A DNA stretch of 64,000 nucleotides from Neptunicoccus cionae. GTDB lineage: Bacteria > Pseudomonadota > Alphaproteobacteria > Rhodobacterales > Rhodobacteraceae. This document shows positions 1 through 64,000 of the stretch, one piece after another. The notes under the pieces were generated by a model, which saw only the letters and a list, made by a program, of their open reading frames with translations, made no database searches and was not told the DNA's origin. Made by a program: the position numbers and the translations under genes. Location of the stretch: contig NZ_PKOJ01000004.1 in the NCBI RefSeq assembly GCF_002860325.1, positions 186,001 to 250,000 of the forward strand, given 5' to 3'. Each line of letters begins with the position of its first letter. Position 1 is the first letter of the stretch.

Positions 1-1
1 T

Positions 2-1081
2 GCCAGTCTGGTGGCTGTCGTCACGGATGTTGTACGGGACGGTCGGCGCGTTGTTGGATACGGCTTCAACTCCAACGGGCGATACGGACAGGGCGGGCTG
101 ATCCGCGAACGCTTCAGAGACCGTATTCTGGAAGCGGACCCTCAGACCTTGCTGGATCAAAGCGGCACCAATCTGGACGGCCACAAAATCTGGGCGGCCA
201 TGATGCAGAACGAAAAGCCGGGGGGGCACGGTGAACGATCTGTCGCGGTCGGAACGCTTGATATGGCGGTTTGGGATGCGATTGCCAAGATCGCGGAAAA
301 ACCGCTGTTTCACCTGTTGGCGGAACGCAAGGGGATCACAGCCGATCCCCGCGTCTTTGTCTATGCGGCGGGGGGATATTACTATCCGGGCAAGGACGAC
401 AGCGCCTTGCGACGCGAAATGCGCAGTTATCTGGATCGCGGCTATACTGTCGTAAAGATGAAAATCGGCGGTGCGACACTGGCAGAGGACCAGCGCAGGA
501 TCGAAGCTGTGCTGGACGAAATCGGTACAGAGGCACAGCTGGCGGTGGATGCCAACGGCCGCTTCGATCTGGAGACAGCCATCAGTTATGCCAAGATGCT
601 GCGGACCTATCCGCTGTTCTGGTACGAGGAAATCGGCGATCCGCTGGACTATGCCCTACAAGCCGCCATGTCGGAATTCTATCCCGCCCCTATGGCCACA
701 GGGGAGAACCTGTTTTCCCATCAGGACGCCCGCAACCTGCTGCGCTATGGCGGGATGCGGCCGGATCGGGACTGGCTGCAATTCGACTGCGCCCTGTCTT
801 ATGGCTTGGTTGAATACGAACGCACGCTGGATGTTCTGGAACAGTTCGGCTGGTCCCCGAAACGCTGCATTCCCCACGGCGGGCACCAGATGTCTCTGAA
901 CATTGCGGCAGGGCTGGGGCTTGGCGGAAACGAAAGCTATCCCGACCTGTTCCAACCTTATGGCGGTTTCCCTGACGGGGTGGAGGTGATCGACGGTCAT
1001 ATCACAATGCCGGAACTGGTTGGCATCGGGTTTGAGGGCAAGGCCGATCTGATCAAGGTGATGCGGGAACTGGCCGAATAG
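2..1081 (+). CDS. tarD: D(-)-tartrate dehydratase, 5' end outside window
   Basis: This is an enolase-superfamily acid-sugar dehydratase that very closely resembles D-tartrate dehydratase, which converts D-tartrate to oxaloacetate. The reading frame is open to the left edge and runs through the GTG at 11, so the true start lies upstream; about 30 residues appear to be missing. Numbering from that GTG, the catalytic lysines are K149 and K151 (KMK), the Mg ligands are D180 (VDANG), E206 (YEE) and E232 (ATGEN), and the catalytic His is H289 (PHGGH). All are offset by 33 from the TarD numbering I recall. The gene converges on the PAS-LuxR regulator, with only 6 bp between the two stops. The functional call is from motif spacing and overall resemblance. 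Confidence 0.85.
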   Translation, partial: ASLVAVVTDVVRDGRRVVGYGFNSNGRYGQGGLIRERFRDRILEADPQTLLDQSGTNLDGHKIWAAMMQNEKPGGHGERSVAVGTLDMAVWDAIAKIAEKPLFHLLAERKGITADPRVFVYAAGGYYYPGKDDSALRREMRSYLDRGYTVVKMKIGGATLAEDQRRIEAVLDEIGTEAQLAVDANGRFDLETAISYAKMLRTYPLFWYEEIGDPLDYALQAAMSEFYPAPMATGENLFSHQDARNLLRYGGMRPDRDWLQFDCALSYGLVEYERTLDVLEQFGWSPKRCIPHGGHQMSLNIAAGLGLGGNESYPDLFQPYGGFPDGVEVIDGHITMPELVGIGFEGKADLIKVMRELAE

Positions 1082-1087
1082 CCCGGC

Positions 1088-1693
1088 TTACTTGCGGTTT
1101 CCCGACACCACATGTTCACTGTCGATACCGCCAAGGGAATGGAACAACCCGCCGGTATTGCTGACTCCGAATTTCTTGAGCAGCTTGGCGCGGTAGACCT
1201 CTACAGTGCGGTAAGAAATATCCAGCTTCAGCGCGATCTCCTTACTGGTCAGACCGTCGGAAAGATGGCTCAGGATTTCCCGTTCCCGCCGTGTCAGCGG
1301 CAGATAGGGACGCACGGCGGACAGGTCGGCAAAGCTCCAGACCGCCCGTTCCAGCGGATTTTCCGGCGTGAAGGTATGGCCCCGCACGCGGCACCAGAAC
1401 AGGGTCGCATCCTTACGCGCCATGATACGTTCGTCCCAATAGGTGTTGGTGGCCCGCAACTGCTGCACCCCGCGGTCACGGATGTTCACAAACTCCTCTT
1501 GTGACGGATAGAGGATCGAAAACAACTGGTCGCGAAGTTCATCGCGGGAATACCCAAACATCTGCGCAAAAGCTGCGTTACATTCGCGAATAACGCGGTT
1601 CTGCGTCACGACAAGACCCACAGGAGCATGGACAAAAGCCAACTCTGCCAATGAGTTATCGCCAAAATCAGAACACATACGTATTTCCACCAT
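1088..1693 (-). CDS. PAS-LuxR transcriptional regulator
   Basis: This is a protein of about 201 residues with an N-terminal PAS sensor domain (roughly residues 12-125, including a PVGLVVTQNRVI start and NAAFAQMFGYS) and a C-terminal LuxR/FixJ-type helix-turn-helix (about 130-185, LTRREREILSHLSDGLTSKE). It has no receiver domain, so it probably senses a small ligand directly. The frame opens at a TTG (1702), but ATG at 1693 or at 1678 is more likely; the 1678 start is preceded by GGTGG. It is divergent from the substrate-binding protein gene at 1791, 97 bp away, and convergent with tarD. It is therefore the likely regulator of the neighbouring importer and perhaps of tarD. Ligand unknown. Confidence 0.75.
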   Translation of the reverse strand: MVEIRMCSDFGDNSLAELAFVHAPVGLVVTQNRVIRECNAAFAQMFGYSRDELRDQLFSILYPSQEEFVNIRDRGVQQLRATNTYWDERIMARKDATLFWCRVRGHTFTPENPLERAVWSFADLSAVRPYLPLTRREREILSHLSDGLTSKEIALKLDISYRTVEVYRAKLLKKFGVSNTGGLFHSLGGIDSEHVVSGNRK

Positions 1694-1790
1694 CTTGCCC
1701 AAACGGATCCAATGCTGGACCTTTGAAGTTCAAGTTAAACAACGGGTCTGCGATGGGCAACCACCGTAGCGCGCGTTATGGGAGGATATT

Positions 1791-2990
1791 ATGAAGACAT
1801 TCACACGTCTGGCCGCTGCACTGGCCGGCGCGGCCACTTTTGCGAGCGCCGCATGGGCTGAAGACCCGATTAAAATTGCCCTGATCCACGGTTTGTCCGG
1901 CAGCAGCTTTGAAGCTTTTTCCAAACAGGCCCAAACCGGATTTGAACTGGGTCTGGAATATGCCACCGACGGAACCAACACCGTCAAGGGCCACCCGATT
2001 GAAGTGATTATTAAGGATACGCAGTTCAAACCGGATGTAGCCCGCGCCGTTCTGGCGGAAGCCTACGGTGATGACGAAGTGCTGTTGGCTGTGGGTGCCA
2101 CGTCTTCCGGCGTGACCAAAGGTATGTTGCCGATTGCCGAGGAATACGAGAAAATCCTGATCGTTGAACCGGCCGTTGCGGACAGCCTGACAGGACCGGA
2201 CAGCAACCGCTATATTTTTAAAACCTCGCGCAACTCCAGCATGGATATGCAGGCACAGGCGCTGGCGCTGAAGCCTGATGAGAACCTCTATGTGGCCACG
2301 ATTGCCGAGGATTATGCCTTTGGTCAGGACGGTATCGCCGCCTTCAAAACAGCCCTTGAAGGCACGGGCGCAACTGTGGTGACAGAAGAATACGTCCCCC
2401 AAGGCACCGCCGATTTCACCGCCGCAGCAGAACGGATGTTCAACGCGCTGAAAGACAAGGAAGGCCGTAAGGTGATCCTCGTTTACATCGCGGGTGGTGG
2501 CGATGCGCCGGGTAAAATTCAGGCACTGGACCCGAGCCGTTACGGAATCGAGATTTCCATGGGCGGGCATATCCTGCCGGTTCTGCCAACCTACAAACGT
2601 TTTCCGGGCATGGAAGGCGCGGTTTATTACTATTATGAAGCCTACGACAATCCGGTGAACAACTGGCTGGTCAAGGAACATCAGGCCCGTTTCGACGGCC
2701 CGCCGGATTTCTTTACCGCAGGTGGTATGGCAGCAGCGCTGGCTGTAGTAAAAGCGATCGAGACAGCCGACAGCCTTGAAACCGAGGATCTGATCAAGGC
2801 GATGGAAGGCATGTCATGGGACACCCCGAAAGGCGAAATGACCTTCCGCCCCGAAGACCATCAGGCGCTGCAATCTATGGTGCATTTCAAAATCCGCGTG
2901 GATGAAAACGTAGACTGGGCGATCCCCGATCTGGTGCGCATCATCGAACCTTCAGAGATGAACATCCCTATCGGCCGTACCAACGACTGA
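1791..2990 (+). CDS. branched-chain-type ABC substrate-binding protein
   Basis: This is a periplasmic solute-binding protein of 399 residues, of the type I (Leu/Ile/Val-like, Peripla_BP_6) fold. It starts with a clear Sec signal peptide: a basic MKTFTR, a hydrophobic alanine-rich stretch and a likely cleavage after AWA near residue 23. A strong ribosome site GGGAGGATATT precedes the ATG. It is the first gene of a five-gene importer operon ending at 6601. A hairpin follows directly downstream, which fits the usual need for an excess of binding protein. The ligand is not readable from sequence; proximity to a tartrate dehydratase suggests, but does not show, an organic acid. Confidence 0.85.
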   Translation: MKTFTRLAAALAGAATFASAAWAEDPIKIALIHGLSGSSFEAFSKQAQTGFELGLEYATDGTNTVKGHPIEVIIKDTQFKPDVARAVLAEAYGDDEVLLAVGATSSGVTKGMLPIAEEYEKILIVEPAVADSLTGPDSNRYIFKTSRNSSMDMQAQALALKPDENLYVATIAEDYAFGQDGIAAFKTALEGTGATVVTEEYVPQGTADFTAAAERMFNALKDKEGRKVILVYIAGGGDAPGKIQALDPSRYGIEISMGGHILPVLPTYKRFPGMEGAVYYYYEAYDNPVNNWLVKEHQARFDGPPDFFTAGGMAAALAVVKAIETADSLETEDLIKAMEGMSWDTPKGEMTFRPEDHQALQSMVHFKIRVDENVDWAIPDLVRIIEPSEMNIPIGRTND

Positions 2991-2998
2991 TTGCCAAA

Positions 2999-3028
2999 GG
3001 ACCGGCGCGCAAGCCGCTGCGCCGGTCC
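2999..3028 (+). terminator. strong intercistronic hairpin after binding-protein gene
   Basis: A perfect 10-bp inverted repeat (GGACCGGCGC at 2999-3008 and GCGCCGGTCC at 3019-3028) with a 10-nt loop lies between the binding-protein stop and the ATPase start. No T-run follows, so it is more likely an mRNA-stabilising or partial-termination element than a full terminator. Confidence 0.65.
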
Positions 3029-3048
3029 AGACAACAGGAATTCCTTTC

Positions 3049-3816
3049 ATGTCCGAACCATCCCTCGTCACGCGGGATCTGACCATTCGTTTTGGTGGTC
3101 ATGTCGCCGTCAATCAGGTGTCCTGCGCCTTTCATCCGGGAGAACTGACCGTCATTGTCGGCCCGAACGGAGCGGGCAAAACCACCTATTTCAACCTGAT
3201 CTCGGGCCAGTTAACCGCAACTTCCGGTCAGGTTCTTAAAGGCGGGCAGAATTTGGTCGGCCTTTCCCCGTCTGCCCGTGCACGTCTCGGGGTCGGGCGG
3301 GCGTTTCAACTGACCAACCTGTTTCCGCAACTCAGCGTGCTGGAAAACATCCGCCTTGCCGTGCAGGCCCGTTCCGGCCACGGCTGGCGCGTGTTGCGCC
3401 GCGCCGACAGTTTTACCGAACTGACCCGCAAGGCGGAACATTATCTGGAAGCGACCCGTCTGTCAGGCGTGGCTCATACCACAGCCGCCGCCCTGCCCCA
3501 CGGGGACCAACGGAAACTGGAGGTCGCTCTTTTGATGGCGATGGAGCCGGATATTTACATGTTTGACGAACCCACTGCCGGCATGTCTTTGGATCATGCG
3601 CCGGATGTGCTGGACCTGATTTTCCAGATCAAGGCCGACCCGACCAAAACAGTGCTGCTGGTGGAACACAAGATGGACGTGGTGCGCAAACTGGCGGACC
3701 GGATCATCGTGCTTCACAACGGAGAACTGCTGGCGGACGGCCCCCCCGAAGAGGTGATGTCGAGCCAGATCGTGCGGGATGTTTATCTTGGCACCGCTAC
3801 GGAGGAAACCGCGTGA
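3049..3816 (+). CDS. branched-chain-type ABC transporter ATPase (LivG family)
   Basis: This is a cytoplasmic ABC ATPase of 255 residues. Walker A is GPNGAGKTT (about 39-47), the signature region is LPHGDQRKLE (in place of LSGGQ, as is usual in LivG proteins), and Walker B is followed by FDEPTAGMS. A switch His lies in LLVEHKMD. The ATG is preceded by AGGAATTCC. The C-terminal sequence GPPEEVM and VRDVYLG is typical of the LivG subfamily. It overlaps the next gene by 4 bp. It would power import together with the LivF-like, LivH-like and LivM-like products. Confidence 0.9.
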   Translation: MSEPSLVTRDLTIRFGGHVAVNQVSCAFHPGELTVIVGPNGAGKTTYFNLISGQLTATSGQVLKGGQNLVGLSPSARARLGVGRAFQLTNLFPQLSVLENIRLAVQARSGHGWRVLRRADSFTELTRKAEHYLEATRLSGVAHTTAAALPHGDQRKLEVALLMAMEPDIYMFDEPTAGMSLDHAPDVLDLIFQIKADPTKTVLLVEHKMDVVRKLADRIIVLHNGELLADGPPEEVMSSQIVRDVYLGTATEETA

Positions 3817-4517
3817 CCCTTCTGAGCCTGAACAATATGAAAACCGACATCGGCCAATACGCCGTACTGCACGGTGTGACGCTGGATATTCCCGAAGGCG
3901 GCGTTTTTGTCCTACTGGGGCGCAATGGCGCGGGCAAGACGACAACATTGCGGTCGATCATGGGGCTGTGGAGCCCGACCCCCGGTTCCGTCACCTTCCG
4001 AGGTGCAGATATCACCGGATTGCACACGGCCGAAATAGCCCGCAAGGGCATCGCTTATGTGCCGGAAAACATGGGTATCTTTGGAAGTCTTACGGTTGAG
4101 GAAAACCTGATCCTCGCCACCGAAAAGGGACGGTTTGACCAGCCCCGCCTTAAACGGATTTACGCGCTGTTTCCCGCACTGGAGCAGTTCTGGACCAAAC
4201 AGGCGTGGAGCCTGTCGGGCGGGCAGAAACAGATGCTCGCCGTAGCCCGTGCCATAATCGAACCCCGTGCGCTGATCCTGATTGACGAACCGACCAAGGG
4301 ACTCGCCCCGTCAATTGTTGCGGCGATGGCCGAAGCCTTTCGCGAGATTTCCCAAAGCGCCACGATCCTGCTGGTGGAGCAGAACTTTCATTTTGCCAAA
4401 AGCATCGGGCGCGACATGGCGGTGATTGACGACGGGCTGGTGGCCCATGCGGGAACAATGGCGGATTTCGCCGCTGACACGGAATTGCAAGAGCGGCTGC
4501 TAAGCCTGTCTGCCTGA
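3813..4517 (+). CDS. branched-chain-type ABC transporter ATPase (LivF family)
   Basis: This is the second ABC ATPase of the importer, 234 residues, starting at a GTG with GGAGGAAACC just upstream and overlapping the previous stop. Walker A is GRNGAGKTT, the signature is LSGGQKQML, and Walker B runs into IDEPTKGLAPSIV, the standard LivF sequence. The switch-loop His found in most relatives is replaced in LLVEQNFHFA by Gln, which is also normal for LivF. It would pair with the LivG-like subunit as a heterodimer at the inner membrane. Confidence 0.9.
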   Translation: MTLLSLNNMKTDIGQYAVLHGVTLDIPEGGVFVLLGRNGAGKTTTLRSIMGLWSPTPGSVTFRGADITGLHTAEIARKGIAYVPENMGIFGSLTVEENLILATEKGRFDQPRLKRIYALFPALEQFWTKQAWSLSGGQKQMLAVARAIIEPRALILIDEPTKGLAPSIVAAMAEAFREISQSATILLVEQNFHFAKSIGRDMAVIDDGLVAHAGTMADFAADTELQERLLSLSA

Positions 4518-4525
4518 GGAGTATC

Positions 4526-5518
4526 ATGGAAAATCTTTCACAGTTTTTTGGGCGTTTTGGCGGGGTTTACCTGCTACCGGTCGGACTCGCGCTCGGGGCG
4601 TTTGTGCTGATCGGCGCTCCGTCGTCTTGGGCCACACTGACCATCGCTGGGCTTTCAATGGGGATGATGGTGTTCCTGATGGCTTCCGGTCTGAGCCTGA
4701 TTTTCGGGCTGATGGACGTGCTGAACTTCGGCCATTCCGCCTTTATCAGCTTTGGTGCCTTCGTTGCCGCCACAGTGCTTTCCGCCCTCAGCGGCTGGGT
4801 CGGGGCTGACAGCGTGTTTCTCAATTCAATGGCGCTGGTGTTTGCCCTGCTTGCGGCAATCTCTTTCGGGCTGGCGGCGGGGTGGTTTTTTGAATCCGTG
4901 ATTATCCGCCCTGTCTACCATGACCACCTGCGCCAGATCCTGATCACCATGGGCGCCCTGATCGTATCCGAACAGATCATTCTGGCCCTTTGGGGTGGAA
5001 CGCCAATCACCGTTTTGCGGCCGCATTTTCTGGAAGGCGCGATCATTCTTGGCAATGTCAGCGTAGAAATTTACCGCCTGTTTGCCTTCGGCTTGGGCCT
5101 TGTCGCCTTTATCGGGCTTTATCTGGTGCTGAACCGCTCCCGGATCGGGCTGCTGGTGCGTGCGGGCGTAGAGAACCGCGAGATGGTTGAGGCACTCGGC
5201 TTTCGCATCGACCGCCTTTTTATTGGCGTCTTTATGGTCGGATCGGCACTGGCCGCAGTGGGCGGAGCAATGTGGGCAGGATATGAAACCCTGATCACCC
5301 CCGCCCTTGGCGGCGAGATGATGATCGTTGTCTTTATCGTTGTGATCATTGGCGGGTTGGGGTCAATCGAAGGCACGTTATTGGGCGCTATCATGGTGGG
5401 ACTGACTGCAAATTATGTTGGCTTTCTTGCACCGAAACTGGCGCTTGCGTCCAACATGATCCTGATGACCATTATCCTTTTGTGGCGGCCAAACGGCCTG
5501 CGTCCGGCGGTGAAATAG
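4526..5518 (+). CDS. branched-chain-type ABC transporter permease (LivH family)
   Basis: This is an inner-membrane permease of 330 residues with about eight hydrophobic segments. The conserved GLSLIFGLMDVLNFGHSAF region near residue 50 and the VIIGGLGSIEGTLLGA segment near 270 are hallmarks of LivH permeases. The start ATG follows GAGGAGTATC. It lies 8 bp after the LivF-like gene and its stop abuts the LivM-like start, so the two permeases are almost certainly co-translated as the transmembrane heterodimer. Confidence 0.88.
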   Translation: MENLSQFFGRFGGVYLLPVGLALGAFVLIGAPSSWATLTIAGLSMGMMVFLMASGLSLIFGLMDVLNFGHSAFISFGAFVAATVLSALSGWVGADSVFLNSMALVFALLAAISFGLAAGWFFESVIIRPVYHDHLRQILITMGALIVSEQIILALWGGTPITVLRPHFLEGAIILGNVSVEIYRLFAFGLGLVAFIGLYLVLNRSRIGLLVRAGVENREMVEALGFRIDRLFIGVFMVGSALAAVGGAMWAGYETLITPALGGEMMIVVFIVVIIGGLGSIEGTLLGAIMVGLTANYVGFLAPKLALASNMILMTIILLWRPNGLRPAVK

Positions 5519-6601
5519 ATGTCTGCTTCTCTCTCCAAACCAAGCTTCGGTGATATTGCTGTCAAATCCACGGTATTGCTGATCGCAGCCCTGCTGTGTT
5601 TCGCCCCCTTCCTGTTTCAGGACGTGCGGGCATTGGAAGTTGCCGCGCGCATCTGTGTCTTTATCGTGCTGGTAGCGAGTTATGACCTTTTGATCGGCTA
5701 CACCGGTATCGTCAGTTTTGCCCACACCATGTTCTTTGGCTTCGGGGCTTATGGTGCGGCGATCCTGCTGCGCCAGATGGGGCCGGGATGGGATGCGGTG
5801 ATCCTTGGCGGGCTGGCGGGCGTGCTGGTGTCCCTTGTGGTGGCCACCGCAATCGGCCTGTTAAGCCTGCGTGTGAAGGCAATCTTCTTTGCCATGATCA
5901 CACTGGCGGCAGCCTCTGTCGCATTGGTTCTGGCCTCGCAACTGTCCCATTTCACTGGCGGCGAGGACGGGATCACATACCGCACGCCGGACCTGTTCAA
6001 ACCGGCCTTTAAACTGATGGTCGATGAGGACGGCAAGGTGTTACGCCTCTTCGGTGTGAAAATGAATGGCAAGCTCGCAGCCTATTACTTTGTCTTTGTG
6101 ACCTGCCTGTTGTTGTTCTTCGTCATGTTACGACTGGTGGGATCGCCGCTTGGCACTGTGCTGAAAGCCATCCGCGAGAACGAGGCCCGCGCCGAGGCAA
6201 TCGGCTACCGCGTTGTTGCCTACCGCACCTTTGTCTTTTGCCTGTCTGCCGCCATCGCGAGCCTTGCCGGCACGGTCTACGCAGTCTGGTTGAAATACAC
6301 CGGACCTGACACCGCGCTGTCCTTTGCCATTATGATCGACATCCTGTTGATGGTGGTAATCGGGGGCATGGGCACCATGTGGGGTGCTGTCATCGGGGCA
6401 GTGTTGATGGTCATCGCACAATATTACCTGCGGGACCTGATGGGTGTTGCCGCCGAAGCCACAGCCAAACTTCCGCTTCTGCCGGAACTTCTGAATCCCG
6501 ATCGTTGGCTGTTCTGGCTCGGCATAATATTCATCCTGCTGGTGTATTTCTTTCCCAAGGGCATCGTTGGAACCATCACGCAAAAAGGGGCGCGCGGATG
6601 A
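5519..6601 (+). CDS. branched-chain-type ABC transporter permease (LivM family)
   Basis: This is a polytopic inner-membrane permease of 360 residues. It shows LLIGYTGIVSFAHTMFFG near residue 60, the LivM-type equivalent of the LivH loop, and the cytoplasmic coupling motif around GTVLKAIRENEARAEAIGYR near residue 215, which contacts the ATPases. It completes the importer (binding protein, two ATPases, two permeases). The last bases overlap the start of the alpha/beta hydrolase gene in an ATGA. Confidence 0.88.
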   Translation: MSASLSKPSFGDIAVKSTVLLIAALLCFAPFLFQDVRALEVAARICVFIVLVASYDLLIGYTGIVSFAHTMFFGFGAYGAAILLRQMGPGWDAVILGGLAGVLVSLVVATAIGLLSLRVKAIFFAMITLAAASVALVLASQLSHFTGGEDGITYRTPDLFKPAFKLMVDEDGKVLRLFGVKMNGKLAAYYFVFVTCLLLFFVMLRLVGSPLGTVLKAIRENEARAEAIGYRVVAYRTFVFCLSAAIASLAGTVYAVWLKYTGPDTALSFAIMIDILLMVVIGGMGTMWGAVIGAVLMVIAQYYLRDLMGVAAEATAKLPLLPELLNPDRWLFWLGIIFILLVYFFPKGIVGTITQKGARG

Positions 6602-7446
6602 CCGGCCCGCGTTCTGTAATGGTTCCGGTGATGGATCACGAAATCCACGTCACTGAATGGGGAAACTCCACCAATCCGCCGCTGGTCCTTTCCCACGCAA
6701 TGGCACGGACCGGACGGGATTTTGACGAATTGGCCCGCGCCCTGTCTGACGGTTATTTTGTGCTTTGCCCCGACATGATCGGGCGGGGTCTGTCCAGTTG
6801 GTCTGCCAATCCCGAAGCGGAATATTCGATCGAATACTACGCAGGCATCAGCGCAGATCTTATGGATGTCTACGGCCTGGACGCTGTGTCGTGGCTTGGA
6901 ACGTCGATGGGCGGTTTGATCGGAATGCGGCTGGCCTCGGGGCGGGATGCGGACCGGATTAAACAACTGGTCGTTAATGATATTGGTCCTGAAGTGCCAA
7001 AAACCTCGATAGATCGCATTCTGTCCTACGTCGGCGACCTACCGCGATTTGCCGGATTTAATGCGGGCGAAAAATGGCTGCGTGGCGCCTATCACCCTTT
7101 CGGTCCGGCAGACGATGAATTCTGGCAGCGCATGGCGCGCACTTCCCTGCGCCGGACCTCCAGCGGCGCGCTGACGCTACATTATGATCCCGCGATCACC
7201 ATCCAGTTCTCTGCCTCGGCAGACGAGCTGCAAAGCTGGTCCAGATGGGAACAGATCACATCACCAACCCATGTACTGCGCGGTGTTTCATCCGATATGC
7301 TGACCGCAGAGATTGCGGCGCGTATGTGTGTCAGCGGACCTGAACCGAAACTGACAGAGTTTGCCGGTTGCGGCCACGCGCCCAGCCTGTCGCGACCCGA
7401 AGACATCCGCATAATCCGCGAAATACTGTCGGGCCGCCAATCCTAA
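6598..7446 (+). CDS. alpha/beta-hydrolase fold protein
   Basis: This is a cytoplasmic protein of 282 residues with the alpha/beta-hydrolase fold. The nucleophile elbow is GTSMGG (Ser near residue 103), preceded by the oxyanion-side segment PPLVLSHAMARTGRDF, and the catalytic His lies in GCGHAPSL close to the C terminus. I chose the ATG that overlaps the LivM-like stop; a longer frame extends upstream inside that gene and is not credible. It is the last gene of the importer operon, so it probably hydrolyses an ester, amide or C-C bond in the imported compound. The substrate cannot be told from sequence. Confidence 0.75.
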   Translation: MTGPRSVMVPVMDHEIHVTEWGNSTNPPLVLSHAMARTGRDFDELARALSDGYFVLCPDMIGRGLSSWSANPEAEYSIEYYAGISADLMDVYGLDAVSWLGTSMGGLIGMRLASGRDADRIKQLVVNDIGPEVPKTSIDRILSYVGDLPRFAGFNAGEKWLRGAYHPFGPADDEFWQRMARTSLRRTSSGALTLHYDPAITIQFSASADELQSWSRWEQITSPTHVLRGVSSDMLTAEIAARMCVSGPEPKLTEFAGCGHAPSLSRPEDIRIIREILSGRQS

Positions 7447-7461
7447 ATCACGGCTTATAGC

Positions 7462-7498
7462 GCACAGCCTGAAACAGGGCTGCCTTCTTCGGCTGTGC
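7462..7498. terminator. possible bidirectional terminator hairpin
   Basis: Arms GCACAGCC (7462-7469) and GGCTGTGC (7491-7498) lie between two convergent genes. The 21-nt loop contains a smaller hairpin. There is no T-run, so the assignment is weak. Confidence 0.35.
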
Positions 7499-7512
7499 CT
7501 GATGCTGCGTGA

Positions 7513-7947
7513 TCAGCTGTCACTCGCGAACTCCTCAACGTCGATCACGGTTAGGGTCCGACGTTCGTCATCTCTGGTATCCCAGAAGAAACTGGCCCCT
7601 TTGGCAAGCCCCAGAAGCGCCACGCCGATCGGCGTCATCACAGAAATGCGTTGCCGGTCAATATCCGCTTCCTCGGGATAGACCAGCGTGACCGATTTTA
7701 CCTGCCCTGTCGTCTCGTCCCTGTATGTGACCTTGCGCCCGATCGATACGACATCAGCTGGCAGCTTGGCCGGTTTCACGATCCGCGCCCGGCCCAGTTC
7801 CCCCAACAGGCGATCGGCAAGATCGGGATTTCGCTCCAGCGCACCCTCTGCCAGCGCTTCAATATGGCCGAGTTCGTCTTCGTTAATTACAATCTTTGGC
7901 GCGCGGGGGGTCCGTGTTTTGCGGCTCGCCGCAGGGGATAGGGTCAT
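7513..7947 (-). CDS. Rnk/GreA C-terminal-domain protein, first copy
   Basis: This protein of 144 residues matches the nucleoside diphosphate kinase regulator (Rnk) and GreA/GreB C-terminal domain family, which binds RNA polymerase near the secondary channel. Visible features are the short helical N-terminal part (INEDELGHIEALAE) and the FKBP-like C-terminal part with ISVMTPIGVALLGLAKG. The long coiled coil of true GreA is absent. The ATG at 7947 has AGGAGAT upstream; a longer in-frame extension to 8004 lacks a ribosome site. It lies 97 bp downstream of a second gene of the same family in the same orientation. Confidence 0.75.
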   Translation of the reverse strand: MTLSPAASRKTRTPRAPKIVINEDELGHIEALAEGALERNPDLADRLLGELGRARIVKPAKLPADVVSIGRKVTYRDETTGQVKSVTLVYPEEADIDRQRISVMTPIGVALLGLAKGASFFWDTRDDERRTLTVIDVEEFASDS

Positions 7948-8044
7948 CGTGTGATCTCCTTGAATTCGCATTTGGATGCAGTCGACAAAATCCGGCGCAG
8001 CCAAGCCGCGCCGGATGGGTGTTTTTCAAATTAGGGGAGTCGCG

Positions 8045-8509
8045 TCAGGCGGTGGCGCTGAGGTGTTCCACCCGCAAGGTGGCGGTTGTTCCATCCTCGC
8101 AAAGTAAGGGGGCTTCTTCGCCCGCGCGCATTCCGATCAGCGTCGCCCCGAGAACGGAAGACACAGGAATAACGCCGCCCCCGACACCGGGCCTAGCGCG
8201 ATGCACAAGGAGGCCGGACCGTTCCGGACCGCCGTCTATGCTGTAGCTTACCACACTACCACCCGTGACCGCGTCACAGGGCTGCACGGTATCAAGCACC
8301 CGCGCACCAAAAATCTTGCGCTTCAACAGGGCCGTGATCAGTGGCGTAGACGGACGCCGGCCTGTTTCACACTGGCGCAAATGACGCTGGAGCTGTTGAT
8401 GCTCCTGATCGCTGATCGCACCGGAAAAAGGCGGCACTTTGGCGGGCAGACGGTTTGTGTGACCGCGCGTATCAACGCTGGTTTCTAATGGACGGCGGAT
8501 ATTGCTCAT
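8045..8509 (-). CDS. Rnk/GreA C-terminal-domain protein, second copy
   Basis: This is a 154-residue relative of the preceding protein. It has an N-terminal helical segment (ISDQEHQQLQRHL), then an FKBP-like GreA C-terminal domain (VTGGSVVSYSID, ending in SVLGATLIGMRAGEE). The ATG at 8509 follows GAGGAGTAAA; the upstream extension to 8587 has no such site. The domain is more diverged than in the downstream copy. Being tandem with it, it may represent an ancient duplication. It probably acts on RNA polymerase, but a regulatory target cannot be named. Confidence 0.65.
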   Translation of the reverse strand: MSNIRRPLETSVDTRGHTNRLPAKVPPFSGAISDQEHQQLQRHLRQCETGRRPSTPLITALLKRKIFGARVLDTVQPCDAVTGGSVVSYSIDGGPERSGLLVHRARPGVGGGVIPVSSVLGATLIGMRAGEEAPLLCEDGTTATLRVEHLSATA

Positions 8510-8884
8510 GTTTACTCCTCGGACGCGATGGCATCCTGTTTCACAGCTGACTGTTTGAAAACGCCCCAGGAAGCTTTGCAAGCGCACGTGCGCTCATGCC
8601 GCCCGGGGTTAAGAGCGGTTGAGTAAAGGAAATCGCGAAAGTTCAGCTTTGTTCAACATATCAAAAAGCTAGGCACTCACCTGCTGATAGTCAATCACCC
8701 GTCCTACTTCCCAAGGAAAACAGGCAGGAATCTACCGAGACAATTCAGGCCCCTTAAACTGCGCCCACGACAGCGTCAAAAATTGCTTTGGGGCGATCCA
8801 CGCTTATATAACAAATGAATAAAGGATAAATCGTCTCGCACCACCGGCAGCGGGGCCAAGCCGAAAAGGTCGAAATAACCACCC
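8510..8884. other. 375-bp intergenic region between divergent genes
   Basis: No credible coding sequence lies here. It must hold promoters for the leftward Rnk-like pair and the rightward phosphodiesterase-cardiolipin synthase pair. Apart from the candidate promoter at 8783-8810 I see no clear operator, RNA gene or repeat. Confidence 0.6.
8783..8810 (+). promoter_or_regulatory. candidate sigma-70 promoter for the EEP-cls pair
   Basis: TTGCTT (8783-8788) and TATATA (8805-8810) are separated by 16 bp and end 74 bp before the phosphodiesterase ATG. Confidence 0.4.
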
Positions 8885-9598
8885 ATGCAGAAACGAACAC
8901 AATTACGTGTGGCCAGCTACAATATCCGCAAGGCGGTCGGTCTGGACTGGCGGCGGGATGCCGAACGGATTGTACAAGTTCTGCATGAAATTGACGCTGA
9001 TGTGGTGGTGTTACAGGAATCCGATAAAAGGGTCGGCCAGCGGTCCGGCGTTTTGCCCGCCACGCGGCTTCAAAGCGATCTCGGGTATGTCTTGGTCGAT
9101 CTCTCAATCCGGCCTCGGAGTCACGGCTGGCACGGCAATGCCATTCTTTACCGGCAAGGCGGGCTCAATCTGGAGCGAAGCAACCGCATACACCTGCCCG
9201 CACTCGAACCGCGCGGCGCAGTGGCGGCACGGTTTGCAGAGCCCGGACTGGAAATCATAGGCGTGCATCTTGGACTGACGCGCCGGATCCGCGCGCGCCA
9301 GCTCTCTGCCTTACGCGCCTATATGGAGCGGGCCGATCATCCGGTTCTAATGGCGGGTGACTTTAACATTTGGGCGCGGGGAGGACAAACCGGCGATCTG
9401 CTGGGGCGAGAGGCCGAAATGGTTCTTCCCGGCAACAGCTTTCATGCAGCCCGTCCGACAGCCCCGCTTGACCGCTTTGTATTGCGGGGCGGCATCCGTC
9501 AGGTGTCAAGCCACGTCCATTACTCTGCTCTGGCAGCAAAAGCTTCCGATCATTTGCCTGTGGTAATCGACGCCGAGGTTTCACACCCGTGCATGTAA
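8885..9598 (+). CDS. endonuclease/exonuclease/phosphatase (EEP) family protein
   Basis: This is a 237-residue metal-dependent phosphodiesterase of the EEP superfamily (DNase I, sphingomyelinase and inositol phosphatase relatives). The family motifs appear in order: SYNIRKAVG (Asn), VVVLQESD (the metal-binding Glu), WHGNAILYR, GVHLG, LMAGDFNIW (Asp and Asn) and the C-terminal SDHLPVV with the catalytic Asp-His pair. No signal peptide is evident. Its end overlaps the cardiolipin synthase start by 10 bp, a pairing that suggests a role in phospholipid turnover or at the membrane, though a nucleic-acid substrate cannot be excluded. The ribosome site is weak (AAGGTCGAAAT). Confidence 0.8.
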   Translation: MQKRTQLRVASYNIRKAVGLDWRRDAERIVQVLHEIDADVVVLQESDKRVGQRSGVLPATRLQSDLGYVLVDLSIRPRSHGWHGNAILYRQGGLNLERSNRIHLPALEPRGAVAARFAEPGLEIIGVHLGLTRRIRARQLSALRAYMERADHPVLMAGDFNIWARGGQTGDLLGREAEMVLPGNSFHAARPTAPLDRFVLRGGIRQVSSHVHYSALAAKASDHLPVVIDAEVSHPCM

Positions 9599-11025
9599 AC
9601 ATTCTCCTCGGTCTTCACGGCGTTATCGTATTAACCTTTACGCTTCGCATTCTTCTGCGGGACGACCTGTCTCCCCCTGCCCGACTGGCGTGGTTTGTGG
9701 TGTTGAATGTGGTCCCCTTCGGGGGCAGTGCAATTTATTTCCTGTTCGGGGAAATCGATCTAGGCAAGAAGGCGAAACAGGCGCGAAGGCTGGTCTCGCG
9801 CAATATCTATGACCATGCCGGTGATCTGAAAGGCAGGGAAGAGGACGTCAGCACCGACATTTCGCGGCAGTACCGATCAGTTTTCCGCTACGGTGCTTCG
9901 ATAAACGGTTTTTATCCGGTAAACGGCAACCGCGCCGCCCTTATGGCGGACGGGGAGGAAACGCTGGAACGCATGGTTGCGGACATCGATGCTGCGAAAC
10001 ATCACGTGCATATGCTCTGCTATATCTGGCTGGAAGATCACACCGGCACCGATCTTGCCGAGGCATTGATCCGTGCCACGAAGAGAGGCGTGATCTGCCG
10101 CGCGGTGGCGGACGGTCTGGGGTCCCGGCGCTTGATCAAATCCGCGCTCTGGCAGCGGATGAAGGATGCCGGTGTGAAACTGGCGGTGGCGCTTCCGCTT
10201 GACCGGCCCTTGCACACGATCCTCACCAGCCGTCTTGATCTTCGCAATCACCGCAAGATTACAGTTATTGACGGCAAAATCACCTATTGCGGCAGTCGGA
10301 ACTACGCTGATCCGGAATTTCTGGTCAAAGCCAGATACGCCCCGTGGGTAGATATAATGGTACGGTTTGAAGGCCCGATAGTGGCACAAAACCAGCTGTT
10401 GTTCGTAAGTGACTGGGCGCAGGCCACAGGCGAAACGCTGGAGGATCTGGTGGAGCCGGTTGAACCGTTCAAGGATGGTTTTCCGGCGCAGGCACTCGGC
10501 TTTGGACCTGTAGAGCGGCGCGGCGCCACCCCGCAACTGTTTTCAACCGCGATTGCCTGCGCACAAGAACAGATAATTCTCTCAACGCCGTATTTCGTGC
10601 CGGATGGCACCGTACTCGACGCATTGTGCACCGCGGCCTTGCGCGGCGTGCGCGTGACACTGGTCTTTCCCAAACGCAACGACAGCAAGATCGTCGCGGC
10701 TGCCAGTAAGAGTTACTATCTTAAACTGCTGGAGGCAGGCTGCGAGATATACGAGTATAAGGGCGGGCTGCTTCACGCCAAAACCCTGACAGTGGATGGC
10801 CGGTTGGGGCTGGTCGGCTCCTCCAACCTTGATATTCGCAGTTTCGATTTGAACTTTGAAAACAACATCCTGTTTCAGGATGAATCTCTGGCGGGCGAGA
10901 TTTACGAGCGCCAGCAGGTTTATATTTCCGGCGCTGATCCGGTGACACTGATCCATGTGTCAAACTGGCCCTATCACCGGCGGATCTGGAACAATATCAT
11001 CGCCACCATCGGTCCGATCCTGTGA
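9589..11025 (+). CDS. cls: cardiolipin synthase (phospholipase D family)
   Basis: This is a 478-residue membrane enzyme of the two-domain phospholipase D family that makes cardiolipin from phosphatidylglycerol. Two hydrophobic N-terminal segments precede the catalytic region. The two HKD motifs are NHRKITVIDG (near residue 222) and LHAKTLTVDG (near 395), each followed by the usual GS-N sequence (GSRNYAD, GSSNLD). Length fits ClsA-type proteins. It starts at a GTG that overlaps the end of the upstream gene, with GAGG about 12 bp before, so translation is probably coupled to that gene. Confidence 0.88.
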   Translation: MHVNILLGLHGVIVLTFTLRILLRDDLSPPARLAWFVVLNVVPFGGSAIYFLFGEIDLGKKAKQARRLVSRNIYDHAGDLKGREEDVSTDISRQYRSVFRYGASINGFYPVNGNRAALMADGEETLERMVADIDAAKHHVHMLCYIWLEDHTGTDLAEALIRATKRGVICRAVADGLGSRRLIKSALWQRMKDAGVKLAVALPLDRPLHTILTSRLDLRNHRKITVIDGKITYCGSRNYADPEFLVKARYAPWVDIMVRFEGPIVAQNQLLFVSDWAQATGETLEDLVEPVEPFKDGFPAQALGFGPVERRGATPQLFSTAIACAQEQIILSTPYFVPDGTVLDALCTAALRGVRVTLVFPKRNDSKIVAAASKSYYLKLLEAGCEIYEYKGGLLHAKTLTVDGRLGLVGSSNLDIRSFDLNFENNILFQDESLAGEIYERQQVYISGADPVTLIHVSNWPYHRRIWNNIIATIGPIL

Positions 11026-11037
11026 ATCAGCCGCTGA

Positions 11038-12087
11038 CTAACTGCCACCGGCGTCCCGCATTTTTCCGCGCCGCCCGTAAGGGGTTTCGTTGAAACGGGC
11101 CTTATAGTGGCGCGTGAACAAACCGTTAGAGCTGAACCCCGCCGCCATTGCGATTTCTGTCACGTTGAGATTGGTTTCAGTCAACAAGGTGCGGGCGCGA
11201 TCCAGCCGCATGTTGCGATAGACGGTAGCGGGCGTTTCATCGAACAGCTTTTTGAACTGGCGTTCCATTTGACGGCGGGAAAACTCCCCCTCCTCTGCCA
11301 GTTCCTCCAGTGTCAGCGGGTCTTCGATATTGGCCTGCATCGCCTGCAACACCGCCAGCACCTTGGGGTCACGGGAATTGATTGCCTTGGCAATCGAACT
11401 GCGTTGTTCCCGCGCCGGTGACAGATCACCGCCGCTCAGACACATATCCGATACCGCAGTGGCAAAAGCCTCGCCGTAGTCTTCCAGAATAATCGACAGC
11501 ATCATTTCAGTGGCAGCCGCGCCACCGCCGCAAGTGTAAATCCCGCGATCTGCTTCGAAACGGCGGCTGGTGGGCTGCAGATCCGGAAAGGTCTCGACAA
11601 AGCCGGGCTGGTTTTCCCAATGCAGCGTAAATCGGCGGTCCTGCAAAAGACCGGCCCGAGCCAGCGTGGCCGCGCCGGTACAGATCCCCCCCATGTTGCC
11701 ACCGAACCGCGCATGTTTGCGCAATGCCTGCAACACGGCGTCTGACGCAACTTCCGTACCCCGGTTTCCCGAACACACCCAAAGGTGCATATCCGGCGTC
11801 AATCCGTGAAGATCCCCGTGGGCGCCCACGTCCACGCCGGAGGAAGAGCACACCGCATCACCGGTTTCCGACAGCACGACCCAACCATAGAGCGGCTTTT
11901 GCGCCAGCTGGTTCGCAATGCGCAGCGGATCGAGCGCGGAACTGAAGGCCAGAAGTGTGAATTCCGGCAAAAGAAGAAAGCCGAAACGGCGGGTTTCCCT
12001 GACCTGCGCAACCGGAAAACTGAACGCCCCCGCAGGAACAACGTCCACGGGCGCTTTAATAGGCGGGGTATCAGAAGCAGGGCACAT
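11038..12087 (-). CDS. GlxA-family AraC-type transcriptional regulator
   Basis: This regulator of about 349 residues combines an N-terminal DJ-1/PfpI-like amidotransferase-fold domain (about 25-205, beginning FGFLLLPEFTLLAFSSALDPLR) with a C-terminal AraC/XylS double helix-turn-helix (about 240-345, with LTLEELAEEGEFSRRQ and VTEIAMAAGFSSNGLF). The frame opens at a TTG (12108); I prefer the ATG at 12087. Relatives control carnitine, choline, glycine betaine or arginine catabolism. It is downstream of, and in the same direction as, the peptide-type importer genes, separated by 112 bp, so it may be transcribed with them or respond to the same substrate. Ligand unknown. Confidence 0.75.
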   Translation of the reverse strand: MCPASDTPPIKAPVDVVPAGAFSFPVAQVRETRRFGFLLLPEFTLLAFSSALDPLRIANQLAQKPLYGWVVLSETGDAVCSSSGVDVGAHGDLHGLTPDMHLWVCSGNRGTEVASDAVLQALRKHARFGGNMGGICTGAATLARAGLLQDRRFTLHWENQPGFVETFPDLQPTSRRFEADRGIYTCGGGAAATEMMLSIILEDYGEAFATAVSDMCLSGGDLSPAREQRSSIAKAINSRDPKVLAVLQAMQANIEDPLTLEELAEEGEFSRRQMERQFKKLFDETPATVYRNMRLDRARTLLTETNLNVTEIAMAAGFSSNGLFTRHYKARFNETPYGRRGKMRDAGGS

Positions 12088-12199
12088 GACGTGGCGAAAA
12101 CCTTGCAAGAAACATCAGACCGGAACTGGCCTGACGTTAACTACACCACTTCTCCCCTGCAACAAAAGCACTGTTCTCCTGTCCTTGGCTTCCGGTCGC

Positions 12200-13210
12200 T
12201 CAGACCGCGGCTTTAACGGGTTCTGCCGCTGCCGTATCCTGCGTTACAAAACACGCTGCCTTGCCATGCCGGGACGTGGAACAAAGTTCAGGCGCGCTCT
12301 GGCTGCATTTGGGCAGAGCCACCGGACAGCGGGGATGAAAGGCGCAGCCGCTTGGCGGGTTGAGCGGGCTTGGCGGCTCTCCGGCCTGCGCCTCGACACG
12401 GCGTTTGGGATTTTCGATGTCCGGAATCGTTGCCAGCAGCAATTTGGAATAAGGATGCTTTGGATTGGTAAACAACTCTTCTACGGGGGCCTGTTCAACG
12501 ATCCGTCCCAGATACATCACTGCGATGTGGTTGGACATATGCCGTACCACGCTCAGGTCGTGGCTGATGAACAGATAGGTCAGCCCCAGTTCGTCCTGCA
12601 AGCGGCGCATCAGGTTCAGGATTTGCGCTTGCACCGAAACATCCAGCGCCGAAGTCGGCTCGTCACAGACGAGCAGTTCCGGTTCGGAAGCCAGCGCACG
12701 GGCGATGGAGATCCGCTGGCGCTGGCCGCCGGAAAATTCGTGCGGGTATTTCAGTGCGTCATCCGCGCCAAGCCCCACGGTTTCAAGCAATTCACGCACC
12801 CGATCCAGTGTTTCCTTTTCCGTGTCGCGCAGCTTCATTTCGCGGATCGGTTCCGCGATGATATCCCCGACGCGCCAGCGGGGGTTCAGACTGGAATGGG
12901 GGTCTTGAAAAATCATCTGAACCTTGATCGGGCGACCCTTGGCCCCAGTCCCGAAACGGATGTCACCGTTGGTGGTGGCGTAAAGCCCTGTCACCAGCCG
13001 CGCCACAGTGGATTTACCGCAACCGGATTCGCCGACGATGCTGAAACAGGTGCCTTTTTCCACGGTGAACGAGATATCCGAAACCGCTTCTACATAGAGT
13101 TTCGGGCGACGTTCAAGCACACGGTTCAGCCACGGGGCCGATACATCAAACACTTTGCTGACATGATTTACCGTTAAAGCGGGTGCGGTATCCTCTAGAA
13201 CTACGCTCAT
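12200..13210 (-). CDS. peptide-type ABC transporter ATPase (DppF/OppF family)
   Basis: This is a 336-residue ABC ATPase: Walker A GESGCGKST, signature FSGGQRQRISIARAL, Walker B followed by CDEPTSALDVSVQAQ, and the C-terminal oligopeptide-transporter extension (ENPKRRVEAQAGEPPSPLNP, then a Cys-rich CAFHPRCPVALPKC) that in this family binds an iron-sulfur cluster. The start ATG at 13210 follows GGAGGAACAG and overlaps the upstream stop. It would work with the DppD-like, DppB-like and DppC-like products and the binding protein encoded at 18896-20467. The operon also carries two amidohydrolases between the ATPase and permease genes, so a non-peptide substrate is plausible. Confidence 0.88.
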   Translation of the reverse strand: MSVVLEDTAPALTVNHVSKVFDVSAPWLNRVLERRPKLYVEAVSDISFTVEKGTCFSIVGESGCGKSTVARLVTGLYATTNGDIRFGTGAKGRPIKVQMIFQDPHSSLNPRWRVGDIIAEPIREMKLRDTEKETLDRVRELLETVGLGADDALKYPHEFSGGQRQRISIARALASEPELLVCDEPTSALDVSVQAQILNLMRRLQDELGLTYLFISHDLSVVRHMSNHIAVMYLGRIVEQAPVEELFTNPKHPYSKLLLATIPDIENPKRRVEAQAGEPPSPLNPPSGCAFHPRCPVALPKCSQSAPELCSTSRHGKAACFVTQDTAAAEPVKAAV

Positions 13211-14220
13211 TCTGTTCCTCCTTGTTGCAACCAGCAGGCTGCGCTGGTTGTGCCAACCTGTTGCAGCGACGGTTTCTGCGCACTGCATTTTGGCCCCGCA
13301 TAGGGGCAGCGGGGATGAAAGGCACAGCCCGAAGGCCGTGCATTCAGTCGGGGCATGGACCCGTCAATCTGAGAGAGAACCTCTACACGGTCATGCAGGC
13401 TCGGGATCGCGGACATAAGGCCCTTGGTATAAGGATGCTGCGGGTTGTGGATCACATCGCTGACCGGACCACTTTCCACCACGCGCCCGGAATACATCAC
13501 GCAGACCCGATCCGCCGTTTCCGCAATCACGCCCATATCGTGGGTCACAAGCATGATACCCACGCCGGTTTCATCGCAAAGCTTGCGCAGCAGCGCGGTG
13601 ATCTGCGCCTGAATGGACACATCCAGCGCGGTGGTCGGTTCATCAGCGATAATCAGGCGCGGCCCCGCCGCCAGTGCAAGTGCGATCACAACCCGCTGCC
13701 GCATCCCGCCGGAAAACTGGTGGGGATACTGGCGCAGTCGTTCTTCGGGGGCGGGAATACCAACACTACGCAACAGTTCCAGCGCGCGGGCTTCGGCCTC
13801 CGTTTTGGAAAGCGGGGTGTGCAGGCGGATGGTTTCCACCAGCTGCTTGCCTACCGTGAACAGCGGGTTCAGCGCGGTCAGCGGGTCCTGAAAGATCGCG
13901 CCCATCTCGCGGCCGCGCACCTTGGTCAGTTCGGCTTCGGTCAAAGTATCAACGCGGCGCCCCCCAACGTGGATGGCGCCCTGTGCGATGCGGCCGGGAT
14001 GTTCGAGCAGGCCAAGCACCGCCAGCCCTGTAATGGATTTACCCGCACCGCTTTCGCCCACCACCCCGAGGATCTCTCCCGGTGCGATCTGCATGGATAC
14101 GTCGTCTATTGCTGTCAGAACCCCGCGTCTGGTGGGAAACTCGACGCTTAGCCCCTGCACATCCAGCGCAGGGGTCGCGTTGATCGAGTCTTCGGGCACG
14201 GGAATGGGCTGAACCATCAT
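13207..14220 (-). CDS. peptide-type ABC transporter ATPase (DppD/OppD family)
   Basis: This is a 337-residue ABC ATPase with Walker A GESGAGKS, signature FSGGMRQRVVIALAL, Walker B followed by ADEPTTALDVSIQAQ, and the same C-terminal Cys-rich extension (CAFHPRCPYAGPKC) as its partner. The ATG at 14220 has GGAGA five bases upstream, which decides it over the in-frame ATG at 14232. It lies directly after the chlorohydrolase-like gene and overlaps the DppF-like gene by 4 bp, so the two ATPases should form a heterodimer. Confidence 0.88.
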   Translation of the reverse strand: MMVQPIPVPEDSINATPALDVQGLSVEFPTRRGVLTAIDDVSMQIAPGEILGVVGESGAGKSITGLAVLGLLEHPGRIAQGAIHVGGRRVDTLTEAELTKVRGREMGAIFQDPLTALNPLFTVGKQLVETIRLHTPLSKTEAEARALELLRSVGIPAPEERLRQYPHQFSGGMRQRVVIALALAAGPRLIIADEPTTALDVSIQAQITALLRKLCDETGVGIMLVTHDMGVIAETADRVCVMYSGRVVESGPVSDVIHNPQHPYTKGLMSAIPSLHDRVEVLSQIDGSMPRLNARPSGCAFHPRCPYAGPKCSAQKPSLQQVGTTSAACWLQQGGTE

Positions 14221-14221
14221 G

Positions 14222-15694
14222 CTAGTCTCCATTCATCAGGGGAAAGGTGGGTGGGAAAATCTGCTCTACAGGCGGATGCCCGAGGGTGCGTTCGGGATAT
14301 TTTTCAACCAGTCCGTCGAACTGGTCCTGCATTGCGGCACGGGCCGCCTTCATGTCGATACCGGCCACGTCGCCGTTGCGCATGGACAAACGTCCGTCCA
14401 CGATTGTCGCCCGGGTCACACGGCCCGTTGCGCCAAGGATCAGGGTTTGCACCGGATCAATGCGCGGCGCCATATGGGGATCAGCCATGTCGAACACGGC
14501 AATATCTGCTTTGGCTCCTGCCCGCAGCACGCCGATGTCGTCACGGCGCAGGGCCTTGGCCCCGTTCAGGGTTGCCGCATCGAACATCTCTGCCGAGGTG
14601 ATCGAGGTATGTCCGTCCTGCATCCGGCAGGCCATCATCCCCACCGCCATATTCAGCACCATGTCGGGCGGTGCCGTATCGGTGCCCATAGCAAGGTTAA
14701 TGCCCATGTCCCGCAGCTTTGCAAAAGAGCGCAGCGCACCGCCATGACGGGCTGCAACCAGCGGGCAATGGATCACGGACACGCCGTGATCACGGTAGAG
14801 CGCAAGATCGGTATCATCCGCTACAGTCGCATGAGGGGCGAGCAGTCTGGGTGACAGCGCTTCAAAGCTGTTCAACCACTGCGGCGCGGTTTTACCATGC
14901 AGCGACTGTACGGTTTGTAGTTCCATCATGCCCTGCGCCATGTGCAGACGCACCGGACAATCCAGATCCTCCGCTGCGGACATAGTGCGTTCCAGCAGGG
15001 TTTGCGTGCAGGTTTCCACACGGTCCGGTGCAAGCATCGGAGACACAAGATCACGCCCCTGCACGGATTGCGCAAAACCGACCGCATCGTCCAGCCCTTG
15101 CAATCCGCGGTCTTCGTCAAATCGGGCGTGCATGGCGCCGGTTTCATCAACCACCATCCCGCCCGCACGATACGCCGGACCAAGCCAGACCCGCAGGCCC
15201 ATGTCCTGCGCTGCATCGGCGGCGGCAGAAAACTCTGCGACGGTCTCGCCCCATTCGCGGTAAAACAGGGACGCAATCGGCGCGGCTGATGTAATGCCGT
15301 TCAACAGCAACTGCCCGAAGGCAAACCGTTTCTGCGCCACCAGTTCTTCGGGCGAATACATCTCATAAGGGCCGCGATCCACATAGGCTTGCGGCCAGAC
15401 GCGGCCCTTTTTCTCGCTCGGCCAGTTGTCATGGGCCAGCAGCGTGGTGTCGAGATCGGACAGGGCGTCCAGATCGACGAAACCGGGGGCGACCAGTGCC
15501 GCGCCCATGTCAAAACGGGCGCTGACCTCTCCGTCAAAACGTTTTCCGGCAAAGAGGATCCGGTCGTTTTCAATCACAACCTCACCCCCGCGCAGCAGAC
15601 GGCGGCCCTGTTCCGTGTCCACCACGATCCAGTCGGCTGTCAGGCTCCAGCGGCCTGCGGGACGTTGCCCGAGGGGAAGATCGTCAAAGCGCAT
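14222..15694 (-). CDS. amidohydrolase, chlorohydrolase-like, atypical metal site
   Basis: This is a 490-residue member of the amidohydrolase superfamily closest in layout to the chlorohydrolase/guanine-deaminase group: an N-terminal beta domain (VVIENDRILFAG), a TIM barrel, and a C-terminal DIAVFDM segment. The usual HxH metal motif after strand 1 is absent: where PGFxDLHxH is expected the protein has APGFVDLDALSDLD (D74, D76). Other ligands are kept: H251 (LHMAQ), H288 (APHAT), H309 and D339 (GTDT). It overlaps the cytosine-deaminase-like gene by one base (TAATG). It probably hydrolyses a C-N bond in the imported compound, but the metal site leaves room for a changed chemistry. Confidence 0.7.
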   Translation of the reverse strand: MRFDDLPLGQRPAGRWSLTADWIVVDTEQGRRLLRGGEVVIENDRILFAGKRFDGEVSARFDMGAALVAPGFVDLDALSDLDTTLLAHDNWPSEKKGRVWPQAYVDRGPYEMYSPEELVAQKRFAFGQLLLNGITSAAPIASLFYREWGETVAEFSAAADAAQDMGLRVWLGPAYRAGGMVVDETGAMHARFDEDRGLQGLDDAVGFAQSVQGRDLVSPMLAPDRVETCTQTLLERTMSAAEDLDCPVRLHMAQGMMELQTVQSLHGKTAPQWLNSFEALSPRLLAPHATVADDTDLALYRDHGVSVIHCPLVAARHGGALRSFAKLRDMGINLAMGTDTAPPDMVLNMAVGMMACRMQDGHTSITSAEMFDAATLNGAKALRRDDIGVLRAGAKADIAVFDMADPHMAPRIDPVQTLILGATGRVTRATIVDGRLSMRNGDVAGIDMKAARAAMQDQFDGLVEKYPERTLGHPPVEQIFPPTFPLMNGD

Positions 15695-16890
15695 TACGGG
15701 GCCTCGATCAGCGTGGCACCGTCACGGGCCGTTACTTTGCCCGCCTTCACCACCAGTTTGCGCGGTGCGTGGGACACGATGGCATGGGCCACGGCAACGC
15801 CTTCGACCAGAACCAGATCCCCCGGCGCGCCTACTTCCAGCGCACGGCGTTCCATGCCCATGGCAACCGCGCCGCCACCTGCGCAAATATCCAGCGCCTG
15901 ATACATTTCCTTGTCAGAGCGCAGGTTATTGCGCAGACCGACGAATTTCGCCCGCTCCAGCATGTCGCCGTTGCCATAAGGCCCCCAAGTGTCCTGAATA
16001 CCGTCATTCCCTGCCCCGATGCGGATGCCGTGGGCCTGCAACTGTTTGACCAGAGGCGCAGGGCTGCTGGCGGGGGCAGTGGTCATAATTGCGACATCCA
16101 GCGCGGCGAGCCGTTCCAGCAAGCCTTCGACCCGCGCCTGATCCGGCATCCCGAGACAGAAGGCATGGGAAATACTGATCTTGCCTTTCATGCCCAAAGC
16201 TTCGGCCCGATCAAGGGTCTGTTCCATGGAAAACGCGCCCAATTCGCCCCGTTCGTGCAGATGGATGTCGATGCCTTTGCCATGTTTGTCGGCCAGTGCA
16301 AAGATCGTATCCAGATGCCCCTTCGGATCGCGATCAACGCCACAAGGGTCCAGCCCGCCCATCAGATCCGCACCCATTTTCAGCGCCTCGTCCAGCAGTT
16401 CGGCGGTGCCGGGGCTGATCATCAGACCGGATTGGGGAAAGGCGACAGTCTGTATTTCCACCACATCGGCCAGTTTTTCTGCGGTTTCCATCACACCTTC
16501 CAGCGCGCGCAGCCCGCCTGTGGTATCAATATCAACATGGCTGCGGATCAGGGTCGCACCATATCCGGCGGTCTTCAAAGCATGCCGCATGGATTGCACG
16601 TGGGGGTCCATACCAAGACGGGTTTTCATCTGGCGTTCGTTATCGATCATCGCCATCAGATTGCCGCCGCCCACATCGTTGTGATACCACGGATAGCCCA
16701 GCAGGGATTTATCCAGATGTGTATGCGCCTCGGTCAATGCAGGGATCGCGATCCGCCCGCCGGCATCCTCTACCGGTGTGGTGCCTGCCTCCTGATCCGG
16801 AGCAATTTTCGCAATCCGCCCGTTTTCGATCAACAGGTCGGTCGGCTCTCCGTCAAGGATACGCAGGTTTTTTATCAACAGATTATTCAT
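15694..16890 (-). CDS. cytosine-deaminase-like amidohydrolase
   Basis: This is a 398-residue cytoplasmic amidohydrolase resembling CodA, isopropylammelide and related heterocycle-ring hydrolases. The metal site is intact: HTHLDK (H56, H58), HLHE (near 206), SHAF (near 230) and GNDGIQDTW (near 295), the last two being typical of the cytosine deaminase group. It removes an amino group or opens a ring amide in related enzymes. It sits between the permease and ATPase genes of the peptide-type importer, overlapping the second amidohydrolase by one base, so the two hydrolases and the importer probably act on one compound. Cytosine itself is only one possibility. Confidence 0.75.
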   Translation of the reverse strand: MNNLLIKNLRILDGEPTDLLIENGRIAKIAPDQEAGTTPVEDAGGRIAIPALTEAHTHLDKSLLGYPWYHNDVGGGNLMAMIDNERQMKTRLGMDPHVQSMRHALKTAGYGATLIRSHVDIDTTGGLRALEGVMETAEKLADVVEIQTVAFPQSGLMISPGTAELLDEALKMGADLMGGLDPCGVDRDPKGHLDTIFALADKHGKGIDIHLHERGELGAFSMEQTLDRAEALGMKGKISISHAFCLGMPDQARVEGLLERLAALDVAIMTTAPASSPAPLVKQLQAHGIRIGAGNDGIQDTWGPYGNGDMLERAKFVGLRNNLRSDKEMYQALDICAGGGAVAMGMERRALEVGAPGDLVLVEGVAVAHAIVSHAPRKLVVKAGKVTARDGATLIEAP

Positions 16891-16916
16891 GGTCTTTTTC
16901 CTTAGAACGCTTGCGC

Positions 16917-17858
16917 TTAGCGCAGTTTGGGGTTCAGCGCGTCGCGCAGCCAGTCACCCAGCATGTTTACAGCCACCACAAGAATGCAAAGCTGGATGGA
17001 GGGGAACAACACGATCCACCAAGACCCCGAGAACAGATACTGGTTGCCCACGCGGATCAATGTGCCAAGCGAAGGTTGGTTCGGTGGCATCCCGACACCC
17101 AAGAATGAAAGGGTCGCTTCGATCAGAATGGCCAGACCGAAGTTCAGCGTCGCCGCCACAAAGATTGGCGTCAGCGTGTTGGGCAGGATATGTTTTAGCA
17201 TCAGACGGCGCGCAGGGGTGCCCACCAGCCGCGAAGCCATGACATATTCCTTGCGCCGCTCCACCATAGTCTGGGCACGGACCACACGGGCGTATTGCAC
17301 CCATGAATACATCGCAATTGCCAGCACCAATACCGCGGCCACACCGACTTCTCGGAAGGCGGGCGGCAGGAACTGCTGCGCGACCGAACTGACAAGGATT
17401 GCCACCAGAACAATCGGGATCGACAGCAGCACATCGCCAATCCGCATCAGCACATTGTCAATCCAGCCGCCATAATAGCCGGCCATCAGGCCAAGCCCGA
17501 TACCCACCACCAAAGACACGGCAACCGAGGCAATGCCGATGATGATCGAGATCCGCGTACCATAGAGAATACCCGACAGAATATCGCGGCCCTGCACGTC
17601 TGTTCCCAGAAGGAACGGCATCTGACCACCCTCCATCCAGATCGGCGGCAGCTCGGCGTTCCACAGCTCAAGCGCCGCCAGATCATAGGGGTTCTGGGGC
17701 GACAGAACAGGCGCAAGAAAGGCCGTGATGATCACCAGCAACAGGACAATCGCGGCCCCGACTGCGGATTTGTGGGATTTGAAGGACCACCACAGATCAC
17801 TGTCCCAGAAACGTTCCATACGGGACGGCACAGCTTTGACAGAGGTTTGATCGCTCAT
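16917..17858 (-). CDS. peptide-type ABC transporter permease (DppC family)
   Basis: This is a 313-residue inner-membrane permease. It has the DppC-type cytoplasmic N terminus, a first membrane segment near 32-52 (VGAAIVLLLVIITAFLAPVL), the periplasmic stretch ending in PFLLGTDVQGRDILSG, and then five further segments with the EAA-type coupling loop ASRLVGTPARRLMLKHILPN near 215. The start overlaps the DppB-like stop (ATGA). It forms the channel with the DppB-like subunit. Confidence 0.88.
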   Translation of the reverse strand: MSDQTSVKAVPSRMERFWDSDLWWSFKSHKSAVGAAIVLLLVIITAFLAPVLSPQNPYDLAALELWNAELPPIWMEGGQMPFLLGTDVQGRDILSGILYGTRISIIIGIASVAVSLVVGIGLGLMAGYYGGWIDNVLMRIGDVLLSIPIVLVAILVSSVAQQFLPPAFREVGVAAVLVLAIAMYSWVQYARVVRAQTMVERRKEYVMASRLVGTPARRLMLKHILPNTLTPIFVAATLNFGLAILIEATLSFLGVGMPPNQPSLGTLIRVGNQYLFSGSWWIVLFPSIQLCILVVAVNMLGDWLRDALNPKLR

Positions 17859-18826
17859 TTTTCGGCTCCTCTCAGGCGGGGATCAATCACCGCATAGGTC
17901 ATGTCTACGATGGCATTCAGCACCACAAAGATCAGCGCGACGATACACAGGTATGCGGCCATAATCGGCACATCCACAAAGGTTACGGCCTGAATGAACA
18001 GCAACCCCATGCCCGGCCACTGAAAGACGGTTTCCGTAACCAGAGCGAAGGCGATCAGCCCGCCGATCTGCATGGCCGTCATGGTCACAACCGGCATCAG
18101 ACAGTTGCGCAGCGCGTGGCGAAAGTGGATGGAACGCGCCGGAATACCCCGTGCCCGTGCGAATTTGATAAAGTCTGATCGCAGCACCTCCAGCATTTCG
18201 GCGCGCACCAGACGCATCACCAAAGTGATCTGGAACAACGACAGGGATAGTGCAGGTAAGACAATGGACATCCTCCCCGAGGAAGACAGCAGCCCAGTTG
18301 TCCACCAGCCGAGATCCACCGTGTCGCCACGCCCGAAGGCAGGGAACCAGCCGAGCCAGACGGAAAACACAAGGATCAAACCGATCCCGACAACGAAACT
18401 GGGTAAGGATATGCCTATAATAGACGTAAACTGCATGGTTTCGGCGTACCAGCTTTGCCGTTTGATGGCGGTAATTACCCCCATCGGCACACCGACAATC
18501 AGCGATATGAATGTCGCCACCAGCACCAGTTCAAAGGTTGCTGGAAAACGTTCGGCGATCATGTCCAGCACGTCACGCTGGTTGCGGAAGGAAATTCCGA
18601 AGTCTCCTGTCGCGGCGCGTCCGACGAAAGAGGTGAATTGCACAAGAAAGGGTTTGTCGAGCCCGAGCCGTTCGCGCAGATCGTCGCGTTGCTCTTGGGT
18701 GGCTTGCTCGTTCAGCATCTGATCCACAGGATCACCGACGAAGCGGAAGATTACAAAGGCCAGAAACGTCACGGAGAGCATGACAAAAACGGCATTGGCG
18801 AGGCGCTTTATGATGAAAGCCAGCAT
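17855..18826 (-). CDS. peptide-type ABC transporter permease (DppB family)
   Basis: This is a 323-residue inner-membrane permease with the standard DppB beginning: a first membrane segment (ANAVFVMLSVTFLAFVIF), then VGDPVDQMLNEQATQEQRDDL, five more membrane segments and the coupling loop FARARGIPARSIHFRHALRN near 220. It follows the binding-protein gene after a hairpin at 18857-18883 and is translationally coupled to the DppC-like gene. Confidence 0.88.
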   Translation of the reverse strand: MLAFIIKRLANAVFVMLSVTFLAFVIFRFVGDPVDQMLNEQATQEQRDDLRERLGLDKPFLVQFTSFVGRAATGDFGISFRNQRDVLDMIAERFPATFELVLVATFISLIVGVPMGVITAIKRQSWYAETMQFTSIIGISLPSFVVGIGLILVFSVWLGWFPAFGRGDTVDLGWWTTGLLSSSGRMSIVLPALSLSLFQITLVMRLVRAEMLEVLRSDFIKFARARGIPARSIHFRHALRNCLMPVVTMTAMQIGGLIAFALVTETVFQWPGMGLLFIQAVTFVDVPIMAAYLCIVALIFVVLNAIVDMTYAVIDPRLRGAEK

Positions 18827-18856
18827 TGCAAGGGTCTCCGTTGCGAGAGAAAAAGA

Positions 18857-18883
18857 GGGGCGACGGCAGAACGACGCCGCCCC
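18857..18883 (-). terminator. partial terminator between binding-protein and permease genes
   Basis: On the minus strand a GC-rich hairpin (GGGGCG arm, CGCCCC arm, extended by a G-U and two more pairs) is followed at once by TCTTTTTCTC. It lies 12 bp after the binding-protein stop and 30 bp before the permease ATG, and would lower expression of the downstream genes relative to the binding protein. Confidence 0.65.
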
Positions 18884-18895
18884 AGTCCGGGAGAA

Positions 18896-20467
18896 TTACT
18901 TGGTTACATACCACATACGCGGCTTGTTATCCGGGAACTGCGGGAAATCGCTGAACGCGTTGGACACGGCCCATGCCATCGGCTGCTGGTGCAGCGGCAT
19001 CATGATGACTTCGTCTTTGGCGATTTTAAGCGCGTCGGTTTCCATCTGCAAACGTGTGTCGCGATCCAGTTCCACAGCGGCGGATTGGGTCAGCTTGTCC
19101 AGTTCGGGATAGGACCAGTCGCCCCAGTTAAACACGCCGGAATTGCCGGTTTTGGAATGCAGCACCTGAACCAGAATGGAATAGGTGTCGAGCATTGGTA
19201 GAGTTGCCCAGCCGAGCGTGTAAACATCCGCCTTGCCGTTGGCGCGTTTGGGTGTTTGCTTGGCAGTTGGCCCGATGTCGAGTTTCGGGCTCAGGCCCAC
19301 ACGGGACCACATGGATGCGATCGCCTGACAGAACTGCTCTTCGTTGACATAGCTTTCATTGGTGCAAACGAAATCAAACTCGAAACCGTCCTCGTATCCG
19401 GCCTCGGCCAGCAGGGCCTTGGCTTTTTCGGGATCATATCCGGCTGGTGTGTCCAGTTCTTCGGAATGACCTGGAATGGATGGCGCAACCAGCAGGCCTG
19501 CATTGCGGGACTTTCCGCGCATCACTTTTTGCTGGATCAGATCCATATCAACGGCCAGCTGCATGGCCTGACGGACACGCAAATCATTCAGGGGGTTTTC
19601 ACCACCGGCCACCAGTTCGTCGCGACGGTTGAATCCGAGCATCACAGTCCGCAGGTCGGTCCGTTCCAGCACTTTGAGATTGCTTGCCGCTTCAAGACGG
19701 GGAAGATCCTGCACGGGTGCAGAGTCTACGAAATCCACCTCGCCTGACAACAAGGCAGCAACGCGCGTAGCCGCAGAAGAAATCGGCTGGAATTCAATGC
19801 GTGTCAGGTTGTGCTGCGGCTCGTCCCACCAGCTTTCGTTTACATTCAGGATGGTTTGCGCTTCGGGCGTGCGAGATTCCAGAACGAAAGGTCCGGTGCC
19901 GTTGGTATTGAACGTTGCGTACCCCTCTATACCTGCGCTTACGTCTGTCGGCTTTTCGGCATTGTTGGCAACCAGCCAGCCCTTGTCGAAAATATGGATG
20001 TTGGTCAGATCGTTCAACAACAGCGGATAGGCACCGTTCAATTCGATATCGATAGTGTAGTCATCAACCACTGTCGCGCTTTTATAGGCAGGGAGGTTGC
20101 CCTTCAGCGGCGAGGTTTCGTCGGTCACACGGTGCAGGCTGGCCAGAACATCTTCGGCTGTGAAATCCGCACCATCATGGAACTTTACACCCTCACGCAG
20201 GGTAAAGCGCCATGTGGTCGGAGACACCACTTCCCAGCTTGTCGCCAGCGCCGGTTCGATCTGTAGATCACGGTTATAACGCACCAGCCCTTCGTAAATG
20301 TTGTTCAGGAAGTTGATCGTGTAGCTGTCACCATAGGAGTAGGGGTCGAGCGAGACGATATCGCGGGGCGCGCCCCAGCGAACTGTCTCTGCATAGCTGG
20401 TGGTTGCAAGAAGAACAGCGGCGAGACCCCCGAGGGTGACGCTCTGCAGTTTTCTGGAAAATTTCAT
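18896..20467 (-). CDS. peptide-type ABC substrate-binding protein (family 5)
   Basis: This is a 523-residue periplasmic binding protein of the DppA/OppA family with a signal peptide (MKFSRKLQSV, then a hydrophobic stretch ending TTSYA near residue 26). Family landmarks include GLVRYNRDLQIEPALATSW, TFTLREGVKFHDGADFTAEDV and the C-terminal MMPLHQQPMAWAV. It is the first gene of the leftward importer-amidohydrolase operon. Its promoter region faces the GntR regulator gene and contains a matching operator-like site. The ligand is probably a small amide-containing compound rather than an ordinary peptide, inferred only from the two amidohydrolases in the operon. Confidence 0.87.
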   Translation of the reverse strand: MKFSRKLQSVTLGGLAAVLLATTSYAETVRWGAPRDIVSLDPYSYGDSYTINFLNNIYEGLVRYNRDLQIEPALATSWEVVSPTTWRFTLREGVKFHDGADFTAEDVLASLHRVTDETSPLKGNLPAYKSATVVDDYTIDIELNGAYPLLLNDLTNIHIFDKGWLVANNAEKPTDVSAGIEGYATFNTNGTGPFVLESRTPEAQTILNVNESWWDEPQHNLTRIEFQPISSAATRVAALLSGEVDFVDSAPVQDLPRLEAASNLKVLERTDLRTVMLGFNRRDELVAGGENPLNDLRVRQAMQLAVDMDLIQQKVMRGKSRNAGLLVAPSIPGHSEELDTPAGYDPEKAKALLAEAGYEDGFEFDFVCTNESYVNEEQFCQAIASMWSRVGLSPKLDIGPTAKQTPKRANGKADVYTLGWATLPMLDTYSILVQVLHSKTGNSGVFNWGDWSYPELDKLTQSAAVELDRDTRLQMETDALKIAKDEVIMMPLHQQPMAWAVSNAFSDFPQFPDNKPRMWYVTK

Positions 20468-20506
20468 TTTTTTCTTTCCCTGTTATTGCACACAAACCGA
20501 AATCGG

Positions 20507-20518
20507 ATCGTATACATG
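20507..20518 (-). promoter_or_regulatory. candidate GntR operator upstream of the importer
   Basis: On the minus strand this reads CATGTATACGAT, related to the ATTGTATnCAAT boxes near the gntR gene and containing the GTATAC palindrome. It lies 40 bp before the binding-protein ATG. Confidence 0.45.
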
Positions 20519-20644
20519 GTTATCACAATAAAACCGCTTCCAAAATTATCAGCCCCTTATTCTTAGGGCTTTGAAACCATGAAATGGCCTTATGTCGAGC
20601 GACGTTAGTGTCAAAAAATCAATTTGGCTACAAAAAAATAAAAT

Positions 20645-20669
20645 ATTGTATTCAATCATTGTATCCAAT
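20645..20669 (+). promoter_or_regulatory. tandem candidate GntR (FCD) operators
   Basis: ATTGTATTCAAT (20645-20656) and ATTGTATCCAAT (20658-20669) are two near-identical 12-mers with a 13-bp period, each with ATTG/CAAT inverted ends. They resemble ATTGTATACAAT-type operators of FCD-class GntR regulators and sit 54-78 bp before the gntR start. Confidence 0.55.
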
Positions 20670-20722
20670 AGTGTTGAGAGAATAGCTGACAATCTGCAGC
20701 ACATATATGGTATAGGCTTCTT

Positions 20723-21415
20723 ATGTATAAATCTTCGACACGCAGTTTTCCGGTCTATGATTCGCTTCGAAAGGCAATCATCGAACAGGCGCTGAAGCCC
20801 GGCGTGAAGCTTCCCGAGGATTCGATCGGGGAGACATTCAGCGTCAGCCGCACAACCGTGCGCAATGCTCTGGTGCGTCTGGATGCCGAAGGTCTTGTGG
20901 ATCTCCAACCGAATCGGGGGGCTTCGGTTGCTGACCCGACAATCGAAGAGGCCCATGACATCTTCGAAATGCGCCAGTGTCTCGAACGGGAAGTTATGCA
21001 GCGGCTGTGCAAGATGGACTCCAAGCCCATCGTCAAGGCACTCAAGGCGCACCTGGCGGAAGAACAGAAATATCTCGATGTGGACACCACCCGCTCCATT
21101 CGGCTGGCGGGCGAATTCCATATTCTGCTGGCAGAACTGACAGGTTCGAAAATCCTCGCCAACTATGTCAACGAGATTGTGTCCCGGTGTTCCCTCGTAC
21201 TGGCCCGTTTTGCACAGGCTCATTCAGCCCAATGCGGCCTGGAAGAACACACGGAAATTATTGCAGCTATTGAAGCAGGTGATGCGGATCGCGCAACCAG
21301 TCGAATGCACACCCATCTTCACGGTGTGCAGGACCGCGCGCTTCTCAATCCTGATGACGACGACAAAGACAACGTAAGCGATATCCTCGCCCGTTATGTC
21401 ACGCACAACAGCTAA
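20723..21415 (+). CDS. GntR-family regulator, FCD class
   Basis: This is a 230-residue regulator with an N-terminal winged helix (about 12-75: LRKAIIEQALKPGVKLPEDS, then SVSRTTVRNALVRLDAEGLV) and an all-helical FCD ligand domain (about 80-220), whose metal-binding His and Asp residues appear in FEMRQCLE, EFHILLAEL and EHTEIIAAIEAGD. It is divergent from the peptide-type importer and precedes a flavin reductase and racemase gene in the same direction. No clear ribosome site precedes the ATG, so the message may be leaderless or weakly translated. It is the obvious candidate to control both operons. Confidence 0.82.
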   Translation: MYKSSTRSFPVYDSLRKAIIEQALKPGVKLPEDSIGETFSVSRTTVRNALVRLDAEGLVDLQPNRGASVADPTIEEAHDIFEMRQCLEREVMQRLCKMDSKPIVKALKAHLAEEQKYLDVDTTRSIRLAGEFHILLAELTGSKILANYVNEIVSRCSLVLARFAQAHSAQCGLEEHTEIIAAIEAGDADRATSRMHTHLHGVQDRALLNPDDDDKDNVSDILARYVTHNS

Positions 21416-21458
21416 TTCCCGCCAGTCCTCTTTTCACATCTTATCCAGGGAGAATTCC

Positions 21459-22127
21459 ATGGAGTCCGTTTCCAACACTCAAGATAGTTTCGACTTTTCA
21501 AAGCTGTCCGCCCGCGACCGTTATAAACTTCTGATCGGCTCTGTCGTTCCACGTCCGATTGCCTGGGTGACGACAGTAGACGAACAGGGCCGTCCGAATG
21601 CTGCACCATTCAGCTTTTTCAACTGCCTGTCCTCGGACCCTGCGATTCTGGCCCTCGGGGTGGAAAACCACGAAGATCTGCGGTTCAAGGATACCGGTCA
21701 TAACATCCGTGTGACGGAAGAATTTACCGTCAACATCGTGGATTTTGCCAATCTGCATCCGATGAACACGACCGCTGTGAACTTCCCATCCGACGTAGAT
21801 GAAATCACAGCTGCGGGGCTGACAATGATACCGGGCGAGTTCGTGAACTGCCCCCAAATCGCCGAAGCACCGATCCGGTTGGAATGCAAACGCCACGTAA
21901 CCCTGAATATTGGCAAATCCCGCGAGATTGTGCTGGGTGAGGTTCTGGCCATGCATGCCCGCCCCGGTCTGGTGAATGATCGCTTCCATGTTGACGCGGC
22001 TGCACTGGATGCTTTGGGGCGCATGGGCGGGCATGGCTATTGCCGTAGCTTTGAAACCTTTGATCTGGCGACCCCGTCAGAAGCAGAGTGGCGTGCCAGC
22101 CAGCAACCTAAAGCGATGGCTTTGTAA
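21459..22127 (+). CDS. flavin reductase-like FMN-binding protein
   Basis: This is a 222-residue protein of the flavin reductase-like (DIM6/NTAB) split-barrel family, which binds FMN and often supplies reduced flavin to a monooxygenase. Recognisable segments are SVVPRPIAWVTTVDEQGRPN, APFSFFNCLSSDPAILALG and FTVNIVDF. I chose the ATG at 21459, preceded by AGGGAGAATTCC, over an upstream in-frame start inside the gntR gene. It overlaps the racemase gene in TAATG. No partner oxygenase is visible nearby, so it may act alone or reduce the substrate directly. Confidence 0.75.
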   Translation: MESVSNTQDSFDFSKLSARDRYKLLIGSVVPRPIAWVTTVDEQGRPNAAPFSFFNCLSSDPAILALGVENHEDLRFKDTGHNIRVTEEFTVNIVDFANLHPMNTTAVNFPSDVDEITAAGLTMIPGEFVNCPQIAEAPIRLECKRHVTLNIGKSREIVLGEVLAMHARPGLVNDRFHVDAAALDALGRMGGHGYCRSFETFDLATPSEAEWRASQQPKAMAL

Positions 22128-22786
22128 TGTCGCCGCACCTGCTGGTGGTGAACCCGAACAGCACCGCCGAGATGACAGACCGGATCGGCGCCGAGGCCAG
22201 ACAGTACCTGCCTGCGGACATCGACATGAGCACGCGCACCAATCCCAGTGGCCCGCCTTCTATTCAGGGGGCCGCGGACGGAAAAGAAGCACTGCCCGGA
22301 ACGCTGGAGATATTGCAGAAAACAGATTTCGATCTGGCCCTTATCGCCTGTTTTGACGATACCGGCCTGACCGAGACAGAAAAAAAGAACGTCTTCGGGA
22401 TCGGCCAGGCCGCCATGCAAACCGCCCATGAACTGGGACAGCCCTACGCCGTGCTGACCACTTCGGAACTGTCGGTGCCGGTTCTTGAAGCCAACGCAAA
22501 ATCCTACGGTTTGACGGATAGCCTGATCTGTGTCCGTGCCAGCACAATCGCGGTTCTTGATTTTGAACAACAACGGGACTCGGCCAACAAACGGCTGATC
22601 GCCGCTGCACGCAAGCTGATGGAAGACCACCCCGAACTGCGAACGATTGTCCTTGGCTGTGCCGGAATGGGCGGCTTGGCAGAGGAAATGGAGCAGCATC
22701 TGAACCTGCAGGTCATCGACCCGATTAAAGCCGCCGTAACCAAGGCTGTGAAGACCCTCACCGTCCCGGCCGTTTCCCTTCATTAA
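22127..22786 (+). CDS. hydantoin racemase / Asp-Glu racemase family protein
   Basis: This is a 219-residue cofactor-independent racemase of the Asp/Glu/hydantoin family. The N terminus LLVVNPNSTAEMTDRI is diagnostic, and the two catalytic cysteines are C75 (LIACFDD) and C178 (LGCAGMGG). Relatives racemise 5-substituted hydantoins before hydantoinase cleavage; others are allantoin racemases or maleate isomerases. Being co-translated with the flavin reductase and divergent from an importer with two amidohydrolases, it points to a chiral cyclic amide as the substrate. A terminator-like hairpin follows the stop. Confidence 0.75.
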   Translation: MSPHLLVVNPNSTAEMTDRIGAEARQYLPADIDMSTRTNPSGPPSIQGAADGKEALPGTLEILQKTDFDLALIACFDDTGLTETEKKNVFGIGQAAMQTAHELGQPYAVLTTSELSVPVLEANAKSYGLTDSLICVRASTIAVLDFEQQRDSANKRLIAAARKLMEDHPELRTIVLGCAGMGGLAEEMEQHLNLQVIDPIKAAVTKAVKTLTVPAVSLH

Positions 22787-22788
22787 AG

Positions 22789-22811
22789 AGGGTCCGGGTA
22801 TGCCGGACCCT
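22789..22811 (+). terminator. terminator-like hairpin after the racemase gene
   Basis: A perfect 9-bp stem, AGGGTCCGG (22789-22797) and CCGGACCCT (22803-22811), with a 5-nt loop begins two bases after the stop. Only a short T stretch follows, so termination may be partial. Confidence 0.6.
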
Positions 22812-22838
22812 TAATCGAAAATAATTTATAAATACTTC

Positions 22839-22869
22839 TTGACCCTCCAGTGACTGGAAGCCCCATATC
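22839..22869 (+). promoter_or_regulatory. MerR-type (CueR) promoter and operator
   Basis: TTGACC (-35, 22839-22844) and CATATC (-10, 22864-22869) are separated by 19 bp, the overlong spacing typical of MerR-regulated promoters. The spacer holds the dyad CCAGTGACTGG (22847-22857), close to known CueR boxes. It ends 28 bp before the Cu-ATPase ATG. Confidence 0.75.
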
Positions 22870-22897
22870 AGGGGAAACAGACCTTAGAGGATCGGTC

Positions 22898-25411
22898 ATG
22901 AACACTCAAAACGCTTATACTTTTGGCATCGACGGCATGTCTTGTGCGTCTTGCGTCGGACGGGTTGAAAAAGCCCTTAACGCCATTCCCGGCGTCACCC
23001 GTGCCGAGGTGAACCTCGCCGCAGAGACAGGTCGGGTCGAAACGGATCAGAATTTTGATCCTGCTGGAATTATCACCGCGCTGGAGGCAACCGGCTATCC
23101 GGCCCGCAAGACAACTTACAGACTTGCCATAGAAAACATGTCCTGCGCGTCCTGCGTTGGTCGGGTCGAAAAAGCCCTTCTTGCTGTGGAGGGTGTTGTT
23201 TCGGCTTCCGTCAATCTTGCTAGTGAACAGGCAACTGTGGAGGTGCTCGGCAGTGAAACAACCGCCGGTGAAGTTGCGCGGGCCGCATCTGCTGCGGGCT
23301 ATCCCGCAACTGTTCTGGCAGACGACGGCGCGGATCGTCATACCGAGGATCGCAAGGCCGAAGAGAGCAGGCACCTGCGAAAGATGACGCTGATTGCTTC
23401 CATTCTCACGGCGCCGGTTTTCCTTATGGAAATGGGGGGCCACGCGATTCCTGCAATACATCACTGGATCATGGCGAACCTGGGTCAGACCACAAGCTGG
23501 AGCATCCAGTTTGCGCTGACCACGCTTGTTATGATCTGGCCGGGGCGGGTGTTTTACCTGAAAGGTTTTCCGGCTTTGTTTAAAGGCGCGCCGGATATGA
23601 ACGCGCTGGTGGCTGTCGGCTCCGGTGCGGCTTGGGCGTTTTCAACTGTTGCGCTGTTTGCACCGGCCCTGCTGCCGGAAGGCACCCGCGTGGTATATTT
23701 CGAAGCTGCCGCAGTGATTGTCACGCTGATCCTGCTTGGCCGCAGTCTGGAAGCACGCGCGAAGGGGCGTACCGGCGAAGCGATCCGCAAGCTGATGACC
23801 CTTCAGGCGAAAACCGCCCGCGTTGAACGGAACGGAAGCTTTGTAGAACTGCCCGTGGAAGAGATCATCGCCGGTGATGTACTTCAGGTGCGCCCCGGCG
23901 AGAAAATACCCGTCGATGGTGTGGTCACGGAAGGCAATTCTTTTGTGGATGAAAGCATGATCACCGGCGAGCCTGTGCCGGTTGAAAAAACCGCAGATGC
24001 GAAGATTGTCGGAGGCACCGTAAACGGTACTGGTGCGCTGACCTTTAAGGCCACCCACGTGGGACGGGACACGATGCTGTCCCAGATCATTCGTATGGTC
24101 GAAGATGCACAGGGTGCAAAACTGCCAATTCAGGGTTTGGTAAACCGCATTACCCTGTGGTTCGTGCCCGCTGTTATGGGTGTGGCGGTGCTCGCCTTTA
24201 TAAGCTGGCTTGTATTCGGGCCTACGCCGACACTTGGGTATGCGCTGGTGGCCGCTGTTGCAGTTCTGATTATCGCCTGCCCCTGCGCGATGGGTCTGGC
24301 AACGCCTACATCAATCATGGTGGGGACCGGACGCGCGGCAGAGCTTGGGGTGTTGTTCCGGCAGGGCGACGCCTTGCAAACCCTGCATGACGTGAAAACT
24401 GTCGCGCTCGACAAAACCGGCACCTTGACAGAAGGGCGCCCGGAACTGACGGATCTGATTGTATCGGACGGTTTTGTAAAAGCCGAGGTGCTGCAAAGCG
24501 TAGCAGCGCTTGAAGCCAGCTCCGAACACCCGATCGCGCAAGCCATTGTGCGCAAGGCACGGCTGGAAGCGTTGGAGCTACCGGAAGTGGCAGAGTTCCA
24601 GTCCATCACCGGTTACGGGATCAGTGGACAGGTAAACGGCAGAACCGTCCTTGTCGGGGCTGATCGCCTTATGACACGGGAGTCTGTGGCACTGGACAAT
24701 GCCAAATCCACCGGCGATGCTTTGGGGCATGAGGGGAAGACCCCACTGTACGTTGCAATCGACGGGCAACTGGCTGCAGTAATTGCAGTCTCCGACCCGA
24801 TCAAGCAAGGTACACCCGAGGCTATTGCAGCCCTCCATGAACTGGGCCTGAGCGTGGCGATGATCACCGGCGACAACCAGGGTACAGCCGATGCTATCGC
24901 ACGGCGTCTGGGAATTGATACAGTCGTGGCCGAAGTGCTGCCTGATGGAAAAGTCACAGCAATTGAAAAACTGTCACAGAACGGGACGTCCGTTGCCTTT
25001 GTCGGAGACGGCATCAATGATGCCCCCGCGCTCGCCCGCGCTGATGTGGGAATCGCCATCGGGACCGGTACGGATGTCGCAATTGAAGCCGCGGATGTGG
25101 TCCTGATGTCCGGTGATCTGGCAGGTGTTGTTAATGCGATTAATGTAAGCCAGCGGACCATGACCAACATTCGCCAGAACCTGTTCTGGGCCTTCAGCTA
25201 CAACGCACTGCTGATCCCGGTGGCGGCCGGCGTGTTCTATCCAATGTTCGGGTGGCTCCTGTCCCCTGCACTCGCCGCCGGCGCAATGGCTTTGTCGAGC
25301 GTTTTTGTTCTCTCGAACGCCCTGCGGCTGCGCTGGATTACTCCGGCGCTGGCTGAACACACCTCAACCGAAACCGGCAAGCAGGCTCTTGTGCCTGCCG
25401 CCGCGCAATAG
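22898..25411 (+). CDS. copA: copper-exporting P-type ATPase
   Basis: This is an 837-residue P1B-type ATPase that pumps Cu(I) across the inner membrane. Two N-terminal heavy-metal domains carry GMSCASC (C16, C19) and NMSCASC (C83, C86). Then come eight predicted membrane helices with the CPC metal motif ([15 protein letters not shown]), the actuator loop ITGEPVPV, the phosphorylation motif DKTGTLTEG, the SSEHPIA nucleotide-domain motif and [12 protein letters not shown] chose the ATG at 22898, with AGAGGA upstream, placing it downstream of the CueR-type promoter. It is followed 10 bp later by cueR, so the pump and its copper sensor are expressed together. Confidence 0.93.
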
Positions 25412-25421
25412 GAGCCGAAGA

Positions 25422-25817
25422 ATGAATATCGGAGATGTTGCCAAACAGGCTGGCCTGCCCGCCAAAACCATTCGCTATTACGAAGATATCGGGCTGGTCA
25501 AACCCCTCAGAGACACCAATGGATACCGCGCGTTCCGTCAGAGTGACGTGCACAAGCTGGTGTTTCTCGGACGCTCGCGGGCTTTGGGCTTTACGATTGA
25601 AGATTGCCGCGCGCTCCTTGCTCTCTGGGAAGATCAGGACAGGGCGAGTGCGGATGTGCGGGCAATCGCCAAAGACCATCTTGCGCAGATAGAGGCCAAG
25701 ATCGCAGACCTTGAAGCCATGCGGAACACCCTGTCTGATCTGGTACGCGATTGTGCGGGGGATTCCCGCCCCGACTGTCCGATCCTGCAAAAGCTGGAGG
25801 ACTTCCCTACCGGCTGA
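25422..25817 (+). CDS. cueR: copper-responsive MerR-family regulator
   Basis: This is a 131-residue MerR regulator that activates copper export when Cu(I) binds. It has an N-terminal winged helix ([20 protein letters not shown]), a dimerisation helix and the metal loop with two cysteines seven residues apart, C111 and C119 ([11 protein letters not shown]), matching CueR's C112/C120. The ATG at 25422 follows AGGAGCCGAAG; a longer frame starts inside copA and is not credible. Its likely target is the 19-bp-spacer promoter before copA. Confidence 0.9.
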
Positions 25818-25897
25818 TGGACACAAAATTTCAGAATCGTTGCTTTGGGCGCAAGAATATTCTAAACGACCGCAGCCAAAGCAACCATAGGACAGAC

Positions 25898-26737
25898 ATG
25901 AGCAAGTCAGCCCCGCAGAAAACTTTGACCGCAACCGATATTGCAGGCCGGAAGGGCAAGACCCCTCTGGTCTGTCTCACTGCCTACACTACTCCGGTTG
26001 CGCAACTGGCTGATGCCGAATGCGATCTGGTTCTTGTAGGGGACAGTGTAGGCATGGTGCTTCATGGATTGCCTTCTACCCTGTCAGTAACAATGGACAT
26101 GATGATCCTGCACGGACAGGCTGTCGCGCGCGGCTTGAAGCGTGCTCTGATGGTCGTGGACATGCCTTTTGCCAGCTATGAGGAAAGCCCCGCACAAGCG
26201 CTGCGCAACGCTGCACGACTGATGGCGGAAACCGGCTGCGGCGCGGTGAAACTGGAAGGCGGGCAGCATATGGCCGAAACGATCCGCTTTCTGGTGGATC
26301 GCGGCATCCCGGTCATGGCCCATATCGGCCTGACACCCCAATCCGTCAACGCGCTTGGCGGTTATCGCGTGCAGGGTAAGGGTGCGGATGCAGAACGGAT
26401 TTTACAGGACGCGAAAGCTGTTTCCGAAGCAGGTGCCTTTTCGGTGGTGCTGGAAAAAGTACCCGCCGCTCTGGCGGACCGGATCACTGCAGAAATCCCC
26501 ATCCCAACGGTGGGCATCGGGGCTTCGGCGGGATGTGACGGGCAGATACTGGTGATTGATGACATGCTTGGCCTGTTCGACGCCTTCAAGCCCGCCTTCG
26601 TTAAACGCTACGCCCATCTGGCAAAAGATGCTGCCGGTGCGATCAGCGCCTATGCAGAAGAAGTCCGAACCCGCGCATTCCCCGCGCCCGAGCATGTATT
26701 TACCGACACCACCGCAGGAAAAGACACCGAAGAATGA
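25898..26737 (+). CDS. panB: 3-methyl-2-oxobutanoate hydroxymethyltransferase
   Basis: This 279-residue enzyme adds a hydroxymethyl group from methylene-tetrahydrofolate to 2-oxoisovalerate, giving ketopantoate, the first step to pantothenate. Family sequence is clear: [24 protein letters not shown], then [29 protein letters not shown] and [15 protein letters not shown]. The start is the ATG at 25898, with AGGACAG upstream; an earlier in-frame ATG lies inside cueR. The stop overlaps panC by 4 bp (ATGA), so the two are translated together. Confidence 0.93.
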
Positions 26738-27579
26738 AGATTATCCGCACCAAAGCCGCGCTGCGCACGCTAACCGATGAATGGAGCCGCGCAGGGCAAA
26801 CGATTGGCGTCGTTCCCACGATGGGCGCGCTCCACGCAGGGCATCTGTCCCTTGTGGGCGAAGCGAAAGCCAAGACCGACAGGGTGATTGTCACGCTTTT
26901 TGTTAATCCCCGCCAGTTCAACAACCCCGAAGATCTGGCGAATTATCCCCGCACCGAGGACAGCGATTCAGTCAAGCTCGCCCCGTTTGCAGTAGATGTG
27001 CTTTATGTGCCCGATCCGGACCAAATCTATCCGGACGGGTTTTCGACCAGTGTATCTGTGTCCGGCGTCAGCGAAGGCCTGTGCGGCGCGGCCCGTCCGG
27101 GACATTTTGACGGCGTCGCAACAGTCGTGTCAAAACTGCTGCTCCAAACTGCAGCGGACGAGGCATACTTCGGAGAGAAAGACTACCAACAGCTTCAGGT
27201 CGTTACACGACTTGCACAGGATCTTGACCTGAAAACCAGAATTACCGGCTGTCCAACAGTACGCGAACCGGATGGTCTGGCCATGTCATCGCGCAATCTG
27301 CGGCTCGGGGAGGAAGCCCGAAAAATTGCCCCTGTAGTGTATCACGTTCTGACCGACATCGCAGAAGGGCTGGCACGGGGTGCATCCCTCTCAGAGCTTC
27401 TGCCCGACGCGCGGCAGACACTGGACAAGGCAGGTTTTGGGACACTGGATTATCTGGAACTGCGCAGTGCGCAGGATTTGGAACCGATGGACTCTGCAGT
27501 TCGCCCCGCCCGTCTCTTTATTGCAGTCTGGCTCGACGGGGTCCGGTTGATCGACAACATCCCAATCCCTTCTGCCTGA
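26734..27579 (+). CDS. panC: pantoate-beta-alanine ligase
   Basis: This 281-residue enzyme joins pantoate and beta-alanine with ATP to make pantothenate. The nucleotide-binding HIGH-like motif is in [15 protein letters not shown], followed by [37 protein letters not shown] and the KMSKS-like MSSRN segment. Length is normal. It is coupled to panB and converges on the class III aminotransferase gene with a one-base gap and no obvious terminator between them. Confidence 0.93.
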
Positions 27580-27580
27580 A

Positions 27581-28900
27581 TTACCAACCGGCGAAAGGCG
27601 CTACCTCGGCATCACTGACCAGACCCGCGCGGGCGTCCTTGACGGCTTGCAACAACAGGTCCGCCCCGTCTTTGGCCTGTTGTTCGGTCAAAGTCAGGGG
27701 CGGTGTCAGTTCCAGCACGTTCGATTGCATCCCGACGTAATAAAACACCGCGCCAAGCTGCCATGCGCGATAGACTGTCTTGCGGGCAAGATCCGCATCA
27801 GGGGCATTGGTGTTCGGGTTTACCAACTCCACCCCGATGGCCAGCCCGCGCCCGCGAATATCGCCCACTTCCGGCAGGGACTGTGCCCCTTTCCGGATCT
27901 GTTCCTGTAACAAATCACCAGTGGTTCGTGCGGCATCTGCCAAATGTTCGGCCCCAATGGTATCCAGAACGGCAAGCGCGGCAGCAGCGCAAACCGGATT
28001 GCCGTGCAGGGTCTGCATGGAAAAGGCTGTCGCGTGATCCATCACCCAAGCCGGACCGATCACCGCAGAAATGGGCAAGCCGCCACCCAGCCCCTTGCCA
28101 AGCACCAGTATGTCCGGCGTAAATCCTTCGTGCATGTAGCAATGCAGGGAACCGGTCCGCGCCAGCCCGACTTTGACCTCGTCGCAAACCGTTAGAATGC
28201 CGTATCGGGCGCAAAGCTGGGCCAGTCCGGCAAGAAATCCCGCCGGTGGTACGATCAACCCGCCATCCGCCTGTATCGGTTCCAGAAAGAAACCCGCGAC
28301 TTCCTCTCCCGGACAGGTGGTGTCCAGCAAATGTTCGATGTGATCCAGCAATGCCTGCCCGCTGGCATCCCCGTCAAACGGACGGAAAGGATCGGGATAG
28401 GGCACCAGCGTCAACCCGCCGTCCTTGGCAACACCTTCCTGTGCGCTATGGCCCGACACCGCCATAGAGCCTTGCGTGCCGCCATGATAGGCTCCTGAAA
28501 ACGCCATGATACGGGGCCGTTTAGTCACGACCGGCAAGACCCGCGCCACGGTTTCGTTGGCATCACTCCCCGAATGGCCAATCCAGACACGGCGCTCCGC
28601 CGCCCCCGGAGTCAGGCGCAGCAAGGTTTCGGCCAGTTCCACGGCAATCGCATTGGTACCCGACAGGATAGAGGCCCCCGCCTGCCCCGCCAGCGCGCCA
28701 TCGACCGCTTGGCGCAAGGCCGGATGCCCGTGCCCGAGGCTCGCCGCACCCCAAGAGGCCGACAGGTCCAGCAGGCGACGGCCGTCTTCTTCAATCAGGT
28801 AACAGCCCTCGCCCCGCTCAACCGCCAGCGGAAAGAACCGCAGTTTCTGCAAGGCGGATAGCGCCGCTTCATCGCGGGAATAAAGCGGCGCGTTGGTCAT
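27581..28900 (-). CDS. class III (omega-type) PLP aminotransferase
   Basis: This is a 439-residue fold-type I, class III aminotransferase. The family pattern is visible: DLSASWGAASLGHGHPAL, GHSGSDANETVARV, SGAYHGGTQG, VCDEVKVGLARTG, and the PLP lysine in VLGKGLGGGLPISAV. Relatives act on GABA, ornithine, taurine or other omega-amino acids; the exact substrate cannot be read. I chose the ATG at 28900, which overlaps the upstream stop; an in-frame start at 28954 lies inside the previous gene. It is the last gene of a leftward operon with two C-N hydrolases and an importer. Confidence 0.83.
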   Translation of the reverse strand: MTNAPLYSRDEAALSALQKLRFFPLAVERGEGCYLIEEDGRRLLDLSASWGAASLGHGHPALRQAVDGALAGQAGASILSGTNAIAVELAETLLRLTPGAAERRVWIGHSGSDANETVARVLPVVTKRPRIMAFSGAYHGGTQGSMAVSGHSAQEGVAKDGGLTLVPYPDPFRPFDGDASGQALLDHIEHLLDTTCPGEEVAGFFLEPIQADGGLIVPPAGFLAGLAQLCARYGILTVCDEVKVGLARTGSLHCYMHEGFTPDILVLGKGLGGGLPISAVIGPAWVMDHATAFSMQTLHGNPVCAAAALAVLDTIGAEHLADAARTTGDLLQEQIRKGAQSLPEVGDIRGRGLAIGVELVNPNTNAPDADLARKTVYRAWQLGAVFYYVGMQSNVLELTPPLTLTEQQAKDGADLLLQAVKDARAGLVSDAEVAPFAGW

Positions 28901-29544
28901 GACTTTACCTGCGCCAGTTCGTCGATCAGCTCCTGCGTGGTCATCTGGCGGCAATAGCCTTTGATCGTGCGGATGGAATGATCGTGGCGTTCCTGTGAAT
29001 AGGTCATACAGGCGTCCGTAACTTGGGTGACCAGATAACCCAGATCACAGGCATCACGGATCGCCCCTTCAACACATTGATCGGTAACGATGCCGCTGAT
29101 CACCAGCTGCTTCACCCCGAGATTGCGCAGCACATAGTCAATATGGGTCGATACAAAAACGGAAGAAGAGGATTTCGGAAAGACGATTTCATCGTCACCG
29201 GGGGCGATTTCGTCGATCACCTTTCCGTCCCACGATCCTTTGGGAACGTTGAAACCTGTGATCTTGTAATCAAGGCTGCGGTCGCGCCCGTCTTTTGTCA
29301 GGCTTTCGATTGTAGTGTACAGCACCTCTCCCTTAGCTGCGCGAAACGCAGATTGCAGGCGCTGCATGTTGGGGATGACGCGGGTTTTCATCTGGTCAAA
29401 GAACCAGCCGTATTCCGCATCAAACTCCGCATCCGGCATGTCCTTGAACTCTCCGCCATCGCGACGGGCGGCAAAATTCTGCACGTCAATGAACAGCAGG
29501 GCGGATTGGTCCATCACCAGAGGGACTTCGCGGGTCAGTGTCAT
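28897..29544 (-). CDS. isochorismatase-fold cysteine hydrolase
   Basis: This is a 215-residue member of the isochorismatase-like (CSHase) family, whose members include N-carbamoylsarcosine amidase, biuret hydrolase, ureidoacrylate amidase and nicotinamidase. The catalytic Asp is in LLFIDVQNF and the nucleophilic Cys in IVTDQCVEGAIRDACDLGY. The ATG at 29544 has AAGGAC upstream and overlaps the preceding stop. In a chain with an N-formylglutamate-amidohydrolase-like gene and an aminotransferase, it probably removes an amide or carbamoyl group from an imported nitrogen compound. Confidence 0.8.
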   Translation of the reverse strand: MTLTREVPLVMDQSALLFIDVQNFAARRDGGEFKDMPDAEFDAEYGWFFDQMKTRVIPNMQRLQSAFRAAKGEVLYTTIESLTKDGRDRSLDYKITGFNVPKGSWDGKVIDEIAPGDDEIVFPKSSSSVFVSTHIDYVLRNLGVKQLVISGIVTDQCVEGAIRDACDLGYLVTQVTDACMTYSQERHDHSIRTIKGYCRQMTTQELIDELAQVKS

Positions 29545-30320
29545 TTCAGGTCCTTTTCTACAAATACGCGGGTTGCCTGCTTCAGCCATTCCGCCCAGCG
29601 GGACTGGCCTTCGTCATCGGCAATCTGATCGTTACAGATTTCAATAAGACTGTGGGGCAGACCCTTGGCCTCTCCGTGGCGGGGCACAAACCAGTCGCTT
29701 TCATCGTCGATCTGGTAGGGCTCGTTCAGGCCGATACGCTCTGCAGGCACAAAAGCTTCGAATGCACGGGCCAGAGTACGGGATGTGGTTTGATCATGGC
29801 GAAACAGAAACCCGATGTCCCAGGGGCGGAACTGTCCGGCCATCGAACGCGTGAAACTGTGAACCGAAAGCACGCTTTTACAGGCAGGCTTTCCCAGATG
29901 TTCATCTACGACAGTCTGATAAGGCGTGAAAATCTCGTCTATGCGCTGCTGCCTTTGCGCCGCAGTCAGGTTCAGGTTTGCAGGCACTGTAACACCGTCA
30001 CTGACCACAGGCATTGCGGTCTCGCTTTCGGGCGGGCGGTTGCAGTCAATCACCAGACGGCTGTAGCGTTGCAACACCAGCGTCGCGCCAAGTTGAACTG
30101 CAACCATACGCGCCACGGGCTCTGCGCCGATGTCCCATGCGATATGGGCGCGCAATTCCGCTGGCGTAAGTCCCATATCCCCGAGTTCTTCCGGCACCAA
30201 CCGTCCGGCATGTTCGCACACCAGCACTACCGGATAGGTGCTGTCGGGGTTGATCACCTCGAAAGGGGCAGGGTCTTCCGGCCCAAGCAGCCGGTACTGC
30301 GATGTCGCGGCAAGACTCAT
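29541..30320 (-). CDS. N-formylglutamate amidohydrolase family protein
   Basis: This is a 259-residue zinc-dependent amidohydrolase of the N-formylglutamate deformylase (HutG-type FGase) family. Landmarks are LVCEHAGRLVPEELGDMGL near the N terminus, RLVIDCNRP and SVHSFTRSM. In histidine breakdown this enzyme frees glutamate from N-formylglutamate, but no hut genes are nearby, so a different N-acyl or gamma-linked glutamate is likely. Translation is coupled by overlap to the isochorismatase-like gene downstream, and 2 bp separate it from the permease upstream. Confidence 0.78.
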   Translation of the reverse strand: MSLAATSQYRLLGPEDPAPFEVINPDSTYPVVLVCEHAGRLVPEELGDMGLTPAELRAHIAWDIGAEPVARMVAVQLGATLVLQRYSRLVIDCNRPPESETAMPVVSDGVTVPANLNLTAAQRQQRIDEIFTPYQTVVDEHLGKPACKSVLSVHSFTRSMAGQFRPWDIGFLFRHDQTTSRTLARAFEAFVPAERIGLNEPYQIDDESDWFVPRHGEAKGLPHSLIEICNDQIADDEGQSRWAEWLKQATRVFVEKDLK

Positions 30321-30322
30321 CT

Positions 30323-31216
30323 TTATACTTTCTCCGCTTTCAGGGTCGCTGACGGGATCAACCCGTTCGGACGGAACAACAGGACAAGCACCACAATGCC
30401 AAGGCCGATAGGTTCACGGAATTCCTGCATTTCCGGGGGCAGGAAGGCCGAGAGGTAAATCTCTATGAAACCAAGCAGAAAACCACCGGCCACAGCGCCA
30501 CGCAATGACCCGAGACCGCCGAGAATGGCCGCGATAAAGGCTTTCAGCACCGGCATGAACCCCATCAACGGATCGACCGAGGCCCGCTGACTGACCCAAA
30601 GCACCGCCGCCACACCGGCCAGCAGACCGGACAAGGCAAAGGCGCCTGCAATCACCGTATTGGCGCGGATACCCATCAGGCGCGCCACGGCAAAATCTTC
30701 GGCAGCAGCGCGCATGGCAATGCCGGTTTTCTGGTGTTTCATAAACCAGTCAAGAAACACCAGCATCACCACCGTCGCAATAATCGCAGCAAGTTTGTTC
30801 ACCCCGATCACCATCCCCGCAATATGCACACTGTCCGACAACATCGCCGGTAACAAAACCGGCTGGGAGCGGGTGGAAATCAGGTTCTGGAACAGCACCT
30901 GCAAAATCATCGCCACGGCAAAACTGGTGACAAGCATGGTCGCCCCCGACCCGTTGCGCACAGGGCGAAAGGCGATCCGCTCCATCAGGACAGCCGCAAT
31001 CACCGAGGCCATCAGCGCCAGAGGCACGGCCACCACAAACGAGACCCCTGCAATGCCGCAATACATCAACACATATCCCGCAATGGTCATCAGTTCGCCA
31101 TGGGCAAAATTGATTAGCCCCATGATGGAAAACACCACCGCCAGCCCCAGTGCGAGCAGCGCATAAGTGCCCCCGAGCGCCAGCGCATTCACGGTTTGCT
31201 GTAGGAAAATATCCAT
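30323..31216 (-). CDS. branched-chain-type ABC transporter permease (LivH family)
   Basis: This is a 297-residue inner-membrane permease. It shows the LivH loop SIMGLINFAHGELM near residue 32, a conserved ISTRSQP region, the coupling loop AVARLMGIRANTVI near 170 and the FIAAILGGLGSLRGAVAGG segment near 235. It pairs with the permease half of the fused protein encoded at 33131-34912. It is separated from the LivF-like gene by 3 bp. Confidence 0.88.
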   Translation of the reverse strand: MDIFLQQTVNALALGGTYALLALGLAVVFSIMGLINFAHGELMTIAGYVLMYCGIAGVSFVVAVPLALMASVIAAVLMERIAFRPVRNGSGATMLVTSFAVAMILQVLFQNLISTRSQPVLLPAMLSDSVHIAGMVIGVNKLAAIIATVVMLVFLDWFMKHQKTGIAMRAAAEDFAVARLMGIRANTVIAGAFALSGLLAGVAAVLWVSQRASVDPLMGFMPVLKAFIAAILGGLGSLRGAVAGGFLLGFIEIYLSAFLPPEMQEFREPIGLGIVVLVLLFRPNGLIPSATLKAEKV

Positions 31217-31219
31217 AGG

Positions 31220-31936
31220 TCAGTTCGCTCCTAGATAGGCATCTTGCATGGTGCCGCTGGCTGTCAGTTCTGCGGGCTTGCCCTGCTCTACCACTGCACC
31301 GTTTACCAGCACGTAGGCGCGGTCCGCCACTTGCAGTGTCTTGGCCACATTCTGTTCCACGACCAGCAAGGTAACGCCCTGATCCCGCAATTTCAGGATC
31401 AAATCGAATATCTGGTCTACAATCAGCGGCGCCAGCCCAAGCGAGGGTTCGTCAAGCAACAGCACACGTGGGTTCGACATCAAAGCGCGACCGACGGCCA
31501 GCATCTGTTGCTGCCCCCCTGAAAGGGTGCCTGCGTATTGGTCTTTCCGTTCCAGCAGGATTGGAAACAGATCATAGACCCGTTTATATGCGGTCTCCAA
31601 AGCGGCTTTATCATTGAGGGCAAACGCGCCCATCCGCAGATTATCCGCCACGCTGAGGGTGCCAAAAACCCGCCGTCCTTCGGGCGACAGTGTCAGTCCG
31701 CTCGGGGCGAGCGTTTCAGGCGCTGCACCCGTAATATCCCGCCCCTCGAATTTCACCTGTCCGGAGGAGGTTGGAACAAGGCCGGTAATTGCATTCATGA
31801 TAGAGGACTTACCGGCCCCGTTCGCACCCAGAAAGGCGACGATCTCGCCTTGCCGGATTTCAAAATTCACCCCGCGCACCGCTTTCACAGCGCCGTAGCT
31901 GACGTGAAGGTCGTGGGCAGAAAGAAGCGGTTGCAT
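31220..31936 (-). CDS. branched-chain-type ABC transporter ATPase (LivF family)
   Basis: This is a 238-residue ABC ATPase. Walker A is GANGAGKSS, the signature is LSGGQQQMLAVGRAL, and Walker B runs into LDEPSLGLAPLIV, the LivF hallmark, with the Gln switch residue in LLVVEQNVAKTL. Its ATPase partner is the C-terminal half of the fused permease-ATPase. It sits 12 bp after the substrate-binding protein gene. Confidence 0.9.
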   Translation of the reverse strand: MQPLLSAHDLHVSYGAVKAVRGVNFEIRQGEIVAFLGANGAGKSSIMNAITGLVPTSSGQVKFEGRDITGAAPETLAPSGLTLSPEGRRVFGTLSVADNLRMGAFALNDKAALETAYKRVYDLFPILLERKDQYAGTLSGGQQQMLAVGRALMSNPRVLLLDEPSLGLAPLIVDQIFDLILKLRDQGVTLLVVEQNVAKTLQVADRAYVLVNGAVVEQGKPAELTASGTMQDAYLGAN

Positions 31937-31948
31937 GGGGCGGCGTCC

Positions 31949-33103
31949 TTATTGCATGCGCGGCGCTGGGATCAGCGCTGCATCGGGGCTGGGGGAGCCA
32001 AGGAATTCACGGCCCGCATCCTTCACGCGGATCAGGGACACCTGACGCACGGGCATACCATCCGTGCCCTTATAAGTAATCGCGCTGGTTGCACCCTGAA
32101 CATTTTCCAGATTTGCAATCGCATCGCGCAGCGCTTTCGGATCGGTCGATCCGTCTGCTGCAAGAACTGCAGCCTCGATCACTTTGATCAGGTCATAGCC
32201 CACCGCGTTGAACACAGTTTCGGAATCTTTGCCGGTGGTTTCCTTGTACTTCGCATTGAATGCCTCCAGCGGAGAGCCTTCTTCGGCATAACCGGCTGTT
32301 GTAAAGACTACGCCTTCGCCAGCTTCGCCAAGCGAGAATGTTGTCGGGCTGTCAATTCCGTCAGAGCCGATCATCTGGCTGGTCACACCAGCAGAGCGCA
32401 GGGCTTTCAGCATGGACGGGAAATCAGGTTCGTAGGATGAGGTCATGATGACATCAGGCTGTTCCGGCAGCGCGGCAATCCGTGTGGCGATGGCCGAGAA
32501 ATCCTGCTGGCCGATGGAATGGGTGTCCTGCCCCAGCACGGTGCCGCCCATCTTTTCAAACACTTCCGCAAAATAAAGCGGCATGGTGGTGTACTGGCTG
32601 TCAGGCGAATAGATGATGTAGGCGGTGTCGTGCCCCTGCTCTTGCGCCCAAGCCGCAGAAACCGTTGCCTGTACGTTATCACCGGGGAAGTTGGCGAACA
32701 TATAATCGCCACCGATCATCGGCAATGTCGGAGAAGAGGCACAGGTCGAAATCGCAGGAATTTCTGCCGAGGACACAATCCCGATTGCGGCGAGTGACGG
32801 ATCAGCGTCACAAGGCAGGATCAAGGCCGACACGCCAGTGTCCACCAGTTCCTGCACCGCGATAGAGGTCTGTGCCGCATCGGAACGCACGTCCTTTTCG
32901 ATCAGCTCGATCTTGGTGGTTCCGCCGATCCCGCCGGCTGCGTTGATTTCGTCGATGGCGATGTGGATGCCTTCCATTACCGGCGCATCATAGGGTGCAA
33001 GCCCGCCGGTTTGCGCCGTTGCAGCGCCAATGCGCAGGGTGTCGGCAAAGGAGGGCGCCGCGAGCAGTGCCCCTATAGCTGTGAGAGTAAGTAACTTTTT
33101 CAT
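31949..33103 (-). CDS. branched-chain-type ABC substrate-binding protein
   Basis: This is a periplasmic binding protein of 384 residues, type I fold, with a short signal peptide (MKKLLTLTAIGALLAAPSFA). The start at 33103 has GGAGAAGACA upstream, which favours it over the in-frame ATG at 33115. Family features include APYDAPVMEGIHIAIDEINAAGG and TGVSALILPCDADPS. It lies between the fused permease-ATPase and the LivF-like gene; unlike the other importers here it has no hairpin after it. The ligand is unknown. Confidence 0.86.
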   Translation of the reverse strand: MKKLLTLTAIGALLAAPSFADTLRIGAATAQTGGLAPYDAPVMEGIHIAIDEINAAGGIGGTTKIELIEKDVRSDAAQTSIAVQELVDTGVSALILPCDADPSLAAIGIVSSAEIPAISTCASSPTLPMIGGDYMFANFPGDNVQATVSAAWAQEQGHDTAYIIYSPDSQYTTMPLYFAEVFEKMGGTVLGQDTHSIGQQDFSAIATRIAALPEQPDVIMTSSYEPDFPSMLKALRSAGVTSQMIGSDGIDSPTTFSLGEAGEGVVFTTAGYAEEGSPLEAFNAKYKETTGKDSETVFNAVGYDLIKVIEAAVLAADGSTDPKALRDAIANLENVQGATSAITYKGTDGMPVRQVSLIRVKDAGREFLGSPSPDAALIPAPRMQ

Positions 33104-33130
33104 TGTCTTCTCCATGTTGGTGTGGGCGGG

Positions 33131-34912
33131 TCAGGAATGACCCAGATAGGCTTCTATAACGGCCGGATTTTTTCTTATGTCTTCAGGAACGCCCTGCGCG
33201 ATCTCGGCGCCCTCGTTCAGTACGATGATCCTGTCGCAAAGCTGGTTGATCAGCTTTAGGTCATGATCGACGATCAGCACACCCAGCCCCAGTTCCCCTG
33301 TCAGCTTTTGCAATGTCGCCATCAGATCATCGGTTTCCTCGCGGTTCATACCTGCCGCCGGTTCATCCAGAAACAGAAGCGATGGTTCACAGGCCAGCGC
33401 GCGGGCGATCTCCACTCGGCGCTGGTCGCCGTACGACAGGGTGTTGGCGTCGCTGCCGGCAAACTGGCTGATCCCCATGGCCTGAATAGCTGTTTCGCAG
33501 CGCTCGGCCGCCCGTTCGCCCTTGTTGGTGGACAGCGCCGCAATCAGAACATTCTGATAGACAGTCAGCGTGTCGAACAAGCGGATGTTCTGGAAGGTAC
33601 GGGCAATCCCGTGGTTCGCCACCTCATAGGGTTTCGCCTGCGTCAGATCCGTATCACCCCGTTGGACCGTGCCTTCGCTCGGGGCGAGTACTCCGGAAAG
33701 CATATTCAACAGGGTCGTCTTGCCCGAACCGTTCGGACCGATCAGCCCGAGGATCTCTCCGCTGTTGACTGTGATGGACACATCCCTGACCGCGACAAGA
33801 CCACCAAAACGCATGGTCAGATTCTGCCCTTTCAACGGGGTCGGATCGACAGGTTTCACTTCCCCGACAGTCACTGTTTGCGCCGGATCAACGCGGTGTC
33901 CGGGGAAGAGTCGTTCTTCCAGTTCTTTCAGTCCGGCCAGCCCGTCGGGTTTGCGGAACATGGCAAAGAGAATGATCAGGCCGATGCCTATTTGCGTGGT
34001 GCCAAAGACGGCGGGCATTTCCAGTCCGGCCAGATCGAACCCGCCTTCAAAGCGGCGCAGGATCTCTGTCACCAAGGTGATGGTAACAGCCCCTGTGATG
34101 GCGCCGGTCACTGTGGACATACCGCCCACGATCAGCATCGCCAGCAAAAGAAACGTATCGGCGAAATAGAATTTTTTCGGGCTGAAAGCGCCGAGGAAAT
34201 GGGCGATCAGTGCACCGGACAAGGCCATAATCGCCGCGCTCAGCACCCATGCGATCAGCCGTTCCCTACGGATGTTCACGCCGACCGCTCCGGCAGCAAT
34301 CGCGTTTTCGCGCCCCGCCCGCAACCGCAGCCCCGAAACGGAATCGCGGTAGAGCCTTGCGGCGATCAGTGCCAGAATACAAAAAACCGCCGCCGCCCAA
34401 AGGGTCGTCTCTCGCGGGACACCGAAGAAGGATTGCGAACCGCGGGTTACATCGCGCCAGCCGATGATGACACCATGGGTAATGATCAGCAGGCCAAGCG
34501 TCGCAATCGTCGCTGCTGATCCTTCCAACCGGTTGAGCGCCAGCCCCACAATCAAAGCCAGCACAGAGGTCACAACCACCGCGATCAGGATCGCACTGAA
34601 AAATCCGGTCTCAGCCCCTGCCAGCCAGTCCGGCAGCTTGGGGAGAGTGGCCATTTTCATCTGCGCTGGCAGGGTCAACAGCCCCGAAACATAAGCGCCG
34701 ATGCCCATGAACGACAGATGCCCGAAGCTCAGGATTCCGCTGTTGCCCGAATATACTCCCATTCCGACCACTGCGATCAACGATATGAAAAACACTGTCA
34801 AAATGCGTTCACTCGCAGGGCCAAGCGCCGTTGCCACAAGGGTGGCAGCAAGGGCCAGCACGACAATGCCGGAGAGGGATGCAAGAAGATGTCTGGCAGG
34901 TGAAGTGGTCAT
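33131..34912 (-). CDS. fused LivM permease and LivG ATPase
   Basis: This is a 593-residue fusion of two subunits usually encoded separately. Residues 1 to about 325 are a polytopic LivM-type permease (YSGNSGILSFGHLSFMGIGAY, coupling loop GLRLRAGRENAIAAGAVGVN). A short linker follows, and residues from about 358 are a LivG-type ATPase with Walker A GPNGSGKTT (near 392), signature LSYGDQRRVEIARAL and FLDEPAAGMNREE. The ATG at 34912 has AGGACTTCTG upstream. It is the first gene of the leftward importer and enzyme operon, divergent from rpiR. The fusion fixes a 1:1 link between one permease and one ATPase. Confidence 0.87.
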   Translation of the reverse strand: MTTSPARHLLASLSGIVVLALAATLVATALGPASERILTVFFISLIAVVGMGVYSGNSGILSFGHLSFMGIGAYVSGLLTLPAQMKMATLPKLPDWLAGAETGFFSAILIAVVVTSVLALIVGLALNRLEGSAATIATLGLLIITHGVIIGWRDVTRGSQSFFGVPRETTLWAAAVFCILALIAARLYRDSVSGLRLRAGRENAIAAGAVGVNIRRERLIAWVLSAAIMALSGALIAHFLGAFSPKKFYFADTFLLLAMLIVGGMSTVTGAITGAVTITLVTEILRRFEGGFDLAGLEMPAVFGTTQIGIGLIILFAMFRKPDGLAGLKELEERLFPGHRVDPAQTVTVGEVKPVDPTPLKGQNLTMRFGGLVAVRDVSITVNSGEILGLIGPNGSGKTTLLNMLSGVLAPSEGTVQRGDTDLTQAKPYEVANHGIARTFQNIRLFDTLTVYQNVLIAALSTNKGERAAERCETAIQAMGISQFAGSDANTLSYGDQRRVEIARALACEPSLLFLDEPAAGMNREETDDLMATLQKLTGELGLGVLIVDHDLKLINQLCDRIIVLNEGAEIAQGVPEDIRKNPAVIEAYLGHS

Positions 34913-34941
34913 CAGAAGTCCTGTTTCTTGTAAGGACAGCA

Positions 34942-34994
34942 TTGACAGAAAACTTTCACAGTCAAGATTTTTGTTCCGTTTGACACAAAACTTT
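34942..34994. repeat. 15-bp direct repeat in the divergent promoter region
   Basis: TTGACAGAAAACTTT (34942-34956) and TTGACACAAAACTTT (34980-34994) differ at one base and are 38 bp apart, between the divergent importer operon and rpiR. Each includes a TTGACA. They may be paired regulator sites or a duplicated promoter element. Confidence 0.55.
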
Positions 34995-35008
34995 TAGTTT
35001 GCTTTATT
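34980..35008 (+). promoter_or_regulatory. candidate promoter for rpiR
   Basis: TTGACA (34980-34985) and TTTATT (35003-35008) with a 17-bp spacer point toward the rpiR-type gene, 51 bp before its ATG. The -35 overlaps the second direct-repeat copy, so a bound regulator there would block it. Confidence 0.55.
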
Positions 35009-35059
35009 GTCCGGGACGCCACAGGCTCTGCCGGTAGCGTTGTTAAAAAGGACACCGTC

Positions 35060-35914
35060 ATGGATGTAAAAAGCCGCATAGAAGATATGTCTGCGGAACT
35101 GACCGCGACCGAAAGGCGGCTGAGCGCAAGCCTGCTGGTGGACTATCCTTTTGCGGGGCTACAGCCGATTCAGGAACTGGCGCAAAAGACGCAAACCTCG
35201 TCCCCGTCGATTTCCCGTTTTGTGTCCAAATTGGGTTTTTCGGGCTATCAGGAATTCCAGCGCCAGTTGATAAGCGAACTGAAAGATGGCCAGCGGTCCC
35301 CTGTTGATCTGCAAAAGACCAGCGTGCCGGTGGAAGGGGCTTATCTGACGGGCTTTATGGAACGGGCGCAACGGATCGTTGATGAAACGGCGCAGGCGGT
35401 GACGGATGCCCAGTTTGAACGGGTCTGCACCCTGCTGAGCGATCCAAAACGCAGCGTCTATGTGATCGGCGGAAGGATGAGCGACACTCTCGCGTCCTAT
35501 CTTTCCCGTCACCTGCGCCAAATCAGGGGCAAAGTGTTTCACCTGCCCCCCGATCCCGAAGTTTGGCCGGAATACCTGTTGCGGATGCGCCCGCGCGATA
35601 TTCTTTTGGTGGCGGATTTCCGGCGCTACCAGAAAAGCCTGACGCCGCTGGCTGCCAATGCACAGCGCAACCGCAATGCCCAGATTATCCTGCTGACCGA
35701 CAAATGGATGTCCCCTGTTGCAACCCATGCAACCGAGGTGCTGGCCGTTCCAATCGACAACGGCACGCTGTGGGATTGTTACACCGGCGCAATGGCGCTG
35801 CTGGAAGGGATTGTGACCCGCGTGGCGGAATCAAACTGGGACAAAACGAAAGACCGTATCGAGGCATGGGATGCCAACCGTATCGAATTTGGAGCGAATG
35901 ATGAAAACAACTGA
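35060..35914 (+). CDS. RpiR/MurR-family regulator
   Basis: This is a 284-residue regulator with an N-terminal RpiR helix-turn-helix (about 1-75, with ELTATERRLSASLL and TSSPSISRFVSKLGFSGYQEF) and a C-terminal SIS domain (about 120-260, VYVIGGRMSDTLASYLSRHL). SIS domains usually bind phosphosugars, but many alphaproteobacterial members next to amino-acid importers respond to other ligands. The ATG has AAGGAC upstream. It is divergent from the second branched-chain-type importer operon and overlaps the glutamine-synthetase-like gene, so it probably controls both. Confidence 0.8.
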   Translation: MDVKSRIEDMSAELTATERRLSASLLVDYPFAGLQPIQELAQKTQTSSPSISRFVSKLGFSGYQEFQRQLISELKDGQRSPVDLQKTSVPVEGAYLTGFMERAQRIVDETAQAVTDAQFERVCTLLSDPKRSVYVIGGRMSDTLASYLSRHLRQIRGKVFHLPPDPEVWPEYLLRMRPRDILLVADFRRYQKSLTPLAANAQRNRNAQIILLTDKWMSPVATHATEVLAVPIDNGTLWDCYTGAMALLEGIVTRVAESNWDKTKDRIEAWDANRIEFGANDENN

Positions 35915-37217
35915 ACCGCTGGTCTTTGCAGCCACATCGGATCTTGCCGGCATTACACGGGGCAAGGCCTTTCCCCTGTCAAAGCTGGACAGTCGGATGA
36001 AAAAGGGTGTGGGTTGGACCCCGACCAATGTGATGATCACCTGTTTCGAACATATCGCAGACGGTCCGTTCGGGGCACTTGGCGATCTGTTGCTGAAACC
36101 TGACGCTGATAGTTTGGTGGAACTGAACCTGGGCGAAAAAGCCCCTGTAGAACGCTTTGCCCTTGGCGACATTACCGACCTGAAAGGCGATCCCTGGGAA
36201 TGTTGCACGCGGTCTATCCTGAAATCAGCCCTTGCACGGCTGGAGCAGGTTGGCGGTGTCGGACTGGTGGGCGCTTTTGAGCACGAATTCCAGTTTCGCG
36301 GTGAAGTCCCCGCCGGGCCGCAAGGATATACGCTGAACGGGTTCTCACAGCGTCGTGCCTTCGGGGAATCCCTGATGGAAGGTTTGGAACAGGGCGGTCT
36401 AGAGACCGATACGTTCATGAAAGAGTACGGCGAGAACCAGTATGAGGTCACAAACGGCCCCGCCAAAGGCGTGCGTGTCGCGGATGAGGCGGTTATCCTG
36501 CGGGAAATCACCCGTATGGCCGCCCGCTATCACGATGAAACCGTGACCTTCACCCCGATCCGCGACACCGCGGGCGTTGGCAACGGGGTTCACATTCACA
36601 TGAGCTTTACCGACGCGAAAGGTGCACCGGCAACCTGGGATGCGGACGGGCCATTTGGAATGTCCAAAGTATCGGCCTCATTCGTGGCAGGGATCTTGAA
36701 ATACCTCGACAGTATTATCGCGCTGACCGCCCCTTCCGCCGTATCCTACCTGCGACTGACCCCGCACCGCTGGAGCGCGGCTTTCAACAATCTGGGGTTC
36801 CGCGACCGTGAAGCCTCCGTCCGGATCTGCCCTGTCACATCGGATGATCCCGAAAAGATCGCCCGTCAGTACAACTTTGAATATCGCGCGGCAGATGCTG
36901 CGGCTTCGCCCCATCTGGCACTGGCTGCAATAATCCACGCAGGGTGTCAGGGGATCGAAGAAAACCTGCCAGCCCCTCCTGTGACACAGGAAGATCTGTC
37001 CGAACTGCCGCCCGAGGCACTGGCTGAACGGGGGTATGTCCGCCTGCCTCAAACTCTCGAAGAAGCGCTGGAGCGGTTTGAAACCAACGAAACCGTCTGT
37101 GGCTGGTTCCCTGAACGGTTTGCATCGGTCTATACCGCTCATAAACGGGGGGAGTTGAGCGTCGTTCAGGATATGGATGAAGCCCAACGCTGCGCAGCCT
37201 ACGAGGCGGTTTACTAA
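35901..37217 (+). CDS. glutamine synthetase-like gamma-glutamyl ligase
   Basis: This is a protein of about 438 residues in the glutamine synthetase superfamily. It has the DLAGITRGKAFPLSK beta-grasp region near the N terminus, the glutamate/ATP site GVGNGVHIHMSF near 225 and the YLRLTPHRWSAAFNNLGFRDR active-site strand near 285. It differs from housekeeping GlnA in length and motifs, so it is probably a gamma-glutamyl-amine or amide ligase of the PuuA/GlnT/FluG kind. I chose the second of two adjacent ATGs, six bases after GGAG. It overlaps the rpiR stop by 14 bp and has a terminator-like hairpin after it. Confidence 0.75.
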   Translation: MKTTEPLVFAATSDLAGITRGKAFPLSKLDSRMKKGVGWTPTNVMITCFEHIADGPFGALGDLLLKPDADSLVELNLGEKAPVERFALGDITDLKGDPWECCTRSILKSALARLEQVGGVGLVGAFEHEFQFRGEVPAGPQGYTLNGFSQRRAFGESLMEGLEQGGLETDTFMKEYGENQYEVTNGPAKGVRVADEAVILREITRMAARYHDETVTFTPIRDTAGVGNGVHIHMSFTDAKGAPATWDADGPFGMSKVSASFVAGILKYLDSIIALTAPSAVSYLRLTPHRWSAAFNNLGFRDREASVRICPVTSDDPEKIARQYNFEYRAADAAASPHLALAAIIHAGCQGIEENLPAPPVTQEDLSELPPEALAERGYVRLPQTLEEALERFETNETVCGWFPERFASVYTAHKRGELSVVQDMDEAQRCAAYEAVY

Positions 37218-37224
37218 ACATCAG

Positions 37225-37243
37225 GGGGCCGCGATCCGGCCCC
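37225..37243. terminator. terminator hairpin between convergent genes
   Basis: Arms GGGGCCG (37225-37231) and CGGCCCC (37237-37243) with a 5-nt loop, followed by GCATTTT on the plus strand, lie between the GS-like gene and the BKACE gene. Confidence 0.55.
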
Positions 37244-37255
37244 GCATTTTCCGCA

Positions 37256-38095
37256 TCATGCGGTATTGCGCCCAAGCCCCAGAATCGTGCGGGCCTGTTG
37301 CCATGTGGCGACAGGACGTTCGTATTTTTCACAAAACTCTGCCGCACGGCGTACCAATGCAGCGTTGGACGGGGCAAGCGTGTCGCGGTCAAGACGCACG
37401 TTATCTTCCAGCCCTGTGCGGGCATGGCCACCGCTGGAAATCGACCACTCGTTTAACACGATCTGCTGCGCACCAATCCCTGCCGCACACCACGCCGCGC
37501 CATCACCAAACAGGCGCTTAACGGTTTTGATATAGAAATCGAAAACGTCACGATCCACCGGCATGGCATTTTTCACACCCATCACGAATTGGACATAAGG
37601 GGTATCCCTGATCTGGCCGTTCTTGTGCATCTCTGCCGCTTTCAGAATATGGCTAAGGTCAAAAGCTTCCACTTCAGGCTTCACGCCGTATTCCAGCATC
37701 TCGGACGCCAGCCAGTCCACCAGTTCCGGCGGATTTTCATAGACACGTGTCGGGAAATTGTTTGATCCGACGGAAAGCGATGCCATATCCGGCGCAAGCG
37801 AAAGCATACCGCCCCGCGTTTTGCCCGCCCCCGACCGGCCTCCGGTGGAAAACTGGATAATCATGCCGGGACAGTGTTTTTCCAACCCCTCTTTCAACCG
37901 CGCGAATTTCTCGGGATCGGCAGAGGGCGTCTCGTCGTCGTTGCGCACATGGGCGTGGCAGATGGTTGCCCCTGCTTCAAACGCTTCCTGCGTGGATTCC
38001 ACCTGTTCGGCCACTGTTATCGGGACTGCCGGGTTGTTCGCCTTGGTCGGCAGGGAGCCGGTGATCGCGACGCAGATGATGCAGGGGTTTTCCAT
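37256..38095 (-). CDS. beta-keto acid cleavage enzyme (BKACE, DUF849)
   Basis: This is a 279-residue TIM-barrel zinc enzyme of the BKACE family, founded on 3-keto-5-aminohexanoate cleavage enzyme. Family members condense a beta-keto acid with acetyl-CoA, giving acetoacetate and a new acyl-CoA. The N terminus IICVAITGSLPTKANNPAVP and the metal motif CHAHVR (H47, H49) are clear, as are the glycine-rich FSTGGRSGAG and LSVGSNNFP. It lies 8 bp after pcaG in the pob-pca operon, so beta-ketoadipate is the natural guess for its substrate, which would yield succinyl-CoA and acetoacetate. Confidence 0.82.
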   Translation of the reverse strand: MENPCIICVAITGSLPTKANNPAVPITVAEQVESTQEAFEAGATICHAHVRNDDETPSADPEKFARLKEGLEKHCPGMIIQFSTGGRSGAGKTRGGMLSLAPDMASLSVGSNNFPTRVYENPPELVDWLASEMLEYGVKPEVEAFDLSHILKAAEMHKNGQIRDTPYVQFVMGVKNAMPVDRDVFDFYIKTVKRLFGDGAAWCAAGIGAQQIVLNEWSISSGGHARTGLEDNVRLDRDTLAPSNAALVRRAAEFCEKYERPVATWQQARTILGLGRNTA

Positions 38096-38103
38096 GATGC
38101 CTC

Positions 38104-38718
38104 TTAAATGTCGAAAAAGATGGTTTCTTTCGGTCCTTGAAGATGAATGTCAAAACGATAGCTGCCGTCGGCAGATTTTTCGGCCAGCAGCGTCGGGATG
38201 CGGTTCTGGTGCTCGATCCGCGTCAGGATCGGATCGGCGGCATTGGCGTCGGCTTCATCCGCAAAATAGATACGGGTGTGAAGACCGAGGTTTATGCCCC
38301 GCGCCACGATCCAAACGGTGATATGGGGCGCCTGCATGCGACCGTCGGGAAACGGCACAGCGCCGGGCTTTACGGTTTCAAAAGTGAACTCGCCCGTGTT
38401 CATATCACCGGGCGAGCGTCCCCATCCGGTGAAGTTCGGATCGGCCTGCCCGCGGGTTTCATTGGCAGAGGCGAACAGCCCCGCCGCATCCGGTTGCCAG
38501 ATTTCGACCATCGCATCCCGCAGCGGTGTGCCGGTGCCGTCATAGACGACGCCTTTGATGGTGATCTCCTCTCCCTTCACAGGACCGGTTTTCATCGAAG
38601 TACCAAGATCACCCCCGTAAATTTCAATGCCGGTAAAATTCGGCGTACAACCGATGTGCACATAAGGGCCGGCGGTCTGGCTGGGGCTTTCTTTCAGGTA
38701 GTCGAGCCGTTGGGTCAT
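38104..38718 (-). CDS. pcaG: protocatechuate 3,4-dioxygenase alpha subunit
   Basis: This is the 204-residue alpha subunit of the intradiol dioxygenase that opens protocatechuate to 3-carboxy-cis,cis-muconate. It starts with KESPSQTAGPYVHIGCTPNF, the typical PcaG opening, and contains VYDGTGTPLRDAMVEIWQPD and the AGLFAS/GWGRS segments. The alpha subunit lacks the full iron ligand set, as expected. It follows pcaH by 2 bp, with GGGGCTGTAACC before the ATG. Confidence 0.9.
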   Translation of the reverse strand: MTQRLDYLKESPSQTAGPYVHIGCTPNFTGIEIYGGDLGTSMKTGPVKGEEITIKGVVYDGTGTPLRDAMVEIWQPDAAGLFASANETRGQADPNFTGWGRSPGDMNTGEFTFETVKPGAVPFPDGRMQAPHITVWIVARGINLGLHTRIYFADEADANAADPILTRIEHQNRIPTLLAEKSADGSYRFDIHLQGPKETIFFDI

Positions 38719-38720
38719 GG

Positions 38721-39458
38721 TTACAGCCCCTCCTTGCGGTTCTCAAAATAGGTCTGCCGCCGTCCGCGCAGCACCATGTCAAACTTATAGGCGCGGCTGT
38801 CCATCGGCACGGTGCGGTTCATGTCCAGCAGCGCCGTCAGCGCATCCACCGCTTCCTGACTTTTCAGAACCCCGACAATCGGGCAGAGTTTGATATGCGG
38901 GTCGCCTTCAAAATACATCTGGGTGATCAGACGCTGGGCAAACCCGTGACCGAACACGGAAAAATGGATGTGGGCGGGGCGCCAGTCGTTCATACCGTTG
39001 GGCCAGGGATAAGGGCCGGGCTGGATTGTGCGAAACTCGTAAGAGCCGTCTTCTGCCGTGATCGTGCGCCCGCAGCCGCCAAAGTTCGGGTCAAGTGCGG
39101 CCTGATAGGCCTCTTTCTTGTGGCGATACCGACCGCCTGCATTGGCCTGCCAGAACTCCACCAGCGCATTTGGTACGCCGCGCCCGTTTTCATCGAGCAC
39201 GCGACCGTGCACAATGATCCGCGGACCAATGGCAGATTCACCCGGTTTGGCGTAGTTCAGGATCAGATCGTTATCAAGCTCGCCCAGAATGTTATGCCCG
39301 AACACCGGAGAGGTTTCTTCGGACAGGGTTGTGGGAAAGGACAGCAACGCCGCCTGCGGACTGCGTTTGATGCTGGTTTTATAAGGGGGCGTCAGCGCAT
39401 CGGGCTGCCAGTTCCGGTCCCGCGGGATAAAACCGCCAGTGGGTTTGATCGGGCTCAT
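38721..39458 (-). CDS. pcaH: protocatechuate 3,4-dioxygenase beta subunit
   Basis: This is the 245-residue catalytic beta subunit. The ferric iron ligands can be followed: a Tyr in [12 protein letters not shown], a Tyr in GPYPWPNG, and the two His of [11 protein letters not shown]. The sequence [22 protein letters not shown] is typical of PcaH. Its ATG overlaps the pcaC stop (ATGA), and pcaG follows directly, consistent with equal production of the two subunits. Confidence 0.92.
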
Positions 39459-39835
39459 AGGTCTATCCCCAATTCCTTATAGGTCTCTTTAGCCAGCTTA
39501 ATCGCATGGTTTGCTTTTGGCACCCCTGCATAAACCGCGACGTGCATGAAGGCCTGCATCACCTCTTCCGGTTTTGCGCCGGTGTTCTGGGTGGCACGGA
39601 TGTGCATCGGGATTTCTTCGAAATTCCCCATCGCTGCCAGCAGCGAAAGCGTCAGCAGGGAACGATCCCGCCGCGAGATCGTCTCATCCGCCCAAAGCGT
39701 GCCCCAAGCCCCTTCAGTAATCAGGCTCTGGAACGGTTCGTCAAAAGCACTCTTACCCGCTTCGGCGCGATCCACATGAGCCGCACCCAAAACTTCACGG
39801 CGCACGGCCATACCTGTGTCAAAACGCGTGGTCAT
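39455..39835 (-). CDS. pcaC: 4-carboxymuconolactone decarboxylase
   Basis: This is a 126-residue AhpD-like-fold protein that decarboxylates 4-carboxymuconolactone to beta-ketoadipate enol-lactone. It opens with [20 protein letters not shown] and contains [23 protein letters not shown] and the catalytic region [20 protein letters not shown], all typical of PcaC. The ATG at 39835 has AAGGAG upstream; an in-frame extension to 39865 runs into pobA and is not credible. It lies 10 bp after pobA. Confidence 0.92.
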
Positions 39836-39845
39836 AAAAGTCTCC

Positions 39846-41015
39846 TTAATAGGGCAGGCCAACATAATTTTCGGCCATCGCTTGTTGCGCCGCGTTATTG
39901 GAGCGCAAGAACTCCAGATCGGCGATCTGCATCTTCAAATCGAAACCGGACTGGTCCGGATAGCGGTGCATCAGCGAAGAGAACCACCAAGAGAACCGTT
40001 CCGCCTTCCACACCCGTTTCAGGGCTTTTTCAGAGTAGGCGTCGATGCCTTCTTCCGAGCCGTTTTCGTAATAGTCCCGCAATCCGTTGAACAGATAGTT
40101 CACATCGGACGCTGCCGTATTCAGCCCCTTCGCCCCCGTAGGCGGCACGATATGGGCGGCATCGCCACACAGGAACAACCGCCCCCAGCGCATCGGTTCG
40201 GTCACGAAAGATCGTAGCGGCGCGATGGATTTTTCGATGGATGGCCCTGTCACCAACGCATCGGCGGTCTCTTTGGGAAGGCGGCGTTTGAGCTCCATCC
40301 AGAACGCCTCGTCCGTCCAGTCCTTTGGACTGTCGCTAAGTGAACACTGGATGTAATACCGGCTGAGGTTTTCATTGCGCATGGAACACAGCGCGAAACC
40401 CCGTTCGGAATTGGAATAGATCAGTTCATGGTTAACAGGGGGTGTCTCGCTCAGGATGCCGAGCCAGCCGAAAGGATAGACCTTTTCATATTCCCTGCGC
40501 ACATCAAGCGGGATGGACTGGCGGCTGACACCGTGGAACCCGTCACAGCCTGCAACGAAATCGCAATCAATCCGGCGGCTCTCTCCCGCGACGGTGTAGG
40601 TGACATAAGGCGCATCGGAGTTGGCGTCGTTGATCACCACATCCTCTACCTCGAATTCAATCTTGCCACCGGCCTTTTCCCGCGCGGCGTAAAGATCGCG
40701 GGTCACTTCGGTCTGGCCATAGACCATAACGGGTTTTCCGGTCAGTTCGGCAAAATCGATGCGGAAAATCTCATCCCCGTAGGATACCAGCGTGCCGTCA
40801 TGGGGATAGCCTTCGGCGTGCATCCGTTCGGCGCAACCGGCCTGTTCCATCAGCCCGACCAGCCCCTGTTCCAGAACACCGGCACGGATACGGCCCAGAA
40901 CATAGTCTTTGGTTTTGCGCTCCAGCACGATGCTGTCGATGCCGTGTTTGTCCAGCAGTTGAGACAACAAAAGACCCGAAGGACCACCACCAATGATTGC
41001 AACTTGTGTCTTCAC
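39846..41015 (-). CDS. pobA: 4-hydroxybenzoate 3-monooxygenase
   Basis: This is a 389-residue FAD-dependent monooxygenase that converts 4-hydroxybenzoate to protocatechuate with NADPH and oxygen. The three flavin motifs are present: IIGGGPSGLLLSQLL at the N terminus, FVAGCDGFHGVSRQ (DG motif) near 155 and LCGDAAHIVPPTGAKGLN (GD motif) near 285. Length is standard for PobA. It starts at a GTG with GGGAGGCGG just before it, and is the first gene of the operon, divergent from the pcaQ-type regulator. Confidence 0.92.
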   Translation of the reverse strand: MKTQVAIIGGGPSGLLLSQLLDKHGIDSIVLERKTKDYVLGRIRAGVLEQGLVGLMEQAGCAERMHAEGYPHDGTLVSYGDEIFRIDFAELTGKPVMVYGQTEVTRDLYAAREKAGGKIEFEVEDVVINDANSDAPYVTYTVAGESRRIDCDFVAGCDGFHGVSRQSIPLDVRREYEKVYPFGWLGILSETPPVNHELIYSNSERGFALCSMRNENLSRYYIQCSLSDSPKDWTDEAFWMELKRRLPKETADALVTGPSIEKSIAPLRSFVTEPMRWGRLFLCGDAAHIVPPTGAKGLNTAASDVNYLFNGLRDYYENGSEEGIDAYSEKALKRVWKAERFSWWFSSLMHRYPDQSGFDLKMQIADLEFLRSNNAAQQAMAENYVGLPY

Positions 41016-41098
41016 ACCCGCCTCCCAGAAAATTCAATCCTTGTTACTACACTTTTCTAGCTATAAAAAATGATAAAACAGGTGATTTAGTTGCGATA

Positions 41099-42019
41099 AT
41101 GGAAAGTAACCGTCTACGACAAATCAAGATGCGGCATCTCTCTGCCTTTGTAGAGACCGTGCGGCGGGGCAGTTTGAAGGCTGCTTCCGAACAGATCATG
41201 CTGACCCAACCGGCAATTTCCAAAACCCTGCGGGATCTTGAAGAGATACTGGGGGTGACGTTGCTGCATCGGGATCGCGGCGGCATCCGCCTGACCCGTG
41301 AGGGCGCGGTGTTCCGGCAGTTTGCGGAACAGGGGTTGGCTGCGCTAAACCACGGATTGGCAAGCCTTGATGCATTGTCCGCAGGACGCGCCACTCCGCT
41401 GCGGATAGGCACACTGCCCAGTGTCGCTGCAGATCTGCTGCCCGATGTGATCCTGCAATTTGGCGAACTGTCGCCCGCCACCCCTGTCACGGTTGAGGAC
41501 GGCGGCATTCGCACCCTGCTGGAACGGTTGCGTTCCGGAGCGCTCGATCTTGTGCTGGGACGAATGGGGCAGCCCGAAACCATGACCGGGCTTTCCTTTA
41601 CCCAATTATATGCAGAACAGGTGGTTTTTGCCGCTGCAGCCGGACATCCCCTTGCACAGGAAACGCGGCTGGAGGCTTTGAATGAATGTCTCATCCTTTA
41701 TCCGCCAAATGACGCCGCAATCCGCCCGTTGGTAGACCGCTACCTGATTTCGCAGGGCATCACGGACTGGCCGAACCGGCTGGAAACCGTGTCGAGCTCT
41801 TTTGGCCGGTCCATGACGCTCGGCCCGGCGCAGGCCATCTGGATTATCAGTCAGGGCGTTGTGGCGAGGGACATTGCAGCAGGCCAAATGATCACGCTTC
41901 CACTTGATACGCAGGCTATGGCAGGACCAGTCGGGATCATGGCGCGCAGCGAAGAAGATCCAACCCCTGCGATACGACTGTTCCGACAGGCATTGGTTTC
42001 TGCGTTGCAGGACAGTTGA
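41099..42019 (+). CDS. pcaQ: LysR-family regulator of the pca/pob operon
   Basis: This is a 306-residue LysR regulator: N-terminal winged helix (RHLSAFVETVRRGSLKAASE, then QIMLTQPAISKTLRDLEEIL) and a C-terminal periplasmic-binding-protein-like effector domain. The short N-terminal extension MESNRLRQIKMRHL and divergent position relative to pobA-pcaCHG match PcaQ, which activates protocatechuate genes in response to beta-carboxymuconolactone-type intermediates. A longer frame begins at 40997 inside pobA; the ATG at 41099 is preferred because it clears that gene. I did not find a clear PcaQ box in the 83-bp gap. Confidence 0.8.
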   Translation: MESNRLRQIKMRHLSAFVETVRRGSLKAASEQIMLTQPAISKTLRDLEEILGVTLLHRDRGGIRLTREGAVFRQFAEQGLAALNHGLASLDALSAGRATPLRIGTLPSVAADLLPDVILQFGELSPATPVTVEDGGIRTLLERLRSGALDLVLGRMGQPETMTGLSFTQLYAEQVVFAAAAGHPLAQETRLEALNECLILYPPNDAAIRPLVDRYLISQGITDWPNRLETVSSSFGRSMTLGPAQAIWIISQGVVARDIAAGQMITLPLDTQAMAGPVGIMARSEEDPTPAIRLFRQALVSALQDS

Positions 42020-42031
42020 ACCACGTGCTTC

Positions 42032-42418
42032 TCAGGTACTGCCAGTGCGATCGTGTTCATAGGTTTTTGTAGCCGCGAATTCTGGCAGCCAGTTTTCCCG
42101 CCGCACGCACCATAGCTCGTAGGTGGGTTTAAACCGGTTCGGGGCGTCAAGTGCGCCAAGATGCACTTCGATTTCATTGGCGCTTCGCGAAAATACAGAG
42201 GATCCACAAGTCGGACAGAAAGCCCGACCCTCGAACGCTTTATAGTCGCCCTGCACTTCTATTGCGGTATCCGCAAAAATTGCGGATGCGTGAAAAACTG
42301 CCCCGTGGTGTTTGCGGCAGGATAGACAATGGCATACCCCCACGCGCAGCGGTGCACCTTTAGCGATGAACCGGATTTCGCCGCAAAGGCATCCACCTTC
42401 GGCTTGGTCTGATAGCAT
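42032..42418 (-). CDS. GFA/CENP-V-family zinc protein
   Basis: This is a 128-residue protein of the GFA (glutathione-dependent formaldehyde-activating enzyme-like) family. It has the zinc cysteines GGCLCGEIRF, VCHCLSCRKHHG and FCPTCGSSVF. The family includes a glutathione-formaldehyde binding protein, but many members have unrelated or unknown functions. The ATG at 42418 has AAAGGAC upstream. It lies 17 bp after a glutaredoxin-domain membrane protein in the same direction, so a thiol-related role is plausible. Confidence 0.75.
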   Translation of the reverse strand: MLSDQAEGGCLCGEIRFIAKGAPLRVGVCHCLSCRKHHGAVFHASAIFADTAIEVQGDYKAFEGRAFCPTCGSSVFSRSANEIEVHLGALDAPNRFKPTYELWCVRRENWLPEFAATKTYEHDRTGST

Positions 42419-42435
42419 ATCGCGTCCTTTCCGGT

Positions 42436-43251
42436 TTAGCTGTAGATCTGCGGCAGCAGCATCCACAACCCCATGCCAACCATTATCAAGTTTTCTGAAA
42501 GCGAAATCAGCCCGAGCGGCACATTGGAGCCGCCCCCAACGCAGGCACAGGTCAATTCACGCCGGTCGATGTACACTGCTTTAATGACACTCACCGCGCC
42601 AATAAAACCGATAAACAGCGCCACAGGTGCCACAAGCCAGATCAGAAAGCTGTCCCGTCCGATGAGGGCCATCATCCCGATCCCTGCATAAAGTTCCAGA
42701 AACGGATAGGCATACCCGTAGGGCACGTAGCGGCGGGCGAGCAGGTCGTAACCGAGGAAGCCGTTAACAAATCCCTCAATATCCTGAAGCTTCTGGATCG
42801 CCAGCGCCACCATTGAAGTGGCGAAAAACCACTTAAACAGGGTAAGGACCGGAAAGCCTTCGTAGAGGTTTAGCACAATTGCAAGAGCCATCAGTGCGGT
42901 AGAGGCAAAAATCGCGATAACCGGCTGATAGGTCGTGTCATCTTCGCCCAGAACCTTGTAGCCGAAAAACTCCTTCAAATCAGAGTACCCGCCCACCTGC
43001 TCTCCGTCGATGTAAGTGATCGGCGTTGTCTCGACCCCGTGGGCCTCTTTAAATGCGTCTACCTCTTCTCGCGTGGTCAGCTTCGTATCCTCAACCTTAT
43101 ACCCTTTGCGCTTCAGCAGCGACTTGGACTTCAGTCCGAACGGACACAAATGCCCCGGCATTGCCATACGATAGAGCGCGGCGGTCTTAGCCTCGCCTGT
43201 TGATTTGCTCGCGGCAGTTTGCGGTGTGTCGATTGCTTTGGCCTGTGTCAT
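42436..43251 (-). CDS. glutaredoxin-MauE membrane fusion protein
   Basis: This is a 271-residue fusion. Residues about 24-98 are a glutaredoxin-like domain with a monothiol CPFG active site (C36, F38, G39), a cis-Pro region VETTPITY and GGYSDL. Residues 108-270 hold about four to five hydrophobic segments that resemble the MauE/DoxX-like redox membrane family, ending in a CxC pair (C235, C237; TCACVGGGSN) just before the last helix. MauE proteins help disulfide formation in methylamine dehydrogenase. The ATG at 43251 follows GGAGG. No maturation target is encoded nearby. Confidence 0.72.
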   Translation of the reverse strand: MTQAKAIDTPQTAASKSTGEAKTAALYRMAMPGHLCPFGLKSKSLLKRKGYKVEDTKLTTREEVDAFKEAHGVETTPITYIDGEQVGGYSDLKEFFGYKVLGEDDTTYQPVIAIFASTALMALAIVLNLYEGFPVLTLFKWFFATSMVALAIQKLQDIEGFVNGFLGYDLLARRYVPYGYAYPFLELYAGIGMMALIGRDSFLIWLVAPVALFIGFIGAVSVIKAVYIDRRELTCACVGGGSNVPLGLISLSENLIMVGMGLWMLLPQIYS

Positions 43252-43445
43252 CAATGCCTCCGGAACATACGGAGCCGCGCAAAGATCTGCGTCGGTCCCA
43301 CGGGTTTTTACTGTCCCGATAACGGTAGATCGCGGTTAGGTCTTTTCAATAGCGGGCCGGTTGTCCCTGACACCTCGGCGCTGCTTGACTTGTGCCGCCA
43401 ACCTCCCTAGACCCCCGCTTCCGTCTCAAAACAGGAGCCTTCGCA

Positions 43446-44696
43446 ATGGTCCAGAACAGCCACACACTCGGGATAGATTTCGGTACTTCGAACTCTGCCG
43501 CAGGGTATTTTCGCGATGGCAAACCCCAGTTGATTACGATGGACGGTGGTGAAACCACATTGCCGACCACCTTTTTCTTTGACTTTGAAAACCGTGAAAC
43601 CCTGATTGGGGAGCCTGCCAATCAGGCGCTTCTGGCGGGGGCAGAAGGACGCTTCATGCGTGCTCTCAAGCGGGTGCTTGGCACCAGTCTGATGCACGAA
43701 AAACGCCAATTGTTCAACGAGCGTATCAGCTTCGTCGACATCATCGGGCGGTTTCTGGCAGAGATCAAAGCCCGCGCCGAAGCTGAATCCGGCCTGCATT
43801 TTGACAAGGCCCTGTCGGGGCGGCCCGTGGTGTTTCACGGCAGCGACGATCCCCGCGAGGATCAGGCCGAAGCAGACTTGCGTGCCTGTTATCTCGCCGC
43901 CGGTTTTACAGAGGTCAGCTTTATGGCCGAACCGGAAGCCGCCGCTATAGCTAGCGGTGCGCTGGATCAGTCGCGCGAGATCGGATTGATTGTGGACATC
44001 GGCGGCGGTACTTCGGATTTCTCGGTATTTCGCGCGCGGGACGGCGAGGTTGAAATCCTTGCCAATCATGGAATACGGATCGGGGGCACCGATTTTGACC
44101 ATGACATCAGCTTTGCACAAGTGATGCCTTTGCTTGGCAGGGGCAGCCTGCTGCGCGACGTGATGGGATCAGGCACAAAGCCGGCGCCCAATGCGATCTA
44201 CAACGATCTGGCTACATGGGAGAAAATCCCATTTCTTTACACCGCGCAGAACCGCAAAATGGTTGCTGATATGGTGCGGCAGGCGGAAGAGGCGGAAAAA
44301 CTGGAACGCCTTGCAGAGGTACTGGAAGACGAACTTGGCCACGAGATCGCCTTCGGGGTAGAACAGGGCAAAATCCGCGCGAACAAAGGGCTGGTTGATG
44401 CGGCGATCCCGCTGGACGGGATTTCACACGGGCTGAAGGCGCCATTGTCGGGAATCGCCCTGTCAGAGCTACTCTCTCCCTATGACACTGCATTGCGGGT
44501 CGCGGCGCAGGACACGGTGAAACGGGCGGGACTGAGATATGCGCAGGTTGACAAGGTGATTTATGTCGGCGGGTCGAGCCTGATGTCTGTGGTCGCCCGC
44601 GCCATGAAGGCCGAGTTTCCGGAAGCGACACACAGCTTTTCCGAAGTCTTCACAGCGGTAACAGACGGGCTGGCGCTGGCGGCAGGCAGGGCTTAA
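43446..44696 (+). CDS. Hsp70-like ATPase (YegD type)
   Basis: This is a 416-residue actin/Hsp70-fold ATPase without a substrate-binding domain, resembling YegD. The phosphate loops are GIDFGTSNSAAG near residue 9 and DIGGGTSDFSVF near 185, with VGGSSLMSVVARAM close to the C terminus as the adenosine motif. An internal charged helical stretch (MVRQAEEAEKLERLAEVLED) sits near 280. The start is ATG 43446, preceded by AGGAG at a slightly long spacing. Its function is unknown; it stands alone, without DnaJ or GrpE genes nearby. Confidence 0.75.
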   Translation: MVQNSHTLGIDFGTSNSAAGYFRDGKPQLITMDGGETTLPTTFFFDFENRETLIGEPANQALLAGAEGRFMRALKRVLGTSLMHEKRQLFNERISFVDIIGRFLAEIKARAEAESGLHFDKALSGRPVVFHGSDDPREDQAEADLRACYLAAGFTEVSFMAEPEAAAIASGALDQSREIGLIVDIGGGTSDFSVFRARDGEVEILANHGIRIGGTDFDHDISFAQVMPLLGRGSLLRDVMGSGTKPAPNAIYNDLATWEKIPFLYTAQNRKMVADMVRQAEEAEKLERLAEVLEDELGHEIAFGVEQGKIRANKGLVDAAIPLDGISHGLKAPLSGIALSELLSPYDTALRVAAQDTVKRAGLRYAQVDKVIYVGGSSLMSVVARAMKAEFPEATHSFSEVFTAVTDGLALAAGRA

Positions 44697-44705
44697 CCTG
44701 CCTGC
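44682..44705. terminator. hairpin at the end of convergent genes
   Basis: GCAGGCAGG (44682-44690) and CCTGCCTGC (44697-44705) form a perfect 9-bp stem with a 6-nt loop. The first arm lies in the last codons of the Hsp70-like gene. No T-run follows on either strand. Confidence 0.5.
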
Positions 44706-44714
44706 GCATCCAAC

Positions 44715-46061
44715 CTAGTAGAACCAGCGCACCAGAACCATTGTGATCGAGGGGAAGGCCACCAGAATGGCAATCCGGACAATATCGGACGCCACGAAAG
44801 GAAGTGAGCCGCGATAGGTTTCCCGAATGCTGATGTTTTTCGCCATCGCATTGATCACAAACAGATTCATACCCACCGGCGGGGTGATCAGGCCGATTTC
44901 GGCAGACATCAGCACCAGAATACCAAACCAGATACCGACTTCGGCGGGCGGAATGCCAAAATCCAGTTGCGTAATGATTGGTACGAAAATTGGCACCGTC
45001 AAAAAGATCATCGCCAGAGAATCCATCACCGTTCCCAGAACCACGTAGAGCACGAGCATCCCGATCAGAATAAGCCATGGACTGAGGCTCGCCTCAAGAA
45101 AGACCGCCGCAAGAGTTTGGGGCACTTGTGCGGATGACAGGAAGGAATTGAAAACCCCTGCGGCAAGAATAATGAAAAAGATCATACCGGAAGTTTTTGC
45201 CGTGGATAAAAGGGCGTCTTTCACAGCAGCCCAGTTCAGCGCCCGTTTCGACATGGCAACGATCGCAGTGCCTGCAACGCCGACCGCAGCCGCCGCAGTC
45301 GGAGAGAAAGCGCCTGTGTAAATACCGCCGATCACCAGTGTGAAGATCACCACCACTGGCCAAACCGCGACAAGTGCGCGGAACCGGTCTCCATAGGGCA
45401 TCCGTGGCAGGCTGTTGCCACTGCCCGGCACCATGCGGGTATAAATTGCTACCGTCAGCATATAGCCAAGCATGGCAAGAATGCCCGGGATCAGTGCGGC
45501 GGTGAACAGTTTCTCGATGTTTTCTTCTGCCAGAATGGCATAGACCACCAGAACCACAGAGGGCGGGATCAGAATGCCCAATGTGCCACCCGCGGCCAGT
45601 GCACCCGTGGACAGGGCACCGCTATAACCAGCACGATCTAGTTCCGGCAGGGCAACGCGCCCCATGCTGGACGCGGTGGCAAGAGATGATCCGCAGACCG
45701 CGCCGAAACCGGCAGATGCCCCGATCGCAGCCATGGCCAAGCCGCCGCGACGATGGCCAAGCCATGCTTCGGCCGCTTTGAACAGCGATGAAGACATGCC
45801 GCCCCGCGTCGCGAATTCGCTCATCAGCAGGAACAGCGGGATGATTGACAGCGAATAATTCGTCAGCGTGCCGTAGGCAAACGTCTTGAGCTGGCTATCC
45901 ATCATCCGCATGTTACCCGCCACCAGATAGGTGCCGACAAGCCCGACTATAAACATGGCCGCAGCCAGCGGAATGCGAAATCCGATCAGTACAAGAAGCA
46001 CCGGAAAACTGAACATGCCGATCTGGAACGGCGTCAGGGAATTTGAAATCAGGTCCAGCAT
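44715..46061 (-). CDS. TRAP transporter large permease (DctM family)
   Basis: This is a 448-residue membrane protein with about twelve hydrophobic segments, the Na+-coupled core of a tripartite ATP-independent importer. It contains IPLAAAMFIVGLVGTYL, FLLMSEFATRGGMSSSLF, a SLATASSMGRVALPELDRAGY loop and the C-terminal LITPPVGMNLFVINAM, all usual for DctM. It follows the DctQ-like gene by 3 bp. The operon order is binding protein, small permease, large permease, with nothing else in it. Confidence 0.9.
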   Translation of the reverse strand: MLDLISNSLTPFQIGMFSFPVLLVLIGFRIPLAAAMFIVGLVGTYLVAGNMRMMDSQLKTFAYGTLTNYSLSIIPLFLLMSEFATRGGMSSSLFKAAEAWLGHRRGGLAMAAIGASAGFGAVCGSSLATASSMGRVALPELDRAGYSGALSTGALAAGGTLGILIPPSVVLVVYAILAEENIEKLFTAALIPGILAMLGYMLTVAIYTRMVPGSGNSLPRMPYGDRFRALVAVWPVVVIFTLVIGGIYTGAFSPTAAAAVGVAGTAIVAMSKRALNWAAVKDALLSTAKTSGMIFFIILAAGVFNSFLSSAQVPQTLAAVFLEASLSPWLILIGMLVLYVVLGTVMDSLAMIFLTVPIFVPIITQLDFGIPPAEVGIWFGILVLMSAEIGLITPPVGMNLFVINAMAKNISIRETYRGSLPFVASDIVRIAILVAFPSITMVLVRWFY

Positions 46062-46064
46062 AAA

Positions 46065-46682
46065 TCAGACTTCCGTAGTATGGGGAGAGAGCAGCGCACG
46101 CACGCGCCGCCAGACACAAAACAGCGCAACCACAAAGAAAACGGCAACGCAGATTTCGGCCACGATATAGGTAGGCCAGAGCGGCAGGCCGAGGATTTGG
46201 GATTCCTGACTGGTGCGCATCCGGTCTGCCGCCGCTGCGAAATCGCCCTGCAACAGAAGATTACCGAGCGGTTCCTTGGAACCCCGCGCTTTGGAAAACA
46301 GCATATACCACTGGCGGGTCAGGATCAGATAGGCCAGTGCTGCAAGGATTACATCGCCGATCAGATCCAGCACACGGTTGAACCGTTCACCGAAAACCGG
46401 CTCGAACAGATCAATCTTGATATGACCCCGCTGGATCATCACCCAAGGCAGAGCAGCGAAAAGGGCAAATCCTACGCCGTATGTCACCAGCTCCTCTTCC
46501 CCGAGAATGGGCCGCAACCATGAGAGAGACTCTGTCGTGTTGCCAAAAACCCGCCCTCCGAGTTTGAGCAGGATACTTGTGCAGGTCACAAGCGTCGCAA
46601 AAATCAGGCCCAAGCCGCCAAGCAGCGCCAGTCCAGCCGCAAGCCGTGTCATGCCGCGTTCGGTACGTTCATAAAATGTCAT
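46065..46682 (-). CDS. TRAP transporter small permease (DctQ family)
   Basis: This is a 205-residue membrane protein with four hydrophobic segments, the small subunit that pairs with the DctM-like channel. The first half carries the SWLRPILGEEELVTYGVGFALF stretch, the position where DctQ proteins carry a conserved E-W/E-Y region, and HIKIDLFEPVF follows, as is typical. It lies after a hairpin (46703-46730) that separates it from the binding-protein gene. Confidence 0.85.
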   Translation of the reverse strand: MTFYERTERGMTRLAAGLALLGGLGLIFATLVTCTSILLKLGGRVFGNTTESLSWLRPILGEEELVTYGVGFALFAALPWVMIQRGHIKIDLFEPVFGERFNRVLDLIGDVILAALAYLILTRQWYMLFSKARGSKEPLGNLLLQGDFAAAADRMRTSQESQILGLPLWPTYIVAEICVAVFFVVALFCVWRRVRALLSPHTTEV

Positions 46683-46702
46683 GGGGATATCCGCTCGGGA
46701 AT

Positions 46703-46730
46703 GTCCGGCCCCCCGCTTCGGGGACCGGAC
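46703..46730 (-). terminator. intercistronic hairpin after TRAP binding-protein gene
   Basis: GTCCGG (46703-46708) and CCGGAC (46725-46730) enclose an inner CCCC/GGGG stem and a small loop. It lies between the DctP-like stop and the DctQ-like start and has no strong T-run, so it probably trims or stabilises the message. Confidence 0.6.
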
Positions 46731-46750
46731 TGGTTTGGGGTAAAGTCGGG

Positions 46751-47770
46751 TTACTGGTTTTCAGCAATCAGGCTTTTGGCCTGTTCGATAGCGGCCGCGC
46801 CGTCAAAGCCTTCTTCTTTCGCCCGTGCGATCCAGCGGTCGTAGACAGGTTGTGCTGCTTCAATCCAGCGGGCAACTTCGGCTTCGTCCAGTTTAATGAT
46901 GTTGTTGCCTTCAGCTTTGGAGCGACCGAACGCATCAGCATCCAGCATGGCTTGCGCTGCTTTCGCACCCAGAGCCTTGCCGGTTTCAGCATCCAAAATG
47001 GAGCGCAGGTCATCGGGCATGCTTTCGTAAACATCCCAGTTCATCGCCAGAACGAAAACAGCCGTGTAAAGCGCACGGTCCCCGCCCAGTTCGGTGTGAT
47101 TGCTCACCAGCTCGGCCAGTTTGATCGAAGGGGTTACTTCCCAAGGAACAACCGCACCGCTGATCACACCTTTGGACAGGTTTTCAGGAATCTTCGGCAA
47201 AGGCATCCCGACAGGTGTCGCACCCAGTTCGCCCAGCAGGTCTGTCACAAGACGGGTCGGACCACGCATTTCCTTGCCGGCAAGGTCTTCCAGTTTGGCG
47301 ATAGGCTCTTCGGAGTGGATCACACCCGGACCGTGTACCCAACCTGTCAGGACTTTAACGTCTGCCAGCTCACCATCCTGCAATTCGCTTTCAACCATAT
47401 CGTAATAGGCTTTGGAGGTTGCAACTGCGTTCTGCATGATAAAGGGCAGTTCGAAAACCTCGGTGCGGTTGAACCGGCCCGAAGTATAACCCGGCAAGGT
47501 CAGAACAGCCTCTACCGCGCCATCAGCGGCCTGATCGAACAGATCGCCCGGACGTCCGCCAAGGGACATGCTGTCATAGGGTTCGAGTTTGATGCGCCCG
47601 TCGCTGGCCTCGGCCAGACGCTCTGCCAGTGGCACAAGGAAATTGGCATGCAGCGGGGCTTTGGCGGACATGAAGTGGTGCACACGAATGGTGACCTCTT
47701 GAGCTTGCGCAAATGTTGTTGCGCTGGCGAGTGCCAAAGCTGTGATAGATGTTTTAATGAACCGGTTCAT
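46751..47770 (-). CDS. TRAP transporter substrate-binding protein (DctP family)
   Basis: This is a 339-residue periplasmic binding protein with a signal peptide (MNRFIKTSITALALASATTF, cleavage after AQA near 23). DctP landmarks include VTIRVHHFMSAKAPLHANFLVPLAERLAE and the arginine-containing GKEMRGPTRLVTDLLGELGA near 165, where the conserved Arg binds the carboxylate of the ligand. It therefore probably carries an organic acid. It is the first gene of the operon, 177 bp from the end of the amino-acid importer genes upstream on the same strand. Confidence 0.87.
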   Translation of the reverse strand: MNRFIKTSITALALASATTFAQAQEVTIRVHHFMSAKAPLHANFLVPLAERLAEASDGRIKLEPYDSMSLGGRPGDLFDQAADGAVEAVLTLPGYTSGRFNRTEVFELPFIMQNAVATSKAYYDMVESELQDGELADVKVLTGWVHGPGVIHSEEPIAKLEDLAGKEMRGPTRLVTDLLGELGATPVGMPLPKIPENLSKGVISGAVVPWEVTPSIKLAELVSNHTELGGDRALYTAVFVLAMNWDVYESMPDDLRSILDAETGKALGAKAAQAMLDADAFGRSKAEGNNIIKLDEAEVARWIEAAQPVYDRWIARAKEEGFDGAAAIEQAKSLIAENQ

Positions 47771-47947
47771 CGGATCCTCCCAGAGTTTAACTTGATTGCA
47801 GATCCACTTGCGCCTTGGTTAATGCAGGGTCCGTTTGGATCGCTATCCTTTAGTCATAGAGCAAAATTGCCTTGCAATCGCAATAACCGTTTCGAGGAAG
47901 CTGATCAAGACTCGTTCTAAATGCAACGATTTTAAGGCCCGCCCGCA

Positions 47948-48718
47948 TTAACGGGTCGGGACCCTGTTTTCAAACTTGCGGAACAGCAGAGTGATGACAC
48001 CGGCAATGATCAAATAGAACAAAGCCAGTAGCAGCAAGGGTTCGTAAACAATCAGCATATCAGAGCGCACCCGCGACGAAACAGCGTAAATTTCCACCAC
48101 TGTAATTGTCGCCACAAGCGGTGTCGCTTTCAGCTGGAGAATGGTTTCACCGCCAAGCGTAGGCAGCACATTTCGGATCGCTTGAGGCAGCCAGATGCGA
48201 CGGAACATCGTGAATCGCGGCATCCCAAAAGAATTGGCCGCTTCCAGTTGCCCTTTGTTCACACTTGAAAAAGCCCCGCGCATGACTTCGCCTTCATAGC
48301 CTGCATAAGACAGAGTCAGGGCCAGCACCGCATAGGGCCACGCCTGACGCAGATAAGGCCATAAATCGCTGCCACGAATCCAGGGGATTTGTGGAAACAG
48401 CGAACCAAGCCCGTAGTACAGCAGCCAGATTTGCAACAAAAGCGGCGTGCCGCGAATGACGGTGCAAAACACCCGCGCCGGTGCCGCAAGATACCAGGGC
48501 CCGATTGCCTGTGCCAGCCCGAGCGGGATCGCCAGCAGAAACCCGAGAATACAGGTGACGATCAAAATCCAGATCGTGCGCCACAAGCCCTCCAGCGCAA
48601 GGGGAGCATATTGTGGAATCCAGTCCCAACGCAGGGACATGGCGCACCAGATCACGAAGATTGCAAACAGCACCATCATTACGATGCGGTGGGGTTGAAA
48701 CAAGGCACGCAGGGTCAT
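47948..48718 (-). CDS. amino-acid ABC transporter permease (HisM/ArtM family)
   Basis: This is a 256-residue inner-membrane permease of the polar amino-acid family, with about five hydrophobic segments and the EAA-type coupling loop QLEAANSFGMPRFTMFRRIWLP near residue 150. The AIGPWYLAAPARVFCTVIRGTPLLLQIWLLYYG region is the standard core of HisM/QM-type permeases. The ATG at 48718 overlaps the upstream permease stop. It is the last gene of the leftward importer operon that faces the TetR gene. Confidence 0.87.
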   Translation of the reverse strand: MTLRALFQPHRIVMMVLFAIFVIWCAMSLRWDWIPQYAPLALEGLWRTIWILIVTCILGFLLAIPLGLAQAIGPWYLAAPARVFCTVIRGTPLLLQIWLLYYGLGSLFPQIPWIRGSDLWPYLRQAWPYAVLALTLSYAGYEGEVMRGAFSSVNKGQLEAANSFGMPRFTMFRRIWLPQAIRNVLPTLGGETILQLKATPLVATITVVEIYAVSSRVRSDMLIVYEPLLLLALFYLIIAGVITLLFRKFENRVPTR

Positions 48719-49470
48719 CGGCTTTGCCCCGCCCGCAAGGAAGGCTGGCCCCGCCGCGCCCATTTTTCAATGCGCCCGAAAACCACGCCGGACAGAAGGG
48801 TTACGACAAGATAAAGAGCACCGGCCGCCAGAAAGAAGGTGAAATAGGCCCGCGTACTTGCCGCAGCCTGTTTGGTTTCAAGGGTCAGTTCGCTAAAGCC
48901 GACGATCGCCAGCAGAGCAGTGTCTTTAGTTGCGATCAGCCAGAGGTTCGCCAACCCCGGCACGGCAAAAGACATCATCGCCGGAATGGTTACGCGGCGC
49001 ATCACCAGAAAAGCGGGCATGCCGTAGGCGCGTGCGGCCTCTATCTGGCCCTTGGGCACAGCCTGAATCGCACCGCGCAAAACTTCGGTGGAATAGGCAC
49101 CCTGCACAACCCCAAGCACCCAGATACCGGCCACGACGCCACTGATTTCAACCCTGCCATATCCCATCGCTTCGGAGGCCTGATTGATCAGATCGGTTCC
49201 CACATAATAAAGGATCAGGATCAGCACCAGCTCCGGCACCGCCCTGATGACAGTGGTATAAATGCCGAGGAGGTCACGAATGACCACCCCGCCATAAAGT
49301 TTACCATATGCTCCGAAAAGCCCGATCACCAACCCCAGACCGAAAGCGCCAAAGGCGATTTGCAGAGAGTTGACCAGCCCGCGCAGAAGGTTGCCGCCCC
49401 AGCCCGGGGGCGAAAGCGACAACAGTTCCATGCTCTGTGCAAGACCGAGCGTATCTAACAGAGTTTCCAA
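48715..49470 (-). CDS. amino-acid ABC transporter permease (HisQ/ArtQ family)
   Basis: This is a 251-residue inner-membrane permease with TTVIRAVPELVLILILYY and the coupling loop QIEAARAYGMPAFLVMRRVTIP, typical of the HisQ/OccQ group. It opens at a TTG (METLLDTLGLAQ), with ATG 49431 as an alternative; the longer form matches the usual N terminus better although its ribosome site is poor. It lies 9 bp after the binding-protein gene and overlaps the second permease gene. Confidence 0.85.
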   Translation of the reverse strand: METLLDTLGLAQSMELLSLSPPGWGGNLLRGLVNSLQIAFGAFGLGLVIGLFGAYGKLYGGVVIRDLLGIYTTVIRAVPELVLILILYYVGTDLINQASEAMGYGRVEISGVVAGIWVLGVVQGAYSTEVLRGAIQAVPKGQIEAARAYGMPAFLVMRRVTIPAMMSFAVPGLANLWLIATKDTALLAIVGFSELTLETKQAAASTRAYFTFFLAAGALYLVVTLLSGVVFGRIEKWARRGQPSLRAGQSR

Positions 49471-49479
49471 ACCGGCGAC

Positions 49480-50253
49480 TTACTTCTTGTAGATGCTGGT
49501 TTTGAAGTAGTTGGAAGTGATTTCAGCATGGGTACCGTCATCGAGGATTTTCTGGATACCCGCGTTCAGCTTTTCGCGCAGCGCATCGTCGCCCTTGCGC
49601 ACACCGGCACCCACACCCAGACCAAGGATCGCCTTGTCATCCGGAACCGACCCTTTGATTTCGCAACATGCACCGCCCGGTGTGCTGACAAAATCGGCCA
49701 GCGCAATGCTGTCGGCCTGTGTCGCGTCAATCCGGCCAGCAACCAGATCCTGATTGGCTTCGTCCTGTGTCTGGTAGACGCGGATTTCACCGGCATCAGA
49801 GAAATGCGCGTTTACATAAGCCTGATGGACGGTCGAGGCCTGAACGCCAATGATCTTGCCCTTCAGGGATTCAGCCGTCGGCTCAATGTCAGAGTTTTTG
49901 TCCGCTGCAATCACGGTAGGCGTGTCGTAATACGGATCGCTGAAATCAATGGTCTTCTTGCGTTCATCCGTAATGGACATAGATGCCATGATCACGTCGA
50001 TTGTGCCGCCGGTCAGCGAAGGAATGATACCGTCCCAGGCCACAGGTGTAATGACGCAGTCGAGTTCCGCAGCTTCGCACACAGCGTTGATGACATCCAC
50101 TTCCCAGCCGTTCCAGTTGCCTGCGGAATCAACCGAAGCGAATGGGGGATAGGGTTCGGCGGCAATGCCGACTTTAACTTCTTCGGCAGAGGCAGCGCCT
50201 GCGCCCAGCACAGCTGCTGTTACAGTCGCCTTTACGATATTCTTGAGCTTCAT
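49480..50253 (-). CDS. amino-acid ABC substrate-binding protein (Arg/His/octopine type)
   Basis: This is a 257-residue periplasmic binding protein, type II fold (SBP_bac_3), with a signal peptide MKLKNIVKATVTAAVLGAGAASA. Family features: VKVGIAAEPYPPFASVDSAG, NGWEVDVINAVCE, CVITPVAWDGIIPSLTGGTIDVIMA and the GCACCEIKG-like disulfide region typical of lysine-arginine-ornithine and octopine binders. The ligand is thus probably a basic amino acid; a methylated arginine is inferred from the dimethylargininase gene across the divergent promoter. Confidence 0.83.
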   Translation of the reverse strand: MKLKNIVKATVTAAVLGAGAASAEEVKVGIAAEPYPPFASVDSAGNWNGWEVDVINAVCEAAELDCVITPVAWDGIIPSLTGGTIDVIMASMSITDERKKTIDFSDPYYDTPTVIAADKNSDIEPTAESLKGKIIGVQASTVHQAYVNAHFSDAGEIRVYQTQDEANQDLVAGRIDATQADSIALADFVSTPGGACCEIKGSVPDDKAILGLGVGAGVRKGDDALREKLNAGIQKILDDGTHAEITSNYFKTSIYKK

Positions 50254-50282
50254 GATTTAGTCTCCTTGTTGAATGGGCCGGT

Positions 50283-51083
50283 TTACCAGCCTACGGTTTT
50301 TAAGAATTGCTGTAGCCGGGGGGATTTCGGATTACCGAAAACCTCGTCGGGGGGGCCTTGTTCTTCGATCCGGCCCTCGTACAGATAGATAATATGGGTC
50401 GCCACTTCGCGCGCGAATTTCATTTCATGGGTGACAAGCAGCATGGTCCGCCCCTCAGCGGCCAGATCGCGGATCACGGTCAGAACCTCGCCCACCAGTT
50501 CCGGATCAAGGGCACTGGTCGGTTCGTCAAACAGCATTACGCTCGGATCAACGGCCAGCGCGCGCGCGATCGCGGCCCGTTGTTGCTGACCGCCAGACAG
50601 AAAAGACGGAAAAGTCTCGGCCTTATCGCCGAGCCCGACCCGATCCAGCAGAACCTTTGCCTTCTTGATTGCCTCAGCGCGAGGGGTCTTTAGAACATAG
50701 ACCGGAACCTCGATCACGTTTTCCAGAAGGGTGCGGTGGGTCCAAAGATTGAACGCCTGAAACACCATTGCAAGCCGCGTGCGGATACGTTCGATCTGGC
50801 GCCGGTTGGCAGGGGAACCGTCGGCGCGCATCTCTACATCTTCTCCCCCGACGGTAATCGTGCCGGAAGAAGGTGTCTCAAGAAAATTGATACAACGCAG
50901 GAACGTCGACTTACCGGAGCCACTGCCACCGATAATCGCTACAACATCGCCTTTGCGGGCAGTCAGGGAAACCCCTTTCAGGACTTCCAGCGTTCCAAAG
51001 GATTTGTGCAGATCCGTGACCTTGATGGCTTCATCTGCTGTGTTCTGGCCGACCTCATTCATGAGGTTATCGTCCAAGCCCAT
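50283..51083 (-). CDS. amino-acid ABC transporter ATPase (HisP/OccP family)
   Basis: This is a 266-residue ATPase with Walker A GGSGSGKST, signature LSGGQQQRAAIARAL, Walker B then FDEPTSALDPELVGEVL and the switch His in LLVTHEMKFAREVA. These match the polar amino-acid importer subfamily. The ATG at 51083 has AAGGGGATAC upstream; a TTG at 51098 extends the frame. It is the first gene of the operon ATPase, binding protein, permease, permease, divergent from the tetR-type gene. Confidence 0.9.
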   Translation of the reverse strand: MGLDDNLMNEVGQNTADEAIKVTDLHKSFGTLEVLKGVSLTARKGDVVAIIGGSGSGKSTFLRCINFLETPSSGTITVGGEDVEMRADGSPANRRQIERIRTRLAMVFQAFNLWTHRTLLENVIEVPVYVLKTPRAEAIKKAKVLLDRVGLGDKAETFPSFLSGGQQQRAAIARALAVDPSVMLFDEPTSALDPELVGEVLTVIRDLAAEGRTMLLVTHEMKFAREVATHIIYLYEGRIEEQGPPDEVFGNPKSPRLQQFLKTVGW

Positions 51084-51127
51084 TTGTATCCCCTTCAATT
51101 CCTGCCTTGTAGTAATGCAAGATTCGA

Positions 51128-51151
51128 GTAATTATGCAAGTGTATAATTAC
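51128..51151. promoter_or_regulatory. candidate TetR operator in the divergent promoter
   Basis: GTAATTAT (51128-51135) and ATAATTAC (51144-51151) form a perfect 8-bp inverted repeat with an 8-bp spacer. It lies between the leftward importer and the rightward tetR start, 16 bp before the preferred GTG. Confidence 0.65.
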
Positions 51152-51166
51152 TGCAGGAAAGCCCCC

Positions 51167-51847
51167 GTGTCAGAGCCACGCCCGAAATTCAGGAGAGAAT
51201 CCGCGACCCAGCGGAAAGAGGCGCTTATCCAAGCTGCGCTTGGCCTGATTGCAGAAAAAGGCATAGGCGGGGCCACAGTGCGCGCTATTGCCCAGAGGGC
51301 AGACGTCACGCAGGGGCTGATCCGGCACTATTTTTCCAGCAAGGAAGACCTGATCGCGGCGGCCTATGAATATCACATGGACCAGATGACAGAGCTGACA
51401 GCCACCCCCGTTGCGGCCCCCGAGGTAACGGCGCGCCAGCGGCTTTGCACGTTTGTCGCAGCAGGTCTGACGTCTCCGGTCATGGACACACGCTCGGTCA
51501 CGCTTTGGGCCAGCTTCATCAGTTCGCTGCGTCACGACAACAACATGCGCGCCATGCACCAGCGGACCTATTACAACTTTCGCAACCGTTTGGAAGTTCT
51601 GATCGCAGAAGCACTGGCGGAGGCAGGCAAACCCGCACCGAAAAGCGAATTGCGCCGTATGGCCATCGCCGGGAACGCGGTGATTGACGGGTTGTGGATG
51701 GAAGGCGGTGCCTTACCCGCAGCTTTTGAAAATGGCGAACTTGCACAGATCGGCCTGCACTCGGTCGGCGCCATCGTTGGGCTCAAGCTGGACCAGAACG
51801 CGCCTGAACAAACTGACAAGAATTTACTTACAAAAGAGGAGGGGTGA
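51167..51847 (+). CDS. TetR-family regulator
   Basis: This is a 226-residue TetR regulator resembling the BetI branch. The helix-turn-helix is at about 12-60 (ALIQAALGLIAEKGIGGATV, then RAIAQRADVTQGLIRHYFSS), followed by a helical ligand domain of about 150 residues. The frame contains an earlier ATG at 51134, but I prefer the GTG at 51167: it has AGGAAA six bases upstream, and the earlier ATG falls inside the inverted repeat at 51128-51151 and lacks a ribosome site. It is followed 3 bp later by the aminotransferase gene and probably controls both flanking operons. Confidence 0.78.
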   Translation: MSEPRPKFRRESATQRKEALIQAALGLIAEKGIGGATVRAIAQRADVTQGLIRHYFSSKEDLIAAAYEYHMDQMTELTATPVAAPEVTARQRLCTFVAAGLTSPVMDTRSVTLWASFISSLRHDNNMRAMHQRTYYNFRNRLEVLIAEALAEAGKPAPKSELRRMAIAGNAVIDGLWMEGGALPAAFENGELAQIGLHSVGAIVGLKLDQNAPEQTDKNLLTKEEG

Positions 51848-51850
51848 GCC

Positions 51851-53038
51851 ATGAAACTTGCTGCAATCACAAACCGGCTTGCAGGGCTCGGAGGGGCGAA
51901 ATGGGAAATCCATGCGCTTGCACGCAAACTGTCGGCACAGGGGCAGAACATTATCGAACTAACCATCGGGGAACCGGATGTCGCTACGCCCGATGCTCTT
52001 GTTTCGGCTGCGGTGGATGCGCTTGGCCGGCACCGCACCGGATACTCCAGCGGCGAAGGCGAACCCGGCCTGCGGGCCGCGCTGGCAGAACGTTACAGCA
52101 CACGCAACGGACGCGAAATCACCCCGAACCAGATCATGTGCTTTCCGGGCACACAGACCTCCCTTTACACGATCTTTACCGGTATCGTTGAAACAGGGGA
52201 CGAAGTACTTGTCGGAGATCCGATGTACGCCACTTACGAAGGTGTTATCCGTGCAAGTGGCGCGACAATGGTACCCGTGCCGCTGCGCCCTGAAAACGGC
52301 TTCCGGATGCAGGCCGCCGACATTGAAAACCGGATCACGCCGAACACGCGCGCCATTTTCCTGAACACGCCGCACAACCCGACGGGTTCGATCCTGACGG
52401 CAGAGGATATTACAGCGATCGGCGCTTTAGCGAAGAAGCATGATCTCTGGATTGTCTCGGACGAAGTTTATGAAGACCTGATTTTTGACGGCAGCGCATT
52501 TACCTCGCCCCTGTCCTTTCCCGATCTGGCAGACCGCGTAATCGTCGCCTCTTCCATCTCTAAATCCCACGCCGCACCAGGGTTCCGCAGCGGCTGGCTT
52601 GTTGGGCCTGCCGACTTCACCGCAGCCCTGTTGCCACTGGCGGAAACCATGTTGTTTGGTAACCAGCCGTTCATCGCAGATATGACCGAAAAAGCCGTGC
52701 GGGACGGATCCACCGTGGCGACCGGCATGTGTGAACGCTTCGCCAAGCGGGCGGCACTTCTGGATCAGCGGCTTTCAGACGAAAGTGATCTGGTCGTTCA
52801 CCGCCCGGATGCGGGTATGTTCGCGCTGATCAATGTGGCCTCCACGGGCATGAGCGGGCTCGACTATGCGAAACACCTGCTGGAACACGGCAATGTTGCA
52901 GTTATGCCCGGCAACTCGTTCGGGGACTCGCTGAAGGACTGGGTACGGGTTGCGCTAACAGTGGATGACGCCGCTTTCGACAGGGCCTGCGACCACATCA
53001 TTAAACACGCACATTCTTTGCAAATGGAAACAGTATGA
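51851..53038 (+). CDS. class I/II PLP aminotransferase
   Basis: This is a 395-residue aspartate-aminotransferase-fold enzyme. Motifs are IELTIGEPDVATPDAL, YSSGEGEPGLRAALAE, FLNTPHNPTGSIL, the PLP lysine in SSISKSHAAPGFRSGW and the C-terminal carboxylate-binding Arg in WVRVALT. It is coupled to the dimethylargininase gene by an ATGA overlap. It may transaminate the amino acid released from the imported methylarginine, or act on the same guanidino amino acid before hydrolysis. The exact donor is not visible. Confidence 0.83.
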   Translation: MKLAAITNRLAGLGGAKWEIHALARKLSAQGQNIIELTIGEPDVATPDALVSAAVDALGRHRTGYSSGEGEPGLRAALAERYSTRNGREITPNQIMCFPGTQTSLYTIFTGIVETGDEVLVGDPMYATYEGVIRASGATMVPVPLRPENGFRMQAADIENRITPNTRAIFLNTPHNPTGSILTAEDITAIGALAKKHDLWIVSDEVYEDLIFDGSAFTSPLSFPDLADRVIVASSISKSHAAPGFRSGWLVGPADFTAALLPLAETMLFGNQPFIADMTEKAVRDGSTVATGMCERFAKRAALLDQRLSDESDLVVHRPDAGMFALINVASTGMSGLDYAKHLLEHGNVAVMPGNSFGDSLKDWVRVALTVDDAAFDRACDHIIKHAHSLQMETV

Positions 53039-53817
53039 CCGACCCGACCTTCGAATTTACCCGCGCCATCACCCGCAAACCTGCGGCTAGCATTATTGAC
53101 GGACTGCGCGCCGAGGACATCGGAACGCCGGATCTTGACCGGATGCTGGCGGCCCACGCCCATTACGTCGAAACCTTGAAAAAGACCGGCGCGGAAGTGA
53201 TCGAATTGCCCCCGTTGGAAGATTTTCCGGACGCGGTGTTTGTGGAAGACACTGCACTTTGCCTGCCGCAAGGCGCTGTCCTGATGCGCCCCGGTGCGCC
53301 AAGCCGTATGGGGGAAGTCGCCGAAATGAGCCCGACCCTGAACCGCGTCTACGATGATGTACGCCGGATCGAAGGACCGGGCCATATCGAGGGCGGCGAT
53401 ATTCTGGTCACAGGCCGCGAGGTTCTGGTGGGCCGTTCTGACCGCACGGATGCGGAAGGCGTAGAAGAACTGCGCAACATCATCAGCGAATGGGGCCATA
53501 GCTTGCGAGAGGTTTTCACGCCGGAAGGTGTTTTGCACTTCAAGACCGACTGTTCGCTGCTGGACGGAGAAACCATCCTGTCTACCAAACGGCTCGACGA
53601 CTCCGGTTGCTTTAAAGGGTACCGCGTTCTTCACACCGCCGAAGGAGAGGAAGCGGCGGCCAACAGTATCCGGTTCAACCAGTTCGTTCTTTGCCCCGAT
53701 GGTTTCCCGAAAACAGCAGAGATGCTCGACAAGGCCGGATATAACGTAGTGCAGATCGACAATACAGAATGCGCCAAACTCGATGGTGGCATGTCCTGCC
53801 TGTCCTTGCGCTTCTGA
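53035..53817 (+). CDS. dimethylargininase (DDAH)
   Basis: This is a 260-residue guanidino-modifying enzyme of the pentein fold, matching N-omega,N-omega-dimethylarginine dimethylaminohydrolase, which gives citrulline and dimethylamine. Catalytic His is H168 (VLHFKTD) and nucleophile is C255 (GGMSCLSLRF, five residues from the C terminus), very close to the bacterial DDAH layout. Other family parts are FPDAVFVEDTALCL and HIEGGDILV. It is the last gene before a strong terminator. Together with the basic-amino-acid importer it indicates use of methylated arginine as a nitrogen source. Confidence 0.88.
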   Translation: MTDPTFEFTRAITRKPAASIIDGLRAEDIGTPDLDRMLAAHAHYVETLKKTGAEVIELPPLEDFPDAVFVEDTALCLPQGAVLMRPGAPSRMGEVAEMSPTLNRVYDDVRRIEGPGHIEGGDILVTGREVLVGRSDRTDAEGVEELRNIISEWGHSLREVFTPEGVLHFKTDCSLLDGETILSTKRLDDSGCFKGYRVLHTAEGEEAAANSIRFNQFVLCPDGFPKTAEMLDKAGYNVVQIDNTECAKLDGGMSCLSLRF

Positions 53818-53850
53818 GTCGAAGCACACTCTGAAATTTAGAAAAGTAAG

Positions 53851-53884
53851 AGACCGCTCCACCTATCGGAGCGGTCTTTTTTTT
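53851..53884 (+). terminator. intrinsic terminator of the tetR-ddaH operon
   Basis: AGACCGCTCC (53851-53860) pairs with GGAGCGGTCT (53868-53877) around a 7-nt loop and is followed by eight T residues. This is the clearest intrinsic terminator in the window. Confidence 0.92.
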
Positions 53885-54052
53885 CAACCACGCGAAAAAA
53901 GTTTTGCCGGTTTCGGCTTTGCGACATGCCTGCACCTGATCCTTGCGCCGCGGCATTCTCCGGCTGCCATGGCTAACCCCCTCAACCAGAACAGATTTTC
54001 TGAAGCGTAAACAACCTGCGGCGCTGCCGACAGCAGCCTTCCGGTGCTGATG

Positions 54053-54081
54053 TTGACAGAAATTCGATTCTGTCTCAATAT
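54053..54081 (+). promoter_or_regulatory. promoter and operator of the TRAP-hydantoinase operon
   Basis: TTGACA (54053-54058) and CAATAT (54076-54081) have a 17-bp spacer, ending 45 bp before the DctP-like ATG. Inside lies the inverted repeat GACAGAA (54055-54061) and TTCTGTC (54068-54074), a good candidate operator for the IclR-type regulator encoded later in the operon. Confidence 0.6.
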
Positions 54082-54126
54082 ATGATAACTTGTTTCGATA
54101 AGCGATACAACACTGGGAGGATTACA

Positions 54127-55104
54127 ATGAAGCATTTTCTTATGACAGCGGCGCTGACCTGCGCCCTGCCCCTGTCCGCAATGGCGCAGGACGTTACGAT
54201 CAAGATGGGCCATGCGGCCTCTTCCAAACATATTTTCCATGAAGGGCTTGAGATTTTTGCGCAAAAGGTAGCCGAGAAAACCAACGGCGCTGTCGCGGTG
54301 GAAGTTTATGGCGACCGCCAGCTTGGCGATGACAAACAACTGCTGGAAGGCCTGCAAATCGGCCTGATCCACGGCGCACTCGTGTCATCTGCGACGCTGC
54401 CTCTGGTGCTGGGCGCCGGTGGGTTTGATGCCTTGCAACTGCCATTTGTGGTATCCAGTTACGAACAGATGTCCGGCGTTCTGACGTCCGATCTCGGAGA
54501 TGAACTTCTGGCCACTCTGGATGAAAAATCCATCAAAGGAGTTGGTTTTGTCGAGGCAGGCCAACGGCACTTTCTGGCAAAATCCAAAGTAGGATCAACC
54601 GCCGATTTTGCCGGATTGAAAACACGTATCGTGCCAATCCCGCTGCACAAAGCCACATGGGAAGGCATTGGTGTGAATCCGATCGGCATGGCCTACGGCG
54701 AGGTTTACTCTGCCCTTGAAACCGGAACGATTGACGCAGTGGAGATCAATCTGTCCTCTATCCAGTCCGAAAGCCTGTTTGAATCCGCCAAGGATGTGAC
54801 CTTGACCGGCCACTACTTCTGGCCGGGTGTCATCATGCTGTCCGGCAAAACCTTCGACGGGCTGACCGCGGAACAACAAGAAGCCGTTACAGCCGCCGGT
54901 AAAGAAGCTACAGCCGAGGCCTATGCCCTTGCTGCCAGTCAGGAAGCGGACACAACAGCGTTTCTTGAAGAAAACGGTGTGACCATCACGCCACTTTCCG
55001 ATCTGGATGCAATGAAGGCCAAGACGGAATCTGTGGTTGAGACATGGACCGCCAAAGATCCGATGGTGGCCAAAATCACCGAAGCCTTCCGCGCAGGTAA
55101 CTGA
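54127..55104 (+). CDS. TRAP transporter substrate-binding protein (DctP family)
   Basis: This is a 325-residue periplasmic binding protein with a signal peptide (MKHFLMTAALTCALPLSAMA). It begins VTIKMGHAASSKHIFHEGLEIFAQKV, and the conserved Arg for carboxylate binding is in FAGLKTRIVPIPLHK near residue 170, so the ligand is probably an organic acid. The ATG at 54127 follows GGGAGGA; an earlier in-frame ATG at 54082 falls in the promoter. It begins the longest operon in the window, followed by a cupin gene and the two TRAP permeases. Confidence 0.87.
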   Translation: MKHFLMTAALTCALPLSAMAQDVTIKMGHAASSKHIFHEGLEIFAQKVAEKTNGAVAVEVYGDRQLGDDKQLLEGLQIGLIHGALVSSATLPLVLGAGGFDALQLPFVVSSYEQMSGVLTSDLGDELLATLDEKSIKGVGFVEAGQRHFLAKSKVGSTADFAGLKTRIVPIPLHKATWEGIGVNPIGMAYGEVYSALETGTIDAVEINLSSIQSESLFESAKDVTLTGHYFWPGVIMLSGKTFDGLTAEQQEAVTAAGKEATAEAYALAASQEADTTAFLEENGVTITPLSDLDAMKAKTESVVETWTAKDPMVAKITEAFRAGN

Positions 55105-55107
55105 AAC

Positions 55108-55473
55108 ATGGCTACCAATGTCTACCGCTGGACCGATTTGCCCCGCGAAGATGTCCGCCCCGGAGTATCGCGCACTGCCTTTCGGGGTGACGGAGCCATC
55201 ATGGTGATGAACTGGCTTGAACCGGGAATGGAGAAAAAACCCCATTCCCACCCGTTCGAACAACTCGCCTATATTCTGTCGGGTCGTGTCCGGTTCGAAA
55301 TCGGCGACGAAGTAATAGAAGTCGGTGCAGGCGAAGTTGTCCGCATTCCGCCTGATGTGGTCCATTGCGGAGAGGCTTTGGGCGATGAAACCGCCGTGAA
55401 CCTTGATGTCTTTGCACCGGCCCGAAAGGATTATCTGCATCTGACGGAATATCAGGAAGCAGATTTCACCTGA
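55108..55473 (+). CDS. single-domain cupin protein
   Basis: This is a 121-residue cupin with the two metal-binding motifs: KKPHSHPFEQLAYILSGRV (His, His, Glu) and PPDVVHCGEALGD (His). It is small and soluble, without a DNA-binding domain. It sits 3 bp after the DctP-like gene and before the permeases. Cupins next to transport and catabolic genes are often isomerases, dioxygenase-like or sensor proteins; no substrate can be named. Confidence 0.75.
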   Translation: MATNVYRWTDLPREDVRPGVSRTAFRGDGAIMVMNWLEPGMEKKPHSHPFEQLAYILSGRVRFEIGDEVIEVGAGEVVRIPPDVVHCGEALGDETAVNLDVFAPARKDYLHLTEYQEADFT

Positions 55474-55478
55474 ACCAT

Positions 55479-55507
55479 GGGCTGGTCTGTCCCGATCTGG
55501 CCAGCCC
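55479..55507 (+). terminator. intercistronic hairpin before the TRAP permeases
   Basis: GGGCTGG (55479-55485) and CCAGCCC (55501-55507) with a 15-nt loop lie in the 89-bp gap between the cupin stop and the DctQ-like start. There is no T-run, so it is likely a message-processing or partial-termination element. Confidence 0.5.
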
Positions 55508-55562
55508 GACTACCCGCAAATTTACGTTTCCAACTGCCACCGCCTGATAGGGGATTAGGGGA

Positions 55563-56135
55563 ATGACCTTTCTCATGCCTGCCCAAACTGCTTTGCGTTC
55601 AGCAATCCGCTGGCTTCTTGTCACATTGATCGCAGCACTGCTGGTGTTGATGACAACCCAGATAGTGATGCGCTACGGGTTCAACGCCTCGTTGTTGTGG
55701 GCGGAGGAAATCTGCCGCTACATGCTGATCTGGCTTTCGTTTCTTGGCATTGTACTGGCCTACGAAAGAGGAGAGGTCGCCGCCTTGGGCTTTCTGTCCT
55801 TGTCCCTGCCCCGCGTACCAGCCCTTTTACTTGGTTTGCTATGTACAGGGTTGTCCCTCCTGCTTTGTATATTGCTGGTCTGGTATGGTCTGAAATTTGC
55901 CGATCTGGCCGGAAGTTCGAAAATCCCTGCCTTGCGTTTCATTCTTGAAGACCTGTTTGGTGCCAATGCCCCCGAAGCAGCGACGATCTATTGGGTCTAC
56001 CTCGCGCTGCCGGTCGGCATGGCCTTTGTCGGGCTGCGTCTGGTCGTTGATCTGGTGTTGTGCCTGCGGGCGATCGGCTCCGGTGAGACTTTGAAAGACG
56101 CACTTCAGCGGTTTGAGAGCGGGGTGGCCCAATGA
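55563..56135 (+). CDS. TRAP transporter small permease (DctQ family)
   Basis: This is a 190-residue membrane protein with four hydrophobic segments. MRYGFNASLLWAEEICRYMLIWLSFLG near residue 35-65 is the typical DctQ region containing the conserved Trp-Glu/Glu-Arg pattern. The start ATG at 55563 has GGGG upstream; ATG 55578 is a possible alternative. The stop overlaps the DctM-like start by 4 bp. Confidence 0.86.
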   Translation: MTFLMPAQTALRSAIRWLLVTLIAALLVLMTTQIVMRYGFNASLLWAEEICRYMLIWLSFLGIVLAYERGEVAALGFLSLSLPRVPALLLGLLCTGLSLLLCILLVWYGLKFADLAGSSKIPALRFILEDLFGANAPEAATIYWVYLALPVGMAFVGLRLVVDLVLCLRAIGSGETLKDALQRFESGVAQ

Positions 56136-57412
56136 CCCTCTACTTGATCACATTTATCGTTTGCCTGATCCTCGGCGTGCCGGTTGCCTTTTCGCTGGGT
56201 CTGGCCTCGGTTGCCTATCTGCTGGTGAACGACCAGTGGCAGTTGATGATCGGTTTCCCCCAGAAGATGATTGCAGGGGTCGATAATTTTGTTCTGCTGA
56301 CAATTCCTTTCTTTATCCTTGCAGGCAACCTGATGAATTCTGCCGATCTGACCCGTCAGATCGTGCGGTTTGCACAAATGCTGGTGGGCCGTGTCAAAGG
56401 CGGGCTGGCGATGGTTAATGTACTGGCCTCCATGATGTTTTCCGGTGTGTCCGGTGCGGCCACTGCGGAAGCCTCTGCAATCGGTTCCGTCATGATCCCG
56501 GCCATGCGCCGCGACGGATATCGCGCGGAATATGCCGCGGCGCTGACAGCCGCAGGTTCGATCCTTGGTCCGCTTGTACCGCCTTCGCTGGCGCTGATCC
56601 TTTACGGGGTTCTGACCAGCACGTCGATTTCGAGCCTGTTTCTGGCGGGGATCGTGCCAGCCTTCACGCTGTGCGGGCTGTTGATCCTGTACACCTTGTG
56701 GCGCGCCCGCGTGGAAGACCACCCCGTTCCGGCCCCTGTCGCCAAAGAAGAACGTTTCGGTCTGACCCTGCGGGCCCTGCCCGCGCTGATGCTGCCGGTG
56801 ATCATTGTCGGTGGCATCCGCGCAGGGATCTTCACCCCGACAGAAGCCGCCGCAGTTGCCGCCGTTTACGCCTTGTTGATCGGCTTGTTCCTCTATCGCA
56901 CGCTGTCCCCGTCAAAGATCGTCACCGCCTTTTACGACACAGCCACCATGACCGCGGGTGTGATGCTGATTGTGGCAGTCGCTTCTATGACATCGTTTAT
57001 TTTGGGGATCGAAAACATCCCACGCGCCATTGCCGCACAAATGCGCGACATCAGCGAGCAGCCTTGGGTTCTGATCCTGCTTTTGAACATCGTTCTGCTG
57101 GTCTTGGGCCTGTTTCTGGAACCGCTCGCTGCCCTTGTGCTGGCGATGCCGATCCTGAACGAGGTCTTCCCGCTGCTGCAAATCGACCCTGTGCAATTCG
57201 GTGTCATGGTGGTTCTGAACCTGATGATCGGAATGATCACCCCGCCCGTCGGGCTCTGCCTGTTCATTGTCGCTGCCATCAGCCGCGAACCGCTGGAAAA
57301 AGTCGCATTGGCCATTCTGCCGATGATCGGACTTTGCCTGCTGGTTTTGATGCTCGTGGCCTTTGTCCCTGTCCTGTCCCTTGGCTTGCCAACCCTATTG
57401 GGAGGAAACTGA
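56132..57412 (+). CDS. TRAP transporter large permease (DctM family)
   Basis: This is a 426-residue membrane protein with about twelve hydrophobic segments. Recognisable parts are ILGVPVAFSLGLASVAYLL, IPFFILAGNLMNSADLTRQI, MMFSGVSGAATAEASAIGSV, GPLVPPSLALILYG, FTPTEAAAVAAVYAL and the C-terminal MITPPVGLCLFIVAAI. It completes the TRAP importer. Its stop overlaps the IclR-type start by one base (TGATG). Confidence 0.92.
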   Translation: MTLYLITFIVCLILGVPVAFSLGLASVAYLLVNDQWQLMIGFPQKMIAGVDNFVLLTIPFFILAGNLMNSADLTRQIVRFAQMLVGRVKGGLAMVNVLASMMFSGVSGAATAEASAIGSVMIPAMRRDGYRAEYAAALTAAGSILGPLVPPSLALILYGVLTSTSISSLFLAGIVPAFTLCGLLILYTLWRARVEDHPVPAPVAKEERFGLTLRALPALMLPVIIVGGIRAGIFTPTEAAAVAAVYALLIGLFLYRTLSPSKIVTAFYDTATMTAGVMLIVAVASMTSFILGIENIPRAIAAQMRDISEQPWVLILLLNIVLLVLGLFLEPLAALVLAMPILNEVFPLLQIDPVQFGVMVVLNLMIGMITPPVGLCLFIVAAISREPLEKVALAILPMIGLCLLVLMLVAFVPVLSLGLPTLLGGN

Positions 57413-58197
57413 TGCCACCCACCACCGATTCAAACCGCACGAACCAGTCCACTGTGGCCGCTTTCGCGGTGCTTGAGGAAATGGCCCAACACACCGAAGC
57501 GGCCCGCGTGACGGATATCGCCAATGCGCTCGGAATGCCGCGCGCGCGCACCCACCGCTATCTGCAAACGCTAGTGCAACTGGGCTATGTGCGGCAGGAC
57601 GCAGCGACCGAACGCTATCGTCTGACACTGAAACTGTTCCATCTGGGGCAGGCCATTGCGGACGGCACCCAACTGACAGCCGTGGCGCGCCCTGTCATGG
57701 CTGCCTTGCGCGATAGTATTCAGCAGACCGTCACCCTGTCCATCCCCGAAGAAGCAGGCATGCGGGTGATTGACATTGTGCGGGTGGAAACCCCTGTGCA
57801 GATCATCACCCGACCGGGTGCGCTGTTGCCGCTGCACAGTTCCGCGCAGGGAAAGGTGGCGCTGGCCTGGGGAAACAAGTCCCTGCTGGATCGGTTCAAC
57901 GCGCGGCTGGAAGCAGGCGATCCCGAACTGGCCGGACTGGACCGCGACACCCTGCAAAGCCAAATCGCAGAAGCGCGGTCCAAGGGTTGGGCAATGGCCC
58001 CGCAGGAAATCCTGCCCGGAGTGAACGCCATCTCGACACCTGTCTTTGACAGTGACGGGCAGTTCGTCGCCACGATCACTGTTGTCGGTTCTGTCCAGCA
58101 GATCACATCCGAACCCGACTCGTCCTACATCCGCGCCGCACTTGATGCAGCCCGCGAAATTTCGACCAATTTAGGCTATCTGGAGTACCCCGTATGA
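57412..58197 (+). CDS. IclR-family regulator
   Basis: This is a 261-residue IclR regulator: an N-terminal winged helix (about 15-75, AAFAVLEEMAQHTEAARVTD, then GMPRARTHRYLQTLVQLGYV) and a C-terminal effector domain with the LPLHSSAQGKVALAWG signature near 140 and a GVNAISTPVFDSDGQ segment. The start is coupled to the DctM-like stop, with GGAGG upstream. It is embedded in the operon it probably controls, via the inverted repeat at 54055-54074. Relatives respond to aromatic or short-chain organic acids. Confidence 0.86.
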   Translation: MPPTTDSNRTNQSTVAAFAVLEEMAQHTEAARVTDIANALGMPRARTHRYLQTLVQLGYVRQDAATERYRLTLKLFHLGQAIADGTQLTAVARPVMAALRDSIQQTVTLSIPEEAGMRVIDIVRVETPVQIITRPGALLPLHSSAQGKVALAWGNKSLLDRFNARLEAGDPELAGLDRDTLQSQIAEARSKGWAMAPQEILPGVNAISTPVFDSDGQFVATITVVGSVQQITSEPDSSYIRAALDAAREISTNLGYLEYPV

Positions 58198-60269
58198 CCC
58201 GACATTCCCTTGCAATCGACATTGGCGGCACGTTTACCGATGCTGTACTGTTGTCCTCGGACGGGCAAAGCTATGTGGATAAAACCCTTACAACCCACAA
58301 TAACCTGCTCGAAGGGTTTTTCAGAGGTGTCGATCTGGTGCTGGGCCGTGCCGGCCTGACAGCAAAAGACGTGGATGATGTGGTTGTCCACGCCACCACC
58401 GTTGTGACCAACGCATTGATCGAACGCAAAGGCCCGCCCGTGGCGCTGATCCTGACGGAAGGCTTCCGCGATGTGCTCTATATCCGCGAGGAACACCGCT
58501 ATGATATGTACGATCCGCAGATCGAATTTGCCGAACCGCTGATCCCCTCCGATCGCACCTTCACGCTAAAAGAACGCACCTTCGCAGATGGCTCCGTTGG
58601 CACCCCCGTTGACGCCGATGCCGTACGCGATGTGATCCTCCAGTGCCGCGAAAAAGGTATCGTTTCGGTGGCTGTGTGTTTCCTCAATTCCTACCGCAAC
58701 GGCGCGAATGAAGATGACGTGCGCCGGATTTTTGCGCAAGAGGCGCCGGACATTTATGTATCTCTGTCCTCCGTCATCGCACCGCAAATGCGCGAATACC
58801 TGCGGGCCTCGACCGTGGCAATCAACGCCTATACCGTGCCTATTACGCGCCCCTATCTGACCGCATTGATCGAGGAACTGAAAACCCGCGGCTTTAACCA
58901 GCAACCCCTGATCATGCTATCGAACGGCGGCGTGATCGGCGCGGAACGGGCCAGCACCATGCCCGTGCGCATGATCGAAAGCGGCCCCGCAGCTGGCGCG
59001 TTGGTGGCCTGCTATTTCAGCCGCATCTTTGATATTCCCGATCTGATTTCCTTTGATATGGGCGGCACCACTGCCAAAGCCTGTCTGGTGCAAAACCACG
59101 AACCCCTTGTCACTGGCACATTCGAGGTGGACCGTCGCTACCGCTTCAAACCCGGATCGGGCATGCCGATCACCGTGCCATCCATCGACATGATCGAAAT
59201 CGGCGCAGGCGGCGGGTCTATTGCATCTGTGGACGATCTTGGCCTGCTGAAAATCGGCCCTGAAAGTGCCGGATCCATGCCCGGACCTGTCAGCTACGGG
59301 CGGGGCGGAACCGATCCTTGTGTTACAGATGCTGATCTGGTGCTCGGCGTTCTGGATGCCGATAACTTCCTTGGCGGTGACATGGCGCTGGACCTAGCCG
59401 GAGCGCAAGCCGCCTATGATGCGCTTGGCGATGCGCTGTCCCTGCCCCGCCATCAAGCCGCTTGGGGCGTGTTCGAAGTGGTCTGCGAACAGATGGCCGC
59501 GGCCACCCGCACCCATGCGACCGAACGGGGCATTGATTATCGCGGCATGCCGCTTCTGGCTTTTGGCGGCGCGGGTCCGGTACACGCCTGTATGGTGGCC
59601 GAACTGACCTCCAGCACCAAGGTAATCTACCCCCCGCTGGCCTCTGTTTTGTCGGCTTTCGGCACGCTCGTCACACCGGCGCAAATTGATCTGGTGCGCA
59701 GCCATGTCAGCCCCCTTGAATCGCTCGATTGGGATGCTGTTGATACACTTCTGGATGCCATGACCGGCGAAGGTGCAGCAGCTTTGGCCGAGGCCGGCAT
59801 CCGAGAAGAGGACTTCCACTTCGGCTTTGCCCTTGAAATGCGCTATCTCGGTCAGCAATCCGAAGTGCGTATCACGCTCGACCTTGATCCGCGCAAATCC
59901 CGTGATAGCGACGCAATCAAAGAGTTGTTTGAAGCGGAATATTTGCGCCAGTACGGGTTGAAACTGGACGGCATGAAGATCGAAACCGTCAACTGGCTCG
60001 TCACTGCTTCAGGCGTGCAGCCGGATCGCAACGCATCGAAATCCGCGGGCGCGGACACATCCGGCCCGAAAGGCACCCGCCCCGTTTACATCCGCGGAGA
60101 GGCCCAAGATGTGCCGGTCTGGTCGCGCGACGCAATTACCCCAAACGACAGCATAATTGGCCCGGTCATCATCGAGGAACGGGAAACAACCATCTTCGTT
60201 CTGGAAGGCTGGACAGTCACCTATCACGAGAGCGGAAGCCTCGTTGCAGAAAAATCGGGAGAGAAATGA
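58194..60269 (+). CDS. hyuA: hydantoinase/oxoprolinase subunit A
   Basis: This is a 691-residue protein of the HyuA family (N-methylhydantoinase A, 5-oxoprolinase and acetone or acetophenone carboxylase relatives). It has the ASKHA nucleotide fold: DIGGTFTDAVLLSSDG near residue 7, TTVVTNALIERKG near 68, ESGPAAGALVACYF near 265 and FDMGGTTAKACLV near 285, and later AFGGAGPVHACMVAEL near 462. Family members use ATP to open a cyclic amide or to activate a ketone for carboxylation. It overlaps both the iclR-type gene and the subunit B gene by 4 bp. Substrate not known. Confidence 0.86.
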   Translation: MTRHSLAIDIGGTFTDAVLLSSDGQSYVDKTLTTHNNLLEGFFRGVDLVLGRAGLTAKDVDDVVVHATTVVTNALIERKGPPVALILTEGFRDVLYIREEHRYDMYDPQIEFAEPLIPSDRTFTLKERTFADGSVGTPVDADAVRDVILQCREKGIVSVAVCFLNSYRNGANEDDVRRIFAQEAPDIYVSLSSVIAPQMREYLRASTVAINAYTVPITRPYLTALIEELKTRGFNQQPLIMLSNGGVIGAERASTMPVRMIESGPAAGALVACYFSRIFDIPDLISFDMGGTTAKACLVQNHEPLVTGTFEVDRRYRFKPGSGMPITVPSIDMIEIGAGGGSIASVDDLGLLKIGPESAGSMPGPVSYGRGGTDPCVTDADLVLGVLDADNFLGGDMALDLAGAQAAYDALGDALSLPRHQAAWGVFEVVCEQMAAATRTHATERGIDYRGMPLLAFGGAGPVHACMVAELTSSTKVIYPPLASVLSAFGTLVTPAQIDLVRSHVSPLESLDWDAVDTLLDAMTGEGAAALAEAGIREEDFHFGFALEMRYLGQQSEVRITLDLDPRKSRDSDAIKELFEAEYLRQYGLKLDGMKIETVNWLVTASGVQPDRNASKSAGADTSGPKGTRPVYIRGEAQDVPVWSRDAITPNDSIIGPVIIEERETTIFVLEGWTVTYHESGSLVAEKSGEK

Positions 60270-61816
60270 TGGACGGCGTAGAACTGCAAATCCTCTGGAG
60301 CAATATGATCGGCATCGTCAGCGAACAGGCCCGCGCCCTGCAACGCATCGCCTTCAGCCCTATCGTGCGCGAAGCGGGCGATCTGGCCAACGGGTTGTTT
60401 GACGAAAAAGCCCGCATGGTGGCACAGGCGGTCACAGGCACCCCCGGTCACATCAACTCTCTGGCGGCTGCCGCACGGAACCTGTTGAAGGACTATGACC
60501 CTGCCAGCCTGAAACCCGGCGATGTGCTGATCACCAATGATCCGTGGATGTCTGCGGGGCATTTCTTTGACATCACGGTCCTGTCGCCAATTTTCCGCAA
60601 CGGGCGCATCATCGCCTATGCAGGATCGACCATCCACCATTCCGATATCGGCGGCTATGGTATCGGGTCAGGCGCGCGCGACATCCACGAAGAGGGCCTT
60701 TGGATTCCCACAATGAAGCTCTATGAAGAAGGCCGCCCGAACGAGACCCTGTTCCAGATCATCAAACGGAATGTGCGCACACCCGATGCGCTGATGGGTG
60801 ATCTGGGGGCGCAAGTGTCTTCGGGCATGATCGCCTCTGAACGGCTGAACGCCCTGTGCGACCGCTACGGACTGGAGGATATCTCAGAACTTTCGGAAGC
60901 AATCATTACTAAATCGGAAACCGCCACTCGCGATGCAATCCGCAAACTGCCCGCTGGCACCTATCATGGATCGTCCAAATTCGATGTTCCGGGCGGCGAG
61001 GTGATCGAGTTGAAAACCGCAGTCACCATAGACGCGGAAAAAGGCGAAATCGAAATCGACTTTGAAGGCAGTTCCGGCCCGAGCGCGATGGGGATCAATG
61101 TTGTTCCGGCCTACACGCACGCCTATGCGACATTTGCGGTGCGCTCCACTCTCAACCCTGATCTCCCGAATAACGCGGGATCTTTGACGCCTATTAAACT
61201 GAAATTGCCTGAAGAATGCGTAGTGAACGCTAAGTATCCGTCGCCCGTAAACGCCCGCCACGTGGTCGGCATGTACGTGCCCTTCCCGATCCTCAAAGCG
61301 CTGGCACAAGTGGTGCCGGATGCAGTGGTTGCCGAAGGGTCCGGTGCAGTCTGGACCGTTCAAATTCAGGGGCGCGACGCAGACGGCAAACCCTTCACTT
61401 CTTCCATGTTCAACTATTCCGGCGGCATGGGCGCGCGCGCGACAAAACCGGGTATTTCCGCCGTCTGTTACCCCACAGGCGTGTCGGCGGTTCCGGTGGA
61501 AGTGCTCGAAGCCTCCTACCCGATCGCCTTTACCTGCAAGGAACTGGAACACGGAACCGGCGGTGCTGGCAAACAGCCCGGCGGCGATGGTCAGCGGATC
61601 GGCTATAAAATGCGCACCGATCGCCCGTGGCTGCTCAACACCATCCCGTCCCGCCTGACGTCCGGTCCGGAAGGTTTGCTTGGGGGCTCCGACGGAGCAG
61701 CAGGTAGCTTCAAGATCAACGGAAAATCTGTTAGCGACACTCGTAAGAAAGAGATGCAACCGGATGACGAGGTCATGATGGTCACGCCGGGTGGTGGCGG
61801 ATACGGGGCGGCGTAA
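60266..61816 (+). CDS. hyuB: hydantoinase/oxoprolinase subunit B
   Basis: This is a 516-residue HyuB-family subunit that works with HyuA. It opens with VELQILWSNMIGIVSEQARALQRIAFSPIVREAGD, followed by PGHINSLAAAARNLL, DVLITNDPWMSAGHFFDITVL, IAYAGSTIHHSDIGGYG and the C-terminal GTGGAGKQPGGDGQRIGYKM and PGGGGYG. Putative metal ligands (Asp and His in the NDPW and HHSDIGG parts) are kept. The start ATG overlaps the subunit A stop; the next ATG is three bases later. It overlaps the aldolase gene by one base. Confidence 0.87.
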   Translation: MMDGVELQILWSNMIGIVSEQARALQRIAFSPIVREAGDLANGLFDEKARMVAQAVTGTPGHINSLAAAARNLLKDYDPASLKPGDVLITNDPWMSAGHFFDITVLSPIFRNGRIIAYAGSTIHHSDIGGYGIGSGARDIHEEGLWIPTMKLYEEGRPNETLFQIIKRNVRTPDALMGDLGAQVSSGMIASERLNALCDRYGLEDISELSEAIITKSETATRDAIRKLPAGTYHGSSKFDVPGGEVIELKTAVTIDAEKGEIEIDFEGSSGPSAMGINVVPAYTHAYATFAVRSTLNPDLPNNAGSLTPIKLKLPEECVVNAKYPSPVNARHVVGMYVPFPILKALAQVVPDAVVAEGSGAVWTVQIQGRDADGKPFTSSMFNYSGGMGARATKPGISAVCYPTGVSAVPVEVLEASYPIAFTCKELEHGTGGAGKQPGGDGQRIGYKMRTDRPWLLNTIPSRLTSGPEGLLGGSDGAAGSFKINGKSVSDTRKKEMQPDDEVMMVTPGGGGYGAA

Positions 61817-62583
61817 TGTCTTACCGTGCCACCTTTGCAAAACGACTGCGGGCAAGAGACCGTTTGGTCGGCAGCTTCATAAAATCAAGTGATCCGGCGA
61901 ATGTGGAAATACTGGGCCTTGCGGGGTTTGACTTTGCCATTCTGGACGCAGAGCACGCCGCCATTGATCGGACCACCATTGCCGCAATGGCAATGGCAGC
62001 GCGGGCAGCAAAGCTGCCATTGCTGGTGCGTATCCCTGAAACCGGACACCATTGGGTTGCGACGGCACTGGATGCGGGGGCTGCGGGAATTATGGCCCCA
62101 CAAGTACGCGACGCAGAAATGGCGCGTGCCTTGGTGGCTGCGACCCGCTTTGGTGCGCAAGGGCGCGGCTTTTCCCCTTCTACTGCAGGGGCGGACTATG
62201 GCGCACGTGGTATCTCGGCCCATCTGAAACAGGTCGCACAGGAAACGGTCCTGATCTGCCAGATAGAGGATGAACCCTCCGTCGCACAGGCTGGCGACAT
62301 TGCTGCCGTTAACGGTGTTGACGGGCTTCTGCTCGGGCCGGTTGATTTGACGGTTTCACTCGGCCTGACCGACCCGGCTGCCGCAGAAGTCGAAACACTC
62401 TGTCAGGACACCATCACCGCGGCCGAGGCGACGGGAACCGCCGCGGGGCTGTTTCTGGGGAATCCGGCAGACAGCGGAAAATGGCAGAAAGCTGGGGCAA
62501 ACCTGTTTGTTATCGGCAGCGATCAGGCATTTCTGATGGGGGCGGCGAGGACTGCGTTGAAACAATTCGGACACAATTCGTAA
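61816..62583 (+). CDS. HpcH/HpaI-family aldolase
   Basis: This is a 255-residue class II aldolase of the HpcH/HpaI family, which cleaves or condenses 4-hydroxy-2-oxoacids, releasing pyruvate or a related oxoacid. Features are GLAGFDFAILDAEHAAIDRTTI (metal Glu), PLLVRIPETGHHWVATALDAGAAGIMAPQVR (Arg and His) and GVDGLLLGPVDLTVSLGL. It is co-translated with hyuB. In this setting it may split the ring-opened or carboxylated product, or make it in reverse. Confidence 0.83.
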   Translation: MSYRATFAKRLRARDRLVGSFIKSSDPANVEILGLAGFDFAILDAEHAAIDRTTIAAMAMAARAAKLPLLVRIPETGHHWVATALDAGAAGIMAPQVRDAEMARALVAATRFGAQGRGFSPSTAGADYGARGISAHLKQVAQETVLICQIEDEPSVAQAGDIAAVNGVDGLLLGPVDLTVSLGLTDPAAAEVETLCQDTITAAEATGTAAGLFLGNPADSGKWQKAGANLFVIGSDQAFLMGAARTALKQFGHNS

Positions 62584-62670
62584 CCATGCGGCACAACGAA
62601 AAAAGCGCCTCTTTTGCCCGTGACAGGGCTGGGTCAACTTGCCATAGTTCCGCCAAATGAGGAGAAAACC

Positions 62671-63843
62671 ATGACACATGACATTTGCATCGTTGGCAGT
62701 GGCCATACCAAATTCGGCCGGCTGGACGAAAATCTCGAAGACATGATCGTAGCTGCGACCCGCGAAGCGATTGAAGAAGCGGGCGTTGATCCGGCGGATA
62801 TCGACGCGCTGTTTCTGGGGCATTTCAACTCCGGCATGGTCAGTGACGGTTTTGCCTCGTCGCTGATTATGCAGGCCTATCCGGAGTTCCGCTTCAAACC
62901 GGCCATGCGGGCTGAGAACGCCTGTGCCTCCGGCTCCGCAGCGATCCATGCTGGGATGAACGCAATCAGGGCGGGCAAGGCGAAAACCGTGCTGGTTGTC
63001 GGGGCTGAAAAGATGACCCACCGCCCGACAGCTGATATTACAACTGCATTGGCGGGTGCCGGATACCAGAACGACAGCACCGAAGCAGGGCTGAGCTTTC
63101 CACAGGTGTTTGCACTGGCGGCCAAAGCCTATGGCAAGCAGTATGACAGCCCGCTTGATGCGATGGCGCGGATTGCGTCCAAGAACCATATGAACGCAAT
63201 GGATAACCCGCTGGCGCAGATGCAAAAGCCTTTCACCTTTGAGGATTGCAGCCAGATCACCAATCGCAATCCGGAAATCGCCCCTCCCCTGCGCCTGACC
63301 GACTGTTCGCTGGTCACGGACGGGGCGGCGGCTGTGGTGCTGACCACCGGTGAAAATGCGGTGAATTTCCCCAAGGTGGCGGGTTTCCGTGCGGCGGCCC
63401 ATGTCAGCGATACGTTGCCCATGTCCTCCCGCGATTTCCTGAAATTCGAGGGTCCGGAGCGGGCGTTCCAGAATGCCTTTGCAGACTCCGGCACCACTGT
63501 GAAAGACATCGACTTTGCCGAAGTGCATGACTGTTTCACCATTGCAGAACTGCTCACCTACGAAGCGATGGGCCTGACAGAAAAGGGTCAGGGCGCACGG
63601 GCGCTGGAAGACGGCACGGTGTTCAAGGATGGCGCATTACCGGTAAACCTGTCCGGCGGGCTGAAGGCGAAGGGCCACCCTGTTGGCGCGACCGGCGTGT
63701 CCATGCACGCACTGGCCTTCCGTCAGGTGACAGGTCAGGCAGGTGGCATCCAGAAAGACGGGGCGAACCTTGGTTTGGTCTTTAACATGGGCGGTTCCGG
63801 CGTGGCCAACTACGTCTCTGTTCTGGAAACTGTAAAAGCGTGA
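62671..63843 (+). CDS. thiolase-family acyl-CoA acyltransferase
   Basis: This is a 390-residue thiolase (acetyl-CoA acetyltransferase/SCP-x-like). The acyl Cys is in RAENACASGSAAIHAG near residue 88, the His in DFAEVHDCFTIAELL near 290, and the second His in LKAKGHPVGATGVSMHALA near 340. Its ending VFNMGGSGVANYVSVL is typical. The ATG at 62671 follows GAGGAGAAAACC. It comes 88 bp after the aldolase gene and 4 bp before a partial acyl-CoA ligase gene, so the pathway probably runs through a CoA thioester that is cleaved here. Confidence 0.88.
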   Translation: MTHDICIVGSGHTKFGRLDENLEDMIVAATREAIEEAGVDPADIDALFLGHFNSGMVSDGFASSLIMQAYPEFRFKPAMRAENACASGSAAIHAGMNAIRAGKAKTVLVVGAEKMTHRPTADITTALAGAGYQNDSTEAGLSFPQVFALAAKAYGKQYDSPLDAMARIASKNHMNAMDNPLAQMQKPFTFEDCSQITNRNPEIAPPLRLTDCSLVTDGAAAVVLTTGENAVNFPKVAGFRAAAHVSDTLPMSSRDFLKFEGPERAFQNAFADSGTTVKDIDFAEVHDCFTIAELLTYEAMGLTEKGQGARALEDGTVFKDGALPVNLSGGLKAKGHPVGATGVSMHALAFRQVTGQAGGIQKDGANLGLVFNMGGSGVANYVSVLETVKA

Positions 63844-63847
63844 TAAA

Positions 63848-64000
63848 ATGAACCTCGCTCATTGGCTGCACCAGACTGCGCGGACCCGTCCTGCGCGCCC
63901 TGCAATCCAGACAGGCGAGGATCTTCACGCCACATACGAAGATTTTGCTGCGCAAAGCTGTGCCATCGGCCAGCACCTTGCGCAGCACTACAACATCAAA
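63848..64000 (+). CDS. AMP-forming acyl-CoA ligase, 3' end outside window
   Basis: Only the first 51 residues are present, starting MNLAHWLHQTARTRPARPAI and continuing TGEDLHATYEDFAAQ. This N terminus is typical of AMP-dependent acyl-CoA synthetases, which activate a carboxylic acid to its CoA ester with ATP. The catalytic motifs lie beyond the right edge. The start is 4 bp after the thiolase stop. Confidence 0.7.
   Translation, partial: MNLAHWLHQTARTRPARPAIQTGEDLHATYEDFAAQSCAIGQHLAQHYNIK

Follow-up and report, generated by a model that had tools for sequence, protein, structure and literature searches.

What compound is handled by a locus in which an importer of the branched-chain amino acid type and two hydrolases stand beside a glutamine synthetase (GS)-like ligase? 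The locus lies in a 64,000-nucleotide stretch of the marine bacterium Neptunicoccus cionae (contig NZ_PKOJ01000004.1, positions 186,001 to 250,000), here called the window. The open reading frames, strands and families given in a preliminary description agreed with the ORF listing and with Pfam. The minus-strand arm consists of a PLP protein (27581..28900, Aminotran_3), an isochorismatase-fold cysteine hydrolase (ICH; 28897..29544, Isochorismatase, PF00857), an FGase-family hydrolase (FGA; 29541..30320, PF05013), a LivH-type permease (30323..31216, BPD_transp_2, PF02653), a LivF-type ATPase (31220..31936, ABC_tran, PF00005), a periplasmic binding protein of the branched-chain amino acid / amide type (31949..33115, Peripla_BP_6, PF13458), whose PDB matches are Liv-type and HAAT binding proteins, and a LivM-LivG fusion of permease and ATPase (33131..34942, PF02653 and PF00005). 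The plus strand carries an RpiR-family regulator (35060..35914; HTH_6, PF01418, and SIS, PF01380) and the GS-like ligase (GSL; 35898..37217, Gln-synt_C, PF00120). The PLP and ICH genes most likely start with the ATG at 28900 and at 29544 respectively, because at each the preceding gene's stop overlaps the start by four bases (ATGA); the overlaps couple FGA, ICH and the PLP gene. The listed GSL reading frame begins at 35871 and overlaps the RpiR end (35914); an ATG at 35898 or 35901 agrees better with the homologues, from which the start given above was taken.

The PLP protein had been regarded as a class III aminotransferase supplying a transamination step. Identity, E values and residues all place it instead in the alpha-amino-epsilon-caprolactam (ACL) / amino-acid-amide racemase family. 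It is 57-59% identical to two solved ACL racemases (58.6% to 5m46, 56.9% to 3dxw) and matches three solved racemases (5m46-type, 3dxw/2zuk and 6gio) with E values of 1e-140 to 1e-155; the next-ranked matches are other amino acid racemases (6e-79 and 3e-75), followed by the first GABA aminotransferase (5.5e-69). Both family residues, the Asp in EPIQxDGG and the Lys in DEVK, are present, and we take their role to be catalytic. They were changed to Ala in structures 5m4b and 5m4d. Of 15 homologues of at least 50% identity, 14 have the Lys motif and 12 the Asp motif; neither was found in 15 other class III proteins of the same list, where 12 have DEVQ, one has DEVV and two gave no match. By family the protein looks like an amide racemase, and racemase activity is predicted for it. 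Since the gene is a racemase-family member, the analogy with PuuE no longer holds, and alpha-amino amides or lactams replace omega-amines as the likely substrate class.

ACL racemases accept amino acid amides and alpha-amino lactams, and the substrates reported in the excerpts available of PMC7431475 and PMC11391342 are amides, lactams and esters, ureides not being among them. Such a racemase was put to use in lysine production in the 1970s (PMC7431475, in excerpt), and purification had been achieved by 1982, as judged from a reference title in part of PMC6061476. No natural pathway for it is described in the portions of the caprolactam racemase literature examined, though one may still be in print. 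An ACL-type racemase is common to the window and to the industrial 'amidase process', in which it is paired with an amidase (PMC7431475, in excerpt). However, that process uses no glutamylation, whereas in the window the racemase gene belongs to a natural operon together with genes for a glutamyl ligase and an FGase.

FGA as query gave 54 named loci, of which 23 have the triad of FGA, ICH and GSL. This arrangement exceeds chance, as the preliminary description had proposed to check by co-occurrence. At 45% FGA identity or more, the triad is present in 21 of 23 loci; the exceptions are L048, which has FGA alone, and L075, where the match is incomplete and lies at the end of a contig. The 23 triad loci include RpiR in 20 cases, Liv-type transporter genes in 22 and the window PLP gene in eight. 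Of the three enzymes, ICH is the best conserved. Its own neighbourhoods (n = 25) hold GSL with FGA in 18 cases and the racemase in eight; for four of the 25 matches both GSL and FGA are absent within 10 kb. FGA was not found in L160, and neither FGA nor RpiR in L163 and L164. Linkage of GSL with FGA was counted in three sets: the 23 named loci, 14 loci of a further set (partly the same places) and the 18 ICH neighbourhoods. The ligase is thus genetically linked to a hydrolase predicted to be able, in principle, to release glutamate, as a gamma-glutamylation pathway calls for.

The same association is seen from the side of the racemase. Such a racemase is held by 23 of 247 Rhizobiaceae genomes; at a distance of up to about 10 kb it is accompanied by ICH in 22 of the 23, by GSL in 21 and by FGA in 20. 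Across 398 genomes of the phylum, seven of eight racemases have ICH nearby, as do the racemases of all 37 plasmid records. The order RpiR-ICH-GSL-FGA-racemase occurs in L193-L196, whose four racemases share 85-87% identity with the R. freirei enzyme of solved structure; around one further racemase (G170, L181) the triad is absent. The module is recurrent and often plasmid-borne. A Klebsiella plasmid carries a variant, whose ICH gene had no match when E. coli genomes were searched at the DNA level. In the plasmid records that were opened, racemase-family genes are labelled aspartate or class III aminotransferase, and FGA is labelled N-formylglutamate amidohydrolase. Six triad loci contain a gene of the acetamidase/formamidase family, which includes an L-amidase (PMC7431475, in excerpt). 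Linkage with the pan and pca genes nearby was rejected: among L022-L075 both flank the triad in L022 and L023 only, L076 being the L023 place again. No literature was found that joins FGase, isochorismatase, GS and RpiR.

The two arms share an intergenic region (34943..35059), which contains a conserved element (CTTTCACAGTCAA, 14 bases, TTGAC). This is one base off a motif seen exactly 12 times in the 886,203 bases of L022-L075, and all 12 exact copies stand in front of genes of this cluster. On this motif conservation the element is probably a common operator/promoter element; that some relatives conserve it between the arms favours joint regulation of GSL and the opposite arm.

That the FGase-like enzyme might release glutamate, as was suggested earlier, gains support from its score, its neighbours and published precedent. 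FGA reaches 31.5 bits against the HutG model TIGR02017 (cut-off 278.75) and is not an N-formylglutamate deformylase by this cut-off, on which a role in histidine degradation was rejected; its structure model matches 2odf (TM 0.88). FGase-family enzymes have already been proposed or predicted as gamma-glutamyl-glycine hydrolases in the ethanolamine route (excerpts of PMC6529630 and PMC9397018). Of 80 FGase loci from Rhodobacterales genomes, 46 adjoin a GS-like gene. The 80 comprised the 20 matches ranking next after the window, plus 60 more from the list, taken by rank among even-numbered genomes; eight weaker listed even-numbered matches and all lower odd-numbered ones lie outside the set. Fourteen of the 46 have the window-type GSL, with ICH in 14 of 14; the other 32 have another GS clade with RpiR, ICH in none and a TRAP permease in 31. 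The remaining 34 loci, L087 included, lack a GS-like marker and were left aside. A second FGase cluster in the same genome (L109: RpiR, FGase, TRAP, GS-like, Aldedh, Fe-ADH) looks like an ethanolamine-type route. Homarine was set aside as its substrate, as Fe-ADH and Aldedh suit the ethanolamine route better. That route (GlnA4, SCO1611-SCO1615; predicted in Chromohalobacter salexigens) resembles the window in that a GS-like ligase glutamylates an amine and the predicted enzyme for splitting a gamma-glutamyl amino acid is of the FGase family (PMC6529630 and PMC9397018, in part). In contrast, the window has ICH, a racemase and another GS clade, and the alcohol and aldehyde dehydrogenases that L109 has beside ligase and FGase are absent among its cluster genes.

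We regard it as an evenly balanced proposition that this is a regulated module for catabolising alpha-amino acid amides (or alpha-amino lactams) via gamma-glutamylation, with the enzyme activities predicted. The Liv-type importer would take up the compound, and the PLP racemase, whose family is established, would interconvert D and L forms so that both are usable. GSL, a ligase by family, may then use ATP to join glutamate to the alpha-amino group, giving gamma-Glu-NH-CHR-CONH2, whose carboxamide ICH, a hydrolase by family, might hydrolyse (or it might open the lactam), giving gamma-Glu-NH-CHR-COOH and ammonia. FGA, by analogy with the predicted gamma-glutamyl-glycine enzyme, would cleave the gamma-glutamyl amino acid to glutamate and free amino acid. 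Glutamate would be recycled, with a net gain of ammonia and an amino acid, and RpiR would govern both arms from the shared intergenic region, as the motif conservation suggests. Both the order of the steps and the substrate are putative. No oxidase or dehydrogenase would be needed because the amide is already at the acid oxidation level, which would explain the absence of PuuB and PuuC; neither was found in the cluster, as had been noted before. The racemase is missing from most triad loci (present in 8 of the 23 named loci, and with 8 of the 25 ICH matches) and may therefore be dispensable for the core route. Further points against the amide route are the loci in which FGA, or FGA and RpiR, were not found, the racemase with no triad around it, the four ICH matches lacking both partners, the closeness of ICH to ureido hydrolases and the reported preference of PA5508 for bulky amines.

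An earlier proposal, that the substrate of gamma-glutamylation is something other than putrescine, is supported by the linkage of GSL with the hydrolase gene and by its score against the putrescine synthetase model NF045547 (244.2 bits, cut-off 650), which places it outside PuuA. It also falls under the glutamine synthetase cut-off (165.9 bits against the GlnA model, cut-off 429.15). Its best structural-database match is PA5508/4hpp (39.7% identity, E 2.6e-96; next 1.3e-29), in line with the PA5508 / 'GoaS' group of GS-like ligases for organic amines. In the alignment, both have Trp where B. subtilis GS has the Glu of 'GYEAP', presumably the ammonium-site Glu of GS. PA5508 (PauA7) belongs to PA5506-PA5510 of Pseudomonas aeruginosa, where we infer by analogy that PA5507 would be ICH-like and PA5509 FGase-like. 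Relatives 59-72% identical to PA5508 (L162, L165, L166 and L168) lie in RpiR-ICH-GSL-FGA loci, and in L168 an APC permease is next to the cluster, as with PA5510, listed as an APC transporter. Unlike PA5506-PA5510, the window has a Liv-type ABC importer and a racemase. In the excerpt available of PMC6478659, PA5508 favours bulky amines such as catecholamines over polyamines, polyamines do not induce it, and no mention of amino amides as substrates was found. It is conceivable, though unlikely, that GSL glutamylates catecholamine- or aryl-type amines and FGA removes the glutamate last, with ICH and the racemase separate members of the same regulon; the resemblance of GSL to PA5508 and the lack of a racemase match in the four relatives would fit. 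However, on this reading ICH has no obvious function, and both the racemase link and the lack of a further oxidative enzyme go unexplained.

ICH has D20, K124 and C157, which are invariant in 17 homologues. Its structure model is nearest to 3kl2, RutB and triuret and biuret hydrolases (17-25% identity in the fold matches), and by sequence and fold its nearest characterised enzymes are ureido hydrolases. It shares fold and catalytic triad with RutB and biuret hydrolase but scores far under both curated cut-offs (73.3 bits, cut-off 377.95, for TIGR03614; 60.5 bits, cut-off 370, for NF050097), and membership of a pyrimidine (RutB) or cyanurate (BiuH) route was rejected. The chemistry itself is kept as a rival, improbable in our view: ICH would be a carbamoyl (ureido) hydrolase like RutB or BiuH, in a module that degrades an N-carbamoyl amine or amino acid, while GSL protects an amine and FGA frees glutamate. 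Its best matches among characterised enzymes agree with this, and an ornithine cyclodeaminase (OCD)-family gene near L156 and L166 could follow citrulline-like or ornithine-lactam substrates. However, the cut-offs, and the reported racemase substrates being amides, lactams and esters (PMC7431475 and PMC11391342, in part), speak against ureides.

The OCD genes bear also on a special case of the amide route, in which ornithine or lysine lactam takes the place of an open amide as natural substrate and ICH acts as a lactamase; we give it a low probability, slightly below that of the ureide route. It draws on the lactam activity of ACL racemases (PMC7431475, PMC11391342; both in excerpt) and on two OCD proteins, near L156 and L166, that pass the ornithine cyclodeaminase cut-off. 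However, OCD was scanned in these two loci only (two further genes, near L165 and L171, were recognised by eye), no such gene is in the window, and open amides suit the evidence equally. The variant putrescine or omega-amine pathway with a true class III aminotransferase, suggested at first, seems highly improbable, although the PLP protein falls in Pfam Aminotran_3, GSL is related to PuuA and the Puu pathway too has a GS-like first step: the PLP protein is assigned to racemases, no PuuB, PuuC, PuuD or PuuE equivalent was found in the window cluster, the ligase is far under the NF045547 cut-off, and all 25 NCBIfam models listed, of 69, score under their own cut-offs.

We propose jointly, and tentatively, that the module is the natural pathway of ACL / amino-acid-amide racemases, from D,L-alpha-amino amides or lactams to amino acids, across Alpha- and Gammaproteobacteria, and that FGase-family proteins are general gamma-glutamyl hydrolases partnering GS-like ligases. 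The natural role of the racemase can be tested directly, with four small enzymes, given its tight and repeated link to a glutamyl ligase, a cysteine hydrolase and an FGase. The results point to misannotation of racemase-family and FGA genes in the plasmid records opened, and suggest a function for PA5508-type clusters. Amino acid amides or lactams become candidate nitrogen sources, and for the amide racemase, an industrial enzyme, the module may be its natural pathway.

The genes and strands of the preliminary description were all recovered among the window's ORFs and domain families. The minus strand carries, in order of transcription, a LivM-LivG fusion (33131-34942), a binding protein (31949-33115), LivF, LivH, an FGase-family hydrolase (FGA, 29541-30320), an isochorismatase-fold cysteine hydrolase (ICH, 28897-29544) and a PLP enzyme of Pfam family Aminotran_3 (27581-28900). 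Opposed to this arm, on the plus strand, lie an RpiR regulator and a GS-like, PA5508-type gamma-glutamyl ligase (GSL). ATGA overlaps at both the FGA/ICH and ICH/PLP enzyme junctions are a sign of translational coupling. Nearby, a BKACE-family gene (37256-38095, minus strand) adjoins pcaG/pcaH (38104-39458); its product passes the NCBIfam 3-oxoadipate:acetyl-CoA acetyltransferase model (497, cut-off 350), so that protocatechuate breakdown here may end in 3-oxoadipate cleavage.

The PLP enzyme had been taken for a class III aminotransferase, a reading that fails because the solved structures closest to it (E 1e-140 to 1e-155) are racemases of alpha-amino-epsilon-caprolactam (ACL) and, in one case, of amino acid amides. 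Other amino acid racemases follow (6e-79, 3e-75), then GABA aminotransferase (5.5e-69). Although it belongs to Aminotran_3, it falls under the cut-off for all 25 NCBIfam models listed of 69. Pairwise identity with the solved enzymes is 58.6% for R. freirei and 56.9% for A. obae. The catalytic Asp and Lys, positions that the deposited variants 5m4b and 5m4d mutate to Ala, are both kept. A Klebsiella plasmid homologue (45%) has both motifs slightly altered (EPILSDGG, DEVKMG).

Co-occurrence of the enzyme families, proposed earlier as a check, was borne out: with FGA as query, FGA, ICH and GSL were found together in 23 of 54 named loci, accompanied by RpiR in 20, Liv-type importer genes in 22 and the racemase in 8 of the 23. 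Searching 398 phylum genomes with ICH gave 25 matches, spread over 21 genomes; GSL lay within 10 kb of 21 of these matches, FGA of 18 and the racemase of 8. Neither GSL nor FGA lay near ICH at L156 (the G287 match at 57920), at L157 (the G290 contig-10 match, with just 7.5 kb of DNA on one side), or beside two ICH-like proteins (L172 and L173; 38% and 36%). Three loci (L160, L163, L164) had GSL and no FGA within 10 kb of ICH. At L160 (G116) an amidohydrolase-2 gene (FluG N-terminal-like, 10042-11226) sits between ICH and GSL in place of FGA, possibly a non-orthologous replacement. The racemase itself matched in 8 of the 398 genomes, every one among the 21 with ICH, and 7 of the 8 copies lay at most 10 kb from ICH, the exception being G170 (L181).

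With the R. freirei racemase as query, 23 of 247 Rhizobiaceae genomes matched (19 new loci, plus G392, G412 and G219 from the ICH neighbourhoods and G170 from the racemase neighbourhoods), with ICH near 22, GSL near 21 and FGA near 20. G170 lacked all three and G537 (L200), whose racemase match spans residues 74-433 only, lacked FGA; G545 (L210) lacked GSL and FGA and was counted as having ICH on the strength of an ICH-like match at 39%. Four loci (L193-L196), whose racemases share 85-87% identity with the solved enzyme, have the order RpiR-ICH-GSL-FGA-racemase. A fusion of about 1000 residues repeatedly adjoins the module (L026:11472-14516; also L027, L028, L033, L071, L078-L082, L085, L179 and L183); its APH kinase, M23 and class III PLP domains were assigned by Pfam in L026, and the other loci were recognised by BLAST. 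Ornithine cyclodeaminase-family genes also lie near module genes (L156:9472-10542 and L166:3808-4959; 583.7 and 566.1, NCBIfam cut-off 350), and L165 and L171 hold ORFs of similar appearance, identified by visual inspection alone.

The module also occurs on plasmids. The racemase was found in 37 plasmid records, including many near-identical strains and hence not 37 independent events, and in all 37 ICH lay within about 9 kb (28 distances were taken from match positions, one of them across the origin of its record, and tblastn supplied the other 9). Of the 103 plasmid records with ICH, 46 carry the name Klebsiella. The Klebsiella gene content comes from one record, Klebsiella michiganensis plasmid pKOX101_1 (L175), where racemase (45%), APC permease, GSL (31%), RpiR, FGA and ICH (64%) form a variant flanked by insertion sequences.

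GSL shares 39.7% identity with PA5508, and both have Trp where glutamine synthetase carries Glu. According to a paper citing the original work, PA5508 prefers bulky amines and is not induced by polyamines (PMC6478659). Four loci of the arrangement RpiR-ICH-GSL-FGA encode ligases closer to PA5508 (L165 and L166, 72%; L168, 65%; L162, 59%). An APC permease comes next in L168, the corresponding L162 ORF starts alike, and PMC2542419 lists PA5510, too, under APC transporters. The ICH residues D, K and C are kept in 17 of 17 aligned homologues; its model is nearest to the uncharacterised 3kl2, then to RutB and to triuret and biuret hydrolases.

Among 80 FGase loci of this order (the 20 best matches after the window and 60 more from even-numbered genomes in rank order, leaving out 8 weaker even-numbered matches and all lower odd-numbered ones), 14 were of the window type, with GSL and ICH. 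A second type (32/80) combined RpiR with another GS-like clade, ICH in none and a TRAP permease marker in 31; the remaining 34 had no GS-like marker. The second type is represented in the window's own genome as well, by a further FGase cluster (L109, G000:C1:564000-580800) with RpiR, FGase, TRAP importer, GS-like enzyme, aldehyde dehydrogenase and iron-type alcohol dehydrogenase, which resembles the ethanolamine gamma-glutamylation route; a Peptidase_C26/PuuD-like protein is encoded nearby. For that route, two papers predict gamma-glutamyl-glycine hydrolysis by an FGase-family enzyme (PMC6529630, PMC9397018). Alignment of 14 window-type and 5 other FGases left 27 invariant residues. The FGA model superimposes on 2odf (TM 0.88) and weakly matches zinc carboxypeptidases, N-acetylmuramoyl-L-alanine amidases and a poly-gamma-glutamate-bound YndL structure (E 5.7e-4).

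A shared intergenic motif, TTTTCANAGTCAA, occurs 12 times in the 886,203 bases of L022-L075, each time ahead of module genes (10 in the RpiR-transporter gap, the other 2 before FGA). When 26 regions upstream of RpiR were inspected singly, 12 had it exactly, 10 of these followed by TTGAC after 11-15 bases, and 14 did not. One of the latter is the window, whose CTTTCACAGTCAA, one base away, precedes TTGAC by 14 bases; the others are mostly loci with a different transporter or lower similarity. This conservation favours co-regulation of the module genes through a putative shared element.

The module is real, recurrent, partly plasmid-borne and catabolic. We propose that the importer would take up an alpha-amino amide or lactam, which the PLP enzyme would racemise; its amine would then be glutamylated, the amide hydrolysed and the glutamate removed. 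The import step, the amino acid concerned and the order in which ICH and FGA would act are conjectural. Such a substrate would give each gene a role and would account for the missing oxidative step. An FmdA_AmdA-family gene in six loci with FGA, ICH and GSL (L033, L036, L058, L083, L084, L085) would fit the amide reading, the formamidase family being known to include an L-amidase (PMC7431475); the one such protein scanned fell under the formamidase cut-off. Doubt about an amino amide or lactam comes mainly from the dispensable racemase and from the likeness of ICH to ureido hydrolases. Of the variant gamma-glutamylation route suggested at the outset, the route is partly supported, now as a recurrent module, and the aminotransferase gives way to a racemase-family enzyme. 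The module would be a new variant among gamma-glutamylation routes, of note chiefly because it may be the pathway in nature of a racemase familiar from industry.
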